DNA from: Siphonodentalium dalli
Taxonomy: Eukaryota; Mollusca; Scaphopoda; Gadilida; Siphonodentaliidae
NCBI GenBank assembly: GCA_032622095.1
Contig: CP136066.1
Coordinates: forward strand, 133,827,917 to 133,891,916
Direction: 5' to 3'
Length of the DNA: 64,000 nucleotides
Under the pieces are notes generated by a model. It was not told where the DNA came from. It searched no databases and saw only the letters and a program-made list of their open reading frames with translations. Below, in pieces: positions 1 through 64,000 of this stretch (position 1 is its first letter; every line of letters starts with the position of its first letter). The position numbers and the translations under genes were made by a program.

Positions 1-45
1 AACATCTGCCGATCGTGATCGGCCTCTAGTTAGGTCAATGTTTTT

Positions 46-1003
46 TATACGCCCTTTTGAAAAAAAGGCCGTATTATAGTATTGGTCTGTCCGTCCGGGC
101 GGGCGTCCGGGCGGGCGTCCGTCCGTTAACCTGTTGTCCGGATGATAACTTTAGTTAGAGTGAACCAAAATTAATAAAATTTGGTATGTGGGTTTATTAG
201 CCGAAAAGTAAGTTCAAGTTCGAATTTGGGTTCCGCCCGCCAATTTTCACCGGAGTTATGCCCCTTATTTAACGTTTTTTGGCTTAGAAAATCCTTGAAA
301 TTTGTTGTCCGGATGATAACTTTAGTATATTTTATCGGAATGAATCCAAATTTGGTATATTACTTTCTCCCACCAAAACACAGGTCAAGTTCGAACTTGG
401 GTTCTGTCCGACCATTTTTGGCAGAGTTATGCCCCTTTTTCGACTCAGAAAATTCTTATGTTTTTTGGTTTCCGGATGATAACTCGATTTTGGAATGTTT
501 ATACGCAAAACCCGTATTTTTGTGGATTACATATATCGAAATACAGCTCAAGTCCGAATTTCGTTTTAATCCGATAATTTTTGCGAGAGTTATGGCCCCT
601 TTTTTTACGTTATTTGACTTAGAAAATCCATGAAATTTGTTGTCCGGATGATAACTTTAGTTAGAGTGAATCGATTTCAATCAAATTTGGTATGTGGGTT
701 TATTAGGAGAAAAGACAGCTCAAGTTCGAATTTGGGTTCCGTCCGCCAATTTTCACTGGAGTTATGCCCCTTATTTGACGTAATTTGACTTGGAAAATCC
801 CTGAAATTTGTTGTCCGCATGATAACTTTACTAGAGCTTATCGGATTCAATGATAATTTGGTATATTACTTTCTCCCACCAAAACACAGGTCAAGTTCAA
901 ATTTGAGTTCCGTCCGCCAATTTTTACCAGAGTTATGTCCCTTTTTTACCAGTTTCCGCCGACCCAAGAGAGGGCGTATATTGCACGCCCAGCGTAGCTC
1001 TTG
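46..1003 (+). repeat. Composite MITE of family A, copy 1 (~958 bp)
   Basis: It begins TATACGCCCTTTTG and ends near AGAGGGCGTATA followed by a short tail (GCGTAGCTCTTG), so the ends are short inverted repeats. Inside, about four diverged units repeat TGTCCGGATGATAAC, AAATTTGGTAT, CAAGTTCGAATTTGGG and GAGTTATGCCCC, after a GTCCG-rich leader. A second, highly similar copy lies at 16982-17924. No credible gene is present. Confidence 0.8.
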
Positions 1004-1612
1004 TTAATCTTGGCACTGATATTTAGTACCATGGGAACCTGTGCACCTTCGATTATTATGCGACTTTTTTTTGTGGAGTTATTCCCATTTTTCGTCTGAG
1101 CTTTTATTCCTACATTTTTCGGTCAATAGGTTTAAGATTAGGGTTAGGGTTGTGCACCTGCAATGGGAACTGTTATTTTATTATTTTAACTAAATGTTTA
1201 CTGACATGTGAAACATCTTAGTATTTTAAAAACACAGGGGGGGGGGGGTATCCTTAGTCCCATTGGGACAGTCACACCTCTAGTTAATCTTGGCACTGAT
1301 ATTTAGTACCATGGGAACCTGTGCACCTGCGATTATGATGTTTGTCCGACTTTTTTTTTGTTGCAGTTATTCAATTTTTTCGACTTAGAACATTTTCGCA
1401 ACATGCATAATTTTGTCTGAGCTTTTATTCCTACACTTTTCGGTCAATAGGTTTAAGATAAGGGTTAGGGTTGTGCACCTGCAATGGGAACTGTTATTTT
1501 ATTATTTTAACTAAATGTTTACTGACATATGAAACATCTTGGTATTTTAAAAACACGGGGGGGGGGGAGGGGGGATCATTAGTCCCATTGGGACAGTCAC
1601 ACCTCTAGTTTA
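1004..1612 (+). repeat. Two tandem copies of a repeat ending in a G-run
   Basis: Segments 1004-1281 and 1282-1612 both run from TTAATCTTGGCACTGAT to a poly-G run followed by CCCATTGGGACAGTCACACC. The same sequence is the 3' part of the longer element at 52862-53320. The rest, to 1843, is intron with CAGTAAT-rich repeats related to 36660-37310. Confidence 0.75.
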
Positions 1613-1843
1613 TCCTGTTATCAGTAATTTGTAGCTTTCTATCGGTAATCTTTGTGGTAAAAGGTTGACTTTTTATCAGTAATACCAACAGAAATTTGAT
1701 CAGTAATTGTTCTTGCATCTATCACTAATCCCACATATAATTTTCCATCAGTAGTTCTACCTGTAATTGCTCACAGCCATCATTATCTTTAAATAAGTGA
1801 TGAATAATACATGTCCAGATCACATTCTGTTCTAACCTTTCAG

Positions 1844-2116
1844 TTACTTGATTCTATTACTGAAAATGGCGAGATTGATGACTCATATTTGTACGTGCCT
1901 CGTAAACGACAGAAACCTGTCTTCTTCCAAGCTGGAACACCAAATTCTAAAACGAAAGAAGAGTCCAGTTCAGCAAAGTTCAGTCTTGCTACTAAGATGA
2001 AGACACAGTACACTGATGAAGAGAAAAAACTGAGTGTAAATTCATGTGCGACAGAGCTGATGCAGTCAGAAGAAAGCGGTAGAAGGTTGGAAGAATCAGT
2101 CAACAGTCAGGAAATT
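1844..2116 (+). CDS. DNMT3: DNMT3 exon a: N-terminal linker before PWWP
   Basis: The acceptor is ttctaacctttcag and the donor gtaagc; the exon is 91 codons, phase 0 at both ends. The residues are charged and low-complexity apart from VFFQAGTP, which resembles the TFQAGDP segment upstream of PWWP in vertebrate DNMT3A. It is internal: an acceptor precedes it, so the upstream ATG at 1811 is in intron sequence and is not the start. Confidence 0.75.
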
Positions 2117-5100
2117 GTAAGCCAATAAAGGATAATTATATAGTTTTTATGTGTACCCATACCATTTATGGTACACATAATGTCGATATCCGAATCAACC
2201 ATGGGTTCGGTCCAATAATTCTTGCATGAGTTACGACCCTTTTTCGACAAAGAAATTACCTTATTTTACAACATTTTGGTTTCTGACCGATATAATTCTA
2301 GATTGGGTTCTTTGTTTGGAAATAAAGTTGGTATGTGTGTTTTTTCTGTCAACACAGGTCATTGTAAATTCGAATATGGGCTTGGCCCAGCCAGAAAGGG
2401 GAATTTCAGCGACCAGCATATTTATGTTACCCAACTTTTCTAATTTGAGGATCCGGTTGTTGCGGGGGTCAATATAAAAGGGGGTAAAATATGATTTTTT
2501 CTCATGCTACCCAACTTTTTTTTTGTTGCATTTTTCGGGTTAGTTCCTGTGATGTTCATCAGTCTGAGCTTCTTAATCTATGTTCAATTTAACTTTTTCT
2601 TCCTTTGATTTGGGAGACCGTTATGTGAGTGGTATTGAAAATGATAAAAAGTTGCCAGATGAGCATTTGACGTTTGAGCTGTGACGTATTTCATTGATAG
2701 CATGAGGAAAATGTGAAAAAATCATATTGTGCCCCCTATATTGACCCTGCCACAACTGGATCCTGAAATTAAAATAGTCGGGCTACATAAATATTGTGGT
2801 CGCTGATATTCCCCTTTCTGGTGACCCCTCGTTTAATGAGAGCCCTCTATAGATCATGCCATAAATATCCACTCTGGCTAAGCCCGTATTCCACAAATCA
2901 AAACCTGGGAAATTTTTGAAGTTATAGCATCTAAAAATACTACAGGTAATATATTTCTCAGTCAATACTAGATTGCATGATTTAGGCAATTTTTGTGAGC
3001 TGATTTCGCTTATGATCATTTTATTAATGTTTAGTGTTGACTCTTCTCTGCCAAGAAGGAACAATTTGACGAAAATAAAATATAAATTATTTTCCTGGAA
3101 ATTATTTACATGTCTTTTCTCTTACAGGAAGCTAACATTGGAGACTTGGTATGGGCTAGATTGTCTGGGGATAAGTGGTGGCCTGGCGTCATCATCAGAG
3201 GAGGCCTGATTAACATGAAAATTAAAACCGGCATGTCATGGATATTTTGGTTTGGTGATCATAAAGTTTCTCACGTAAGAAAATCGTTTATAGTTTTGAA
3301 TTTTGTGACATATCTACAATTTATTCCCCTTCTTGACTCCAGGTGGGTGTAAAAAAACATTTCCAGACACTAGGCACAAAATTCAGGAATTTTGGTACCC
3401 ACTCACCTAGTGTGTCTCCTAATTTTATGCTATGTTTTTTCAGTCGACTTGAAGCATTTCTTTCAAAAAGTTTCATCGCCTTGTTATAATTAGCAGAAAG
3501 TTGCCCAAAAACAGTGCGCCACTAAAGAATATGTCTGCAGCAATTTATTTCCATTTCGCACATAGAATGGCTTATGGCTTATACTTTAACAATCAATACT
3601 TGAGAATCTAAGCAAGCTATGATGCAAGAACATGATGCCTTGTTGTCAGACGCATGGAACGTGTTATCGAATGTTACAGACTTCAATGTAATCATTGTAA
3701 ATTTCTGCCTCTTATCTTATGATTCAATATCCTATAATTCATCGTATCAGAATAACAATAGTTATTGCAAAGGCGATTATGCTCGATATAACATATATCC
3801 ATAGCGACACTTCCAACTGCTTTGTGAGTGTACTGAACAGTGCATCATTCAGGAGTGCAAACATGCTTTAAATTCATGTATAGTTTTAGTGTGGTCGTCG
3901 GGAGGTTGAACCTAGAACAAATTGTTATAAAGCTGGTTTTGGTATCATTTTGGGTGGAAAAGTATCGGGAATAACATATCCAAAATCTGCTAAAATCTGC
4001 CTTGGGCAAAATTCAGAATTCAAGATAGCGTCCAAGATGGCAGCCAAAAATTTTAAATATTCCCAAAACAGCATTAGTCCTTTGTCAGGCAGAGATAATG
4101 AAATTGATTTCGGAAGAAATGTCATCACGTTTGACAGAAGATTCCACAGGAGTCATATTGACCAAATATTGGTCACAGGGAGTCAGAAAGATGGCCACAA
4201 AGATGACCACCAAAATGACAATTACCCGGTATGTATTTTTTATTTTGTTGATAGACATCGGCCAGTAATGACCAGAATGTGGATATGAGTCATAATTTTG
4301 GCACTTGTGTATCAGATATATCTATATACTCAAACCTCATCCTCGTCATCTCCTACCAGTATTTCTTTTGAATTAATGCAGCCCTCTCTACAAGCGATAA
4401 CACATTTGAGACCATGTTTGCGACATATGCACACATATCACATGCACTGTACTGACTTGAGCAATACATCTTGGGCTTCATTCTGGTCAGTCATAACTGG
4501 AGCAAGTTCCGCGACACGAAGTCCCCAACCCCACCTCTCATGATTCAATAAGTCGTTATTCAGTGCTCTTTCTGTTGTTAGGAGTTTTTGGGCTCTAACG
4601 CAGTCTTGCTAGAAGATACCCTGTCCATAAACTTCACATGGCGAAGTGTATTTAGTCAGTCTTCTTTCTTACCACCACACAGAAGGTATGTTGGCCTCGC
4701 CAATGGTTTCTGATTTGCACTTGACTCCTGCATGAGTAATATTTTGCGAACTTCAGCAGACTTGTTTATCTTTCTGAGCATACTCGTGTTCCCCATGTCC
4801 GAATAATGCAGAGGTGGTATCACAGCATCCCCATACATGTGCAAACAGGATATGGGAAGTTGTGAACTGTCCAGCCTTGCGCAAGGTGTCGCCGAATCGC
4901 TATATGGCAGCACCACCTTTACCAGATTTCCCAGCATCAGATTGTCGGCCATGTTCGATTCAAAAGAAGAATAAGATCTATCATCCGCGATAACCATGAT
5001 ATTTCTTCCACGCGATTCAAACTCTAGATCACGAGAAACTATAAGAGTATCAACGTCACCACTCTAGTAAACTGCGTACCCATTATCCGAAAAGAGGCGC

Positions 5101-8100
5101 CCCTCAATTTGATTAACTGACTTTTGTTTCTCTTAGTTGCGAGGAAAATTTGCTGGTTATTGTGGCTCACTGTTTTTTTCAGTGACCCAAACGTCAGCAC
5201 GTTTTGCAGATCGCCGGCTGTGCTCGTGATCTTTAATAGACGAGCTATGACCGAACCATCGAACACGATGAACTCGAGCCATACTTGTTCGGACATACTT
5301 CAGATAATGCATGGCTACTTCCTTGTATGTTGAGTTTTTGATCCACTTCACTCTTTGGAGAAGAGCTTCGCTACCAAGAATGGTCTCAATTCCCTTCTGT
5401 GAATATTCGCCTTCTAAAACGAAATCAGTCAGAGCCTTTGCCAATTCGTGTTTTCGCCAACATTAACGTGGACATCAGCCTGTTTTACTTGTGATGCTGC
5501 TGCGTCATCTTGTTCCCTTATCGATTCATTGTCCGCAGAACTGACATCCTTCTTGACTGGGACAACTTCAGCTATCAACTCACTGAAAAGCGCATAATCA
5601 ACTAGGTAGAGATCAAGTAAGACCCTCGACACTGCCTTTCAATATATCATGGGTCACTGTACCAACCCCTTCATCATCGAGGCGATACTCCCCATGAAGC
5701 TCACTACAGTATGAAATCCTCCGAGCCAACACACTATGTTCATCGACTTAGAGGTTATTGTGTTTACCGCCTTGAATCACAAAATCTGGTCGAAAGGGAT
5801 ACATTGGGTTTCGGTGTTCAATCTATGTACGTGTTCCTCAACATATATGAGTGTAGAGTAAATGATGGGACGGAACAGAACATCTGATTTCTCAGCGGTC
5901 AGTGTCGTCCAGCAAGCAAGTACTTTGTATGAAACCTGACCAGTTCGAGCTAGGTGTTTCACTCTTACTGAACAAACATGCTGAGGGCCACATGCGATCC
6001 GTGCTGTGATCAGATGGGAGGGTGTAGTGTGTGACCAAACGAAGAAGAGTTTTTAGTTTGATATTGGAAATTCCTTTGCCAATAACATCAACATATTTAG
6101 GGATGGACACTCCTTTATCAATCACGAGCTCATCAACCCTCAATCGCTTTTGTCTCATGATCACATATCATGGTCAGTGGCGGTGGATTCATGTGTGTAG
6201 ATATTGCAATCATCCCCATTCCATGGAAGGCCTCCCTGCCATCCAAAGTTGCTATGTTGTGGTCGACATTATCGGTCACCCACTGAGTCAAGGCGCTGGG
6301 TGATTTGACTGGGCGTTTCGGTTTAACTGACGGCTTGCTTGTATCTCTCAACTTATTCGTTGGCAACAGAGAATCCCAACCGAGATTACTCGTTACTAGT
6401 CATTTGGAAACAAACACATGGTTCATTTCTATGCCAAGTGATGGTGTTATTACCAAACGTGGACACGCGTCCTGCACAATGGAATGGTCGATGCTATTCT
6501 GCTTGACATCGGACGGAATTAAAATCTTGAGTAAGCTTTATTTCCAAAGTAATGGACAACATTTGGACCAAACAAATGCCTGTGTTTCGGCACTACAGAG
6601 CCTGCGAAACGATTGCATTTAACGAAATAAAACAGTTTAAAATATGGATTTTTATTAAAGACTAGATATAAAGTACATACACTTAGTTGTTAATACATAG
6701 ATATCATATAATCATACTAAATCTTGAATAAGAAGGAACATATAATTACAAACACGGCAGAATATACATTCAGGTTCGATCACTCAAATTCGGTAAATGA
6801 TGACGTTATAAATGGCCGAGTTTAGTTGAAATCAACATGCGTGTGGGCTACATTTAATGGCTTCAAATTCGCCATCAATCGAAGTGGTCCCTAGCGTTTC
6901 TATCAATAATGTCTAATTTCAGTAAAATTATCCACGTATACACTCGACAGCTACGTATTTTAAATTATTTGATATGGATCATATATTCTGCCATAATCCA
7001 TGAAAATCCACGAAATAACGATTAGGGTCTGTTCGTTTACATAACTGTATTGGACAGAGTGTAATCTGGTCTGTTCATTTACGGAACTATGGCGTGTAAT
7101 CCATGATCATTAATCTGGATTCTCCCACGAAAAAAATTCTGCGTATGTTGTCACCGTTAGGTTTCAACAGGAAACGCGTGACCGACTCGTAATGATAAAT
7201 CGAAATCGAAATGATAAATGAGAAACTGTGAACTATTGCTTACACAACTGCAGTGACATGCATTATGGCATGCACTTTATTATACTTGAGCGCACACATG
7301 GCTTATGTGCATAATGGCGGCGTTGTCCTCCAACGCTCGTAGAACGCGCTTTTTATTGTGGAACACACACATGCATTGGAGTTCTACATCAGCGCTTTTT
7401 ATTAGTGGAAGGCACAGATGGCCTATATATACTGTAAAGTGGGTCGTACTATCGTATACTCATATGACAATTATCCACACAATTGTGCCACGGATGCGTG
7501 GTTTGCGAACTCACACAATTAAACTGTAATCGGAAATTTTGTGTCACATTGATGAAACACCCTGCATGTATTCATATGTCTGTAAACAAATTTCCCCAAA
7601 GCGGATTTTAGCGGATTTTGGATATATTGTTGTCGAAATATTCCCAGTCAAAATGACACAAAAACTGGCTTTATAACAATTTTTTCTAGGTTCACTCTTC
7701 AAAATCACTACAACGACTATACTATTTGGCAGAAAGGGTCAGGCACTACAAATCTGTCGGCATGGTTCCATTGGGGCAGCGAACTGTCTAATGCGTGAAA
7801 TTCGGCAAAACGTTTCTAGTTCATGAAAGTAAAAGTAGATTTTATTAACATATTTTTATCTCTAATTAAGATGATATAATTTCTTAGTGAATGAAAATGG
7901 CTATATAGCTGTGATCTGTCACTGTTTCTGCGTGACTCTCATGTTTGTTTGTTTGTTTGCATGCACTCAGTGTCTCTTATCTGTTTCGGATCCAAAATTG
8001 CCAATATCTGAGTACCTTGTAGCCTGGCCCCTCCAGCTACAGAATGCTTGACTATCTATGTGTGATTCCGCTGTTAAGAAACTCTTAGTGACATCTTGAG

Positions 8101-11100
8101 TGCTGGCCTTGATGAGTGCCCTATTATTCATGGGAAGCAAAAATATAGTATCACATGCCACAAAATTAAATTCCAATAGACTTTCCGAATGAGTCCAAAA
8201 CATGGCTCTTTGCCTTCTATTGCCATGTATCGTAACAATCATCTGGCTAGTAGACTTCACACAAGAAGAAAGCGCATTACATGGAAAGCATTTATATTGT
8301 CACGTGCTGCAAGAACCACTGCCAATAGACTTTCCGAAAGAATCCAAAAGATAGCTCTTTGCCTTCTATGTTTTTGCACATGTGATCTCCAATAGTCTAC
8401 TCAAGCAGAACCAGTATCCCTGGTATGCGCAGAGTTCTGCCTAGATGTCAAAATAAAGTGAGAAAAAGTTATTTTTCCATATTCCTTGATAACTTAATGC
8501 GACAGTTTTTATATGCCCATTTTTGAAGAAAAAAACAGAACATATTATTTTATTGGTCTGTCAATCCGTCCGTTCGCTTTTTTGGTTTCCAGGTGATAAC
8601 TTCAGTAAGTCTGAACTGAATGGAATGTAATTTGTTATGTTAGTTTACTAGCCCAAAATACAAGTCAAGTTCAAATTTGAGTTTCGCCTGCCAATTTTCA
8701 CCAGTTATGGCCCTTTGTTGAAATTACCACTGAAATATTTTGCCACGCCTTAGCGATGCTCTTGTTGAATTTCAGCATCCGCCTCCCAGCACATGTCATT
8801 GTTATGAGGTACTGTGACATCCTTCTCACTCGATCCTCCAAATTAATTCATTTCAATAAAAGACTTGCTCATTTGAGCATAGGCATACTAGAATAACAGT
8901 GAGAAGTTGCTTTTCTTCATAACTCATTCAGTGTCAGGTTACCTGGGGAAAACGGATAGCTGTGTGCCAGGTTTCCTGGAGAAAAAGCCATCATTTACAC
9001 TAATTAGATATTTACTTTGATTATTCAATATTGGAAAGAATCGAACTGACATCAGGCATTGATATTATAGGCCCTACTCACGAAATTCTAATGAAAGTCC
9101 AATTCCGTTACTACATGGGTCAAAATTTCTTGTTGCCATGGCAACGAATACCTCAAATTAACACCGATTGCTTGAAATTACAAATCTGTTGTTTTATGTG
9201 GCCATCTAACTTATTTATTCTGTGCAGTTTTAGGCATTAATTTTGCTGGTGGAATAATAGTCTGGTCGATAAACTAAAATTTTAGGGTCAACCTAGAATA
9301 AATTCGGACTAAATTGGTTTATATATCATTTTGAAGAGGAAGATCTCCTCTATAACATATCCAAAATCCGCTTTGAGCATTTTTTGTAATTCAAGATGGC
9401 GTCCAATATGGCTGCCATTTTCTGTTAGTCAGTTTGTTGCAATTTGATGCAATTATAGTCATAATATCGTGTCATATGTATACATTAGTATACATTTTTG
9501 TGAAGCGAAGACATAACGCCACATTTTGATGCCAAAATTGGAACACCGCCCAAGATGGCAGTCAAAATGGCGACAGAAGTGTAAAATGTTACGTTTTTTA
9601 CTGATATCTTTAAGTTAAGTTTCTGCTGTTTGGAACTAGTTGAGAATTGTGACTTTATTTGTATTTAGCATGTTAACAGACCATCGGGGGAAATAAAATA
9701 TGCCATAAGTGGGGTCCCCACCCCTTCCGATCATGCAACAAATCGAGTTTACAGAACGTGGTATAACATTTCACAAAAAAATCACAATTTGGGATTCTAG
9801 TCATATTTCATCAGGATTGTGTAATGGAAGTGATGCATTATATTTCTTATGAATATTCCGACTCAATGGTATCAAAATTGTCACTTTGGCTCACAATAGC
9901 TGCCAAAATGGCGGCCAAAATATGAAAAATAGTAAATATTGCACCAGCGTGTCGTGCAACCGCTTATAAGTTGTGGTTGATGAATAAAATTGACTATTCT
10001 GTCTTATATACATTTAATACTAACATTTATGATGCACCTTGATTAACTTTTACTATTTTAACCACTGAAATTACCAGAATTATGGGATTTTTAGCTCAAA
10101 TTTACTTTGTAAAGTTTGAGCTATTGCCATGGCTTTGTCGTCCGTCGTCCGTGTGAGCGTGTGTGCACGTGTTTGCTTAAATCGTCAACAATGCAGTCTA
10201 CAGGTCGTACCTTTGGTCGGATCATTATGAAATTTGTCATAGCTGTTGACATCAACATTTAGACCAGAATGATTAATTTTGGGGTCATTCGGTAGTGGCC
10301 ATCTTGCATTTCAAAATTCAATCCATTAGCACGGGCTACAGGGCGTACTGTTTGTCTGATCGTCATGAAATTTGTCATGGATGTTAATATTGACATGTAG
10401 ATGAGAACGAGTAGTTTTGGGGTCATTTGGCCCAAAAACATGGCCGCCAGCAGCCATCTTGGATTTTACTCTTTGTATGACTAAATTCTTTAGCACGGGC
10501 TACACGTCGTACTTTTAGTCTGATCATCATAAAATTTGTCAAGAATGTTAATAATGACATGTAGATGGGAACGAGTCATTTTGGGGTCATTCGGCCAAAA
10601 AACATGGCCGTCAGCAGGCATCTTTGATTTCACTCTTTGTATGACTAAATCCTTTAGCACGGGCTACAGGTCGTACCTTTAGTCCGATCATCATAAAATT
10701 TGTCATGGCTGTTGAAATTGGAATGTAGATGGGAACGAGTCATTTTGGGGTCATTCGGACAAAAAACATGGCCACCAGCTGCCATCTTGGATTTCAAAAT
10801 TCATCATGAAATTTGTCATGGATGTTAATATTGACATGTAGATGGGAACGAGTAATTTTGGGATCATTCGGCCAAAAAAATATGGCCGCCAGCAGCCATC
10901 TTGGATTTTACTCTTTGTATGACTAAATTCTTTAGCACGGGCTACAGGTCGTACCTTTAGTCTTATCATCATCAAATTTGTCATGGATGTTAATATTGAC
11001 ATGTAGATGGGAACGAGTAATTTTGGGGTCATTTGGCCCAAAAACATGGCCGCCAGCAGCCATCTTGGATTTTACTCTTTGTATGACTAAATCCTTTAGC

Positions 11101-14100
11101 ACGAGCTACAGGTCATACCTTTAGTCTGATCATCATTAAATTTGTCATGAATGTTAATAATGACATGTAGATGGGAAACGAGTCATTTTGGGGTCATTCG
11201 GTCAAAAAACATGGCTGCCAGCAGGCATCTTTGATTTTACTCTTTTTATGACTAAATCCTTTAGCACGGGCTACAGGTCGTACCTTTAGTCCGATCATCA
11301 TAAAAGTTGTCATGGCTGTTGAAATTGGAATGTAGATGGGAACGAGTCATTTTGGGGTCATTCGGACATAAAACAATGGCCGCCAGCCGCCATCTTGGAT
11401 TTCAAAATTCAATCCATTAGCACGGGCCACAGGTCATACTATTCGTCTGATCATCATGAAATTTGTCATGGATGTTAATATTGACATGTAGATGGGAACG
11501 AGTAATTTTGGGGTCATTCGGCCAAAAAACATGCGGCCAGCAGCCATCTTGGATTTTACTCTTTGTATGACTAAATTCTTTAGCACGGGCTACAGGTCGT
11601 ACCTTTAGTCTGATCATCATCAAATTTGTCATGGATGTTAATATTGACATGTAGATGGGAACGAGTAATTTTGGGGTCATTCGGCCCAAAAACATGGCCA
11701 CCAGCAGCCATCTTGGATTTTACTCTTTGTATGACTAAATCCTTTAGCACGGGCTACAGGTCGTACCTTTAGTCCGATCATCATAAAAGTTGTCATGGCT
11801 GTTGAAATTGGAATGTAGATGGGAACGAGTCATTTTGGGGTCATTCGGACATAAAACAATGGCCGCCAGCCGCCATCTTGGATTTCAAAATTCAATCCAT
11901 TAGCACGGGCCACAGGTCATACTATTCGTCTGATCATCATGAAATTTGTCATGAATGTTAATAATGACATGTAGATGGGAACGAGTCATTTTGGGGTCAT
12001 TCGGTAAAAAAACATGGCTGCCAGCAGGCATCTTTGATTTTACTCTTTGTATGACTAAATCCTTTAGCACGGGCTACAGGTCGTACCTTTAGTCCGATCA
12101 TCATAAAATTTGTCATGGCTGTTGAAATTGGAATGTAGATGGGAACGGGTAATTTTGGGGTCATTTAGCCGAAAAACATGGCTGTCAGCAGCCATCTTGG
12201 ATTTTACTCTTTGTATGACTAAATCCTTTAGAACGGGCTACAGGTCGTACCTTTAGTCTTATCATCATAAAATTTGTCATGAATGTTAATAATGAGATGC
12301 AGATGGGAACAGGTAATTTTGGGGTCATTCGGCCAAAAAACATGGCCGCCAGCAGCCATCTTGGATTTTACTCTTTGTATGACTAAATCCTTTAGCACGG
12401 GCTACAGGTCGTACCTTTAGTCTGATCATCATAAAATTTGTCATGGCTTATGAAATTGGAATGTAGATGGGAACGAGTAATTTTGGGGTCATTCGGCCAA
12501 AAAACATGGCGGCCAGCAGCCATCTTGGATTTTACTCTTTGTATGACTAAATTCTTTAGCACGGGCCACAGGTCATACTATTCGTCTGATCATCATAAAA
12601 TTTGTCATGAATCTTAATAATGACATGTAGATGGGAACGAGTCATTTTGGGGTCATTCGGTAAAAAAACATGGCTGCCAGCAGGCATCTTTGATTTTACT
12701 CTTTGTATGACTAAATCCTTTAGCACGGGCTACAGGTCGTACCTTTAGTCCGATCATCATAAAATTTGTCATGGCTGTTGAAATTGGAATGTAGATGGGA
12801 ACGAGTAATTTTGGGGTCATTCGGCCAAAAAACATGGCGGCCAGCAGCCATCTTGGATTTTACTCTTTGTATGACTAAATTCTTTAGCACGGGCTACAGG
12901 TCGTACCTTTAGTCTGATCATCATCAAATTTGTCATGGATGTTAACATTGACATGCAGATTGGAACGACTCATTTTGGGGTCATTTAGCCGAAAACATGG
13001 CTGTCAGCAGCCATCTTGGATTTTACTCTTTGTATGACTAAATCCTTTAGAACGGGCTACAGGTCGTACCTTTAGTCTTATCATCATAAAATTTGTCATG
13101 AATGTTAATAATGAGATGCAGATGGGAACAGGTAATTTTGGGGTCATTCGGCCAAAAAACATGGCTGCCAGCAGCCATCTTGGATTTTACTCTTTGTATG
13201 ACTAAATCCTTTAGCACGGGCTACAGGTCGTACCTTTAGTCTGATCATCATAAAATTTGTCATGGCTTATGAAATTGGAATGTAGATGGGAACGAGTAAT
13301 TTTGGGGTCATTCGGCCAAAAAACATGGCGGCCAGCAGCCATCTTGGATTTTACTCTTTGTATGACTAAATTCTTCAGCACGGGCTGCAGGTCGTACCTT
13401 TAGTCTGATCATCATAAAATTTGTCATGGATGTTAACATTGACATGCAGATTGGAACGACTCATTTTGGGGTCATTTAGCCGAAAAACATGGCTGTCAGC
13501 AGCCATCTTGGATTTTACTCTTTGTATGACTAAATCCTTTAGAACGGGCTACAGGTCGTACCTTTAGTCTTATCATCATAAAATTTGTCATGAATGTTAA
13601 TAATGAGATGCAGATGGGAACAGGTCATTTTGGGGTCATTCGGCCAAAAAACATGGCCGCCAGCAGCCATCTTGGATTTTACTCTTTGTATGACTAAATC
13701 CTTTAGCACGGGCTACAGGTCGTACCTTTAGTCTGATCATCATAAAATTTGTCATGGCTTATGAAATTGGAATGTAGATGGGAACGAGTAATTTTGGGGT
13801 CATTCGGCCAAAAAACATGGCGGCCAGCAGCCATCTTGGATTTTACTCTTTGTATGACTAAATTCTTCAGCACGGGCTACAGGTCGTACCTTTAGTCTGA
13901 TCATCATAAAATTTGTCATGGCTGTTGAAATTGGAATGTAGATGGGAACGGGTAATTTTGGGGTCATTCGGCCAAAAAACATGGCGGCCAGCAGCCATCT
14001 TGGATTTTACTCTTTGTATGACTAAATTCTTTAGCACGGGCTACAGGTCGTACCTTTAGTCTGATCATCATCAAATTTGTCATGGATGTTAACATTGACA

Positions 14101-17100
14101 TGCAGATTGGAACGACTCATTTTGGGGTCATTTAGCCGAAAAACATGGCTGTCAGCAGCCATCTTGGATTTTACTCTTTGTATGACTAAATCCTTTAGAA
14201 CGGGCTACAGGTCGTACCTTTAGTCTTATCATCATAAAATTTGTCATGAATGTTAATAATGAGATGCAGATGGGAACAGGTAATTTTGGGGTCATTCGGC
14301 CAAAAAACATGGCCGCCAGCAGCCATCTTGGATTTTACTCTTTGTATGACTAAATCCTTTAGCACGGGCTACAGGTCGTACCTTTAGTCTGATCATCATA
14401 AAATTTGTCATGGCTTATGAAATTGGAATGTAGATGGGAACGAGTAATTTTGGGGTCATTCGGCCAAAAAACCTGGCGGCCAGCAGCCATCTTGGATTTT
14501 ACTCTTTGTATGACTAAATTCTTTAGCACGGGCCACAGGTCATACTATTCGTCTGATCATCATAAAATTTGTCATGAATCTTAATAATGACATGTAGATG
14601 GGAACGAGTCATTTTGGGGTCATTCGGTAAAAAAACATGGCTGCCAGCAGGCATCTTTGATTTTACTCTTTGTATGACTAAATCCTTTAGCACGGGCTAC
14701 AGGTCGTACCTTTAGTCCGATCATCATAAAATTTGTCATGGCTGTTGAAATTGGAATGTAGATGGGAACGGGTAATTTTGGGGTCATTCGGCCAAAAAAC
14801 ATGGCGGCCAGCAGCCATCTTGGATTTTACTCTTTGTATGACTAAATTCTTTAGCACGGGCTACAGGTCGTACCTTTAGTCTGATCATCATCAAATTTGT
14901 CATGGATGTTAACATTGACATGCAGATTGGAACGACTCATTTTGGGGTCATTTAGCCGAAAACATGGCTGTCAGCAGCCATCTTGGATTTTACTCTTTGT
15001 ATGACTAAATCCTTTAGAACGGGCTACAGGTCGTACCTTTAGTCTTATCATCATAAAATTTGTCATGAATGTTAATAATGAGATGCAGATGGGAACAGGT
15101 AATTTTGGGGTCATTCGGCCAAAAAACATGGCTGCCAGCAGCCATCTTGGATTTTACTCTTTGTATGACTAAATCCTTTAGCACGGGCTACAGGTCGTAC
15201 CTTTAGTCTGATCATCATAAAATTTGTCATGGCTTATGAAATTGGAATGTAGATGGGAACGAGTAATTTTGGGGTCATTCGGCCAAAAAACATGGCGGCC
15301 AGCAGCCATCTTGGATTTTACTCTTTGTATGACTAAATTCTTCAGCACGGGCTGCAGGTCGTACCTTTAGTCTGATCATCATAAAATTTGTCATGGATGT
15401 TAACATTGACATGCAGATTGGAACGACTCATTTTGGGGTCATTTAGCCGAAAAACATGGCTGTCAGCAGCCATCTTGGATTTTACTCTTTGTATGACTAA
15501 ATCCTTTAGAACGGGCTACAGGTCGTACCTTTAGTCTTATCATCATAAAATTTGTCATGGCTTATGAAATTGGAATGTAGATGGGAACGAGTAATTTTGG
15601 GGTCATTCGGCCAAAAAACATGGCGGCCAGCAGCCATCTTGGATTTTACTCTTTGTATGACTAAATTCTTCAGCACGGGCTGGAGGTCGTACCTTTAGTC
15701 TGATCATCATAAAATTTGTCATGGATGTTAACATTGACATGCAGATTGGAACGACTCATTTTGGGGTCATTTGGCCGAAAAACATGGCTGCCAGCAGCCA
15801 TCTTGGATTTTACTCTTTGTATGACTAAATCCTTTAGCACGGGCTACAGGTCGTACCTTTAGTCTTATCATCATAAAATTTGTCATGAATGTTAATGATG
15901 AGATGTAGATGGGAACGAGTCATTTTGGGGTCATTCGGCCAAAAAACATGGCCGCCAGCAGCCATCTTGGATTTTACTCTTTGTATGACTAAATTCTTCA
16001 GCACGGGCTGCAGGTCGTACCTTTAGTCTGATCATCATAAAATTTGTCATGGATATTAACAATGTCATGTAGGTGGGAACGAGTAATTTTGGGGTCATTC
16101 GGCCAAAAAACATGGTTGCCAGCAGCCATCTTGGATTTTACTCTTTGTATGACTAAATCCTTGAGCACGGGATACCGGTCCTACTTTTTGTCTGATCATC
16201 ATAAAATTTGTCATGAATGTTAATAATGACATGTAGATGGGAACGAGTCATTTTGGGGTAATTCGGCCAAAAAACATGGCCGCCAGCAGCCATCTTGGAT
16301 TTTACTTTTTTGTATGACTAAATCCTTTAGCACGGGCTACAGGTCGTACCTTTAGTCTGATCATCATAAAATTTGTCATGGCTGTTGAAATTGGAATGTA
16401 GATGGGAACGATCATTTTGGGGTAATTCGGACAAAAAACATGGTCGCCAGCAGCCATCTTGGATTTTACTCTTTGTAGTACTAAATCCTTTAGCACGAGC
16501 TACAGGTTGTACCTTTAGTCTGATCATCATAAAATTTGTCATGAATGTTAATAATGACATGTAGATGGGAACGAGTCATTTTGGGGACATTCGGCCAAAA
16601 AACATGGCCGCCAGCAGCCATCTTGGATTTTACTCTTTGTATGACTAAATTCTTTAGCATGGGCTACAGGTCGTACCTTTAGTCTGATCGTCATAAAATT
16701 TGTCATGGATGTTAACGATGACATGTAGATGGGAACGACTCATTTTGTGGTCATTCGGCCGAAAACATGGCCGCCAGCAGCCATCTTGGATTTTACTTTT
16801 CTCTTCATGTCTTTTAACTAGTATTAGACATTCAACTTTCCACATTCCTAATCGCTCCATTGACTGTAATACATTAAATTATTCCCTTTCCAAGTTGAGC
16901 TACAGTGTCATTGACACTTTCATTTGCACAAACATGGCATCAAAATCGGGAAAAATTAACGTTTCAGGTTTGCACCAATTGTATACACCCGTTTGAAAAA
17001 CGGCCGTATTATAGTATTGGTCTGTCCGTCCGGGCGTCCGTTAACCTGGTTTCCGGATGATAACTTTAGTTAGAGTGAACCAAATTTAATAAAATTTGGT

Positions 17101-20100
17101 ATGTGGGTTTATTAGCCGAAAAGTAAGTTCAAGTTCGAATTTGGGTTCCGCCCGCCAATTTTCACCGGAGTTATGCCCCTTATTTGACGTTTTTTGACTT
17201 AGAAAATCCTTGAAATTTGTTGTCTGGATGATAACTTTAGTATAGTTTATCAGAATGAATCCAAATTTGGTATATTACTTTCACCCACCAAAACACAGGT
17301 AAAGTTCGAACTTGGGTTCTGTCCGACCATTTTTGGCCGAATTATGCCCCTTTTTCGACTCAGAAAATTCAGTTTTTCTTATGTTTTTTGGTTTCCCGAT
17401 GATAATTCGATTTTGGAATGTTTATACCCAAAACCCGTTTTTTTGTGGATTACATATATCGAAATACAGCTCAAGTCTGAATTTCGTTTTAATCCGAAAA
17501 ATTTGCGAGAGTTATAGCCCCTTTTTAGACGTAATTTGACTTAGAAAATCCCTGAAATTTGTTGTCCGGATGATAACTTTAGTTAGAGTGAACCGATTTC
17601 AATCAAATTTTGTATGTGGGTTTATTAGGAGAAAAGACAGCTCAAGTTGGAATTTGGGATCCTTCGCAAATTTTCACTGGAGTTATGCCCCTTATTTGAC
17701 ATAATTTGACATAGAAAATCCCTGAAATTTGTTGTCCGGATGATAACTTTACTAGAGCTTATCGGATTCAATGATAATTTGGTATATTACTTTCTCCCAC
17801 CAAAACACAGGTCAAGTTCAAATTTGAGTTCCGTCCGCCAATTTTTACCAGAGTTATGCCCCTTTTTTACCAGTTTCCGCCGACCCAAGAGAGGGCGTAT
17901 TTTGCACGCCCAGCGTAGCTCTTGTTTAAAAGTAAAATGGAACTATCTTTGGTATCAAATGTGATTTTTATTTTTGATCTATCTTAAATGTTTGACACTG
18001 AGATGTTTTAGACAAAATTACTCAAGATGGCTTACAAAATGGCAACCAAATATGGTAAAAAGTTGATTAGTCATATTTATTCCGAACATTATTACAAGCT
18101 GTTTCGAAAAGGTTGCAAATTATGACTCACTTGGTTATTAAACATGCTACTTAATCAACTGATAACTAAATGTTAATTTCTGGTTGTCCCAGTACATTAT
18201 GAGGCATGACAAATCAGTTTAAGGGATGCAGTATGAATTTTTGCTGAAAACTTCTTTTGGGATTCTGTCTGTCTTTGAACGGAAATTAGCAGAACGTTGA
18301 AACGGAACTGAGAGGGATCATATTATGTGGCTACTCTGTCCCATTAGCATCAAAATTTATTAACTTATATACTATTGTCATGAAAACCGTTACATTCGTA
18401 TTGCATACCAAACGCCATTAAGAGACACTCTGATGATCTTCCTATCGGTTAACATATCCTTGAGTTATAGGGACAGGAAGTCGATAGTCACCCAAGTGCA
18501 ACTTACACATGACCATGCAGTCACTCCACATATACATGAACACCACATAAATGAACATATGTCAATCACTTTATACACATACACCTCACCTACTACTATA
18601 CAGCCACACATGGATATGCACATACACCCAACACATGGCCATATAGTCATGAGTAAACATGCAGGCACACCAGTTATACTCCTGCACATCACCCATGGCC
18701 ATATAGTCACGACCTGTATACCCATTCACTACATTCATGAACATACAGTAACATCCTGTATACATATTCGCCTCACCATTGGTAATACGGTCACTCCATG
18801 TACATGTATATATTTGCCAGATGCATGGCCATATAAGTACTCAAGATATATATCCAAACGATGACAATATAGTCACTCCTGGTATATATTATCACCACAT
18901 TCATGAGCATACATTACTTCTTGTATACATATTTGCCTCACCAGGGGTCATAAAGTCACTCCCTGCATATATATTTGTGACACACATGGCATATATCCAC
19001 TCAAAATATACATATACAGTTATACACCCAACCCAAAACCATAGAATCATTACAGGTATATATAGTATACATATAAACCTCACCAATGGCGTTACAGTCC
19101 TTCTAGATATACCAATGTCCCGCATCGCGCACGCGGCCATTCATACACTCCAAACGTGCATATAGACCTCACCATGACAATTCAGCCTCTCGCTGTATAC
19201 ACATAAACCACACTCGTGATCATACAGTCACTCCCTCTATACCAATTCACCCACCATTAATTTTGCCACATTGGCACTCCATATATACATATTGGCCACA
19301 TCAAGGCAATATAGCCATGCAAGATATACAAGGGCTCGCGTCTTGCAGGTACTGAGTCGAAACGTAATGTGACATTTGCTTAGTATGGCATATAGTCAGC
19401 GATCTGGAACTGATGTTGATCTTAACCAAACATTTTGGCATCTTTTAAACTCATTGTGAGTAATTTAAAAAAAATGTCTAAACTCTACATTTGGCATAAA
19501 ATAAAATCTAGTTTTTGTGGGGTACGTTTTAAAACTATTTTTAAAAATTCCATTAAACTGCTCCAGGACACAGCTTCCAACATTCATGTCATTAGAACGG
19601 GGATCAATTTGTCTGCGAGAAATTGGGACCTTAGTCATCATATATGTAGCCTCGAATATTCTGTAGTATGCCTAACAGACATAATCCCCTTTCTCTTAAC
19701 ATCCATACATTTATGTACCACTATCATTGTGTGGGGAATGGGACAGGATCTAAGCCATTATTTATTTCACTATACTTATATTGACAAACGGAAAGGCCTT
19801 ATGGTCCGTCAGCCAGTGCTCCATTTTGACTTGTTATTGTCATTCCGGAGGGCTAGGTGTGATTTTCGTTGACGCGGACAAATGTGTCACCTTGTCAGAT
19901 ACCCACTTACATATATTTGTTAGCCTATACTTACCTGTATTGGTTGGCATTGGTTAACCTATGATCATAGTCACTCCAGGTGTATATATACCTTATCAAT
20001 TACCATTAAGGTGTGCCTATACCCCACACACACGGCCATTCGTTCACTTCAGACTTGCAAAAATACAGCTCAACCATGACAATTCAGCCACTCGCTGTAT

Positions 20101-23100
20101 TCTTACACACCTCATCCATGAGCATTCAGCTATTCACTGTATACCGCTACACAGCAATGACAATACAGCCACAACAGATAAACATGTACATCCCACCCAT
20201 GATGTCACTATCTATATACACAAGCCCGCCAGTGACCATCAAACTGTACTCCAGGTATGCATATACACTTCAACAACATTGACTCTGCAGTCATTCCATG
20301 TACACATACACACATTGCCCATAACCATACAACCACTACATATTTATCCATACACCCCATTCATTATCATACAACAAACGCGTGTATACATATACACCCA
20401 CCCATGACAATACAGCCACCCAATGTACACCTGTACATCCCACCCATGATCACACAGTCACTCCATATATACATACACAACACAAAGATGGACAATTTAG
20501 CTAATCTCGCTGTACACATACACCACTTCAATGGCCAGATAACAACTCCCTGCATACATGTTCAACTCATACATGACGGTCATGACCATAAGCTACTCCT
20601 TATATACCTATACAACTCAACGTGGACACCCATACATGACCATATAGTCATACATTGTATAACTATTCATATCATTCATGAATACAATAACTCCCCGTAT
20701 GCATACTCACCTCACCTATAGCCATACATTCAACAGACATACACACAGTATTAAGTTGATCAATGTTGATTACAATGGGCCAGAGTAGCCACATACTATG
20801 ATCCCTCTCAGTTCCGTTTCAACGTTCTGCCTATTTCAGTTAAAAAAAAACATGGACAGAATCCCAAAATAAATTTTCGGCAAAATCCATACTGCACCCC
20901 TTAAATGAACTTTCATGCCTCTTAAGGTTCTGGGACAACCAGAATATAACATTTAGTTGACTAAGTAGCATTTTTAATAACCAAGTGAGTCACAATCTGC
21001 TACCTTTTCGGAACAGCAGTGAATAATGTTTGGAATATATGTAACAAATCAACATTTTACCAAATTGGGTTGCCATCTTGAGCAATATTGTCTAAAATAT
21101 CTCATTGTGACACAGTTAGCACATATCAAAACAATAAACACCGTTGATACCAAAGAAATTTCCATTTTACTTTAAAAAATGTTTCAAACCTGAACAGTAA
21201 TTTTTTGCCGATTTTGATGCAAAGTTTGTGACAGAAAAATTTGAATAATTCTGGTGATTTTAGTGGTTTCAATGGTAACAATTAGCCTAGGTGCATCAGA
21301 AATGTTGGTTTTCAATGTATATAAGACAGAATAGTCAATTGTGTGCATCAACAACAACTTATAAGCAGTTGCATGGCACACTGGGACAATATTGAAAATA
21401 TTCTATATTTTGGCCGCCATTTTGGAAGCCATTTTGATCCAAAGTGACGATTTTTGTAACATTGAGTTGGAATATCCATAAAATGTAGAAAGCATTACTT
21501 ACATTGCACAGTTCTTCAAATTTCATGATGAAATGTGACTAGAATCCCAATGGTGATATTTTGTGATATGTTATACCGCGTTCTGTTAAATCGAATTTTT
21601 GAGCGATCGGAAGGGGATGGGAGCCCATGACTGGAATATTTCTTTGCTCCAATGGTCAGTTAAGATGTTAAATACAAAATAAAGTCAAAATTCTCAACCA
21701 GTTCCAAACAGTAGAAACTTATCTTAAAGATATTGGTAAAAAACGTATAAATTTCCACTTCCGGCGGCCATTTTGACGGCCATTTATGACGGGGAGTTCC
21801 AATTTTGGAATACAACGGTGGGGTTATGTCTTAGCTTCACAAAAATGTATACCAGTGTATACATATGACTGTAAGATTTCTCACTATAATTGCGTAGAAC
21901 TGATTTACCGGAAATGGCAGCCATCTTGGACGCCATCTTGAATTACAAAAATTGCTCAAAGCGGATTTTAGTGGATTTTGGATATGTTATAGAGGATATA
22001 GTTCTCTTCAAAATGGTATACAAACCAATTTAGTCCAAATTTATTCTAGGTCAAACCTTGATTCGACCAGACAATAACATAGCATTATGTTATGACATGG
22101 ATTGGAGTGGTGGGGGGGGGGGGGGGGGGGGGTTGTGATCAGTGAGACCTAAAAAAATTCTAAATGGAATGATGTTTACAATAACTGATTGTTTCTGTTC
22201 TAAAGGCCTACACCAATCGTACTATCGCTGTGCGGCGTATACTAGTTTCCCGTTCGTGTGGCACACATAGCTACATGTACGGCGTTAAACCAAGTGTTTG
22301 ATGGATCAGGGCATGCCCGACTTGATAGACATTGCCCTTTACGCAATCAAAATCGGTCTCCAATTAACAGATCTGGACGCTGTATACGTTGACCTCTCAG
22401 AGAGTTTGAACTCTGTAAGACTTTAGTCACGCCCACAACACACCATTTCTCATTATATTCAGACAGCTCTATCACCTGAATGCCTCAACGTACAGAGCTG
22501 CCCAATACACCGTTTGAACGGAGATATCTTCGGCTATGCCATGGTTTACAAGTTGACTATGCGCATATAAACAGACCAAATGCCCCTCGTCCACCAATGA
22601 AAATTCTCCCAAGATGTGACTTGTAATCTGCAATATTTTAATAATGTACACCAATATTGAAATTGTGAGTTTTTCACCCAGTAGATCATGTTTTAAATGA
22701 GATGTTCTGGGCGACGAGATGTTCTGGGTGCTGGCACATGGATGGTGCCTTTCGGGCGATGTTGCCGGCACTGAATGAGTTAAAACAAGAGACTCATTCC
22801 ACAGGAGTAGACATGTCTGTTTCTAGGCTGCGCCTGCACCTCAGGTATGAAATGCAAGTCCCTTAACCTCAGGGGGCAAAGCAGTGTGCTGCTGGTAACC
22901 AATCCTGGGGCATATAAAGCTCCCACAGCTTCATATGTTCTGATGTGGGGACTTTGTGATGTACCTTGCAGTTCTTCTTGTCAGCACGCCAGCCAAAGGC
23001 CTTTGACGATTTCTCCGCAGGGCAGAGGTCTACCTGATCTGATATTAGTGAGTGGATTCTGGGGCATTGTACGCCTTCGGAATACCTCCATGCTGCTTCC

Positions 23101-26100
23101 TCTGCATGGTTCGGTATGCAGATTTTGTCCTATTCTAATTAAACATGCCTGCACAGATCCATGTGCATAGGGGAAAGGTCCTCGCTGATCATATGGCTCT
23201 ATTCTTTGATAACAATCTGGCTATTATATTCACAGCTGCAGTTCACCTTTTTCACTGAGTGGTCAGTTGATGAAATTGGTATAAAAAAAGTTAAATTTAT
23301 TCTTTTATCAAGGTGCCGTATCCAGTGTGGTCCTTCCCCCAGACTGATGCATGCACAAAACAGTCCTCGAAATTGGCCATGACAATAAGCAATGCCATGG
23401 CAACATGTGAAATCTGAAATCTTAACATTCCACAGCATTAAATTTGCCATAGTACATTTTTCCTAATTTTGAGGGCTTCACCAGAGCTGTTAAGTTTCAC
23501 GGATTGTCCGTGAGACACCCGGATTGCCACAGCAATTCCGCAAATACGGATAACCCCCAATATCTCCCGGATTCAGCAAAACCCCGCATTCAAAATCCAA
23601 AAAACGATTCCCCAAAATGACAGGATATTCCTAAGATCCGGTACTGTAAATACCCACAAATTAATTTTCACAGAATGTATCATCGGTAACTTTGGTTGAA
23701 GACTCAAGTTGTGGTGAACTGTGACTGATATTAATTGATTTTCACACTCTGGTGAAGCCACACGTATAAAGGGTGTTGTTTTAGTAAACAATACGTATAA
23801 TCACAAGTGTGCAAAGTTCTGTATTGTTAGGCCTCATTGATGAACATTTCTTAGTAACGGATTAGTGGCATGCATTGCAAACGAAATAAAACAATACGTT
23901 TAATCACAAGTGTGCAGCTGTATTGTGAGGCCCCATTGATGAACATAAGTAATGGATACTTTATGATTTAAGTTCACTGATAGTGGTATGCATTGCGAAC
24001 GGAATGTGTCTTTTAATTTGCGGGTAAAACTTTTAAGACGGGTCATTTTGTACTTTCGGTTTCACGCATAAATGTCCGGTTGTAACCTGTGTAACTTGGG
24101 TTCGTTTTGACTAACTTTAAACAAAGTTTCTGATTCTTAAAATTTGTTAATAAATGGTGGAATGTGTATTTTTACGAAGTGTGATCTTCTTTCTTTTCAA
24201 TAAATGGTGGTATCTCCCACACAGAGCAGCTCTATTACAATTACCAACAGGACATTCATTGCCATTTTATTTAGGTCTATATCAGTCTATATATTTATAA
24301 AATAGAAACTCATAAAAAGTATGCAATCTTCATCATAAAAATTATTTTTGGAACATGAACATATTTGGGCATACCTCCCGCAAAAATATCACGGATTGAC
24401 ATTTTCAAAACTGAACAGGTCTGGGCTGCACAAAACTAACCCAAGCATAAAAACCTAGGTCATTCTGCCGCATGTCAGAATAATGAAACACATCCTTCTG
24501 ATGTGTACCAAGGCATTTGAGGCTTTCAAGTACAATGTGACCATGACATTGTCTGCAGAGTTTACCATACAGCTGCATCATTCTTAATAAGTTTTGTTTT
24601 AGAATATCTGAATATTGAATTAACCCTTATGGGCCAATAGATTCAATGGAAAACTACTAATATGATACCATTACTTGTGACCCTGTGATATGATATTGGG
24701 TTCAGCGACAATGAAACCCCTTGTGTTTGGACAGTCTATAAAATGTCACACCAAGCGGCTAGAACAACCTGATCCTTGCCTGCAATTTGCACCTGTAATT
24801 AACAGGTAAACTACTGAGAACAGTTATATAAATAATGTACATCAGATTTCTATGCTTTATGCAAAAGTTTTTAGTATATTTGATCAGCCTTGGCAAATAT
24901 AATCTGTTGATCATTTTCCATCTTGGTACAGACCAATATCTAAGCAGCAGATGACAAGACTAAAGTGCTGACATTTTAAGATCCAGGTCTTATTCAATAC
25001 ATATTTCATGTTGAGATTAGAATATTTTCTCAAGATATGTGTTGTTATTTCTTACAACACGACCTCACATTTAGCCATAATTTATATAGGCGTATGGAAC
25101 AGGTTGTTCCTGAGTCCATAACTAACCCAGTGCATTTACCTGAGAACAGGTATGTAATAATAATAAAATTAATAATATTTATGTAATTATAACTATGAAT
25201 ATGTGTTTCTCACATCATTGTATAGTTGGGTGTCCACATCTGATACTTTCTGGTAGAGGTACATAAGCTTTACACATTACATGTTCCTAATATATTATTT
25301 TGGTATTGGAACTTGAGCAAATAATATTTCATGAACATTGTTAGAAATCTGCTATATGTACAGTTTGTAAAGATAGACCTAAGAAATACAAGAAAATTGG
25401 GAATCAAAAAAAGAAAGTATGAAAAATATATTAAAGCATTGGGCATTGAGGACACTGTCTCACATTGGTAAAGTAACGGTCATTAAAACCCTACTATTTC
25501 CACTCATTGTTCAAATCATGTCGGTACTTCCAGACCCACAAAATAATTTTTTGAAGGAAATGCAAGGCTTGTTGTTTCAATTCTTTTGGAATGGAAAAAA
25601 AGACAGAATAAAGAGAGATACTCTGGTTCAAAATACTCAAAATGGTGGTCTTAAAATTCCAGATCTTAAATGTTTCTCAAAATCACTAAAAGTTACATGG
25701 CTTAAAAAAGTACTAGACCCGCTTAATTTTTCAGAATGGAAACTAATTTTAATAGAGAATATGGAAACATTTGGAGGAACAGCAATGCTTAACCTAAATA
25801 AAAACAGCCTAATACAGATAGCTAAAAAATTCAACCCTTTTTGGAAAGAAGTATTTACAGCGTATGCTCAACTAAATACAGAACCATCAAATGATGATGA
25901 TTTTAAGTCCCAACCCCTCTTCCATAACCTACACTTGAAAATCAACCAAAAGCCAATCTATTATAGGACATGGATAAATAAACAAGTCCTTTTCATTAAT
26001 GCTATATTAAGGGAAGATAATACATTCATGAATACAGAAGAAATATTATCAAAATATGGATTAAAAGTAAATTATCTAATATTACAAGGAATAATATCTG

Positions 26101-29100
26101 CCATACCACTAAAATGGAGAAAAGAAATAAAAGACTCATCGAGTAAATTAGAATTAATAAGAAAAACTAAGATCCAACAAAACATAAAAAAAGAAGATAA
26201 GTTAAACCAATACATATACTGGAAATTTGTCGAAACATTAATACCAAATAAACCATGTGCCCAATTTGGATGGCAAAGAAAGTTAGAAAATATGCAGATA
26301 GACTGGGAAAACATATATACTAGATGTTTTAAAATAACCAAATGCACGAAACTACAAGCCTTCCAATTTCAAATAAATCATAATAAATTAGTCACAAATA
26401 CTTTCCTAGAAAAATGTAAGATAAAAACAAGTAATAAATGCTCTCTGTGAAATAGAAACTGAAAGTATTGAACATCTTTTAGCAAAATGTTGCAAAATAC
26501 AGCCTTTATGGCAATACATCACAAATATGTTAAATGTTGCTTTCAACAAACAATCAACATTGTCAACATATGAAATAATTTTTGGAATTGAAGCAAAGGA
26601 CAATTATTTAGCAATTAACAATCTAATCCTGTTGACAAAGCGTTATATTTATATAACAAGATGTAAACAAAATAACTTAACAATAAAATCACTTGTAAGT
26701 TACCTTACTCGGGAATATATGCTAGAAAAGCAATCAATAAAATGGAACAAAAGTTCAGAAAAAACAGTTGAATTGAAGTGGAACAGTGTCCTCAACCTCA
26801 TTAATACTTAAACTTACAAATACTTTTCACAAAATAACTACCATAATCATAATATAATCTTTAAAAAAACAAAAAACAACCCCAGGTCAACCTCAATTAA
26901 AAACAGTTCACAAAAAAAAAACCCTTATATTTAAACATATAAAATGGTCACATTAATAAAAACAATACATATAGGCCTATACCTGAAATATTAAACATTA
27001 AAGGACTAAGATCACTTAATGACAAGTTTCATTCAATAAAAACTATCACTGGCTTTGTGCTTAGCTCATGTAAAAATATAGTTGAAACAGACATGCATCA
27101 TGTACATGGTTTTTCCTTACAGATATTGTTGTATGTAAAATTTATGTCTTTTCAAATGTTGATATTATGTGAAATTGTATCAAAAAGATGAATAAATTAT
27201 AAATAAAAAAAAAAATTCAGAAAATGTTATATTCACATAAATTTCAGGTAAATTATAGTTTGTGTACCTGTAGCCTTTGTAAATGAAAAAACTTGAATTT
27301 TCTCATCTGCACTGATCTGCAAACAAGATTGTTATACCCCCTTTTTTTTTTTAAAGGGGGGGTATACTGTTTTGCACCTGTCCGTGCGTCCATCCGTGCG
27401 TCCATCTGTACGTCCGTCCGATGTCTGTTCATGTCATAACTTGAACAATAGTGCTCGGATCTCAATGAAATTTGGTACGGATGTTCACTACTATGAGGGC
27501 ATTCAATAGAGGGTTCCATCGTTTTGTTCGGATTTTCCATTCTAGAGTTATTCATCTTTGTTTATCTGGAAATGTTGGCTTTTTGGTCTGTCTGGTGTCT
27601 GTTCATGTCGTAACTTCAACAGTTGTGCTGGGATCTCAATGAAATTTGGTATGGATGTTCACTACTATGAGGACATTAAAAAGAGGGTTCCGTTGTTCTG
27701 TTTGGCTTTTCCATTCTAGAGTTATTCATCTTTGTTTATCTGGACATGTTGGCTGTTCGGTCCATCTGATGTCCGTTCAGGTCATAACTTGAACAGTAAT
27801 GCTCGGATCTCAATGAAATTTTGTATGGATGTTCACCACTATGAGGATATTTAATGGCACATTCAACTGTTTTGTTTTGTATTTTTGTGCTATAGTTATT
27901 CATCTTCGTTTATATGAAAATGCTGATTTTTGGGTCCATCTGTCTGAGTATAGCAGTCATAAGTTATAGATATGCCCACACTAGGCGGTATGCCATTAGG
28001 GAGTATGTACCGGACGACAGTCCATCTCTTGTTTTAATTATGCACCTGGACAAGAAAGTACCACATAAATTATATGTGTGCAACAGCATAACAGTTTCTG
28101 CACTGGTGCTTGCCACAGGCTTTACAGTCATAACATAATTCTCTAGGCCTCCTTGTAGGAACAGTTTGTGCCCTCGTTTCTTTAGACCTGTCCACGCACC
28201 CCCTGCACTGTTGCTTCCATGTGTTGAAATTCTCATATTTGTGTATGAGCTTTCTACTGATAGTAATAGCTACAAGTTCAGTGCTACTTCTCCTGCACCT
28301 TGATGAATAGTTTTCTGTCAGCTGATCACAGAGAGCCCGTCGGAACTTTTGGTGATCATCATAACTATATTTGTTGTATTAAAGCGCCTTCATGGTGGAT
28401 GTATTTGACTAGGATGAAGGCGAGATTGATGAAGTGAAATAAGTACCACGGCCACCACTTATTTGTTGGATAACCAACAACATAGTAACTCAAATACTCA
28501 GACACCCCCAATATATATCCAGGCCCCCTCCCACAATATGCCCCTGAATTCTAGGCTTTAAAATTGTTTGGATGAGTGAAATTATCTTGGTTCATTTTCA
28601 AAAAAATCTGGGCATTGGCCAATTTGGCCACTGATAGCATGAAAACTGTTCAGGTGTCCCTGTTGGAACCATTTGAAAGACGCATTAGGCCAACATAAGC
28701 CATCCAGTGATGGTGAAGCTAGCTTGATTACCGATGAACACCACCATTATGTTTACAATCCCAATTATGTTATTCTAGAAACTCGGCAATATCTTCTATA
28801 TTTTTTTCAGATATCTGAAGGAAAAATTGTTCCATTCATGGAACATTTTATTGAGAAGGCGTCGACCAATAAAACAAAAGTATTCAGCAATGGAATAACA
28901 GAAATTCTCAAGGTGTGATAACCAATTTTATTGATTTAAATATTTTTTTTTATTTATATATATATATAAAACTGCTATTCAATTGTAAGCATTGATGAAT
29001 ATTCAACAAAATTTCTTAATATTTGGTGTATGCATGCTTCACATTAGCCCAAGTTATTTTTGACATGAACCAGATTGTGATATCTGTAGAGAGATACTAG

Positions 29101-32100
29101 TTTACACTGAAGACCGTTCTCATTAGTCTTTACAGTGGGCTTTACGCCCAGATCTAGTGGTGGGATATTTCATAAAATATAATCAACTTTTTCATACATA
29201 TCGGCATGGAATAATATAGTTATCGGAAAGAGTGATGTATTACGGTCACCATTATGTATTATAATGAGGGACTGATCCAGGGTTTGAGTTTGAGCATCCT
29301 ACACAAGTGGTTGGGAGATCAAATTTGAAATTTATTCAAACAAAAACATGGCTGCCAGCAGCCATCATGGATTTTACTATTTGCAACATTAAATACTTCA
29401 GCATGCCCTTACTGCCAACATTTTTCACCAAATTGATCTCAAACTTCATATGGCTCTTTGGGTTGACCTCTTGTATTATGTAAACATTTAAACTTTCTGC
29501 ATTGTTTCATTATCCCCTCCAAGTTGAGCCACATTGTCACTTTCATTTGTCCTTGCTAGAACGTCACATAAAACTTGAAATTACTTTAGTAGTTATTTAT
29601 GATTTACTTCCACACAGATCTGTGCTCAAAGGTTTGGGAGAACTCTAACAAATGATAACGAACTAACTCAGTGGGCGGAGGCTGGATTCCCAACAGATGA
29701 AGAAGAGCCTCAAATAAACACAGGTTTCTATGAAAATATCGAACTCCGTCCATTCTCAGCAAAATGGTGCATTTCAGAAATGAAAATCTAGAAAATTTGA
29801 TGTCAATGGTATCAACCACTATTATAGTTCATTTAACGAGAGCCAAATATCTGCTGAGGATAAATATGTAATATTTTCATCATTGCTCTTTTGGGTACAC
29901 ATCTATAGTACCTTGACGATATTGATGAAAAACCTTGTGTTTTATATGCCCGTTTGGAAAAAAAGATGAAAAATCTTGTGTTTTTATACGGACGTTTTGA
30001 AGAAAAAGAGTATTATGTCCATCTGTTCGCTTTTTTTTCGTTATCAGATGATAACTTTAGTAAGTCTGAGCATAATGGAATGAAATTTGGTATATCTGTT
30101 TACCAGCCCAATATACAGGTCAAGTTCGAATTTGGGTTCCGTCCGCCAATTTGCCATGGGTTGGCGTCCCATCATCCATTCGTTCGTCCCCGCCACCCAT
30201 CAACCATTTCCATTGGCACACCCTACAGGTCACATCTCTCACCCTTCGGGGTGACCTCTAGATGGGAGCCATCAATTTTTTCCGAAATTTATTTTAAAAC
30301 ACTGGCGCCAGCATCCAGCAGCCATCTTCGATTTCAATTTTGAATCCATCGGCACACCCTGCAGCCTGTATTTATTGGAAAAATTGTTTTGAAAATTTAC
30401 AGCCATGTTTAGAATCGCCTAGATGGAAGTCATCAACTTTTACCGAATTTCGTTGAAAAACATGGCTGCCCAGTGTCCTTGGATTTTCCTCTTTTATATG
30501 ACTAAATCCTTCGGCATACCATACAGGCGACCTCGCTCATCTGATCATCACCAAACTTCTTATGGATCTTCGGGGTGACCTCTAGATGGAAGCTATCAAT
30601 TTTTTCCAAAATTCATAAAAAAACATGCCCGCCAGCACAATCCATCGGCACACCCTGCAGTCCGCATTTATTGCAGAATTGTTTTGAAAATATACAGGTA
30701 TGTTTAGGATCACCTCTAGATGGGAGCCATCGAATTTGAACAATTTTCAATGAAAAACATGGCAGCCGGCAACCATCTTGGATTTTACTCTTTGCATGAC
30801 TAAATTCTTTGGCACACCCTACAGACCAAATCCCTCATCCGATCGCCACCAAACTTTGTATGGATATTTTGGGTGACTACTAGACCACTAGGTGCCATCA
30901 CATTTTTTATAAATTTCGTTGAAAAACATGGCCACCAGTGGCCATCTTGGATTTTACTCTTTGCATGATTAAAATCTTTGGCACACCCTACAGACCCTCA
31001 TCCATTCATCACCAAACTTTTATTGATAATCGCGGTGACCTCTATATGGGAGCTATCTATTTTTTTTAAATTCATTGGAAAACATGGCCGCCAGCAGCCA
31101 TCTTGGATTTTACTTTATTTATATCTCTTCATGTTTAGATCTACTATTACTAAGACATTTAAACTTTCTGCATTCCTAATTGATCCATTGACTCTAACAC
31201 ATGAAATTATCCCCCATCCAAGTTGAGCTACAGTGTCATTGACACTTTCACTACCTTAATTATGGCACATTGTTGAAACTACCATGTTACATATGTTACC
31301 AATGGACATACGTCTGCCGGGGAAGGTTTATATCAGTATTAAGCCATTTAGCGGTATCAAATCTCCCATATCTGAATTTTGTAAGATGGAAAGCACCCAT
31401 AAAATAAAACGAAATGAAGTCACAATCAAACACCATTACGTGTTCGTTTCCCTTCATGCATTCATATGTATGGTTTGTGCCAAATGTTTACCTCAACGTA
31501 TATTAGAAGATTTGTTCTTTCAAGTAACAATAAGAAATCTATTCCTTCAGGGATTCCTTTTCCAAAATAAATCTGCCGCCCCACACATGCCATGGTAACG
31601 TATGTTGCAGACCAAAACCTAAAATAACTTTCTAATACAATTGAGCTATGATCCAATTGTATTACCAACGTCAACAAAGGTTGCATTCATATAAATTCAT
31701 CTGTGTGCATGAGCATTGGATCATATCTCATTATAGGAAGTTGCATATATAGTGATGTAGGGGTATGTTGAGCACATACTTTGTGCTAGTCTATATATGC
31801 TGGACATCTATAGTCACACGACTTCATGAAAACAATTTTGCTTTTCAGACATTATACCAACCAGTCAAATGTATCTCATTCATATTTATCAGTTAGAGTG
31901 GATAAATAATATCAAAGGAAATTTGAAGACCCAGGCATATCGCGAAAAGCAAAGATGTTATTTTCAACACATCCAGGGGTTCCACACACAATTGACCATA
32001 ACCTCGTTAATTATCATGATAACGGTCATCTGTATGGTTTGTATCAAATGTTTACCTCAACTTATATTAGAAGATTTGTTCTTTCAAGTAACAATAAGAA

Positions 32101-35100
32101 ATCTATTCCTTCAGGGATTCCTTTTCCAAAATAAAGCTGCTGCCCCACACATGCAAAGATGTTATTTTCAACACATCGCGGGTTCCACACACACAATTGA
32201 CCATAACCTCGTTAATCATCATAATAACAGATATTTACCCTCATACTTGGTGTCGTAGCTTGGTTTTTAAAAAATCTTTATTTTTCATGGTAATGTATGT
32301 TACAGTAACAAATGTTACATCGACATACACAGCAGAGACATCGACATACTTAGCAGAGACTAACACAAGTTACACACTGTCTTAGTATCAAATTTTTATG
32401 GTGATCTATAACAAATAACAAATCTTACCTCGCCTTGATAAAATATTCAAAACATGATAACATATGTTACAGGCTTATAAGGAACCATCACATTCAGTGA
32501 CATTCAGACCCAGCGCATTCACTATCATTTATTTCGAGAAATTCAGATATCTTTTGTATAAAGTCAATGGAGAGTTAAACTTTTAGTTCTTTGCAATGAT
32601 GTATAACAAAGACTCTCCAATCTGAAATTGGAAAACTGGCCTCAATCATCTAATATTTATACCATTTGTGAGCCATTCTACATAGGACCAGCTCCCGTCG
32701 AAGAGATTCTACAACCTGTTTACATTCGTAGTCTTCCAGCGGCACGGGCCTTAGTTCTTTCTGCCTGTGACATTTGCCTAACTCTGCCATCTGTATTATA
32801 AGCACTGGCAACACAAATGCATTGTTTTACTGAGAATGGACCAGTATATTCCAATACTGGAGCCGTTTGGTGTTATGTAAGTATTTATTGCACACTCATT
32901 GGTTTATTGTTGTGAAAAACCACAAAATACCGAAGGCTTCATTCAAAACATTCAATAAAAAAAAAAACCTGTCTTGGAACTATGCAGACCAATTACATTG
33001 ACACATTCAGTATACTCTATTCAAGCTACAACCTTCTGGGAGTGTAATACACATAGACCGACACAGTTATGTGAACATGTTATCATTATTGCACTTGTTT
33101 GTCATGCCTATGGATATACCATCGAATCGCAACAAACTTGTGCAAGAATGTTTTTATAGGTGCGTTATAGTTTCAAAATTGCACTGTTGGTTTTACCTTG
33201 TGTAATTTCTTACAGTAGACACATAAACTAGGAACTCTACTGTATGGTTCTGTGTTCGTTTGCAGACATTCCATTGCCGGACTATGTCCATGAGCGATTA
33301 AGGAAGATTGCAGGCGAGATACTTACACGCAATGTGGACAAGAGTCAATCAGACGATGACATTGACTTTGAGGCTGTGACCCGGACACGGAGAAAGGATC
33401 AGACCTATGACGAAAAGGAGGTGGCCAAATGCCGATACGGTCTAACTGGTATAATTCCTAATTATTCGGCATTAGTGATATGTCAATGAGAAAACTGGAA
33501 AATTTGCAGAAAGCTGCTTTTATGATTGTGCGCTCGTTCCTTACAGACATTAATATAGTGATGTTCGATTCTAATTCACTCTCCTATTAGGTAAATCCAA
33601 TTTCCGTGGTGCTGATTGGGTATTACCTAGGTGTTGCTGTCCTAATGTCATATGATTTTACGTAATTTGAGGCATGCGTACAAACTAGTGGCCTGCTCAC
33701 ACTAAAGAAAATCTTAATTGCCCAGAAGTACCTTCTTTCCTAGCTGCAACAATGTAAACAACAGGAAATTCAAAGTTCGATTGAATCGCTTCATGGTTCC
33801 ATGAATGTCGGGGGAAATTATGCAGACTATCAGTTTTAATTGAAACAATTCCAAGGACATTGGAATTTTGACATAATGACAGCGGACATGATGCTGCAAA
33901 CTGTGAACGATTGTTTGATATGCTATGAATTTCGATGCCTTGACCACTTGGCCAACTTGGCCTAGAAATTTGCATTTATTAATATACTTTATACATATCC
34001 GATGTGAAATTGGCGACGTGATATAGAATTCAAGTCGACTGGAAATCGAAAAAGAGAGACAAAGCATACTTCAAACATGTTAAAACTACATACTGTGCTT
34101 TAAATAAACTTGATTTAATGCTAAGAAAAAAAGATTTTCACACTTATTTCACACTCAGTCTGCGGAGAGCAGTGTTTTTGAGCTGAAATGAAACTCTGTT
34201 CTCTGGCATTTTGACAAGTTTCCTAAGGGGACAGAGCCTTTTGCATCACTGTGCCAACTCTATGTAACATTTTACTGGATGAAACATGTTTTATCTTTGA
34301 ATTTAGGAAACATTTAAAAACACACAGACTCACTTAACTAATTTGCAGACTGAATTTGTGAAGCTCATAACAGTAGACTACCATCATCACTTCTCGTAAC
34401 TGCATGCCTTGTGTGAAAATAATTGTGATTGTATACACAGCCAATCAAAAGGCATACTATGCCACGATGAATATTTAAAACTCTTAGACTGATGTTTCAA
34501 TTGTGATTTTTGGTATATTGCAGAACTTCTGAATGGTGTGAAAGAGGGAATTTTGAACATTGAAGGTAGGATAAAAATTATCTATTTAGAAAAGATACAA
34601 ATTAAGGCCACATAAAAAAAGGTGTTTGTTTCTCAAGGAATTTTTTTTTTTAAAGTGATGAGGGAGGCAGGTATATGTTATTATTATTTATTTCAAATTT
34701 TTCAGACGAGGGAGGCAGGTTTTTGTTTTTTATAATTTTATTTTAATGATACCGTGTAACAAAACACTCCTTATTCAAATTTATCATATAACATGGAAAG
34801 CCTTAGGTGGTGGACAGAGTACATGCAGCTAAATGATAACAGATCTGAAATGGGAAAGTATCTGAAAGTCTGAAACTATATTCCATTTGGGAAGGAATTT
34901 ATATATGCAATTAGAAATGATATAGAAGCAGACAAATTTTATTATTTTTTTATTTTTGGGGTCATTATACCCAATGAAATGTTCAAACATTTTTGATAAA
35001 GAGCATGCCTTTTGAAATCCAAGTGTTCTCATTTCATTGAAACACACAAAGTCTCTCGATAAATCATCTCTTCTTGGTTTGCTGTTGTATGTTGGAAATG

Positions 35101-38100
35101 TGGTACTTTCCTTCTTCATTAGAATAGAAGTTCAAAAGCGTTTTTTTTAAATACATGAATCACCAGCATAATTTGGAACTGTAACATCAATGTCATCCTT
35201 TTTTATAATTATTTCGAGTTGTATGTATCGACTGAACATCCGAACGTTGTTGCAACATCAGAGGCATTTAACTGTTCATCAACACAATAACAATCCGATG
35301 TTTTCAATTTTGAAACGCGAACTTGAAAAGTGATTTCAGAATTGTTCGCCTGAGTTTCCTCTCGGTATTCAGTAAGAATTATCCATTTGTTTTCGTCAAT
35401 AACTTTCTCCCGAAGGAATTGAAAAGAATGTGTATTAGGGCATGGTATAACTGTCCATGGTACAAGGTGTTGAAGAGGTGCTCCCAGCTTCTTTCCAAAC
35501 ACGGCAACATTTATTAGTTACGAGCGTGGCCATTTTTTATACCGGAAACAACGAGGAGGTGCACTCGATCTCGCAACCCGGAATCCGTTGTACTTTTACC
35601 ACCAAAGAGGCATAACTCTATATACTTACATTGCTTTCATCCTGCCAATCTCAACAGTGAAAATTGGGAACGCGCGGTAGGGTAGTAAGCTTATTATAAG
35701 CCGGCGATAAAAAGTGCCAATGCGCACAGTTTTTTAAGACGCGGGGGTCCTTGAGAAACGAAGTAGCATTTTTATGTGGCCTAACAGTGAACTAAAACTT
35801 CATGTAACAATTTAACACCATATCTGTTCAGCAAAACAACTAAAAACTACTACATTTAATGTGACTGTGGACTTTATTTGCACTGTTAACTTCACTAATT
35901 TTAGCTTTGTAATTATAATAGCATTTTGCATGGTAACACTGTCAAGAAGGAAGGCATATTTCACATTATTATGGTAAATATTGCAAGAACAGACCTATTT
36001 TCAGATAATTTTGTTAATTGTATGCTTCATTATTGGTGATGGCCATTTGATTATTCCTGTTTCAGATTTTTGTATAGCATGTGACAAGCCCAATTTCAGT
36101 GTCTGCTGTCCTCATCCTTTCTTCAAAGGGGGACTTTGTCAAAGCTGTAAGGTGAGATGTCTTAACAGGGTTGCTATCAAACAAAATTTAGTTGTCAGGA
36201 CTAAAATTGCTGGTAATCACTTGTGTATATGAAAGTCGGGTCCTGGCTCCAAATGAACATCATTCCTCTTTGTTAGATATCATATCTTTCTGGAAAAAAA
36301 CCCCAGAAATTCACTTCCTTCAGAATTGTTTTTTATATTTAACTCTTTTAGGGACAGGGGCCGATTATGTCGGATCTGCTTGGACATCACCAAAGTGCCA
36401 AGTTGGATCTCATCGGACATGATTTTAGGTGGTCATATTTCTTCAAAAAATGCTTTTCATCTCTATTAAATCACATGTTTGTGTAGAGAATATGTTATTT
36501 TAATCAACTAGATGATCTTTGTGACATTTAATAGCAACAAACAACTTTTATTAAATGTTAAAGTCAAGTGTTTACGTTGTACAACTGACCCAATTTTTGC
36601 TTTCAGTTAAAACATGTGGTTTTGTAAAAGTAGTTACAATTAGTTATCATGTCAAAACTAAATCGATAATCCGTCGGTAATACCAGCTACATAGGTATTA
36701 CTGGTGGTATTACTGATGGAAAATTACCAGTGAAATTACCGGTATCTAGATGGAAAAATTACCGAGAGTCAGGTATCAACTTACCGGTGAATTGGTCAGG
36801 TTGGAAATTACTGGCAATATTACTGATGACAATCAATCCAATTACTGATGATGATATTGAAAATTACGGATTGTCAGGTATCAATTTAACGCAATAACGG
36901 TGAAATTATTGATGGTCAGGTAGCAAATTACAGGTAGGCCCTAATATTACGATGACAATCAAATTCATGACTAAATCATTTGTCATGGGTATTGACATTG
37001 ACATGTGGATGGGAACAAGTCATTTTTGGTCATTCGGCAAAAAAACATGGCAGCCAACAGAGAAATTGCTGGTGGACGAATGAAAAATTACCGATAAATG
37101 GGATAGAAATTACCGAGAGTCAGGTATCAACTTACCGGTGAATTGGTCAGGTTGGAAATTACTGGCAATATTACTGATGACAATCAATCCAATTACTGAT
37201 GATGATATTGAAAATTACTGATTGTCAGGTATCAAGTTAACGGTGAAATTATTGATGGTCAGGTAGCAAATTACAGGTAGGCCCTAATATTACGATGACA
37301 ATCAAATTCAAAAATCATTTGTCATGGGTATTGACATTGACATGTAGATGGGAACAAGTCATTTTGGGGTCAATCGGCAAAAAAACATGGCCGCCAGCTG
37401 CCATCTTGGATTTCAAATTTCAATCCATTAGCACGGGCTACAGGCCGGAGTGTTCGTCTGATCATCATGAAATTTCTCGTGGAAGTTAATATTGACATGT
37501 AGATGGGAACTATTCATTCGGCCATAAAACATCCTGGATTTTACTCTTTGAATGACTAAATCCTTTGACACAGGCTACAGGTAGTATCTTTATGAAATTT
37601 GTCATGGATATTAACATTAACATGTAAATGAGAACGAGTCATTTTGGGGTCATTTGGCAAAAAAAACATGGCTGCCAGCGGCCATCTTGGATTTCAAAAT
37701 TTAATTCCTTAGCACGGGCTACAGCCTACAGGCTGTACTGTTTATCTGATCATCATGAGATTTGTCATTTATGTTAATATTGACATGTGGATTGGAACGA
37801 GTCATTTTGGGGTCATTTGGCCATAAAAACATGGCTGCCGGCAGCCATCTTGGATTTTACTCTTTGTATGACTAAATCCTTTGACACAGGCTACAGGTCG
37901 TATCTTTAGTCGGATCAACATTAAATTTGTCATGGATGTTAACATTGACATGTAAATGGGAATGAGTCATTTTGGGGTTATTCGGCAAAAAAACATGGCT
38001 GCCAGCAGCCATCTTGGATTTCAAAATTCAATCCATTAGCACGTGCTACAGGCCGTACTACTGTTTGTCTGATCATCATGAAATTTGTCATTTATGTTAA

Positions 38101-41100
38101 TATTGACATGTAGATGGGAACGAGTCATTTTGGGGTCATTCTAGGGCCCTGCGAATCGATTCAATTCGATGAGATTCGGAATATTTCCTCTGATTCGATA
38201 CGATTCGAAATCGGCTGTCCTGATTCGAATTGTATCGAATCATTGGCACCAGTTGCATTCTCAACGGACATCTTTGCTTTTTTGCGAAGATAGATTACGA
38301 TACCAACAATAGACCACATATACACTAAGCCTGTAACGATACGCTTGGTCACGATACGATATGTATCGCGATACGGGGCCAACGATACGTATCGCGATAC
38401 GCAAAATTTGATCCCACAAGTAAATAGTTATTCAAGTTCAACACTCCAAATTTGCACAACTCTCAGATGTTATCGTAGAAAAATGAACTATACTAATTTT
38501 AGTGAACAGTATATCATTTCACAGTTGGCAGTCAGTTGCTGGAGTTTCTGACTGAAAATGAGCTTTTCTGACAATATACTCAGATATAACTATTGACAAG
38601 TAGTGTAAGCACCCAGTGACAGTTCGCCATGCACCATTAAACTATATGCCTAATAATGGCACATGACGAAATGTCGCTGGGCAGCTGGGCTCTTATACAC
38701 TACTTTTTATTATGCTCATAGTTATATCTGAGTATATTGTCAGAAAAGCTAATTTTCAATCCGAAACTCATGCAACAGTGATTCAAGCCTTATTTTTTAA
38801 ATTCATTTTATATTTTAATCAACAGTAATTCAACACAACAATGTGACATTTAATAGTCACAACTCAGTCTTAGCCAATTTAGAATACACATCTTGGAGAC
38901 GCAGCTGACCTGATGATTTGGGAACGCTAGATGGGCTCGCTGGGGTTGAGTTCGTCAAGTCTATAGTCTAGAATGATGTCGTTTCAAATGGTGCGACATG
39001 TTGGTCGTAACACCAGTCTTGTAACTTATGTAAGAGGTTGCCGTCAAACATAATTTGGATATCGTTTTAGATCTGTCTGTCTTAATGCATCCATCCTCTT
39101 CAACGGTGTACGTCCCAAAACCGAAATACTGCCAGACTTTCGACCTGTAGGCCGCTGGTGGATTGACAAGTTTTAAGCTTTGAGCAGACATCTTTCCACG
39201 GCCCACGTGTTGTTGTTTTGCCACAGACGATATATCCAATATACTAGTATTTGATTGGTTGAAATCACAGCAGTTCATCAAATTAAACCAATCAGAGCAT
39301 GGCTTACAGTCTGTGGCTAGGTTACGGAGGTCAGTCAATTCACTTCCGCCAACGTTTGTGTCAAAGGTCAAAGTGCGAGCTCACGGAAACAAACGAAATT
39401 TACAGATTTACTTCCGATAACACTTCGTAAGCATTCACAGCTTACGGAAATGAACGAGGGGACCCGATTGACTTTGTATGGTAACTGCATGATAATAGCG
39501 GAACTGTATCATAGTGTATCGAAATTACAGTCAAATGAATCGCGTACAGAATCATGAATGACGAATCGCGATGCATCGAAATCGCGATGAATCGTTACAG
39601 GCCTAATATACACAAACAGTGTTGTAGACTGAGCTGTACTTTATAGACCAACGTATGTAACTCATCTAGCAACATTTCATATTTGTCGAACTTCAGCTAC
39701 GTGAATGTGATTGCTTATTGTTCAAGATACTGTTTCATTATTTTATAGCAGAGATGGACACAACAAATGCGCACTTAATTTGTTATATGCAAATTTGATC
39801 TGTTTATGGATAATATGTACATCATATACCGCGATCACATATCGTCGTTACCAAGTGAGCAAATTGATACCGGTAAGGCCACTCAGTCCAGTGATATCTA
39901 TATATCCTCGCTCTTGATACCACTGATTCAATGATTCAATTCGAGATTCGATTCGATTCGGAATAACTTGGCTGATTCGATTCGAGATTCGATTCGATAT
40001 GAAAATGCCCTATTCGCAGGGCCCTAGATCATTCGGCCAAAAAACATGGCCGCCAGCAGCCATGTTGGATTTTACTCTTTGCATGACTAAATCCTAAGGC
40101 ACGGGCTACAGATCGTACTACCTTTGGTAGGATCATTATGAAATTTTTCATGGATGTTAATATTGACATGTAGATGGGAACGAGTCATTTTGAGGTCATT
40201 CGGCTATAAAACATGGCTGCCGGCAGCCATCTTGGATTTTTCTCTTTGCATGACTAAATCCTTTGGCATGGGCTACAGGTCGTACCTTTGATCGGATCAT
40301 CATGAAATTTGTCATGGCTGTTAACATTGGCATACAGATGGGAAACGAATCATTTTGGGGTCATTTGTTCATAAAACATTACTGCTGGCAGCCATCTTGG
40401 ATTTTACTCTTTGCACGGGCTACAAGTCGTACCTTAGGTTGGATCATTATGAAATTTGTCATGGCTCTTGACATTGAGATGAAGATGGGAAACAAGTCAT
40501 GATGGGGTCATTCGGCAAAATAAAACATGGCCGCCAGCTTGGATTTCAAAATTCAATCCATTAGCACGGGCTACAGGCCGAAGTTTTTTTCTGATCAACA
40601 TGAATTTTATCGTGGATGTTAATAATGACATGCAGATGGGAACAAGTCATCTTGGGGTCATTTGGTCATAAAACATGGCCGCCAGCAGCAATCTTGGATT
40701 TTACTATTTGCATAACTAAATCCTTTGGCACGGGCTACAGGTCATGGCTGTTGACATTGAGATGGGAAACAAGTCATTTTGGGGTCATTCTGGCAAAAAA
40801 ACAAGGCCGCCAGTGGCCATCTTGGATTTAGAAATTCAACCCATTAGCACGGGGTACAGGCCGAACTGTTTGACTGATCATCATGAAATTTGTATGGATG
40901 TTAATATTATTGACATGTAGATGGGAAACGAGTCATTTTGGGGTCATTCTGGCAAAAAAACAAGGCCGCAGTGGCCATCTTGGATTACAAAATTCAATCC
41001 ATCAGCACGGGCTACAGGCCGAACTGTTTGCCTGATCACCATGAAATTTGTATGGATGTTAATATTGACATGTAGATATGAACGAGTCATTTTGTGGTCA

Positions 41101-44100
41101 TTCGAACATAAAACATGGCCAATAGCAGCCACCTTGGATTTTACACATTGCATGACTAAATCCTTTGGCACGGGCTACGTACAAGTCGTAGCTTTGGTCT
41201 GATCGATCATTATGAAATTTGTCATGGCTGTTAGTATTGGCATATAAATGGGAATGAGTAATTTTTGTTAACTTGGCAGCGAAAGAGTTAATTGTGTTTT
41301 ACTAGAGTTACTTCTTGGACATTTGGACTAAAGCGGAAGTCACCTGTGCGCGGAAGTAAGTGAGGAAGTATGAGATAAAATGAGCGATAGGAGAGTGATA
41401 TTTGAACTGTTGTGTTGAGGATTTGGGCTAGCTAGCGGGATGAAGCGTGGCGTTGGAAGCGACATCGATACAGTGAATAGGTAAGCTCTGCTACGTTTTC
41501 AATTTTATGGTATAAAACATGTCCGCTGGCTGTCATCTTGGATTTCACTCTTCATGACGAAATTCTTTGGCACACCCTACAGTCCACTTCCCTCAGCCAA
41601 TCATCACCAAACTTCATATTAATCTTAATATTGATCTACTAGATGGAAGCTATCAAATGTTTTTGAATTTCATTTGAAAACACAGCCGCCAGCAACCATC
41701 TTGGATTTTACTTTATATATATCTCTTCATGTTGATAATCTAGTGTTACTTAGACATTTCAACTTTCCGCATTCCTAATCGCTCCATTGACATGAAATTA
41801 TTCCCTTTTCAAGTTGAGCTACAGTGTCATTGACACTTTCATTTTCTTTATAATGTAGCTGCCTCGTTCCGAGATTTATGTATTCCGTAGAAGTCTCGTT
41901 CTGAGTGCAGTAGTAATCACTTTGAATTCACAGACATTAAACTTCAAAGATGAAGCGGTTTGCTCAGTTTACTGTCTATGCAATTGAAACAAAAAAAAAA
42001 CTGGCAACACTCACATCAACCATAAACGAAAAAGCAACACAGGAATTACTGGTTTTCTTTTGGTAACAGAGGAAATAGCTGGGGACATTTGTACCGGTAG
42101 TACATCTCGAGCAATGTTGTCTAAACTTTTACTTGTTGCTTAGATAACATTATGTTCAATGCAAGAATTTACCTTCAATGAACAAAGCAATCATTTTGCA
42201 TTGTCTGGTGCTGTTGTCATGTTCGGCTTTACACAATAGTATTAATACGCCTGATTCAATGTAAAGTCATTGTGTTGGTGCGATGCCAACTTAACGATAA
42301 GCACATGCTTATTCGTCACTTGTGAGAGATAAGGAAATATGTAATGGCTTTATTAATGATATATTAGGGGTTTTATCTCATATATATCAGTAATTCAATT
42401 GTGGTGATTCAAAATTTGTGTGGTGGACAAAAACAGCCATATACTGATGATACAATCTGGTCATTGGCACAGACTCCACTTGAGAAATATAAATCAAATA
42501 AATAAATACAACAGTGTTTTATTTTCTTCCCTAACCAATAACCATTGGAGTTATGGTTTGAACTATCAATCTCCTGCACAACCTACAAGTATGAATGACC
42601 TGAGTAAATGCCAATAAAAACCAGTGAAAGTGATGACCAATTGTTGCAAAAGATCAAGGGCTACAGATACTAGTGACCTATTTCACACACAGGTGAATTC
42701 TCAATCATGTGACAGTTGTCATAGTACACAAGCTGTATGCAATCTTCTATCTTGTGCCTGCTATGATTGAGTATCACAACTTTCCATCATGTATGTGAAA
42801 CTGATAAATATAACTGAAGTTGGGATGACTTTAGTCAAACACAAAGGCGTCCAGAATTTACATCAGGTATCGCATGCCCTTACTTGTGTGGGAAGAGTTT
42901 TTGAAAATTTTTAGCTCAACTTTACTTTGTACAATTATTTGTATCCCAAGAGTATCAACATGTATACTGAAATGTATACATTACAGAAGTAATATTTCCT
43001 ACTTGATAATCTGTATTTGTTGTAGGAAATGATGATGGTAACTTGTCAATGGACTTGATTGAAATAACAGTTCTCATTTTACTATTGAATCTGTTTTGGC
43101 ACTAGGATTTGTCAGCTAGAAGCGAGATGCCCATATGCTACATCTCCCTCACCCCCCACCCCCATGCGTATCGTTTTGTACACAAACTGGTTTTGCCTTG
43201 ATTACCTAGAAAAACTATCATTTGTGACAAGTAATCAAGTTTTTTCTTTGGTTGGTGATCTAGCCACCCAATTACCAGAGTTATGGCCCTTTGTTGGAAT
43301 TTGGTCTCGATTTCATGTCAAATGAGATTATGATTCATATTCTTTTACTTTTATAAAAGTATAAAATATAAATTATTTTTAACCTCTTGGATGTATTGGA
43401 GTTCATCTGTTCAGATTCTATGTGAGAATTACATGATGCGACGCCATTGTATTCTTTCAGGATGGTGGAAAATGTCTGACATGTGTTCACACACAATTTA
43501 TATTTATCCAATAATTAACATCTATGAATATGTTTCAGTTAGCGCTGGTTGAATGTCTTTTTGCTGTTGGAGATGACACAATATATGTAAGTGTTCAGGT
43601 GATAATATTTTTCATACATTTGCTGAACTTAATTCCGGTTTCTTGCATGTTAACCCTTGCTATACTGAATAGATTCTACCGTTTAGTTATAAAGGTATAC
43701 ATAAGAATAGTATCATTCATTTGGAAGGGTGTCCAGAAACAATTAGTGGGCGATAGACATACGAAAAAGTAATGCAAGTGCAGAAGGATTTATATTCACT
43801 GGTGGGAAATGTTCAGATAATAAGTTCAACAAACGACCTATGGTCTGTTATTATCTATTAGAAATTTTCTAAGTGAACTACTCGTCAATGAGTATTACAG
43901 AAAGGGTTAAGCAACACATTTGCCAATGTCTACAGCTGTTTTCATTAAACGTGTGATTTTGATAATTGATATTATTAGCCCTGTCTGTCCGTCAACATTC
44001 TTTAAATATATTTTTCAGAACCACAAAAATGAGTGGGTACATATTTGCAGTGGAAAGACTTTTATATGTGATTGGGCTTCAGATTTTTTCAAAATTTAGC

Positions 44101-47100
44101 TGCCCTTCCAATCATTTAAGTGAACATTTCATTTGGTGTTGAGGTCCATTTGTAGACTGAGATTCATATTTGTTGAAACAGCATTTTTATGTTTACAAAT
44201 ACCATAGTATGGTAAACATAGTGTCAACGTCCGGATTGACCACTCGCCGTCCGTCCGTCTGTCCGTCCGTAGACACTTTACACATAATGCGATAACTGAA
44301 ACATTTTCTGATTGCAACCAAATTTGGTATGTGAGTTTCTCAGCCTAAAATACAGATCGAGTTCGAATATGGGTTTGATCTAACTATTTTAAACTGAGTT
44401 ATGGCCCTTTTTCGAAAAAATATATTCACTCTTAAAAAAAAAAAAAAAACTAAAAAAAATTTAGATGGCTCAATTTAAAGGGGTACTGTACGCCATTTTC
44501 ATTAAATTTCCGGTGACAACAACGATCTAATATCGATAATATATAGAAACATAAGTAATTTGAGTCGAAGATGTATTCTGTAAACGCTCAGGTTAATAGG
44601 CTATCTTAAAATTTTATAATTTAAAAGTTAATAATTTGATATAAATTGAATTTATGACTGGAACCATAAAATGGCGTCAATTAAATTACGAATTTCCGTA
44701 ATCAAATAAAGTAATTGAGGGATACTGGATTGTTAAACCGATCGCACACACGATCGCTTAAAATATTATGATGATACGGAGAGAACACTCAAGCCACTCA
44801 CTGACTAACGACGATACAATAACTTAAATGATTATATGGGACTAGTATGCCTATAATATAACTTTTATTTGATTCATTTGGTTGAAAACTGTACAAAAAT
44901 TACTCGACAACGACAATTTGTATTTTTGCATTCCGGTAAATTTGTACAACATTTGGCGTACAGTACCCCTTTAACCAAAAATATAAATAAATAAAAAAAA
45001 TATATAATAAAATATTTTTCTTTTAAATAAATAATTAAAACAAATTGTTTTTTCAAAATAACAAAATTTGAAAAACTAACACCATTATAACTCTGCCAAG
45101 GGTACCCCGAGTCACCAGACCAAATTTGGTTTAAATCGGTCCAAAATCTTGTGTTATGTACTGGTAAATTTGTTTGGAGCGACTTTAAACCCAATTCATC
45201 AATTCCATCCCATGCCTTTGGACTACTTAGCTACTGATAAGGCTATATTATTTTCTGATGTCTCTTATTCCACTGTGCAGATAAAGAAAGCTATGGTATC
45301 TAATTTTAAAAAAAGTTTCAACATTACACATCACATGATATTAACAGTAGACTATACCATCTGTGCTTTATTGCACAGCTGAGTATATCACTCTACAGAT
45401 GGTCTGAGGTCATTATAAATGTTATTGGTTTAATAGATGCCAGCCTTCAATATAAACAATGCCTGTGATTTGTTGACAGCTCTGCTATATAATTGATATT
45501 AATGGGTCAGCAGTGAGGTGTCTTTATCTTGATGTGTTTTGTTGGTAGAATTTGATACATTATCATTGTAAACTTAAATTGGACTCTCTTAACCCAAGTT
45601 CTTAACCCAAGTATTCCATGTCCAGGTCACCTTTTTCACATTTAACCCAAAGGCTGTGGTGGTGCAGCATTACTGATACTGTACCAGTGCATTCTCTTAT
45701 ATAAATGCAAGTGACCCATAAATTCCAATAATTTGTGTTATGTACATTTGTCTATAATATAGTACATAACAGTATACTCTCTAATTCAACATCAAAACTC
45801 TCATCTATGATTCCGATCATAGTAATTTACTATCGCCAAGGGATGGGTTAACATCTGCCAACCAATCTTGATCGGCCTCTCATTTTTTTTGTCAAACTAA
45901 TCTTTAATCATGAAATAAGTAGTAGATTCAGTATATTTTACAGAATTATTTTAATGGTTTCAGGTGTACTGTACGATTTGCCAGACTGGAGGGAAGCTGT
46001 TTGTTTGTGACAAGCCTTCCTGTAAGAGGTACATCATGTTCGTTATTTATTGTTTTGGTAAATAGACAGATATGATCATTTAATTATTATACAATTATTG
46101 AAAAACTCACAAAGAAGGGCAAATGACGTTCGCGTTTTTCATTTTAGAGTTGTCCTTTGTTCATCCAGATATAGTGTTTTTTTTCAACCGTCGGGGCCGA
46201 TATCTCAGATATGAATGAAACTTAGTATGGAGGTTCGCTTTCATAACAGTACCCAATGACATTGTTCAAATTTTCTGTTCTAGAGTTATCCTCCTTCGTT
46301 CAATTTAAATTTGGGTTTTGTTTTAATCACTTTTCAATTTGGTGCCATGAGGGTTGCCAGCACCCGAGGTGCAACTTCTTGTGTACCTTGTATTAATTTC
46401 TGTATTTATTTCTTTTACAGGGTGTTTTGCTTACCTTGTGTTGAATTGTTCATAAACAAAGAGGCCATAGACACTGTGAGTAGATTTAATTTTTAGCTCA
46501 ACTTTACTTTGTAAAGTTTGAGCTATTGCCGTGGGTTTGTCGTCCGTGCACATGTCCATCAACATTTTCCTTTGGCACACCCTACAAACCACATCCCTCA
46601 TCCGATCATCACCAAACTTCATAGGGATCGTTTGGGTCAACTAGATGTGGGAGCTTATAATTTTTTCCAAATTGGTTGAAAACATGGTTGCCAGTACACA
46701 CCTTGGATTTTACTCTTTGCATCACTAAATCCTGTGCCATACTCTGCAGGCCAAATATCCCTCACCCGATGGTCACCTAACTTCATATGGATCTTTTGGT
46801 TGACCACTTGATGGGAACAATCAAATTTTCTGTATTTTATATAAAAACATGGCCGCCAAAGGCCATCTTGGATTTTACTCTTTGTATGACTAAATTCTTC
46901 TGCACACCCAAGAGGCCAACTACCTCATCTGATCATCACCAACTTCATATGCATCTTCATGGTAACCTCTAGTAGTTACATTGTCATAAGCATATAAACT
47001 GTCCAAGTCCTCTATAGAATGTAATATATGGCATGATCCCATTTCCAAGTTCAGGTATAGTGTCATTGAAACTTTCATATTTATTTGGTCTTAAGTTCTG

Positions 47101-50100
47101 TTTTATTTCAGATTCGGGATTGTAATCCTTGGCTGTGCTTTATCTGCACTGACCACACAAACGAGACCCATGGTCTGTTAATCCCAAAACATGATTGGCA
47201 ACAGAGCCTCATCTGTCTGTATGATACTGGATACAGGATCACTGTAAGTACCGGATTATTAAAAGAGTTTTCTTTTACTCAATTATGAAATATTTAGGCT
47301 TAGTTTAATAATTAGTATTTATGAGTATAAATTTAATTATTTTTATATTGATAAATAGGCCTACACAAATTGGGAAAACCTTGGGGAAAACACAGGAGAC
47401 CAGATGATGTCACATTAATATGGCTGCCCGCATCTCACATTAAAGAAATTAGTTAAACTAGTTAAATTACAGCATGATATACATATTTGAAGAATCATAA
47501 TCGTATTATTTTATGGTGATAATGTCATATTTAAACATCACATCATACTTTAGCATTGTCATAGATCTCTGATGAGTATTGTGGACGGACGGAAATTACG
47601 GTTCTCAATCATTGTATAAAACTAAAAGGAGCACTGCTGCACAAGTAGTGAGTTTTGAATGGGACTTAATGTGCAAATCTCCAGTCCAAAATTTTTATAG
47701 AATGCCATATATTACTTTATGACTTTCAGGCAATGTCAATGTGTGATATTTAAATAAGTGGTTAGATCAGATGTAATTTCGGGAGAATTATAAAAAAAAT
47801 AAAAAAAATTTAAAGTGAAAATGGATAATTTTCTTTGCCCAACAATTGTCTGTATATTGTGATTGTTTGGTAATGTTCTTCCTTTTGTTCCTGTACAACT
47901 TCCTCAAGCAAATGTTTTGCTTACAGGGGATCTTCATGAAAATATCCCATTCACAATTTGACCCTTGACTTCTACCTTACAAGTAAGGCAGCTAATTAGC
48001 TTACAATCGATTTTTGTTATGTAAAACTTAAAAAATACTGATTTGCTCTTTCTGATAGTTAATGGCCTTTTTTTGAAAGTATGCCCCTTTAATGATTGTG
48101 CTTTCAGAGTTATTCCAAGTCTACAGTATGTATAGAAATGGAGGTTGTCACCAGGCTAATATATATAGCAATATATATACAAAATGACTGAATCGTGGCA
48201 GATCAGATGTAATTGCGGGAGATTCAAAATTGAACAAAGTGTTGCGAAGTGTGATATGCCGATAATGGCGATTTCCCCATGCATGATTTTACATTTTCCT
48301 GTAGCGTTTTACATATGATATGCATAAAATTACTCTGGCTCTAAAAGTGTTAAGGAATAACCATAGATGAGGTGCCTAGGTCACAGCCAAGAATTATGGT
48401 CCATATATGGAGAATACTTTGGCAGGAGATCCTAATCATGACGTTAACAGTGCCATTCAATTTCTAGCCATTATATATATATATATAGCCAATCCGCTGA
48501 TTGCACTCAGATTGCGAGTTGGGACACCCCACCTAGAAAAAGCCAGTGATATATTCATGGTAATTACACAAGAGACTTCATATATATCGACTCAATGATC
48601 AGTATTATACTTTACTGTGGATTTTTACTTTGACATGGAATTATTTTAATATGTTTTAAAGTTGTTTAATCCACCATAAACCACACTTACATAATAATCA
48701 CATAACTCATGTCTGAATTTGTTACCAGAATTTAAGATCAGGAGAACACACTAATTACTAAATCTAGAAAATGTTGTGCAATAAATGTGGAGTAAAATAT
48801 AAAAAAAAAAGATAATCTGCCATAATCAAATTAAGATATCCTTTTCTAGCTCAACTTTACTTTGTAAAGTTTGAGCTATTGCCATGGCTTGGTATCCGTC
48901 GTGCGTGTGTGTGTGTGTGTGTGCGTGATTCGTCAACAATTTCCTTTAGCACGGGCTACAGTTCGTACCTTTGGTCCGATTATTATTAAATTTGTCATGG
49001 ATGTTGACATTGACATGTAGATGGGAACGAGTCATTTTGGGGTCATTCGGAAAAAAAACATGGCCGCCAGTGGCCATCTTGGATTTCAAAATTCAATCCA
49101 TTAGCACGGGCTACAGGCCGTACTTTTTGTCTTATTGTCATGAAATTAGCACGGGCTACATGTCGTACCTTTAGTCTGATCTTCATAAAATTTGTCATGA
49201 ATGTTAATATTGACATGTAGATGGGAACGAGTAATTTTGGGGTCATTCGGACAAAAAACATGGCCGCCAGCAGCCATCTTGGATTTTACTCTTTGTATGA
49301 CTAAATCCTTTAGCACGGGCTACAGGTCGTACCTTTAGTCTGATCATCATGAAATTTGTCATGGCTGTTGAAATTGGAATGTAGATGGGAACGAGTCATT
49401 TTGGGGTCATACGGACAAAAAACATGGCCACCAGTGGCCATCTTTGATTTCAAAATTTAATCCATTAGCACGGGCCACATGTCGTACTGTTCGTCTGATC
49501 ATCATGAAATTTGTCATGGATGTTAATATTGACATGTAGATGGGAACGAGTAATTTTGGGGTCATTTGGCCAAAAAACATGGCTGCCAGCAGCCATCTTG
49601 GATTCTATTCTTTGTATGACTAAATTCTTTAGCACGGGCTACAGGTCGTACCTTTAGTCTGATCATCATAAAATATGTCATGGATGTTAACAATGGCATG
49701 TAGATGGGACGAGTCATTTTGGGGTCATTCGGGCAAAACACATGGCCGCCAGCAGTCATCTTGGATTTTACTCTTTGTATGACTAAATTCTTTAGCACGG
49801 GCTACAGGTCGTACCTTTAGTCTGATCATCATAAAATTTGTCATGGATGTTAACAATGACATGTAGATGGGAAACGAGTCATTTTGGGGTCATTCGGACA
49901 AAAAACATGGCCGCCAGCAGCCATCTTGGATTTTACTCTTTGTATGACTAAATCCTTTAGCACGGGCTACAGGTCGTACCTTTAGTCTGATCATCATAAA
50001 ATTTGTCATGGCGGTTGAAATTGGAATGCAGATGGGGAACGAGTCATTTTGGGGTCATTTGGACAAAAAACATGGTCGCCAGCAGCCATCTTGGATTTTA

Positions 50101-53100
50101 CTCTTTGTATGACTAAATCCTTTAGCACAGGCTACAGGTCCTACTTTTAGTCTGATCGTCATAAAATTTGTCAAGAATGTTAATAATGACATGTAGATGG
50201 GAACGAGTCATTTTGGGGTCATTCGGCCAAAAAACATGGCCGCCAGCAGCCATCTTGGATTTTACTCTTTGTATGACTAAATTCTTTAGCACGGGCTACA
50301 TGTCGTACCTTTAGTCTGATCTTCATAAAATTTGTCATGAATGTTAATAATGACATGGTGATGGGAACGAGTGATTTTGGGGTCATTCGGCCAAAAAACA
50401 TGGCCGCCAGCAACCATCTTGGATTTTACTCTTTGTATGACTAAATTTTTTAGCACGGGCTACATGTCGTACCTTTAGTCTGATCTTCATAAAATTTGTC
50501 ATGGATGTTAATGATGACATGTAGATGAGAACGACTCATTTTGGGGTCATTTGGCCGAAAACATGGCCGCCAGCAGCCATCTTGGATTTTACTTTTCTCT
50601 TTATGTCTATAAACTAGTATTAGACATTCAACTTTCCACATTCCTAATCGCTCCATTGACTGTAATACATTAAATTATTCCCTTTCCAAGTTGAGCTACA
50701 GTGTCATTGACACTTTCATTGTATGCTTACATCAACACGCACCAGCATTATTCCAATTATTACATATATAGTTCCTAGGTAGGGTCTACTGCGGTTGGTG
50801 TTTGAATGGCATGGTAACTTCATGATTGTACTAAATAAGAAGGCACATATGCACAAACTCTACAGATCTTCAATTCAATGATAATGCTTGTATATACAGT
50901 GAAAACTGCAATTTACGACCACTGCCGTGACCGACCACCTGTCTTTTCTGACCAAATTCCTTTTGTACGGACACTTTTCGCTATATAAACGACCTGCCGT
51001 GAGCGACCTCCTGTCTAACGCGACCACCGGTCGGTATATCGCGGTAAAATCATAAATATTTACTTGTTATGAACGACCAATTCCATCGAAAAAATATATA
51101 ATTTGTGCACGAAAAAGTAAAACTTTAAATGCACAAACTTATGTACTTTTATTCCCCGTTCTGAACCCCCGAGTCTGTCAGTGTTTGATGCGCGTGAGGG
51201 TATTAGTTTCACATGTCAATTAAGGTTACCGGATATTTAAAGAGGTGAGAATTGCTCGCTGGTGATTAAGAATGTATGAATAGAAGACACTTGAGGGTCA
51301 TTTGGTAGATAAAAGGGTTTATGTAAGCAGTTAATTATGGAGTCACTTTGGCCTCGAGAATGGATTCATGTTTACACTTCGCATACGCACGGTCTGGAAT
51401 TGTATTGTTTTACTTATAATCTACGGAAAGCTTAAAATCACCTCGGCTTGTATTTTAACTGCGTTATGTCCACTGAGACAGCCGTAGAAGAAAGACAATT
51501 ATCAGTGAAACCTGCAGCTCAACCAAAGTTAGACAAGTTCTTTCTTGTGAAGCAATAACATTGTGGCAAAATTATTAATGTGTGTGAATAGCTGACCAGT
51601 TTAATTGTTTATAATCAAAGGGGAAATACTCTATTTTTTAATGAATCTAATCCCCCCCTGTTGTGTTCCCCAATCAGTTGCTAAGAAACAACCTTGACCT
51701 TTGTCAAAATGTACCGGTGTTCTGACCACCAGCGGAAAAACCAGTTTTCTCTTGGAATATTTTATTGATTTCTCCCACTATACTTACCCAAATCATAGCT
51801 TGGATCGTTTGTTAGGGATTCATATTTATTAAACAAAAGATACAACAAAATGTTACATTAAATTAACTTGTTTCAATGCTCAATTAGTGATTTTATTTCC
51901 AAAGTTTCTTCCTTCTGACGAAGTTCTGTCACGTGCCCGACGAGTTATCTGGTCAGCTGTTCTATCGTATTATTTTATTTAAGATGCATATACCTGTATA
52001 ATACTCTGTTTTTGTTATTTATTGTTGATATTAAGTATATCTTATTCAAGATTAAACATAAGTAAAACATCTACAAGTGCAGACATCAGATTCAGATACA
52101 ATCATACTCCATAGACACATCCTACTCTGATACATAAATAGGTCAAACCCGTCGTCGCCGACCACTTGTCATGAACGACCATTTATCCTTGGCAAAATGG
52201 GTGGTCTCTCATAACAGGTTTCACTGTAATACTTTTATGACAGGACATCACTGCTTTTATACTTCAGTTTTTAGACTTAACGTCTGTTTCAAGTTGATTC
52301 AATACTAATAAAATAATGATCTTTACTTCTTCTATTTTTAGCCACCAGACTTGTCTTATTTCTCAAAGAAGAAGAAACCTATGAGGGTTCTGTCTCTGTT
52401 TGATGGAATAAGCACAGGTTTGTTTTATCTGTATATTTGGAACTGAATCAGAAGTATTTGCACTGATGAACAAATATTTATGTTGAAGCGTAAATATTTC
52501 CCCTGATTCTGAAGTACAAATAATAATAAGGGTTTTTGCACTACGGCACAAACCATTTGCGATGAAGAGTAAATCATTTATGATAGAGCACAAAATATTT
52601 ACACTGAAGCGCAAATGATTTGTGCTGAAGCCGAAATACATACTTACGTTTCAGCTTGTATGATTTGTGTGCCTCATCCATTCACCATTTTGAAATAAAT
52701 GTGAATATAAGGCTTCCTATACATCTGTACCTTTCTGATCCTATCATCCTAGCTATTTTTATAAAATTGCTTTAATGATTGCCACCACAGGCCACCAGAG
52801 TAAAATCTTTTGTCGTGTTTTTATTGATCATATTGCACTAACAAATTATGTTTATTACGAAGGATTCTTTTTATACCGCCCGCAATGAAGTTATAATGAA
52901 GGGGGGGGGGGTGGTATACTGGAATCAACTTGTCCGTCGTCTGCCCGTCCGTTGTCCAGAGTTTTTCTCAGTCATTTTTGTTATCATTTTCCGTGAAACT
53001 TGGCAGATACCAACCACCATGGGTACCTGTGCACCTGTGATTATGACTTCTGTCCAACTTTTGTTGTGGAGTTATTCCCCTTTTTCGACTTGGAACATTT

Positions 53101-54052
53101 TTGCAACATGCATAATTTTGTCTGAGCTTTTATTCCTACATTTTTCGGTCAAGAGGTTTATGATTAGGGTTAGGGGTTAGGATTGTGCACCTGCAACGGG
53201 AATCTGTTATTTTATTATATTGGCTAAATGTTTACTGACATGTGAAACATCTTAGTGTTTTAAAAACATGGGGGGGGGGGGGGTATCATTAGTCCCATTG
53301 GGACAGTCACACCTCTAGTTAAGATAAATAATTCTTATTCTCAATTTTTTCTTGGACTGGACATTACAGGGACCACATTTAACAACCTTGTTGAAAGTCA
53401 ATAATTTCCTGAACGTTTTGCTGCTGAGAATCTTGCAAGCAGTTACAAATATTTGCCTTTTCTAACTTCAGCCAAATTAGTGTTGGATGAATTGGGAATA
53501 GAGATCCAGTCGATCTTTGCGAGTGAAATAGATGAAGATGCTATCCTGGTATCGCGTTGGAATCATGGAAAGGAAATTATTCAGATTGGTGACATCACAA
53601 AAATCACAGAGTCACAGGTAACAAATGACACATGTGCAGGGTTTCCCAACAAAGGAGTTTCGTTTACTTCTTTATAATATACCCAAGTGGATTATCCTAT
53701 TAGTCCGGTCGTTGAGACTCGATTTTGAGGTGAACCTAGAACAAACTGTTGACAAGCTGGACTGGGGAACAATATATCCAAAATCTACTTTGGGGAATTT
53801 TTTTTAGAGCATTTTGAAAAAAAAGTATTATTTGTGGTTTTAATGTATAATTTTCCGTTCCTTATGAAATATACATTTGAATGCCATTTAAGGTAAAGTT
53901 ATATAGATGGCAGGAATTCTGGAACTATTTTCGCTTTATGTTTTTGTGTATCATTCAGATTAAGAAGATGTGCCCTATAGACCTTGTACTTGGAGGTTCA
54001 CCGTGTAATGACTTCTCAATCGCTAACCCTAACAGGAAGGGCTTTGCACTCG
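1844..54052 (+). CDS. DNMT3: DNMT3-family de novo DNA (cytosine-5) methyltransferase, 14 exons, partial at both ends
   Basis: The product would transfer methyl groups from S-adenosylmethionine to cytosine C5 in unmethylated DNA, in the nucleus. Exons are 1844-2116, 3128-3274, 28811-28912, 29618-29723, 33266-33448, 34524-34565, 36066-36151, 43539-43586, 45964-46028, 46421-46475, 47112-47243, 52342-52417, 53472-53617 and 53959-54052; all have AG/GT borders and matching phases. In the joined 518 residues, PWWP lies at about 95-174 (WWPG, FWFGD), ADD at about 272-395 (GATA-like CxxC pair, then a PHD-like finger), and the methyltransferase domain from about 427, with motif I (RVLSLFDG), motif II (ASEIDED), a GDI motif and catalytic SPCND (Cys503). 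Domain order matches animal DNMT3A/3B; DNMT3L is excluded because the Pro-Cys is present. Odd points: Asp at a PWWP cage position, Ala in place of Gly ending motif I, and a minisatellite made from the last exon. N-terminal exons and motifs VI-X lie outside the window or were not found. Confidence 0.93.
2150..2390 (+). repeat. MITE fragment with TACCATTTATGGTA hairpin
   Basis: A short hairpin near 2157-2173 is followed by a TTGGTATGTGTG, CACAGGTCA, TTCGAATATGGG module shared with 44195-44420 and, in part, 57890-58030. Confidence 0.5.
2391..2821. repeat. Foldback MITE, 431 bp
   Basis: Arms of about 115 bp (2391-2505 and 2705-2821) are inverted copies with about 80-85% identity. Both ends begin CCAGAAAGGGGAAT and include GAGGATCCGGTTGTTGC-like sequence. 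The rest of this intron, to 3127, shows nothing further. Confidence 0.75.
3128..3274 (+). CDS. DNMT3: DNMT3 exon b: PWWP domain, beta-barrel part
   Basis: The acceptor is ttttctcttacag and the donor gtaaga; 49 codons, phase 0 at both ends. It reads [17 protein letters not shown] and later [14 protein letters not shown], the hallmark strands of the DNMT3 PWWP domain, which reads H3K36 di/trimethylation. The residue after the conserved Gly, normally Phe or Tyr, is Asp. Confidence 0.92.
3275..3887. other. Intron stretch, nothing recognised
   Basis: This is the start of the 25.5-kb intron inside the PWWP coding region. I see no exon, RNA gene or clear repeat here. Confidence 0.5.
3888..7725 (-). 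mobile_element. TIR DNA transposon (~3.8 kb) with a decayed gene
   Basis: Inverted termini of about 130 bp lie at 3888-4020 and 7591-7725, sharing TGAACCTAGAA, AATTGTTATAAAGC and ATATCCAAAATC followed by paired CCGCT/CTGCT words. The interior carries a minus-strand coding relic at 4650-6560. The same terminus family bounds the 9252-22078 foldback and occurs singly at 53690-53815. Superfamily and target-site duplication could not be set from the sequence; the ends are approximate. Confidence 0.7.
4650..6560 (-). pseudogene. Decayed transposon-borne gene of an uncharacterised invertebrate family
   Basis: Read right to left, fragments in several frames line up as one protein: [18 protein letters not shown], then [20 protein letters not shown], then KSDVLF followed by [16 protein letters not shown] with a late TQCIPFDQ, then [20 protein letters not shown], then STKDHEH-like and [17 protein letters not shown], then VIADDRS. 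The DNVDHN-TLDG-FHGMG block and the order FDQ-KDHEH-NKSxLI-ADD recall a protein family I remember as common among uncharacterised, transposon-linked proteins in molluscs and cnidarians; the C-terminal part looks like a PIN/FEN-type nuclease fold. Stops and frameshifts are frequent, so it is dead. The family assignment rests on memory of the motifs. Confidence 0.6.
7726..8505. repeat. Intron with a diverged ~145-bp direct duplication
   Basis: Segments at about 8130-8225 and 8275-8370 share AATAGACTTTCCGAA, GAxTCCAAAA and GCTCTTTGCCTTCTAT. Nothing else is recognised in this stretch. Confidence 0.5.
8506..8765 (+). repeat. Family A MITE, single-unit copy
   Basis: It starts TTATATGCCCATTTTTGAAG, has one internal unit (GGTGATAACTTCAG, CAAGTTCAAATTTGAG, AGTTATGGCCC) and ends GCCTTAGCGATGCTCTTG, matching both ends of the ~950-bp copies. 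Nothing is seen from 8766 to 9251. Confidence 0.65.
10093..16923 (+). mobile_element. Pearl/Helentron-like element with ~40 tandem ~164-bp monomers
   Basis: The 5' end is a subterminal inverted repeat (AGCTCAAATTTACTTTG, then TAAAGTTTGAGCTATTGCC) followed by GTCCGTCGTCCGTGTG. The core is about 40 monomers of about 164 bp, each with GCAGCCATCTTGGATTTTAC, TAGCACGGGCTACAGGTCGT, GATCATCATAAAATTTGTCA and GATGGGAACGAG. The 3' end is AGTTGAGCTACAGTGTCATT plus GACACTTTCAT, containing the hairpin AGTGTCATTGACACT. Monomers form higher-order blocks: marked variants recur every 3, 4 or 5 monomers and a 12-monomer shift (~1.97 kb) relates 12550 to 14520. The architecture fits bivalve pearl-type non-autonomous Helentrons. 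It carries no gene. Confidence 0.85.
16982..17924 (+). repeat. Composite MITE of family A, copy 2 (943 bp)
   Basis: It starts TATACACCCGTTTGAAAAAC and ends GCGTAGCTCTTG. It is very similar to 46-1003 throughout. The uninterrupted right arm of the surrounding foldback defines both borders. Confidence 0.85.
18431..20764. repeat. Degenerate minisatellite loop of the foldback
   Basis: Blocks 18480-19320 and 19960-20720 repeat, every ~40-50 bp, variants of CATACAGTCACTCCATGTAT, ACACATACACCTCACC and CATGACCATA. The stretch between them (19330-19955) is unique and holds a 145-codon open frame at 19435-19872 with no recognisable domain; I do not call it a gene. Confidence 0.7.
22079..23460. other. 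Intron stretch with a long G homopolymer
   Basis: A G-run of about 18-20 bases lies near 22112-22132. The rest shows no supported gene. A minus-strand reading near 22850-23000 vaguely resembles a piggyBac-type Cys-rich tail, but too weakly to call. Confidence 0.4.
23780..24010 (+). repeat. Tandem duplication of ~105 bp
   Basis: Two adjacent copies share AAACAATACGT, TAATCACAAGTGTGCA, CCATTGATGAACAT-like sequence and GCATGCATTGC. From 24011 to 25400 nothing is recognised. Confidence 0.65.
25419..27213 (+). mobile_element. 5'-truncated LINE of the L1/Tx1 type
   Basis: Only the end of the reverse-transcriptase polyprotein and a 3' UTR remain. The open frame 25419-26450 reads [33 protein letters not shown] and [20 protein letters not shown]: the thumb/connector region after the RT palm in L1-like ORF2. 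Near 26450 the frame breaks in the middle of a CxxC motif; it resumes in another frame as [13 protein letters not shown] and ends at 26811. A non-coding tail runs to an A-rich end at about 27190-27213. Endonuclease and RT catalytic motifs are absent, so it is dead. The 5' truncation point is not sharp. Confidence 0.8.
27330..27910 (+). repeat. MITE with three ~175-bp tandem units
   Basis: A short foldback leader (TATACCCCC, T-run, AAAGGGGGGGTATAC) and a GTCCGTCCG leader precede three units starting near 27420, 27595 and 27770. Each unit has TCTCAATGAAATTTGGTA, GGATGTTCACTACTATGAGG and AGTTATTCATCTT. A related unit lies at about 46115-46300. From 27911 to 28810 nothing is recognised. Confidence 0.65.
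28811..28912 (+). CDS. DNMT3: DNMT3 exon c: PWWP C-terminal helices
   Basis: The acceptor is a T-rich tract ending ttttttttcag and the donor gtgtga; 34 codons, phase 0 at both ends. It reads [13 protein letters not shown] then ITEILK, matching the helical end of the DNMT3 PWWP domain (KLMPLSSF and IYEVLQ in the human protein). It lies 25.5 kb from the other half of the domain. Confidence 0.85.
28913..29334. other. Intron stretch with a short TA repeat
   Basis: A (TA)n tract lies near 28956-28968. Nothing else is recognised. Confidence 0.4.
29335..29550 (+). repeat. Pearl-like element, 3' end fragment
   Basis: One decayed monomer (ATGGCTGCCAGCAGCCATC) is followed by the typical 3' end (CAAGTTGAGCCACATTGTCA, then CTTTCATTTG). 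Confidence 0.6.
29618..29723 (+). CDS. DNMT3: DNMT3 exon d: linker after PWWP
   Basis: The acceptor is acttccacacag and the donor gtttct; it starts in phase 0 and ends in phase 1. It contains [10 protein letters not shown], comparable to the MIEWALGGF segment after PWWP in human DNMT3A, followed by an acidic stretch. Confidence 0.8.
29940..30150 (+). repeat. Family A MITE, 5' part
   Basis: It begins TTATATGCCCGTTTGG and includes GATGATAACTTTAGTAAGTC and CAAGTTCGAATTTGGGTTCC. It runs directly into pearl-like monomers at about 30150. Confidence 0.6.
30151..31250 (+). repeat. Decayed pearl-like element
   Basis: About seven diverged monomers carry ATCTTGGATTTTACTCTTTG and GGCACACCCTACAG, and the block ends with AGTTGAGCTACAGTGTCATT and GACACTTTCA. 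It is older than the 10-17 kb array, as judged by divergence between units. Confidence 0.7.
31251..33265. repeat. Intron with a local direct duplication
   Basis: About 115 bp at 31465-31590 and 32030-32150 are nearly identical (TTTGTTCTTTCAAGTAACAA, TCCTTCAGGGATTCC). A second pair, 31950-32020 and 32155-32225, shares TGTTATTTTCAACACATC and TTGACCATAACCTCGTTAAT. No gene is recognised before the exon at 33266. Confidence 0.6.
33266..33448 (+). CDS. DNMT3: DNMT3 exon e: linker between PWWP and ADD
   Basis: The acceptor is gttcgtttgcag and the donor gtataa; it starts and ends in phase 1. It encodes about 61 residues, beginning [17 protein letters not shown], with an acidic patch ([10 protein letters not shown]) and a basic patch (RTRRK). 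The end, [11 protein letters not shown], aligns with the YEVRQKCRNIE region before ADD. Confidence 0.82.
33449..34523. other. Intron, nothing recognised
   Basis: No exon, RNA gene or clear repeat was seen between DNMT3 exons e and f. Confidence 0.45.
34524..34565 (+). CDS. DNMT3: DNMT3 exon f: 42-bp microexon entering ADD
   Basis: The acceptor is tggtatattgcag and the donor gtagga; phase 1 at both ends. It reads [13 protein letters not shown], and the split codon restores Asp in front of FCIAC, as in the NIED-ICISC junction of vertebrate DNMT3A. It is accepted because it is the only way to join the flanking exons in frame with a DNMT3-like sequence. Confidence 0.78.
34605..35782. mobile_element. 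TIR element ~1.18 kb, unassigned
   Basis: The ends are inverted: AGGCCACATAAAAAAAGG at the left and CATTTTTATGTGGCCT at the right, each with a nearby GTTTCTCAAGG copy further in. Two minus-strand open frames inside (35502-35209 and 35119-34829) show no domain I recognise. The family and target duplication are unresolved. Confidence 0.6.
36066..36151 (+). CDS. DNMT3: DNMT3 exon g: ADD GATA-like zinc finger
   Basis: The acceptor is ttattcctgtttcag and the donor gtgaga; it starts in phase 1 and ends in phase 0. It reads [11 protein letters not shown], then [14 protein letters not shown]: the two CxxC pairs of the GATA-like finger of the ADD domain, with the conserved HPxFxGGxCQxCK block. Confidence 0.92.
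36660..37310 (+). repeat. Direct duplication of a TACCGGTAATT-rich repeat
   Basis: About 200 bp at 36760-36970 recurs at 37107-37310 (TTACCGGTGAATTGGTCAGG, TGATGACAATCAATCCAATT), offset by about 346 bp. A pearl-like monomer fragment lies between the copies. Similar CAGTAAT words, reversed, occur at 1613-1800. Confidence 0.7.
38530..38785. repeat. Foldback within the inner hAT
   Basis: Arms of about 115 bp (about 38530-38650 and 38665-38785) are inverted copies sharing GCTTTTCTGACAATATACTC and AGATATAACTAT. The centre lies near CATTAAACTATATGCC. Confidence 0.75.
38961..39371 (-). pseudogene. BED zinc-finger fragment of a hAT transposase
   Basis: The 136-residue frame ends with [16 protein letters not shown], then [18 protein letters not shown] and [12 protein letters not shown], the BED finger that binds DNA in hAT transposases (ZBED type). 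The first zinc ligand of CxxC reads Ser (SKLC). The catalytic RNase H-like region and the dimerisation tail are missing. Confidence 0.7.
41253..41510 (+). other. Foreign segment with a start-codon-plus-splice-donor signature
   Basis: A GC-richer stretch lies between pearl-like monomers. An ATG at 41440 opens [14 protein letters not shown] and meets a strong donor (AATAG then GTAAGC) at 41481. It could be an internal first exon or a captured host exon end. The reading frame (ending phase 2) does not fit DNMT3 exon h. The left border shows GGCAGCGAAAGAGTTAA, an end typical of the TTAA element at 60297. Confidence 0.25.
41851..43538. other. Intron, nothing recognised
   Basis: Apart from a short AGCTCAACTTTACTTTGTAC pearl-type 5' end near 42912, no gene or repeat is identified. 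Confidence 0.45.
43539..43586 (+). CDS. DNMT3: DNMT3 exon h: ADD, start of PHD-like finger
   Basis: The acceptor is gaatatgtttcag and the donor gtaagt; 16 codons, phase 0 at both ends. It reads [16 protein letters not shown], matching NCFLECAYQYDDDGYQ, and keeps the acidic pair of the H3-tail and autoinhibitory surface. Confidence 0.82.
43587..44194. other. Intron, nothing recognised
   Basis: No gene, RNA or clear repeat was seen. Confidence 0.4.
44195..45140 (+). repeat. MITE with TACCATAGTATGGTA hairpin, interrupted by a TTAA MITE
   Basis: It begins with a hairpin and a GTCCGTCCG leader, then AAATTTGGTATGTGAGTTT, GAGTTCGAATATGGGTTTGA and GAGTTATGGCCC. Similar modules lie at 2150-2390 and 57890-58030. 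The second half is A-rich. From 45141 to 45963 nothing is recognised. Confidence 0.55.
44475..44974. mobile_element. TTAA-type MITE, 500 bp
   Basis: TTAA flanks both ends (44475-44478 and 44971-44974), and the termini are inverted: AGGGGTACTGTACGCCA and TGGCGTACAGTACCCCT, a perfect 17-bp pair. No coding capacity. TTAA targets are typical of piggyBac and Kolobok families. Confidence 0.82.
45964..46028 (+). CDS. DNMT3: DNMT3 exon i: ADD PHD-like finger
   Basis: The acceptor is taatggtttcag and the donor gtacat; it starts in phase 0 and ends in phase 2. It reads [18 protein letters not shown] then SCKR, and the CTIC block is identical to vertebrate DNMT3. Confidence 0.9.
46421..46475 (+). CDS. 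DNMT3: DNMT3 exon j: ADD PHD-like finger, continued
   Basis: The acceptor is tttcttttacag and the donor gtgagt; it starts in phase 2 and ends in phase 0. It reads [18 protein letters not shown], matching CFCVECVDLLV of human DNMT3A. Confidence 0.88.
46492..47075 (+). mobile_element. Short pearl-like element filling a DNMT3 intron
   Basis: Both ends are present: TTTTTAGCTCAACTTTACTT at the left and a decayed AGTGTCATTGAAACTTTCAT at the right, with about three diverged monomers. It occupies about 92% of the 636-bp intron between exons j and k. Confidence 0.75.
47112..47243 (+). CDS. DNMT3: DNMT3 exon k: end of ADD and linker to catalytic domain
   Basis: The acceptor is gttttatttcag and the donor gtaagt; 44 codons, phase 0 at both ends. 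It reads [15 protein letters not shown], the last CxxC of ADD, then [14 protein letters not shown], matching GLLRRREDWPSRL. Confidence 0.9.
47244..48848. other. Intron, nothing recognised
   Basis: No exon, RNA gene or defined repeat was seen, apart from a short TA repeat near 48475-48486. Confidence 0.45.
48849..50722 (+). mobile_element. Pearl-like element with ~10 monomers
   Basis: The 5' end (AGCTCAACTTTACTTTGTAA then AGTTTGAGCTATTGCC) is followed by a GT-rich leader, about ten ~164-bp monomers close to those at 10-17 kb, and the 3' end AGTTGAGCTACAGTGTCATT plus GACACTTTCATT. It is complete and carries no gene. Confidence 0.85.
50897..52226 (+). mobile_element. pogo/Tigger-type MITE, 1.33 kb
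   Basis: TA flanks both ends; termini are CAGTGAAAACTGCAATTTAC and CATAACAGGTTTCACTG, with CGACCAC words repeated inside both ends (ACGACCACTGCCGTGACCGA; CGCCGACCACTTGTCATGAA). TA target sites and CAGT ends are typical of the Tc1/mariner-pogo group. A transposase C-terminal codon stretch survives at 51466-51558. Confidence 0.78.
51466..51558 (+). pseudogene. C-terminal remnant of a pogo-type transposase with PIP-box-like motif
   Basis: An open stretch of 30 codons ends [12 protein letters not shown] and a stop. QxxLxxFF is the consensus of PCNA-interacting (PIP) boxes; Drosophila pogo transposase is known to bind PCNA through such a C-terminal motif. Upstream, the frame is closed near 51430, so the catalytic domain is lost. 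The ATG at 51466 is probably just an internal Met of the former protein. Confidence 0.6.
52342..52417 (+). CDS. DNMT3: DNMT3 exon l: methyltransferase motif I (SAM binding)
   Basis: The acceptor is cttctatttttag and the donor gtttgt; it starts in phase 0 and ends in phase 1. It reads [13 protein letters not shown] then [12 protein letters not shown]. The split codon with the next exon gives Ala where other DNMT3 proteins have the Gly of FDGxxTG. Confidence 0.92.
52862..53320 (+). repeat. G-run-bounded MITE, full copy
   Basis: It starts TTTTTATACCGCCCGCAATG with a G11 run, then CCGTCGTCTGCCCGTCCG, and ends with a longer G-run followed by CCCATTGGGACAGTCACACC and TCTAG. Its 3' half matches the tandem copies at 1004-1612. 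Confidence 0.7.
53472..53617 (+). CDS. DNMT3: DNMT3 exon m: methyltransferase motifs II-III
   Basis: The acceptor is ttctaacttcag and the donor gtaaca; it starts in phase 1 and ends in phase 0. It reads [21 protein letters not shown] and [11 protein letters not shown], matching LVLKDLGIQV, ASEVCEDSI and YVGDVRSVT of human DNMT3A. Confidence 0.92.
53690..53815 (+). repeat. Solo terminus of the 3888/9252 transposon family
   Basis: It contains ATTAGTCCGGTCGTTGAGAC, GGTGAACCTAGAACAAACTG and ATATCCAAAATCTACTTTGG, matching the outer ends of the elements at 3888-7725 and 9252-22078. It lies in the 341-bp intron between exons m and n. Confidence 0.6.
53959..54052 (+). CDS. DNMT3: DNMT3 exon n: catalytic motif IV with the Pro-Cys
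   Basis: The acceptor is gtgtatcattcag and the donor gtatgt; it starts in phase 0 and ends in phase 1. It reads [20 protein letters not shown] and then KGFALG. Cys503 is the nucleophile that attacks cytosine C6. The next exon should begin inside a Gly codon and encode a GTGRLFFEF-like segment; it was not found. The 3' half of this exon seeds the following tandem array. Confidence 0.93.
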
Positions 54053-54730
54053 GTATGTATCAGTTCACCAAGTACTGACTTCTCCATCACTAACCTTAAT
54101 AGGAAGGGCTTCTCACTCGGTATGTACTATTCACTGTGTAATGACTTCTTCATTGCTAACCCTAACAGGAAGGGCTTCTCACTCGGTATGTACTATTCAC
54201 TGTGTAATGACTTCTCCATCACTAACCCTAACAGGAAGGGCTTCTCACTCGGTATGTACTATTCACTGTGTAATGACTTCTCCATCACTAACCCTAACAG
54301 GAAGGGCTTCTCACTCGGTATGTACTATTCACTGTGTAATGACTTCTTCATTGCTAACCCTAACAGGAAGGGCTTCTCACTCGGTATGTACTATTCACTG
54401 TGTAATGACTTCTTCATTGCTAACCCTAACAGGAAGGGCTTCTCACTCGGTATGTACTATTCACTGTGTAATGACTTCTCCATCACTAACCCTAACAGGA
54501 AGGGCTTCTCACTCGGTATGTACTATTCACTGTGTAATGACTTCTCCATCACTAACCCTAACAGGAAGGGCTTCTCACTCGGTATGTACTATTCACTGTG
54601 TAATGACTTCTTCATTGCTAACCCTAACAGGAAGGGCTTCTCATTCGGTATGTACCTTTGTAGGTTCACCATGTAATTACTTCTCCATTGCTAACCCTAA
54701 CATGAAATGCCTCTCACTAGGTAGGTACCC
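53997..54730 (+). repeat. Exon-derived 66-bp minisatellite (11 copies including the true exon end)
   Basis: Copies of a unit running from TTCACCGTG through the splice donor GTATGT begin at 53997 (the real exon), 54064, 54130, 54196, 54262, 54328, 54394, 54460, 54526, 54592 and 54665. Eight are exactly 66 bp and nearly identical; the first spacing is 67 bp and the last 73 bp. Each copy repeats NDFSIxNPNRKGF-type coding sequence with SLCND in place of SPCND, plus a donor-like CTCGgtatgt. Two variants alternate (TTCATTGCT and TCCATCACT) in the order F-S-S-F, F-S-S-F. Read through from the real exon, translation stops at 54078, so the copies cannot extend the protein. Confidence 0.95.
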
Positions 54731-55056
54731 CATCAGTTTTTTTTTAGTCATAACTGGATTTAAAAAAAAACCAGTTATATTGTAAATACTCTGTAGCTCA
54801 TGGTGGTTTTGTATGCAATTGTATGTCCAGAGCTAAACTCTTCATGAATCCACTAATTGAAGATCCAGGAACAATATTTGGTTGGCAACACATTTCCCAT
54901 TGAGGGTGAAATGGCCACGCCCTTTTTGCGCGAAGTACTACCATCCGCTGTGACTATATCTCCAGAACCGTTTGACATAGGAGGTTGCCTGACCACTCAA
55001 AATTTGCGGAATGGCCACATTATGGGGGGGTCAGTAATACATTTTCATATCCAAAA

Positions 55057-55440
55057 GTCAATGTTTTTAGCTCACCTGAGACAAAGTCTCCGGTGGAGCT
55101 ATAGTCATCACTCCTCGTCGTCGTCCGTCTGTCTGTCCGTCAACTTTTTAAAAAACATCTTCTTCTATGAAACCATCATACCGAATTGGTTCATATTTGG
55201 TGTGGATGTTCCCTAGATGACTCTCATTCAGATTTGTTCAAATGAGGTCACCAAGTCAAATAGTTTTGATGTCAGGACCATAACTATTTTTCCACATAGT
55301 AATTCTTAAAACGACTTCTTTTCTGAAATTGTCGGGCCGAATGGGTTCATATTTGGTATGAGGGTACCTTGGGTGACTGTGGTTCAGATTTGTTCAAATG
55401 AGGTCACTGGGTCAAATGTGGGTGGGGCTATGGACATAAA
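55057..55440 (+). repeat. MITE starting with a GCTCACCTGAGAC hairpin, copy 1
   Basis: It begins TTAGCTCACCTGAGACAAAG then TCTCCGGTGGAGCTATAGTC, an imperfect hairpin, then a GTCCG leader and two diverged units with GGTTCATATTTGGT, TTGTTCAAATGAGGTCAC and GGTCAAAT. Copies lie at 57346-57740 and, partly, 59275-59600. Confidence 0.7.
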
Positions 55441-55549
55441 TCTGAATTTTTTAAAAAAAATTTCAATTTAACTTATTGCTCAATTTAACCAAAAAAAAAA
55501 ATATATATAGATATATTTTATTTTTAATAAATAATTTGTTTTTTATTAA

Positions 55550-56290
55550 ATAAAATATTTATTCCCAGAGGGTGAATTTAGGGGGTTGCTCCACACAGCA
55601 GGCTAGCATAACCAAATACACCCTCTGAGAACCTTATTCTGCTTAGGCCTCATCTTCTGTGAAGTATCTATAGTATCAAATTTACATTGTTAGTTAAATT
55701 TCCCTTCTAGGAAGTTTATATATCCCCTAATTTGCAGAAGATAAAATTCATGATTGAGGTGCCCAATGTGTGAACATCAACTTCAACTGGGGAACTTCAA
55801 TCTTATTCTAGGTCTTCCATAGCAGTTGAAGGCCTTATCAGAATGAGGTCCCCAGAGGGTGAATTTAGTGATACTAGCCCGCTGTGCAGGATAGCGTCAC
55901 TAAATTCACCCTCTGGGGACCTCATTCTGCAAATAACAGACAGACTATTTCAAGGCTTGATTGTATAATACATTGTGTTGCTTGAGGCCAGGCATGCACA
56001 ATGTAGAAACAGACACGCTTTTTGTGATGCTATCCCGCACAGCAGGCTAGCATCACCAAATTCACCATCTGGAGACCTCATTCTGCTTAGGCCTCATCTT
56101 CTGGGAAGTATCTATAGTATCAAATTTACATTGTTGTTAGTTAAATTTCCCTTCTAGGAAGTTTCTATATCCCCTAATTTGCAGAAGATAAAATTCATAA
56201 ATGAGGTGCCCAATGGGTGAATATCACCAACTTCAACTGGGGAAGTTAATTCTTATCCTTATCAGATTTGTGAAAATGGGATCACAAAGT
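55550..56290. repeat. AGAGGGTGAATTTAG foldback family, several copies
   Basis: Variants of GAGGTCCCCAGAGGGTGAAT and CACCCTCTGGGGACCTCATT recur at about 55560-55645, 55850-55930, 56040-56110, 58290-58400, 58785-58870, 59075-59150 and 59605-59690. They alternate with a shared block (TTTGCAGAAGATAAAATTCA, CCAACTTCAACTGGGGAA). The copy at 55850-55930 is a near-perfect inverted repeat with arms of about 31 bp. Confidence 0.65.
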
Positions 56291-56586
56291 CAAATAAGGG
56301 CAGAGCAAGAGACTATTTCACTACATAGTAATTCTTAAAATATGTTTGCAAGAACTAGTTGGCTTATATAGAATGGAATGTTCTTCCTTGACTGCAATGC
56401 AGATTTTTTTTAATGGGGTCACCTGGTCAAATAGGGGCCAAGCGAAGGACAGTTTCCCTCTTAATATGCTTCCTTCACAAGGACCATCAGGTCTATTTTA
56501 CTGATATTTATGATATGTATGAAGGGTTCTTTGGTGTCTGGGATTCAAATTTATTCAGATGGGGTCACCAGGTTAAATAGGGTGGG

Positions 56587-56669
56587 AGAATTACTATAGA
56601 GACATATAGTTATGTCCCTGGTCCCACCGTGGGACCAGGGACATAACTATATGTCTCTATAGTAATTCT
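56587..56669. repeat. Perfect 83-bp palindrome
   Basis: Arms of 40 bp (56587-56626 and 56630-56669) are exact inverse copies around the 3-base centre CCG. The inner arm is CCCTGGTCCCA and its complement; the outer arm is AGAATTACTATAG. The arm resembles the CCATAACT and CATAGTAATTCTTAAAA segment of the 55057 MITE family. Confidence 0.92.
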
Positions 56670-56749
56670 TAAAATGTCTTCTCAAGAGAGTTTGGACTAT
56701 TTAGCTTTGTGTTTTGGGTCCATGGATAATTGGGCTTCAAACATGTTTA

Positions 56750-57130
56750 AATGGTTTTAGAAAAAGGCGCTTGTGAGATTGGAAATTTCCAACAATTGAG
56801 AAAGTTTGAGGTGTCGGTTGTGAAATTCCAACCTAAGACTTGGGAGTCTGGAGCCCGGTCGGGAGGGGACTTGTTGAGCTGGAGGAGGGGGGTGATCAGT
56901 AGTGTACAGTTGGCAATTTCAAGGTGGATTTTCACCAAGCTACATACTTGAAGTCTCTCTAGCCACATATCCTGTTTAAATCTACTTCTTTTAAAGTGAT
57001 TATGAAAAGTGCTGACTGTTTTGGTCTCCAGAGTCCCAGTCTTATCAGTCTTTGCAGTCTGGTGAGCGACCCCACAGTCATTGACTGTCTTGTTTAAGAT
57101 AATTGCCAAAAACCCAAAAAAATCCATTTT
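56750..57130 (+). repeat. Repeat copy shared with 60170-60296 and 61484-61710
   Basis: GCAGTCTGGTGAGCGACC, CACAGTCATTGACTGTCTTG and AAGATAATTGCCAAAAACC occur here and at 61645-61710; upstream parts (CCAACCTAAGA, TGGAAATTT) match both sides of the TTAA element at 60297, which has split the second copy. The first half is unusually GC-rich. Confidence 0.65.
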
Positions 57131-57345
57131 TAAGGGCCTGAACCCCAATTTTGGGGTTCAGCACTTTTATCTTAAAGCTGAGCCCCCAATTTGAATTTTA
57201 TTGATCTATATCCATCGGTGCCACATACAGGTATAATTTCTGTACCATTATCGGATGGGATTGACCTTCCAGGAGCTCTTGACCCTGAAAATCCACATTA
57301 TGGGGGGTCAGTAATACATTTTCATATCCAGAAGTCAATGGTTTT

Positions 57346-57740
57346 TAGCTCACCTGAGACGAAGTCTCCGGTGGAGCTATAGTCATCACTACTCGTCCGT
57401 CATCCGTCCATCCGTCCGTCCGTCCATCAACAATTCTTTGAACATCTTCTCCTCTGAAACCGGAAGACCAAATTGGTTCATATTTGGTGTGAATGTTCCC
57501 TAGGTGACTCTCATTCAGATTTGTTCAAATGAGGTCACTGGGTCAAATAGTTGCGAAGCCAGGGCCATAACTCTATTCCTCCATAGTAATTCTTACAACG
57601 ACTTCTTGTTCAGAACTATTGGGCCGATTTAGCTAATATTTGGTATGGAGGGTCCTTGGGTGACTGGGGTTCAGATTTGTTCAAATGGGGTCACTGGGTC
57701 AAATAGTGGCAGAGCTAGGGACATAACTTAAAAAAAAAAA
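57346..57740 (+). repeat. MITE starting with a GCTCACCTGAGAC hairpin, copy 2
   Basis: It has the same hairpin end, a GTCCGTCCGTCC leader and the same two internal units as the copy at 55057. A module of another family (AAATTTGGTATATGAATTTT, GAGTTATGGCCC) follows at 57890-58030. Confidence 0.7.
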
Positions 57741-58059
57741 AATTTAATTTTTGCATTTTGACCTTTAAGTTTTGTTTAGGACACATCACAGCCTCATATT
57801 TCTTACCTAGATTTTTCTTAGCATGTTCTTCATCTGTATGGATTTTGGTATTGTTTATTTGACCCCTTCCACTCTTGTTTTGATATAGAATTCATCCAAG
57901 ACAGGATTACTCAAACATTTTTCATCTGATCAACACCAAATTTGGTATATGAATTTTTGACACTTATATACAGATCAAGTTAAAATATGGGTTTGATCCG
58001 ATATATTTTAACAGAGTTATGGCCCTTTATAATTCACACCTCTTTGCTATGCACTATTA

Positions 58060-59230
58060 ATTTTTAAGAGAACACTGAAGCTTGTATTATTGAAAAAGCC
58101 AATTTATCATAGTGTGGTCACCTGATACTCTTGCTGAAGACTGCTTGCTTCAGACCAGTTTACCATCTGTCATTACAAGACATGACATTAGCTAAACAAC
58201 TATTCTACCAGAGTCTACAAGAATAAATAGGAATAGTCCATTGTTCATTTCTCCAAGCCTGGACATAGTGTGTCTGACATTTGTAGAATGAAGTCCCCAG
58301 ATGGTGAATTTAGTGTTGCTACCCCATACAGCAGGCTAGCATCACCAAATACACCCTCAATTACCTTATTCTGCTTAGGCCTCATCTTCTGGGACAATTT
58401 TTGAAAAAAGTGACACCATTATAACATCTGCAGAGTTATGAAACTTTACTCTTTAATGAAATTATGGAAACATTCTACCCTCCCCCACCCACCCCCACAA
58501 CATGGCCCAGACCCAACCCTGCCATCAACCAACATCCCTTCCAAGCCATATCACCTCTCAATTTAATACCTCTTCTCACCACAGAGGCATATATATATAT
58601 GTAAAGGCACAGGTCATTAATTATATAAACTCGCCAGATGACATGTATTATTCTAATCTAAACATATCTGTAGCAATTTAACAACAAACTGGTGCTCCCT
58701 GGTTAGGTGATGACTGACATTCAATGATACTGTGAATGGCTTTGATTTCTGGAATAGTGTGTCTGACATTTACATAGTGAGGTCCCCAGATGGTGAATTT
58801 AGAGTTGCTACCCCATACAGCATGCTAGCATCACCAAATACACCCGCCAGGGACCTAATTCTGCTTAGTCCTCATCTTCTGGGAAGTATCCTAAGTATCA
58901 AATTGACAGTTTGATTTAGTCACTTTTCCACCTGTTCAGTTTCAATGTCCCCCTAATTTGCAGAAGATAAAATGCATAATTGAGGTGCTCAATGGGTGTG
59001 TATCACCAACTTCAACTGTAGGACTTCAATCTGTTCCTTGGTTTTATTGGCCATTGAGGCCTAATCAGATTGGGGATGAATTTGGTGATGCTAGCCTGCC
59101 TTACAGAATATTGTCATTAAATCCACATTTTTGGGACCTAATTCTGCTAATGTCAGACATACTAAATTCAGGTTTGGCCATTTCATATTATTTTTTTAAT
59201 CACCACTTATCCAGATGAAATCATACGACT
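58060..59230. repeat. Mixed repeat region, no gene
   Basis: Diverged copies of the AGAGGGTGAATTTAG family and its companion block fill most of it. A C-rich tract lies near 58478-58500. No continuation of the DNMT3 coding sequence was seen. Confidence 0.5.
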
Positions 59231-60296
59231 AATATTCAAAGAAAAATGGGGGGGGGGGGTATATATTGGATTAAATTTGTCTTCTATCTGTCAGGCTTCC
59301 ATCCGTCTGCCTGTTGAGATGTCTATCCATCCATCTATCAACAATTGATTTCTTCTCCATATTAAAAGACGGAATGTGTTTATATAGTTCAGTGTGCATG
59401 TTCCCTAGGTGTCTAGATTTGTTCAATTAAGTTCATCACATCAAATTCATGTAGGTGCCAATCCAGGGCCATAACTCTTTCCCTCCATAGTAAGTCTTAA
59501 AACAGTTTTTTCTCAAGAACCATTAGGCCTGTATAGCTTATATTTGGTATGGAGGGGCCTTGGGTGACTGGGGTTCAGATTTGTTCATGGGGTCATTTTT
59601 AGGAAATGAGGTCCCCAGAGGGTGAATTCGGTGATGTTAGTCCACCTTGCGGAATATTGTCATTAAATTCACCTGCCAAGTTCAGACACTAAATACAGAC
59701 TCGGCTGTTCCAATATTAGTTTCTTAACCAGCACTTATCCAGGTGAAATCATACCCTGATTTTTCAAAGAAAATTGGGGGGTATATTGATATTACTAGAT
59801 GAATGGATCTCATAGATGAGGATTCACATTTGTTCTAATAGGGGCAGAGATAAGAGATTTAACTCTCCTCTATGCTGTTTGGTACTGATATAATAATATT
59901 GCTTTCTAGACAGCCTGGGTGGGGGCAATGTTTGAGGCAATGGGGAGGGAGTGTAGAGGGGTGGAGATTTGACCCCCTATTTTGATCAAAAGTTAAAAAT
60001 TTCATGCCCTAGTTGTAGATTAGATGTTCACACCAAAAATAAGTTAGAACTGTTCTCGTAGTTTGGTTTGATTTTCTAACATGTATGTTTTTAAACCATC
60101 AGTCCATATGTTTCTACTTCAGGTTAAACTGTTGGACCGAATTGGCCACATATTTGAACTTTATGGGGGTGTCAGGTTGGTAATTATCAAACGTTTGAAA
60201 GCTTGAAGTACAGCTGGTACCAGTCGTAAAATTCAACCTAAGAGGAATGTACAAAGTGATTTTTGTGAACTTAGTACTGTGGTATGGTTGTCCTCT
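59231..60296 (+). repeat. G-run repeat and partial copies of neighbouring MITEs
   Basis: A G-run at about 59249-59258 is followed by a CATCCATC leader and units like those at 55057 (GGTATGGAGGGGCCTTGGGT). A second, shorter start (AAATTGGGGGGTATATTG) lies at about 59770. Confidence 0.5.
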
Positions 60297-61483
60297 TTAA
60301 CTCTTTCGTTGCCGAGCTAATTTTACACCTAAATTGCCGGAGAATTTATGAGAAAACTGATTTTATTGTGGAAAAGTATGATACAATAATAGTCTTCTTC
60401 TTATGAAATAATGTTTCAAATATCAAGGACATGTATGTATGTGATTAGCCGGTGAATATTTTGCCGAAGAATATTCATGACAATTAAGGGGCATAACTCC
60501 TTGTAACCCAAGGGAAATAACTCCAAATAAGGATTTTTTTGCAATAATCCAATTGAAAAATGGCCCACAACCTGCTATATTCAATATTGGTTTTCTGAGA
60601 CAGTATTCCAACGATGATGATCTGATAAATCTTTCTACTGTCTTTCTCATTTTAAAAAACTTGTAAGAGTAAATTAGGGTCTAGTTCTGGTATAGCTGGA
60701 CCATATGTGACGAGCTACACAATGCAGGAGCCGATTTAGACTTTAGTTGCGACAGTTTACTATGAAAATAGCTAGGTTTTTTAATTGAGGAAAATGGCAA
60801 TTTTGACTGTCAAAAAACAAAACAAAAATTGTGATATATAATTAAATCTCTAACTACAAGCTTATCATCATTGTGCTATAAATAAAATAACAAAAATGAC
60901 ACATATGCATGTGGTCTAAACTGTAACTGAGGCACGCTGGGGCCTGTGGGAGTTCATAATCACGCCGTTTGTTTTAGCTGTGAATTACGTTTTTACCTTG
61001 AAAAATAGGTGATTCATTCAGCAAAAACGGCAATTTTGACTATTAAAAAAACTAATAAAACAATCTAAAGTACACATAATCTTTATTGTAATGTCAGGTT
61101 GTCATACTATCATGTTTAAATTAGTTAATGCATTGGTAAAATGCAGATCTTTCATATAAATAATTGTCTAAAGATATTTTTCTGAAATTGTCGGCCATTT
61201 TGGATTTCCGACTGCGGATCTTACATTATGTTTACAAACTTATTTCATTATTTTTATTTTCAAACGTCTTAAAAAGGATTAAAATTCAGATATATACTGC
61301 AGAATTTAATTAGAAACAATTAAAACAATAATTTTATGAAACTTGAAAAACTTTTTTATTGTTGTCATACAGTTGTGATCAAAATAATTACGGTTACAAT
61401 TATGGCCGATAATATCGGCCCTGGCAATTTACCGACACCACATTTGGGCCGATAATATCGGCCCCTGGCAATCAAAGAGTTAA
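60297..61483. mobile_element. TTAA-type element, 1.19 kb
   Basis: TTAA lies at both edges; inverted ends read CTCTTTCGTTGCC and GGCAATCAAAGAG. Near the right end the palindrome GGCCGATAATATCGGCC occurs twice (61404-61420 and 61447-61463). It interrupts a repeat whose uninterrupted form lies at 56750-57130. No transposase was recognised. Confidence 0.75.
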
Positions 61484-61710
61484 AAGGTAATAGGTTGGAA
61501 ATTTGTCAGTGATGTGCAATTAGAATTTCAAGGCGAAGAACCCTGCTCATTTGAGAACATCCAGCTATATATGTCCATGTTTAGAACTTAAGTGATTCTG
61601 TCAAGTACTGATTCTTGTAGTCTTCAGAGTCTCTGTCTTCTCAGTCCTTGCAGTCTGGTGAGCGACCCACAGTCATTGACTGTCTTGTTAAGATAATTGC
61701 CAAAAACCGA

Positions 61711-64000
61711 TTTCAGCATGTTACGCACCACAAGTATACAATACCACCAAGGCCACAACATATGTATGACACTTTTTAAAGAACTATCCGCATGCTCTGA
61801 CGACTTAAGAGCACAATTGGGGAACCTCGTTTACGATTTAACCACGCCTCCGTAATTACTTCCTAGATACTGTCGTTAACTCTGGCAAGCGCTGGCGGCT
61901 GGGCGGTTTATGAGAGCCGGAGCGAGTGCATGGTGTTAATTGCCAGAATTGATTGGGCATAAAATAAAAACGATATACAAAGGAGGGAAACAATATAATG
62001 TCTTGATATGATTTAAGACTGACTCAATTCATGTTCCAGGACACGTCTGCGCACAATAATAATTAATAATGTGCCTGACAAAAAAATGCGATTTTATTTA
62101 GTCCTAAGTGATTTCTTTGTATTGGGTGTGAGTGGAATTCACACGGTAACGTTCGTCTGGAGCAAGCAATGATTATGAAGTGAGAAGAAGTATTTACAGG
62201 GGCTAATGTGGTATATTATATAAACATATGCCGGTAATGAATGCGGGACATCATTACCATGGCAAACCAAAGTGATGAAAGTTGTGCTAACCTGTCCGCT
62301 CTGTCGCCTTCCTTTTCATTTGATTTTTTTAAGCGATCAGTTGTTTCTTTGCGGAGTAAAACAACTTGGTTATATAATTATTATATGGAAGGCTATCTAC
62401 ACGATGTAAAAATTACCACAAAAGAGAAATCACTGTTCATTTCGTAAAGTGCTATCGGTGTCTTTGATGAACCGGGTGTGACGGCACACAAAGGAAACCA
62501 AAACAAACTGTTCTTTAAGAATATCGCGTTTGGTGTTGACTCTTGAGTGTAATAGTAAGCCGAAGGTCATTTAAAATCGCCAGGACAAGCACCCATGTTA
62601 TTCAACGGGATATGAAGTTGTAAAATGAGGGGTGTCACAACCTATTTTGGGTGTGATTATCGGTGTGTCGGATTAACACACAGGAAACGGGGTTGCATTT
62701 CATTTGATTTCCACACGTTTGATCCGCGAATGCATTGGTAATCGACACTAGGGAAATAAATAGATTTTAGTTGTTGCGTAACAGAACAAAATTAGCTTTA
62801 ATAACACGGAAGTGATAAACTTAATACATGTGGGAACAAATACATATTGTTTAAACTATTAGTAATTCTAACCAACTACATCCACCATGCATCGAATAGT
62901 AACAATATGTTTGCCCTTATTTGTGTAACTTTATTAAACGAGAAAAATATGTATTTTCAGGAAGATAAAAGTATCCCAAGCAGAATGATATAGATCATTT
63001 ACAATCTTTGCAAAATATTCCGATCAGCTATTTATGCAATCAGCCTACATAGACCGGCCCCCAGATGAGGGTAGTGTCACACGAAAGGGTAGAAATTTTG
63101 ACGCTATCTCCAATTATCCTTGCCCCATGGGGGTTCCAAAACACTGAAGTATCCAGGGCGGAGCAGGTGGAAAATATATTTTTTTGACCTTTTTGGTGTT
63201 TTTGACCTGCAAATTTCAGTACAATCAGGAAAACCAATAAAATAAGACAAATATTGAATAAAATATACTTGAATATCAGAAATTTATTCTATCTGGGTTG
63301 CTTAACATTTATCATGTGCAAAAAGTTATATTATCCAACAATTTTTGTGAAAAATTCACGAAAATGTAAAAAAAATGCATAAATTGCAGTGCTTTTTCAA
63401 AAAGGTTTTCCAGAAGATTTCCTATAAAATTTTCATTTTTTGGTTTAAAGCTCTGTGTGGTGCATCATAATTTTCAGCAATATATACCTGATTTACTAAT
63501 GTCAACATCACAAGCAATGATATCGAACAAGCCGAGATATTTCCAAAAACTTAACCCACCCCCCTAAAACTTATTTTCTATCTGAAAATACCTGTCAAGT
63601 CAGTATAGCCCGTTTTCGTTCCGTTTTGTTAACCAATTCAGAGTCTTATCATATATTATGGAATTAGAATGTATTGGAGGAGGTTTATGTTATGGTAGAG
63701 TCTATTTTTGTTTAAATATTTGATTTTTTTGGGGTGAATTTTGATTATTTTTAAGTGAATTTTTTTTGAAAAATTCCCATGAATGTCAGTTTTATGGATA
63801 CAGCTGCACAGCATGCACCACAATAAGCATGAATTCACCTCCAATATCAGACATGAAATGCTATAATCATGTACCAGACCAGAATTAAGAAATAATGTAA
63901 AACTTAACCCTACCCCAAGATAGTGTTCTCAATGCTTTCAATTTTATGCTATACTAAACTCGAAAGGTCGTTCATACTACTTGATAGAATTCATATCATA
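61711..64000. other. Right end of window, nothing recognised
   Basis: A moderately GC-richer patch (61830-62470) has a 62-codon frame from a well-placed ATG at 62259, without a known domain. The expected DNMT3 exons for motifs VI-X are not seen. Confidence 0.4.

Follow-up and report, generated by a model that had tools for sequence, protein, structure and literature searches.

The locus raises two questions: how ten further splice donors came to lie behind a catalytic exon, and what they mean for the gene that carries them. The first-pass annotation had held that the exon end coding the Pro-Cys motif of DNMT3 is repeated ten more times together with its donor, so that the exon "has become a minisatellite". 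The window is the whole 64-kb stretch of DNA analysed, on C6.

The host gene

The exon in front of the array is identified by homology as the catalytic PCN exon and its host gene as DNMT3, as had been proposed. The exons matched the human DNMT3A/3B structures, with an E of 7.5e-78 for the joined catalytic part, and Pfam DNA_methylase and PWWP both scored above the cut-off. The PWWP-domain exon probably belongs to the same gene as the array. The joined ADD pieces reached an E of 1.4e-4 and 22.2 bits with Pfam ADD_DNMT3, under the curated cut-off of 26. Joining the catalytic exons gives an open reading frame that includes motif I, PCN, ENV and the C-terminal RSWSVP region. The exons and exon pieces are:

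3137..3277, + strand: PWWP-domain exon (tblastn to human DNMT3A; Pfam PWWP E 7.8e-8, above cut-off)
36059..36151, + strand: ADD-domain exon, first zinc-finger part (tblastn to human DNMT3A)
45958..46028, + strand: tentative ADD-domain exon piece (weak tblastn match, E 3.2; donor GAG|gtacat at 46028 placed by eye)
47124..47222, + strand: tentative ADD-domain exon piece, ADD end (weak tblastn match, E 0.24)
52342..52417, + strand: catalytic exon with motif I (tblastn; open and in frame when joined to the next exons)
53472..53617, + strand: catalytic exon ending ...ITESQ (tblastn; open when joined)
53959..54052, + strand: catalytic PCN exon, motif IV (tblastn; true donor CTCG|gtatgtat)
79844 in window numbering (C6 extension): exon after the PCN exon, 25.8 kb downstream and in frame to 54052

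Units and donors of the array

Tandem Repeats Finder reported 53997-54728 as a tandem repeat with a period of 66, 11.0 copies, 92% matches and a score of 1140. The units were delimited by cutting at the donors. The repeat unit consists of the last 56 bp of the PCN exon plus 10 bp of the intron, and ten extra tandem units (core period 66 bp) follow directly beyond the true exon end at 54053-54720. Their number and position are thus as annotated, and the unit sequences agree with a derivation from the PCN exon and its donor.

to 54052, + strand: unit A, the last 56 bp of the true PCN exon
54053..54119, + strand: unit B, 67 bp, degenerate, containing TGA 54076-54078
54120..54647, + strand: array core U3-U10, 8 x 66 bp, made up of types T and C arranged T C C T T C C T
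54648..54720, + strand: unit D, 73 bp, diverged, with the donor TAG|gtaggt and without an acceptor-like AG

The array occupies the intron, within its first 670 bp, and at both copies of the locus described here the PCN exon remains intact. The copies do stem from the exon, but to say that the exon has become a minisatellite is an overstatement. Nor is the Pro-Cys motif generally repeated: the eight core units translate to SLCND, with Leu in place of Pro, and unit B to SPSTD, whereas unit D reads GSPCNY against GSPCND in the true exon. The core consists of two 264-bp halves of four units each that differ by one base, and by this pattern is a duplicated four-unit block. The exact core unit count at C6 is known from one assembly alone. 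Unique flanks attach to units A and D, and the end of unit D continues into the intron. At the founding junction several short microhomology overlaps fit by eye, with no single one fixed.

In the 95 kb examined, the identical donor TCG|GTATGT occurred ten times including the true one, always in the array. The word TCGGTATGT was found ten times on the + strand, every time within the array and with the true donor counted; the minus strand of these 95 kb gave 0 hits. The longer word CTCGgtatgt (CTCGGTATGT), said to be carried by each copy, was present in 9 of the 11 units and 8 of the 10 extra ones; U10 has TTCG and D has CTAGgtaggt. Nine decoy donors share bases -3 to +6 of the true donor fully, and their predicted U1 pairing is -6.9 kcal/mol versus -7.4 for the true donor. 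The best predicted pairing in the array belongs to unit D (-11.7), and therefore a preference for the first donor is not guaranteed. Among the eleven donors only the first joins the next exon in frame, where the product would read ...GFAL-D-GTGILF across the junction. The claim that any downstream donor leads to the stop at 54078 held throughout: TGA 54076-54078 terminates all ten possible exon extensions, with the same predicted truncated protein.

Matching decoys, a stronger donor in unit D and one stop shared by all extensions would suit a regulatory array, in which competing donors send a set share of the DNMT3 pre-mRNA into truncated, decaying transcripts. The enzyme dose would then be tuned by the number of units, and this number does differ between the window and the second copy on C1. 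We nevertheless regard such regulation as unlikely, though worth keeping in mind. The core units are without sign of constraint, and two of the three differences between types T and C change an amino acid. Moreover, a four-unit version stands beside intact exons, although that C1 copy is without the 3' exons of DNMT3.

A shorter array on C1

A new finding is a partial DNMT3 copy with a shorter array on another chromosome, C1. It covers about 36 kb, is about 99.7% identical to the window and is identical to it in all six exon-bearing stretches compared.

27964..64000, unstranded: duplicated segment, corresponding to C1:172103729-172139572 (minus strand) and extending in C6 to window-numbered position 64261
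54143..54602, + strand: 460-bp stretch whose removal gives the C1 array

Allowing up to 3 mismatches, a 31-base word from the core matched 13 times in the 2.23-Gb genome, 10 times in the window array and three times in the C1 copy, and the reversed word, as a control, gave 0 matches. Together with the donor counts in the 95 kb, this excludes a chance arrangement. The C1 array has four units versus eleven in the window; therefore, the array length has changed. This bears out the suspected variability of copy number within one assembly, not among several individuals. Removing a single 460-bp stretch from the window array reproduces the C1 array exactly; with this length, taken from the alignment and the only one tried, one start works among 54050-54399. 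Since 66 does not divide 460 evenly, unequal exchange is disfavoured for that one deletion.

At its start the C1 copy abuts exactly 100 consecutive N, as is frequent in scaffold gaps, and its 99.7% identity could fit two haplotypes. The array might then be collapsed or mis-expanded and the C1 copy only a misplaced second haplotype, which we judge improbable. The 64-kb window is free of N, units A, B, the U10-type end and D match exactly between the copies, and beyond the other end of the block C1 continues N-free for 15 kb into unrelated sequence. Were C1 the other haplotype, length variation would be more directly shown, not less. That the array is wholly an assembly artefact was rejected, because a second locus holds a shorter array whose first and last units are the same.

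Acceptor-like words and the origin of the array

The acceptor-like word CCTAACAG, also ascribed to each copy, was found in 9 of the 11 units and 8 of the 10 extra ones; unit B bears CCTTAATAG in its place, and unit D bears CCTAACATG and therefore has no AG. Because nine units each combine AG|GAAGGG with TCG|GTATGT, they could serve as 17-nt microexons, separated by spacers of 50 and then 8 x 49 nt. With 3, 6 or 9 of them included, the frame would be kept and 17, 34 or 51 residues added behind the catalytic loop, stop-free to the end of the next-exon stretch used. Such a birth of introns and microexons is very improbable: the implied 49-50-nt introns are very short, only about 8 bases lie between the CTAAC word and the acceptor AG, and descent from coding sequence can account for the open frame. 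It is scarcely credible that the array, with its 10 downstream donors and a stop, is one sign of a dying pseudogene, given the open catalytic exons and retained motifs.

We consider it likely that the array is a near-neutral exon-intron-boundary minisatellite that arose when a splice junction was duplicated in tandem; the first donor is presumably the productive one. The duplicated stretch would have covered the PCN exon's 3' end together with the initial intron bases, the left copy keeping the rest of the exon and the right copies becoming intron. The repeat pattern suggests that the outer units B and D then decayed while the inner ones were expanded and homogenised, duplication of the 264-bp block being the last visible expansion step. 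Comparison of the two loci points to a single loss of 460 bp at the other copy, if the direction was that of deletion. The spliceosome would mostly use the first donor, and leakage to later ones would yield one common truncated, inactive protein or decayed mRNA. Since all leakage would give this same outcome, the array may be near-neutral or mildly costly.

Repeats of an exon end plus intron start are already known from human genes, and the DNMT3 array is another case. Lievers is said to have found in 2001 that the units of a VNTR in CBS act as alternative donors, and the minisatellite of Turri, Cuin and Porter reportedly lies in gene 6-16/IFI6 and has 12-bp units. By its title, the latter report (Turri, Cuin and Porter 1995) concerns a splice-donor minisatellite in an interferon-induced gene with donors in a transcript, whereas the DNMT3 array is known here from DNA alone. 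By its name, the human CBS 31-bp VNTR c.1444_1467+7(16_21) combines 24 bp of exon end with 7 bp of intron, like the DNMT3 unit; passages of PMC2630376 give 16-21 repeats, varying between chromosomes, and single-base differences among units. It differs in its shorter unit, more copies, documented population variation and gene. The duplicated segment in the case outlined in PMC4974935 also reaches across an exon-intron boundary and brings splice signals with it. A newly formed intron was observed in that case, whereas the DNMT3 copies, read from genomic sequence, sit within an existing one. CBS c.844_845ins68 is likewise a splice-junction duplication in a working gene, a 68-bp one from which normal mRNA is still made (PMC2630376). 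The same source speaks of two 'donor' sites, and the title of Romano 2002, cited there, of 3' splice sites. That insertion adds one extra intron 7/exon 8 junction, compared with ten exon-end junctions in the DNMT3 array.

The DNMT3 gene and its exons

When the joined catalytic part of the gene was compared with protein chains by phmmer, DNMT3A chains were matched at E 7.5e-78, and the best chain without a DNMT3 name reached 1.5e-18. The Pfam model DNA_methylase (PF00145) scored 78.7 bits on the same joined part with a cut-off of 22. The methyltransferase domain is of the C5 type and closest to DNMT3A/3B. Upstream, the PWWP piece exceeded the Pfam cut-off, and the joined ADD pieces (ADD_DNMT3) gave 22.2 bits, below the cut-off of 26. 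The PWWP, ADD and catalytic exons follow each other in the DNMT3 order on one strand and putatively belong to the same gene. The gene model comprises the exons listed here.

Exons of the DNMT3 gene model (window numbering; positions above 64000 continue on contig C6 beyond the window)
3137-3277, plus strand, PWWP exon, translated match to DNMT3
36059, plus strand, ADD piece, translated match to DNMT3
45958, plus strand, ADD piece, weak translated match
47124, plus strand, ADD piece, weak translated match
52342-52417, plus strand, catalytic exon, translated match to DNMT3
53472-53617, plus strand, catalytic exon, translated match to DNMT3
53959-54052, plus strand, catalytic exon with the intact PCN motif, translated match to DNMT3
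79844, about 81200, 85160 and 91620, further catalytic exons on C6, beyond the window

The window covers C6:133827917-133891916 on the plus strand of a 2.23-Gb genome in 9 contigs, whose gene content is that of an animal. This genome was then searched with the human DNMT3A catalytic domain at E up to 10. Ten matches were listed, seven at this locus and three at a second, partial locus on contig C1. Seven of the ten had E > 0.01 and were accepted because of their order, strand and place. A genome search with the Pfam model missed the DNMT3 exons of the window and listed two matches, both on contig C9. In these searches, which were not exhaustive, the window locus was the only complete DNMT3 found in the genome. 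The stretch C9:57846183-57857326 (minus strand), with the only two PF00145 matches listed, is putatively another cytosine methyltransferase gene, of the DNMT1 or DNMT2 kind.

The array and its splice donors

Tandem Repeats Finder (TRF) reported a 66-bp period with 11.0 copies at 53997-54728. When cut at the donors, the array consists of unit A (the true exon end, to 54052), B of 67 bp, eight core units of 66 bp (U3-U10) and D of 73 bp, and the ten further copies that the first-pass annotation had placed behind the true exon are thus B, U3-U10 and D. A core unit is composed of 10 bp of the intron-start type and 56 bp resembling the exon end. The core units are of two types, T and C, which are 3 bases apart and are arranged as T C C T T C C T, with one extra change in U10; the two 264-bp halves of the core are one base apart. 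The word TCGGTATGT occurs 10 times on the plus strand of 95 kb, always within the array, and not at all on the minus strand.

A predicted donor TCG/GTATGT is found in 10 of the 11 units, and the eleventh has TAG/GTAGGT. The words CTCGGTATGT and CCTAACAG are each present in 9 of 11 units, so that the donor and acceptor-like words, which had been ascribed to each copy, are a property of most units and not of all. The catalytic Pro-Cys had also been described as repeated; this does not hold for the core units, which read Ser-Leu-Cys where the true exon reads Ser-Pro-Cys.

At the true donor, the exon end CTC G/gtatgtat joins the next exon start AC GGT ACA to the in-frame sequence ...GFALDGTGILF. 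Extension to any later donor passes the TGA at 54076-54078 and ends in the same short protein end (10 of 10). As had been proposed, the use of a downstream donor would therefore truncate the protein, as predicted from the sequence.

Donor strength was calculated with ViennaRNA as a duplex with the 5' end of U1. The true donor gave -7.4 to -7.5 kcal/mol, varying slightly with the flanks, the nine decoys with the same nine bases -6.9 kcal/mol and the donor of unit D -11.7 kcal/mol. Five other placed donors of the gene ranged from -5.7 to -10.4 kcal/mol, a sixth (that of the 85141 exon) being left out. By this model the decoys are about equal to the true donor in predicted strength, and D is predicted to be better, which argues against a simple preference for the first donor by strength. 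An effect of the decoys on splicing, as first suggested, is a reasonable idea. A bolder and very unlikely one is that the array units act as 17-nt microexons. Nine of these can be enumerated, with introns of 49-50 nt, and the frame would be kept if 3, 6 or 9 were included.

Selection for an open frame was considered and dropped. The array is traversed by a stop-to-stop frame of 231 amino acids and a second open frame of 250 amino acids, but both can be explained by descent from coding sequence, and two of the three differences between the unit types alter the amino acid. In this descriptive comparison, nothing hinted at selection on the array. A dispersed repeat was dismissed as well, since 13 of 13 matches of a genome-wide pattern search, and all 8 matches among the best candidates scored in a DNA search, lay in the window array or its C1 counterpart.

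A shorter array on contig C1

Outside the window, the array unit was found on C1, another contig of chromosome size. A block of about 36 kb, from window position 27964 to 64261 in window numbering, matches C1:172103729-172139572 (minus strand) with 99.7% identity; the alignment, in two pieces, contains 48 mismatches and 60 gap bases. All six exon-bearing stretches compared were identical. Four units make up the C1 array (A, B, a single core unit with a U10-type end, and D), compared with 11 in the window, and the two loci stand in one assembly.

The C1 array equals the window array minus one 460-bp deletion; one fit was obtained among the starts 54050-54399 tried for this length, with 60 bases per end of the compared stretch left out. 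Since the U10 variant base is common to both arrays, the longer array as the ancestor needs the fewest events, and the C1 array was probably shortened. Unequal exchange was rejected as the cause, as 460 bp is no multiple of 66 and fits a single deletion without microhomology; an unequal exchange of 462 bp with a 2-bp insertion could also account for the difference. Judged from the aligned sequences, the array changed between 11 and 4 units, in one direction or the other, over a time in which single-base changes reached about 0.13%.

The C1 block may be a partial duplication or else a misplaced second haplotype, and the array length has changed under both readings. One end of the block is a run of 100 N and the other the edge of a multicopy repeat; in each of the 4 other copies of this repeat that were compared, the similarity breaks off at this point to within about 5 bases. 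That the C1 copy is part of a long homologous stretch was rejected from paired sampling: none of 8 samples taken at distances of 20 to 200 kb from the window matched its C1 counterpart (> 200 bp, > 93%). Two C6 samples outside the window matched non-paired C1 pieces, which we took for repeats, and one of four further C1 samples opposite the window matched, inside the block. The search with the human DNMT3A catalytic domain listed no later catalytic exons on C1, and the block stops before them.

The repeat that abuts the C1 copy at the break (C1:172098400-172103729) carries an array of the 12-bp word TACCGGTAAAAT close to its end and has several copies elsewhere in the genome that are 98-99% identical (best 40 of 1432 candidates scored). 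It looks like the end of a young mobile element. High-copy repeats also lie at C6:133892178-133893377, right of the break and just past the window, and left of window position 27964.

Known arrays and the possible role of the DNMT3 array

Arrays of this type are already known. The human CBS 31-bp VNTR c.1444_1467+7(16_21) repeats, in variable number, a unit that joins the end of an exon to the start of the intron, and a 68-bp junction duplication in CBS still allows normal mRNA to be made (PMC2630376). Multiple splice donors provided by a minisatellite are the subject, by title, of Turri et al. 1995, and intron gain by a tandem duplication crossing a boundary is described in PMC4974935. Like the CBS VNTR, the DNMT3 array repeats the exon end plus the intron start in tandem, with a predicted donor in every unit. 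A full-text literature search gave no such array in DNMT3 by title, and we make no firm claim that it is unreported. This array merits testing because of the gene and exon concerned and because it exists in two lengths.

The simplest account of its origin would be that the splice junction was duplicated in tandem, after which the inner units expanded and the outer units decayed. Several short overlaps fit by eye as candidate microhomology at the founding junction.

The locus is a natural experiment on the choice among donors, of which ten are identical at -3 to +6 and lie 66-67 bp apart; the working enzyme would come only from the first, the gene is the only complete DNMT3 found in the genome and two array lengths are present in one assembly. 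Should the decoys be in use, a mutable minisatellite would have a direct effect on how much of an epigenetic enzyme is made; should they be idle, the array would be a measure of the protection that the first donor receives from its position or from exon definition. We consider it very unlikely that the array is a length-dependent splicing rheostat, in which more decoys would lead to more poison transcript and less de novo methylation and, in an extended version, 17-nt microexons would sometimes be spliced in by threes, making the loop behind the catalytic cysteine longer. If it were true, a fast-mutating minisatellite would set the methylation capacity between individuals.

Two other arrays, with a 164-bp repeat, lie between the DNMT3 exons at window positions 10801-16797 (36.7 copies) and 49146-50593 (8.9 copies). 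The CpG observed/expected ratio over window positions 1-64000 was 0.63, a slight depletion, consistent with some methylation in the germline.
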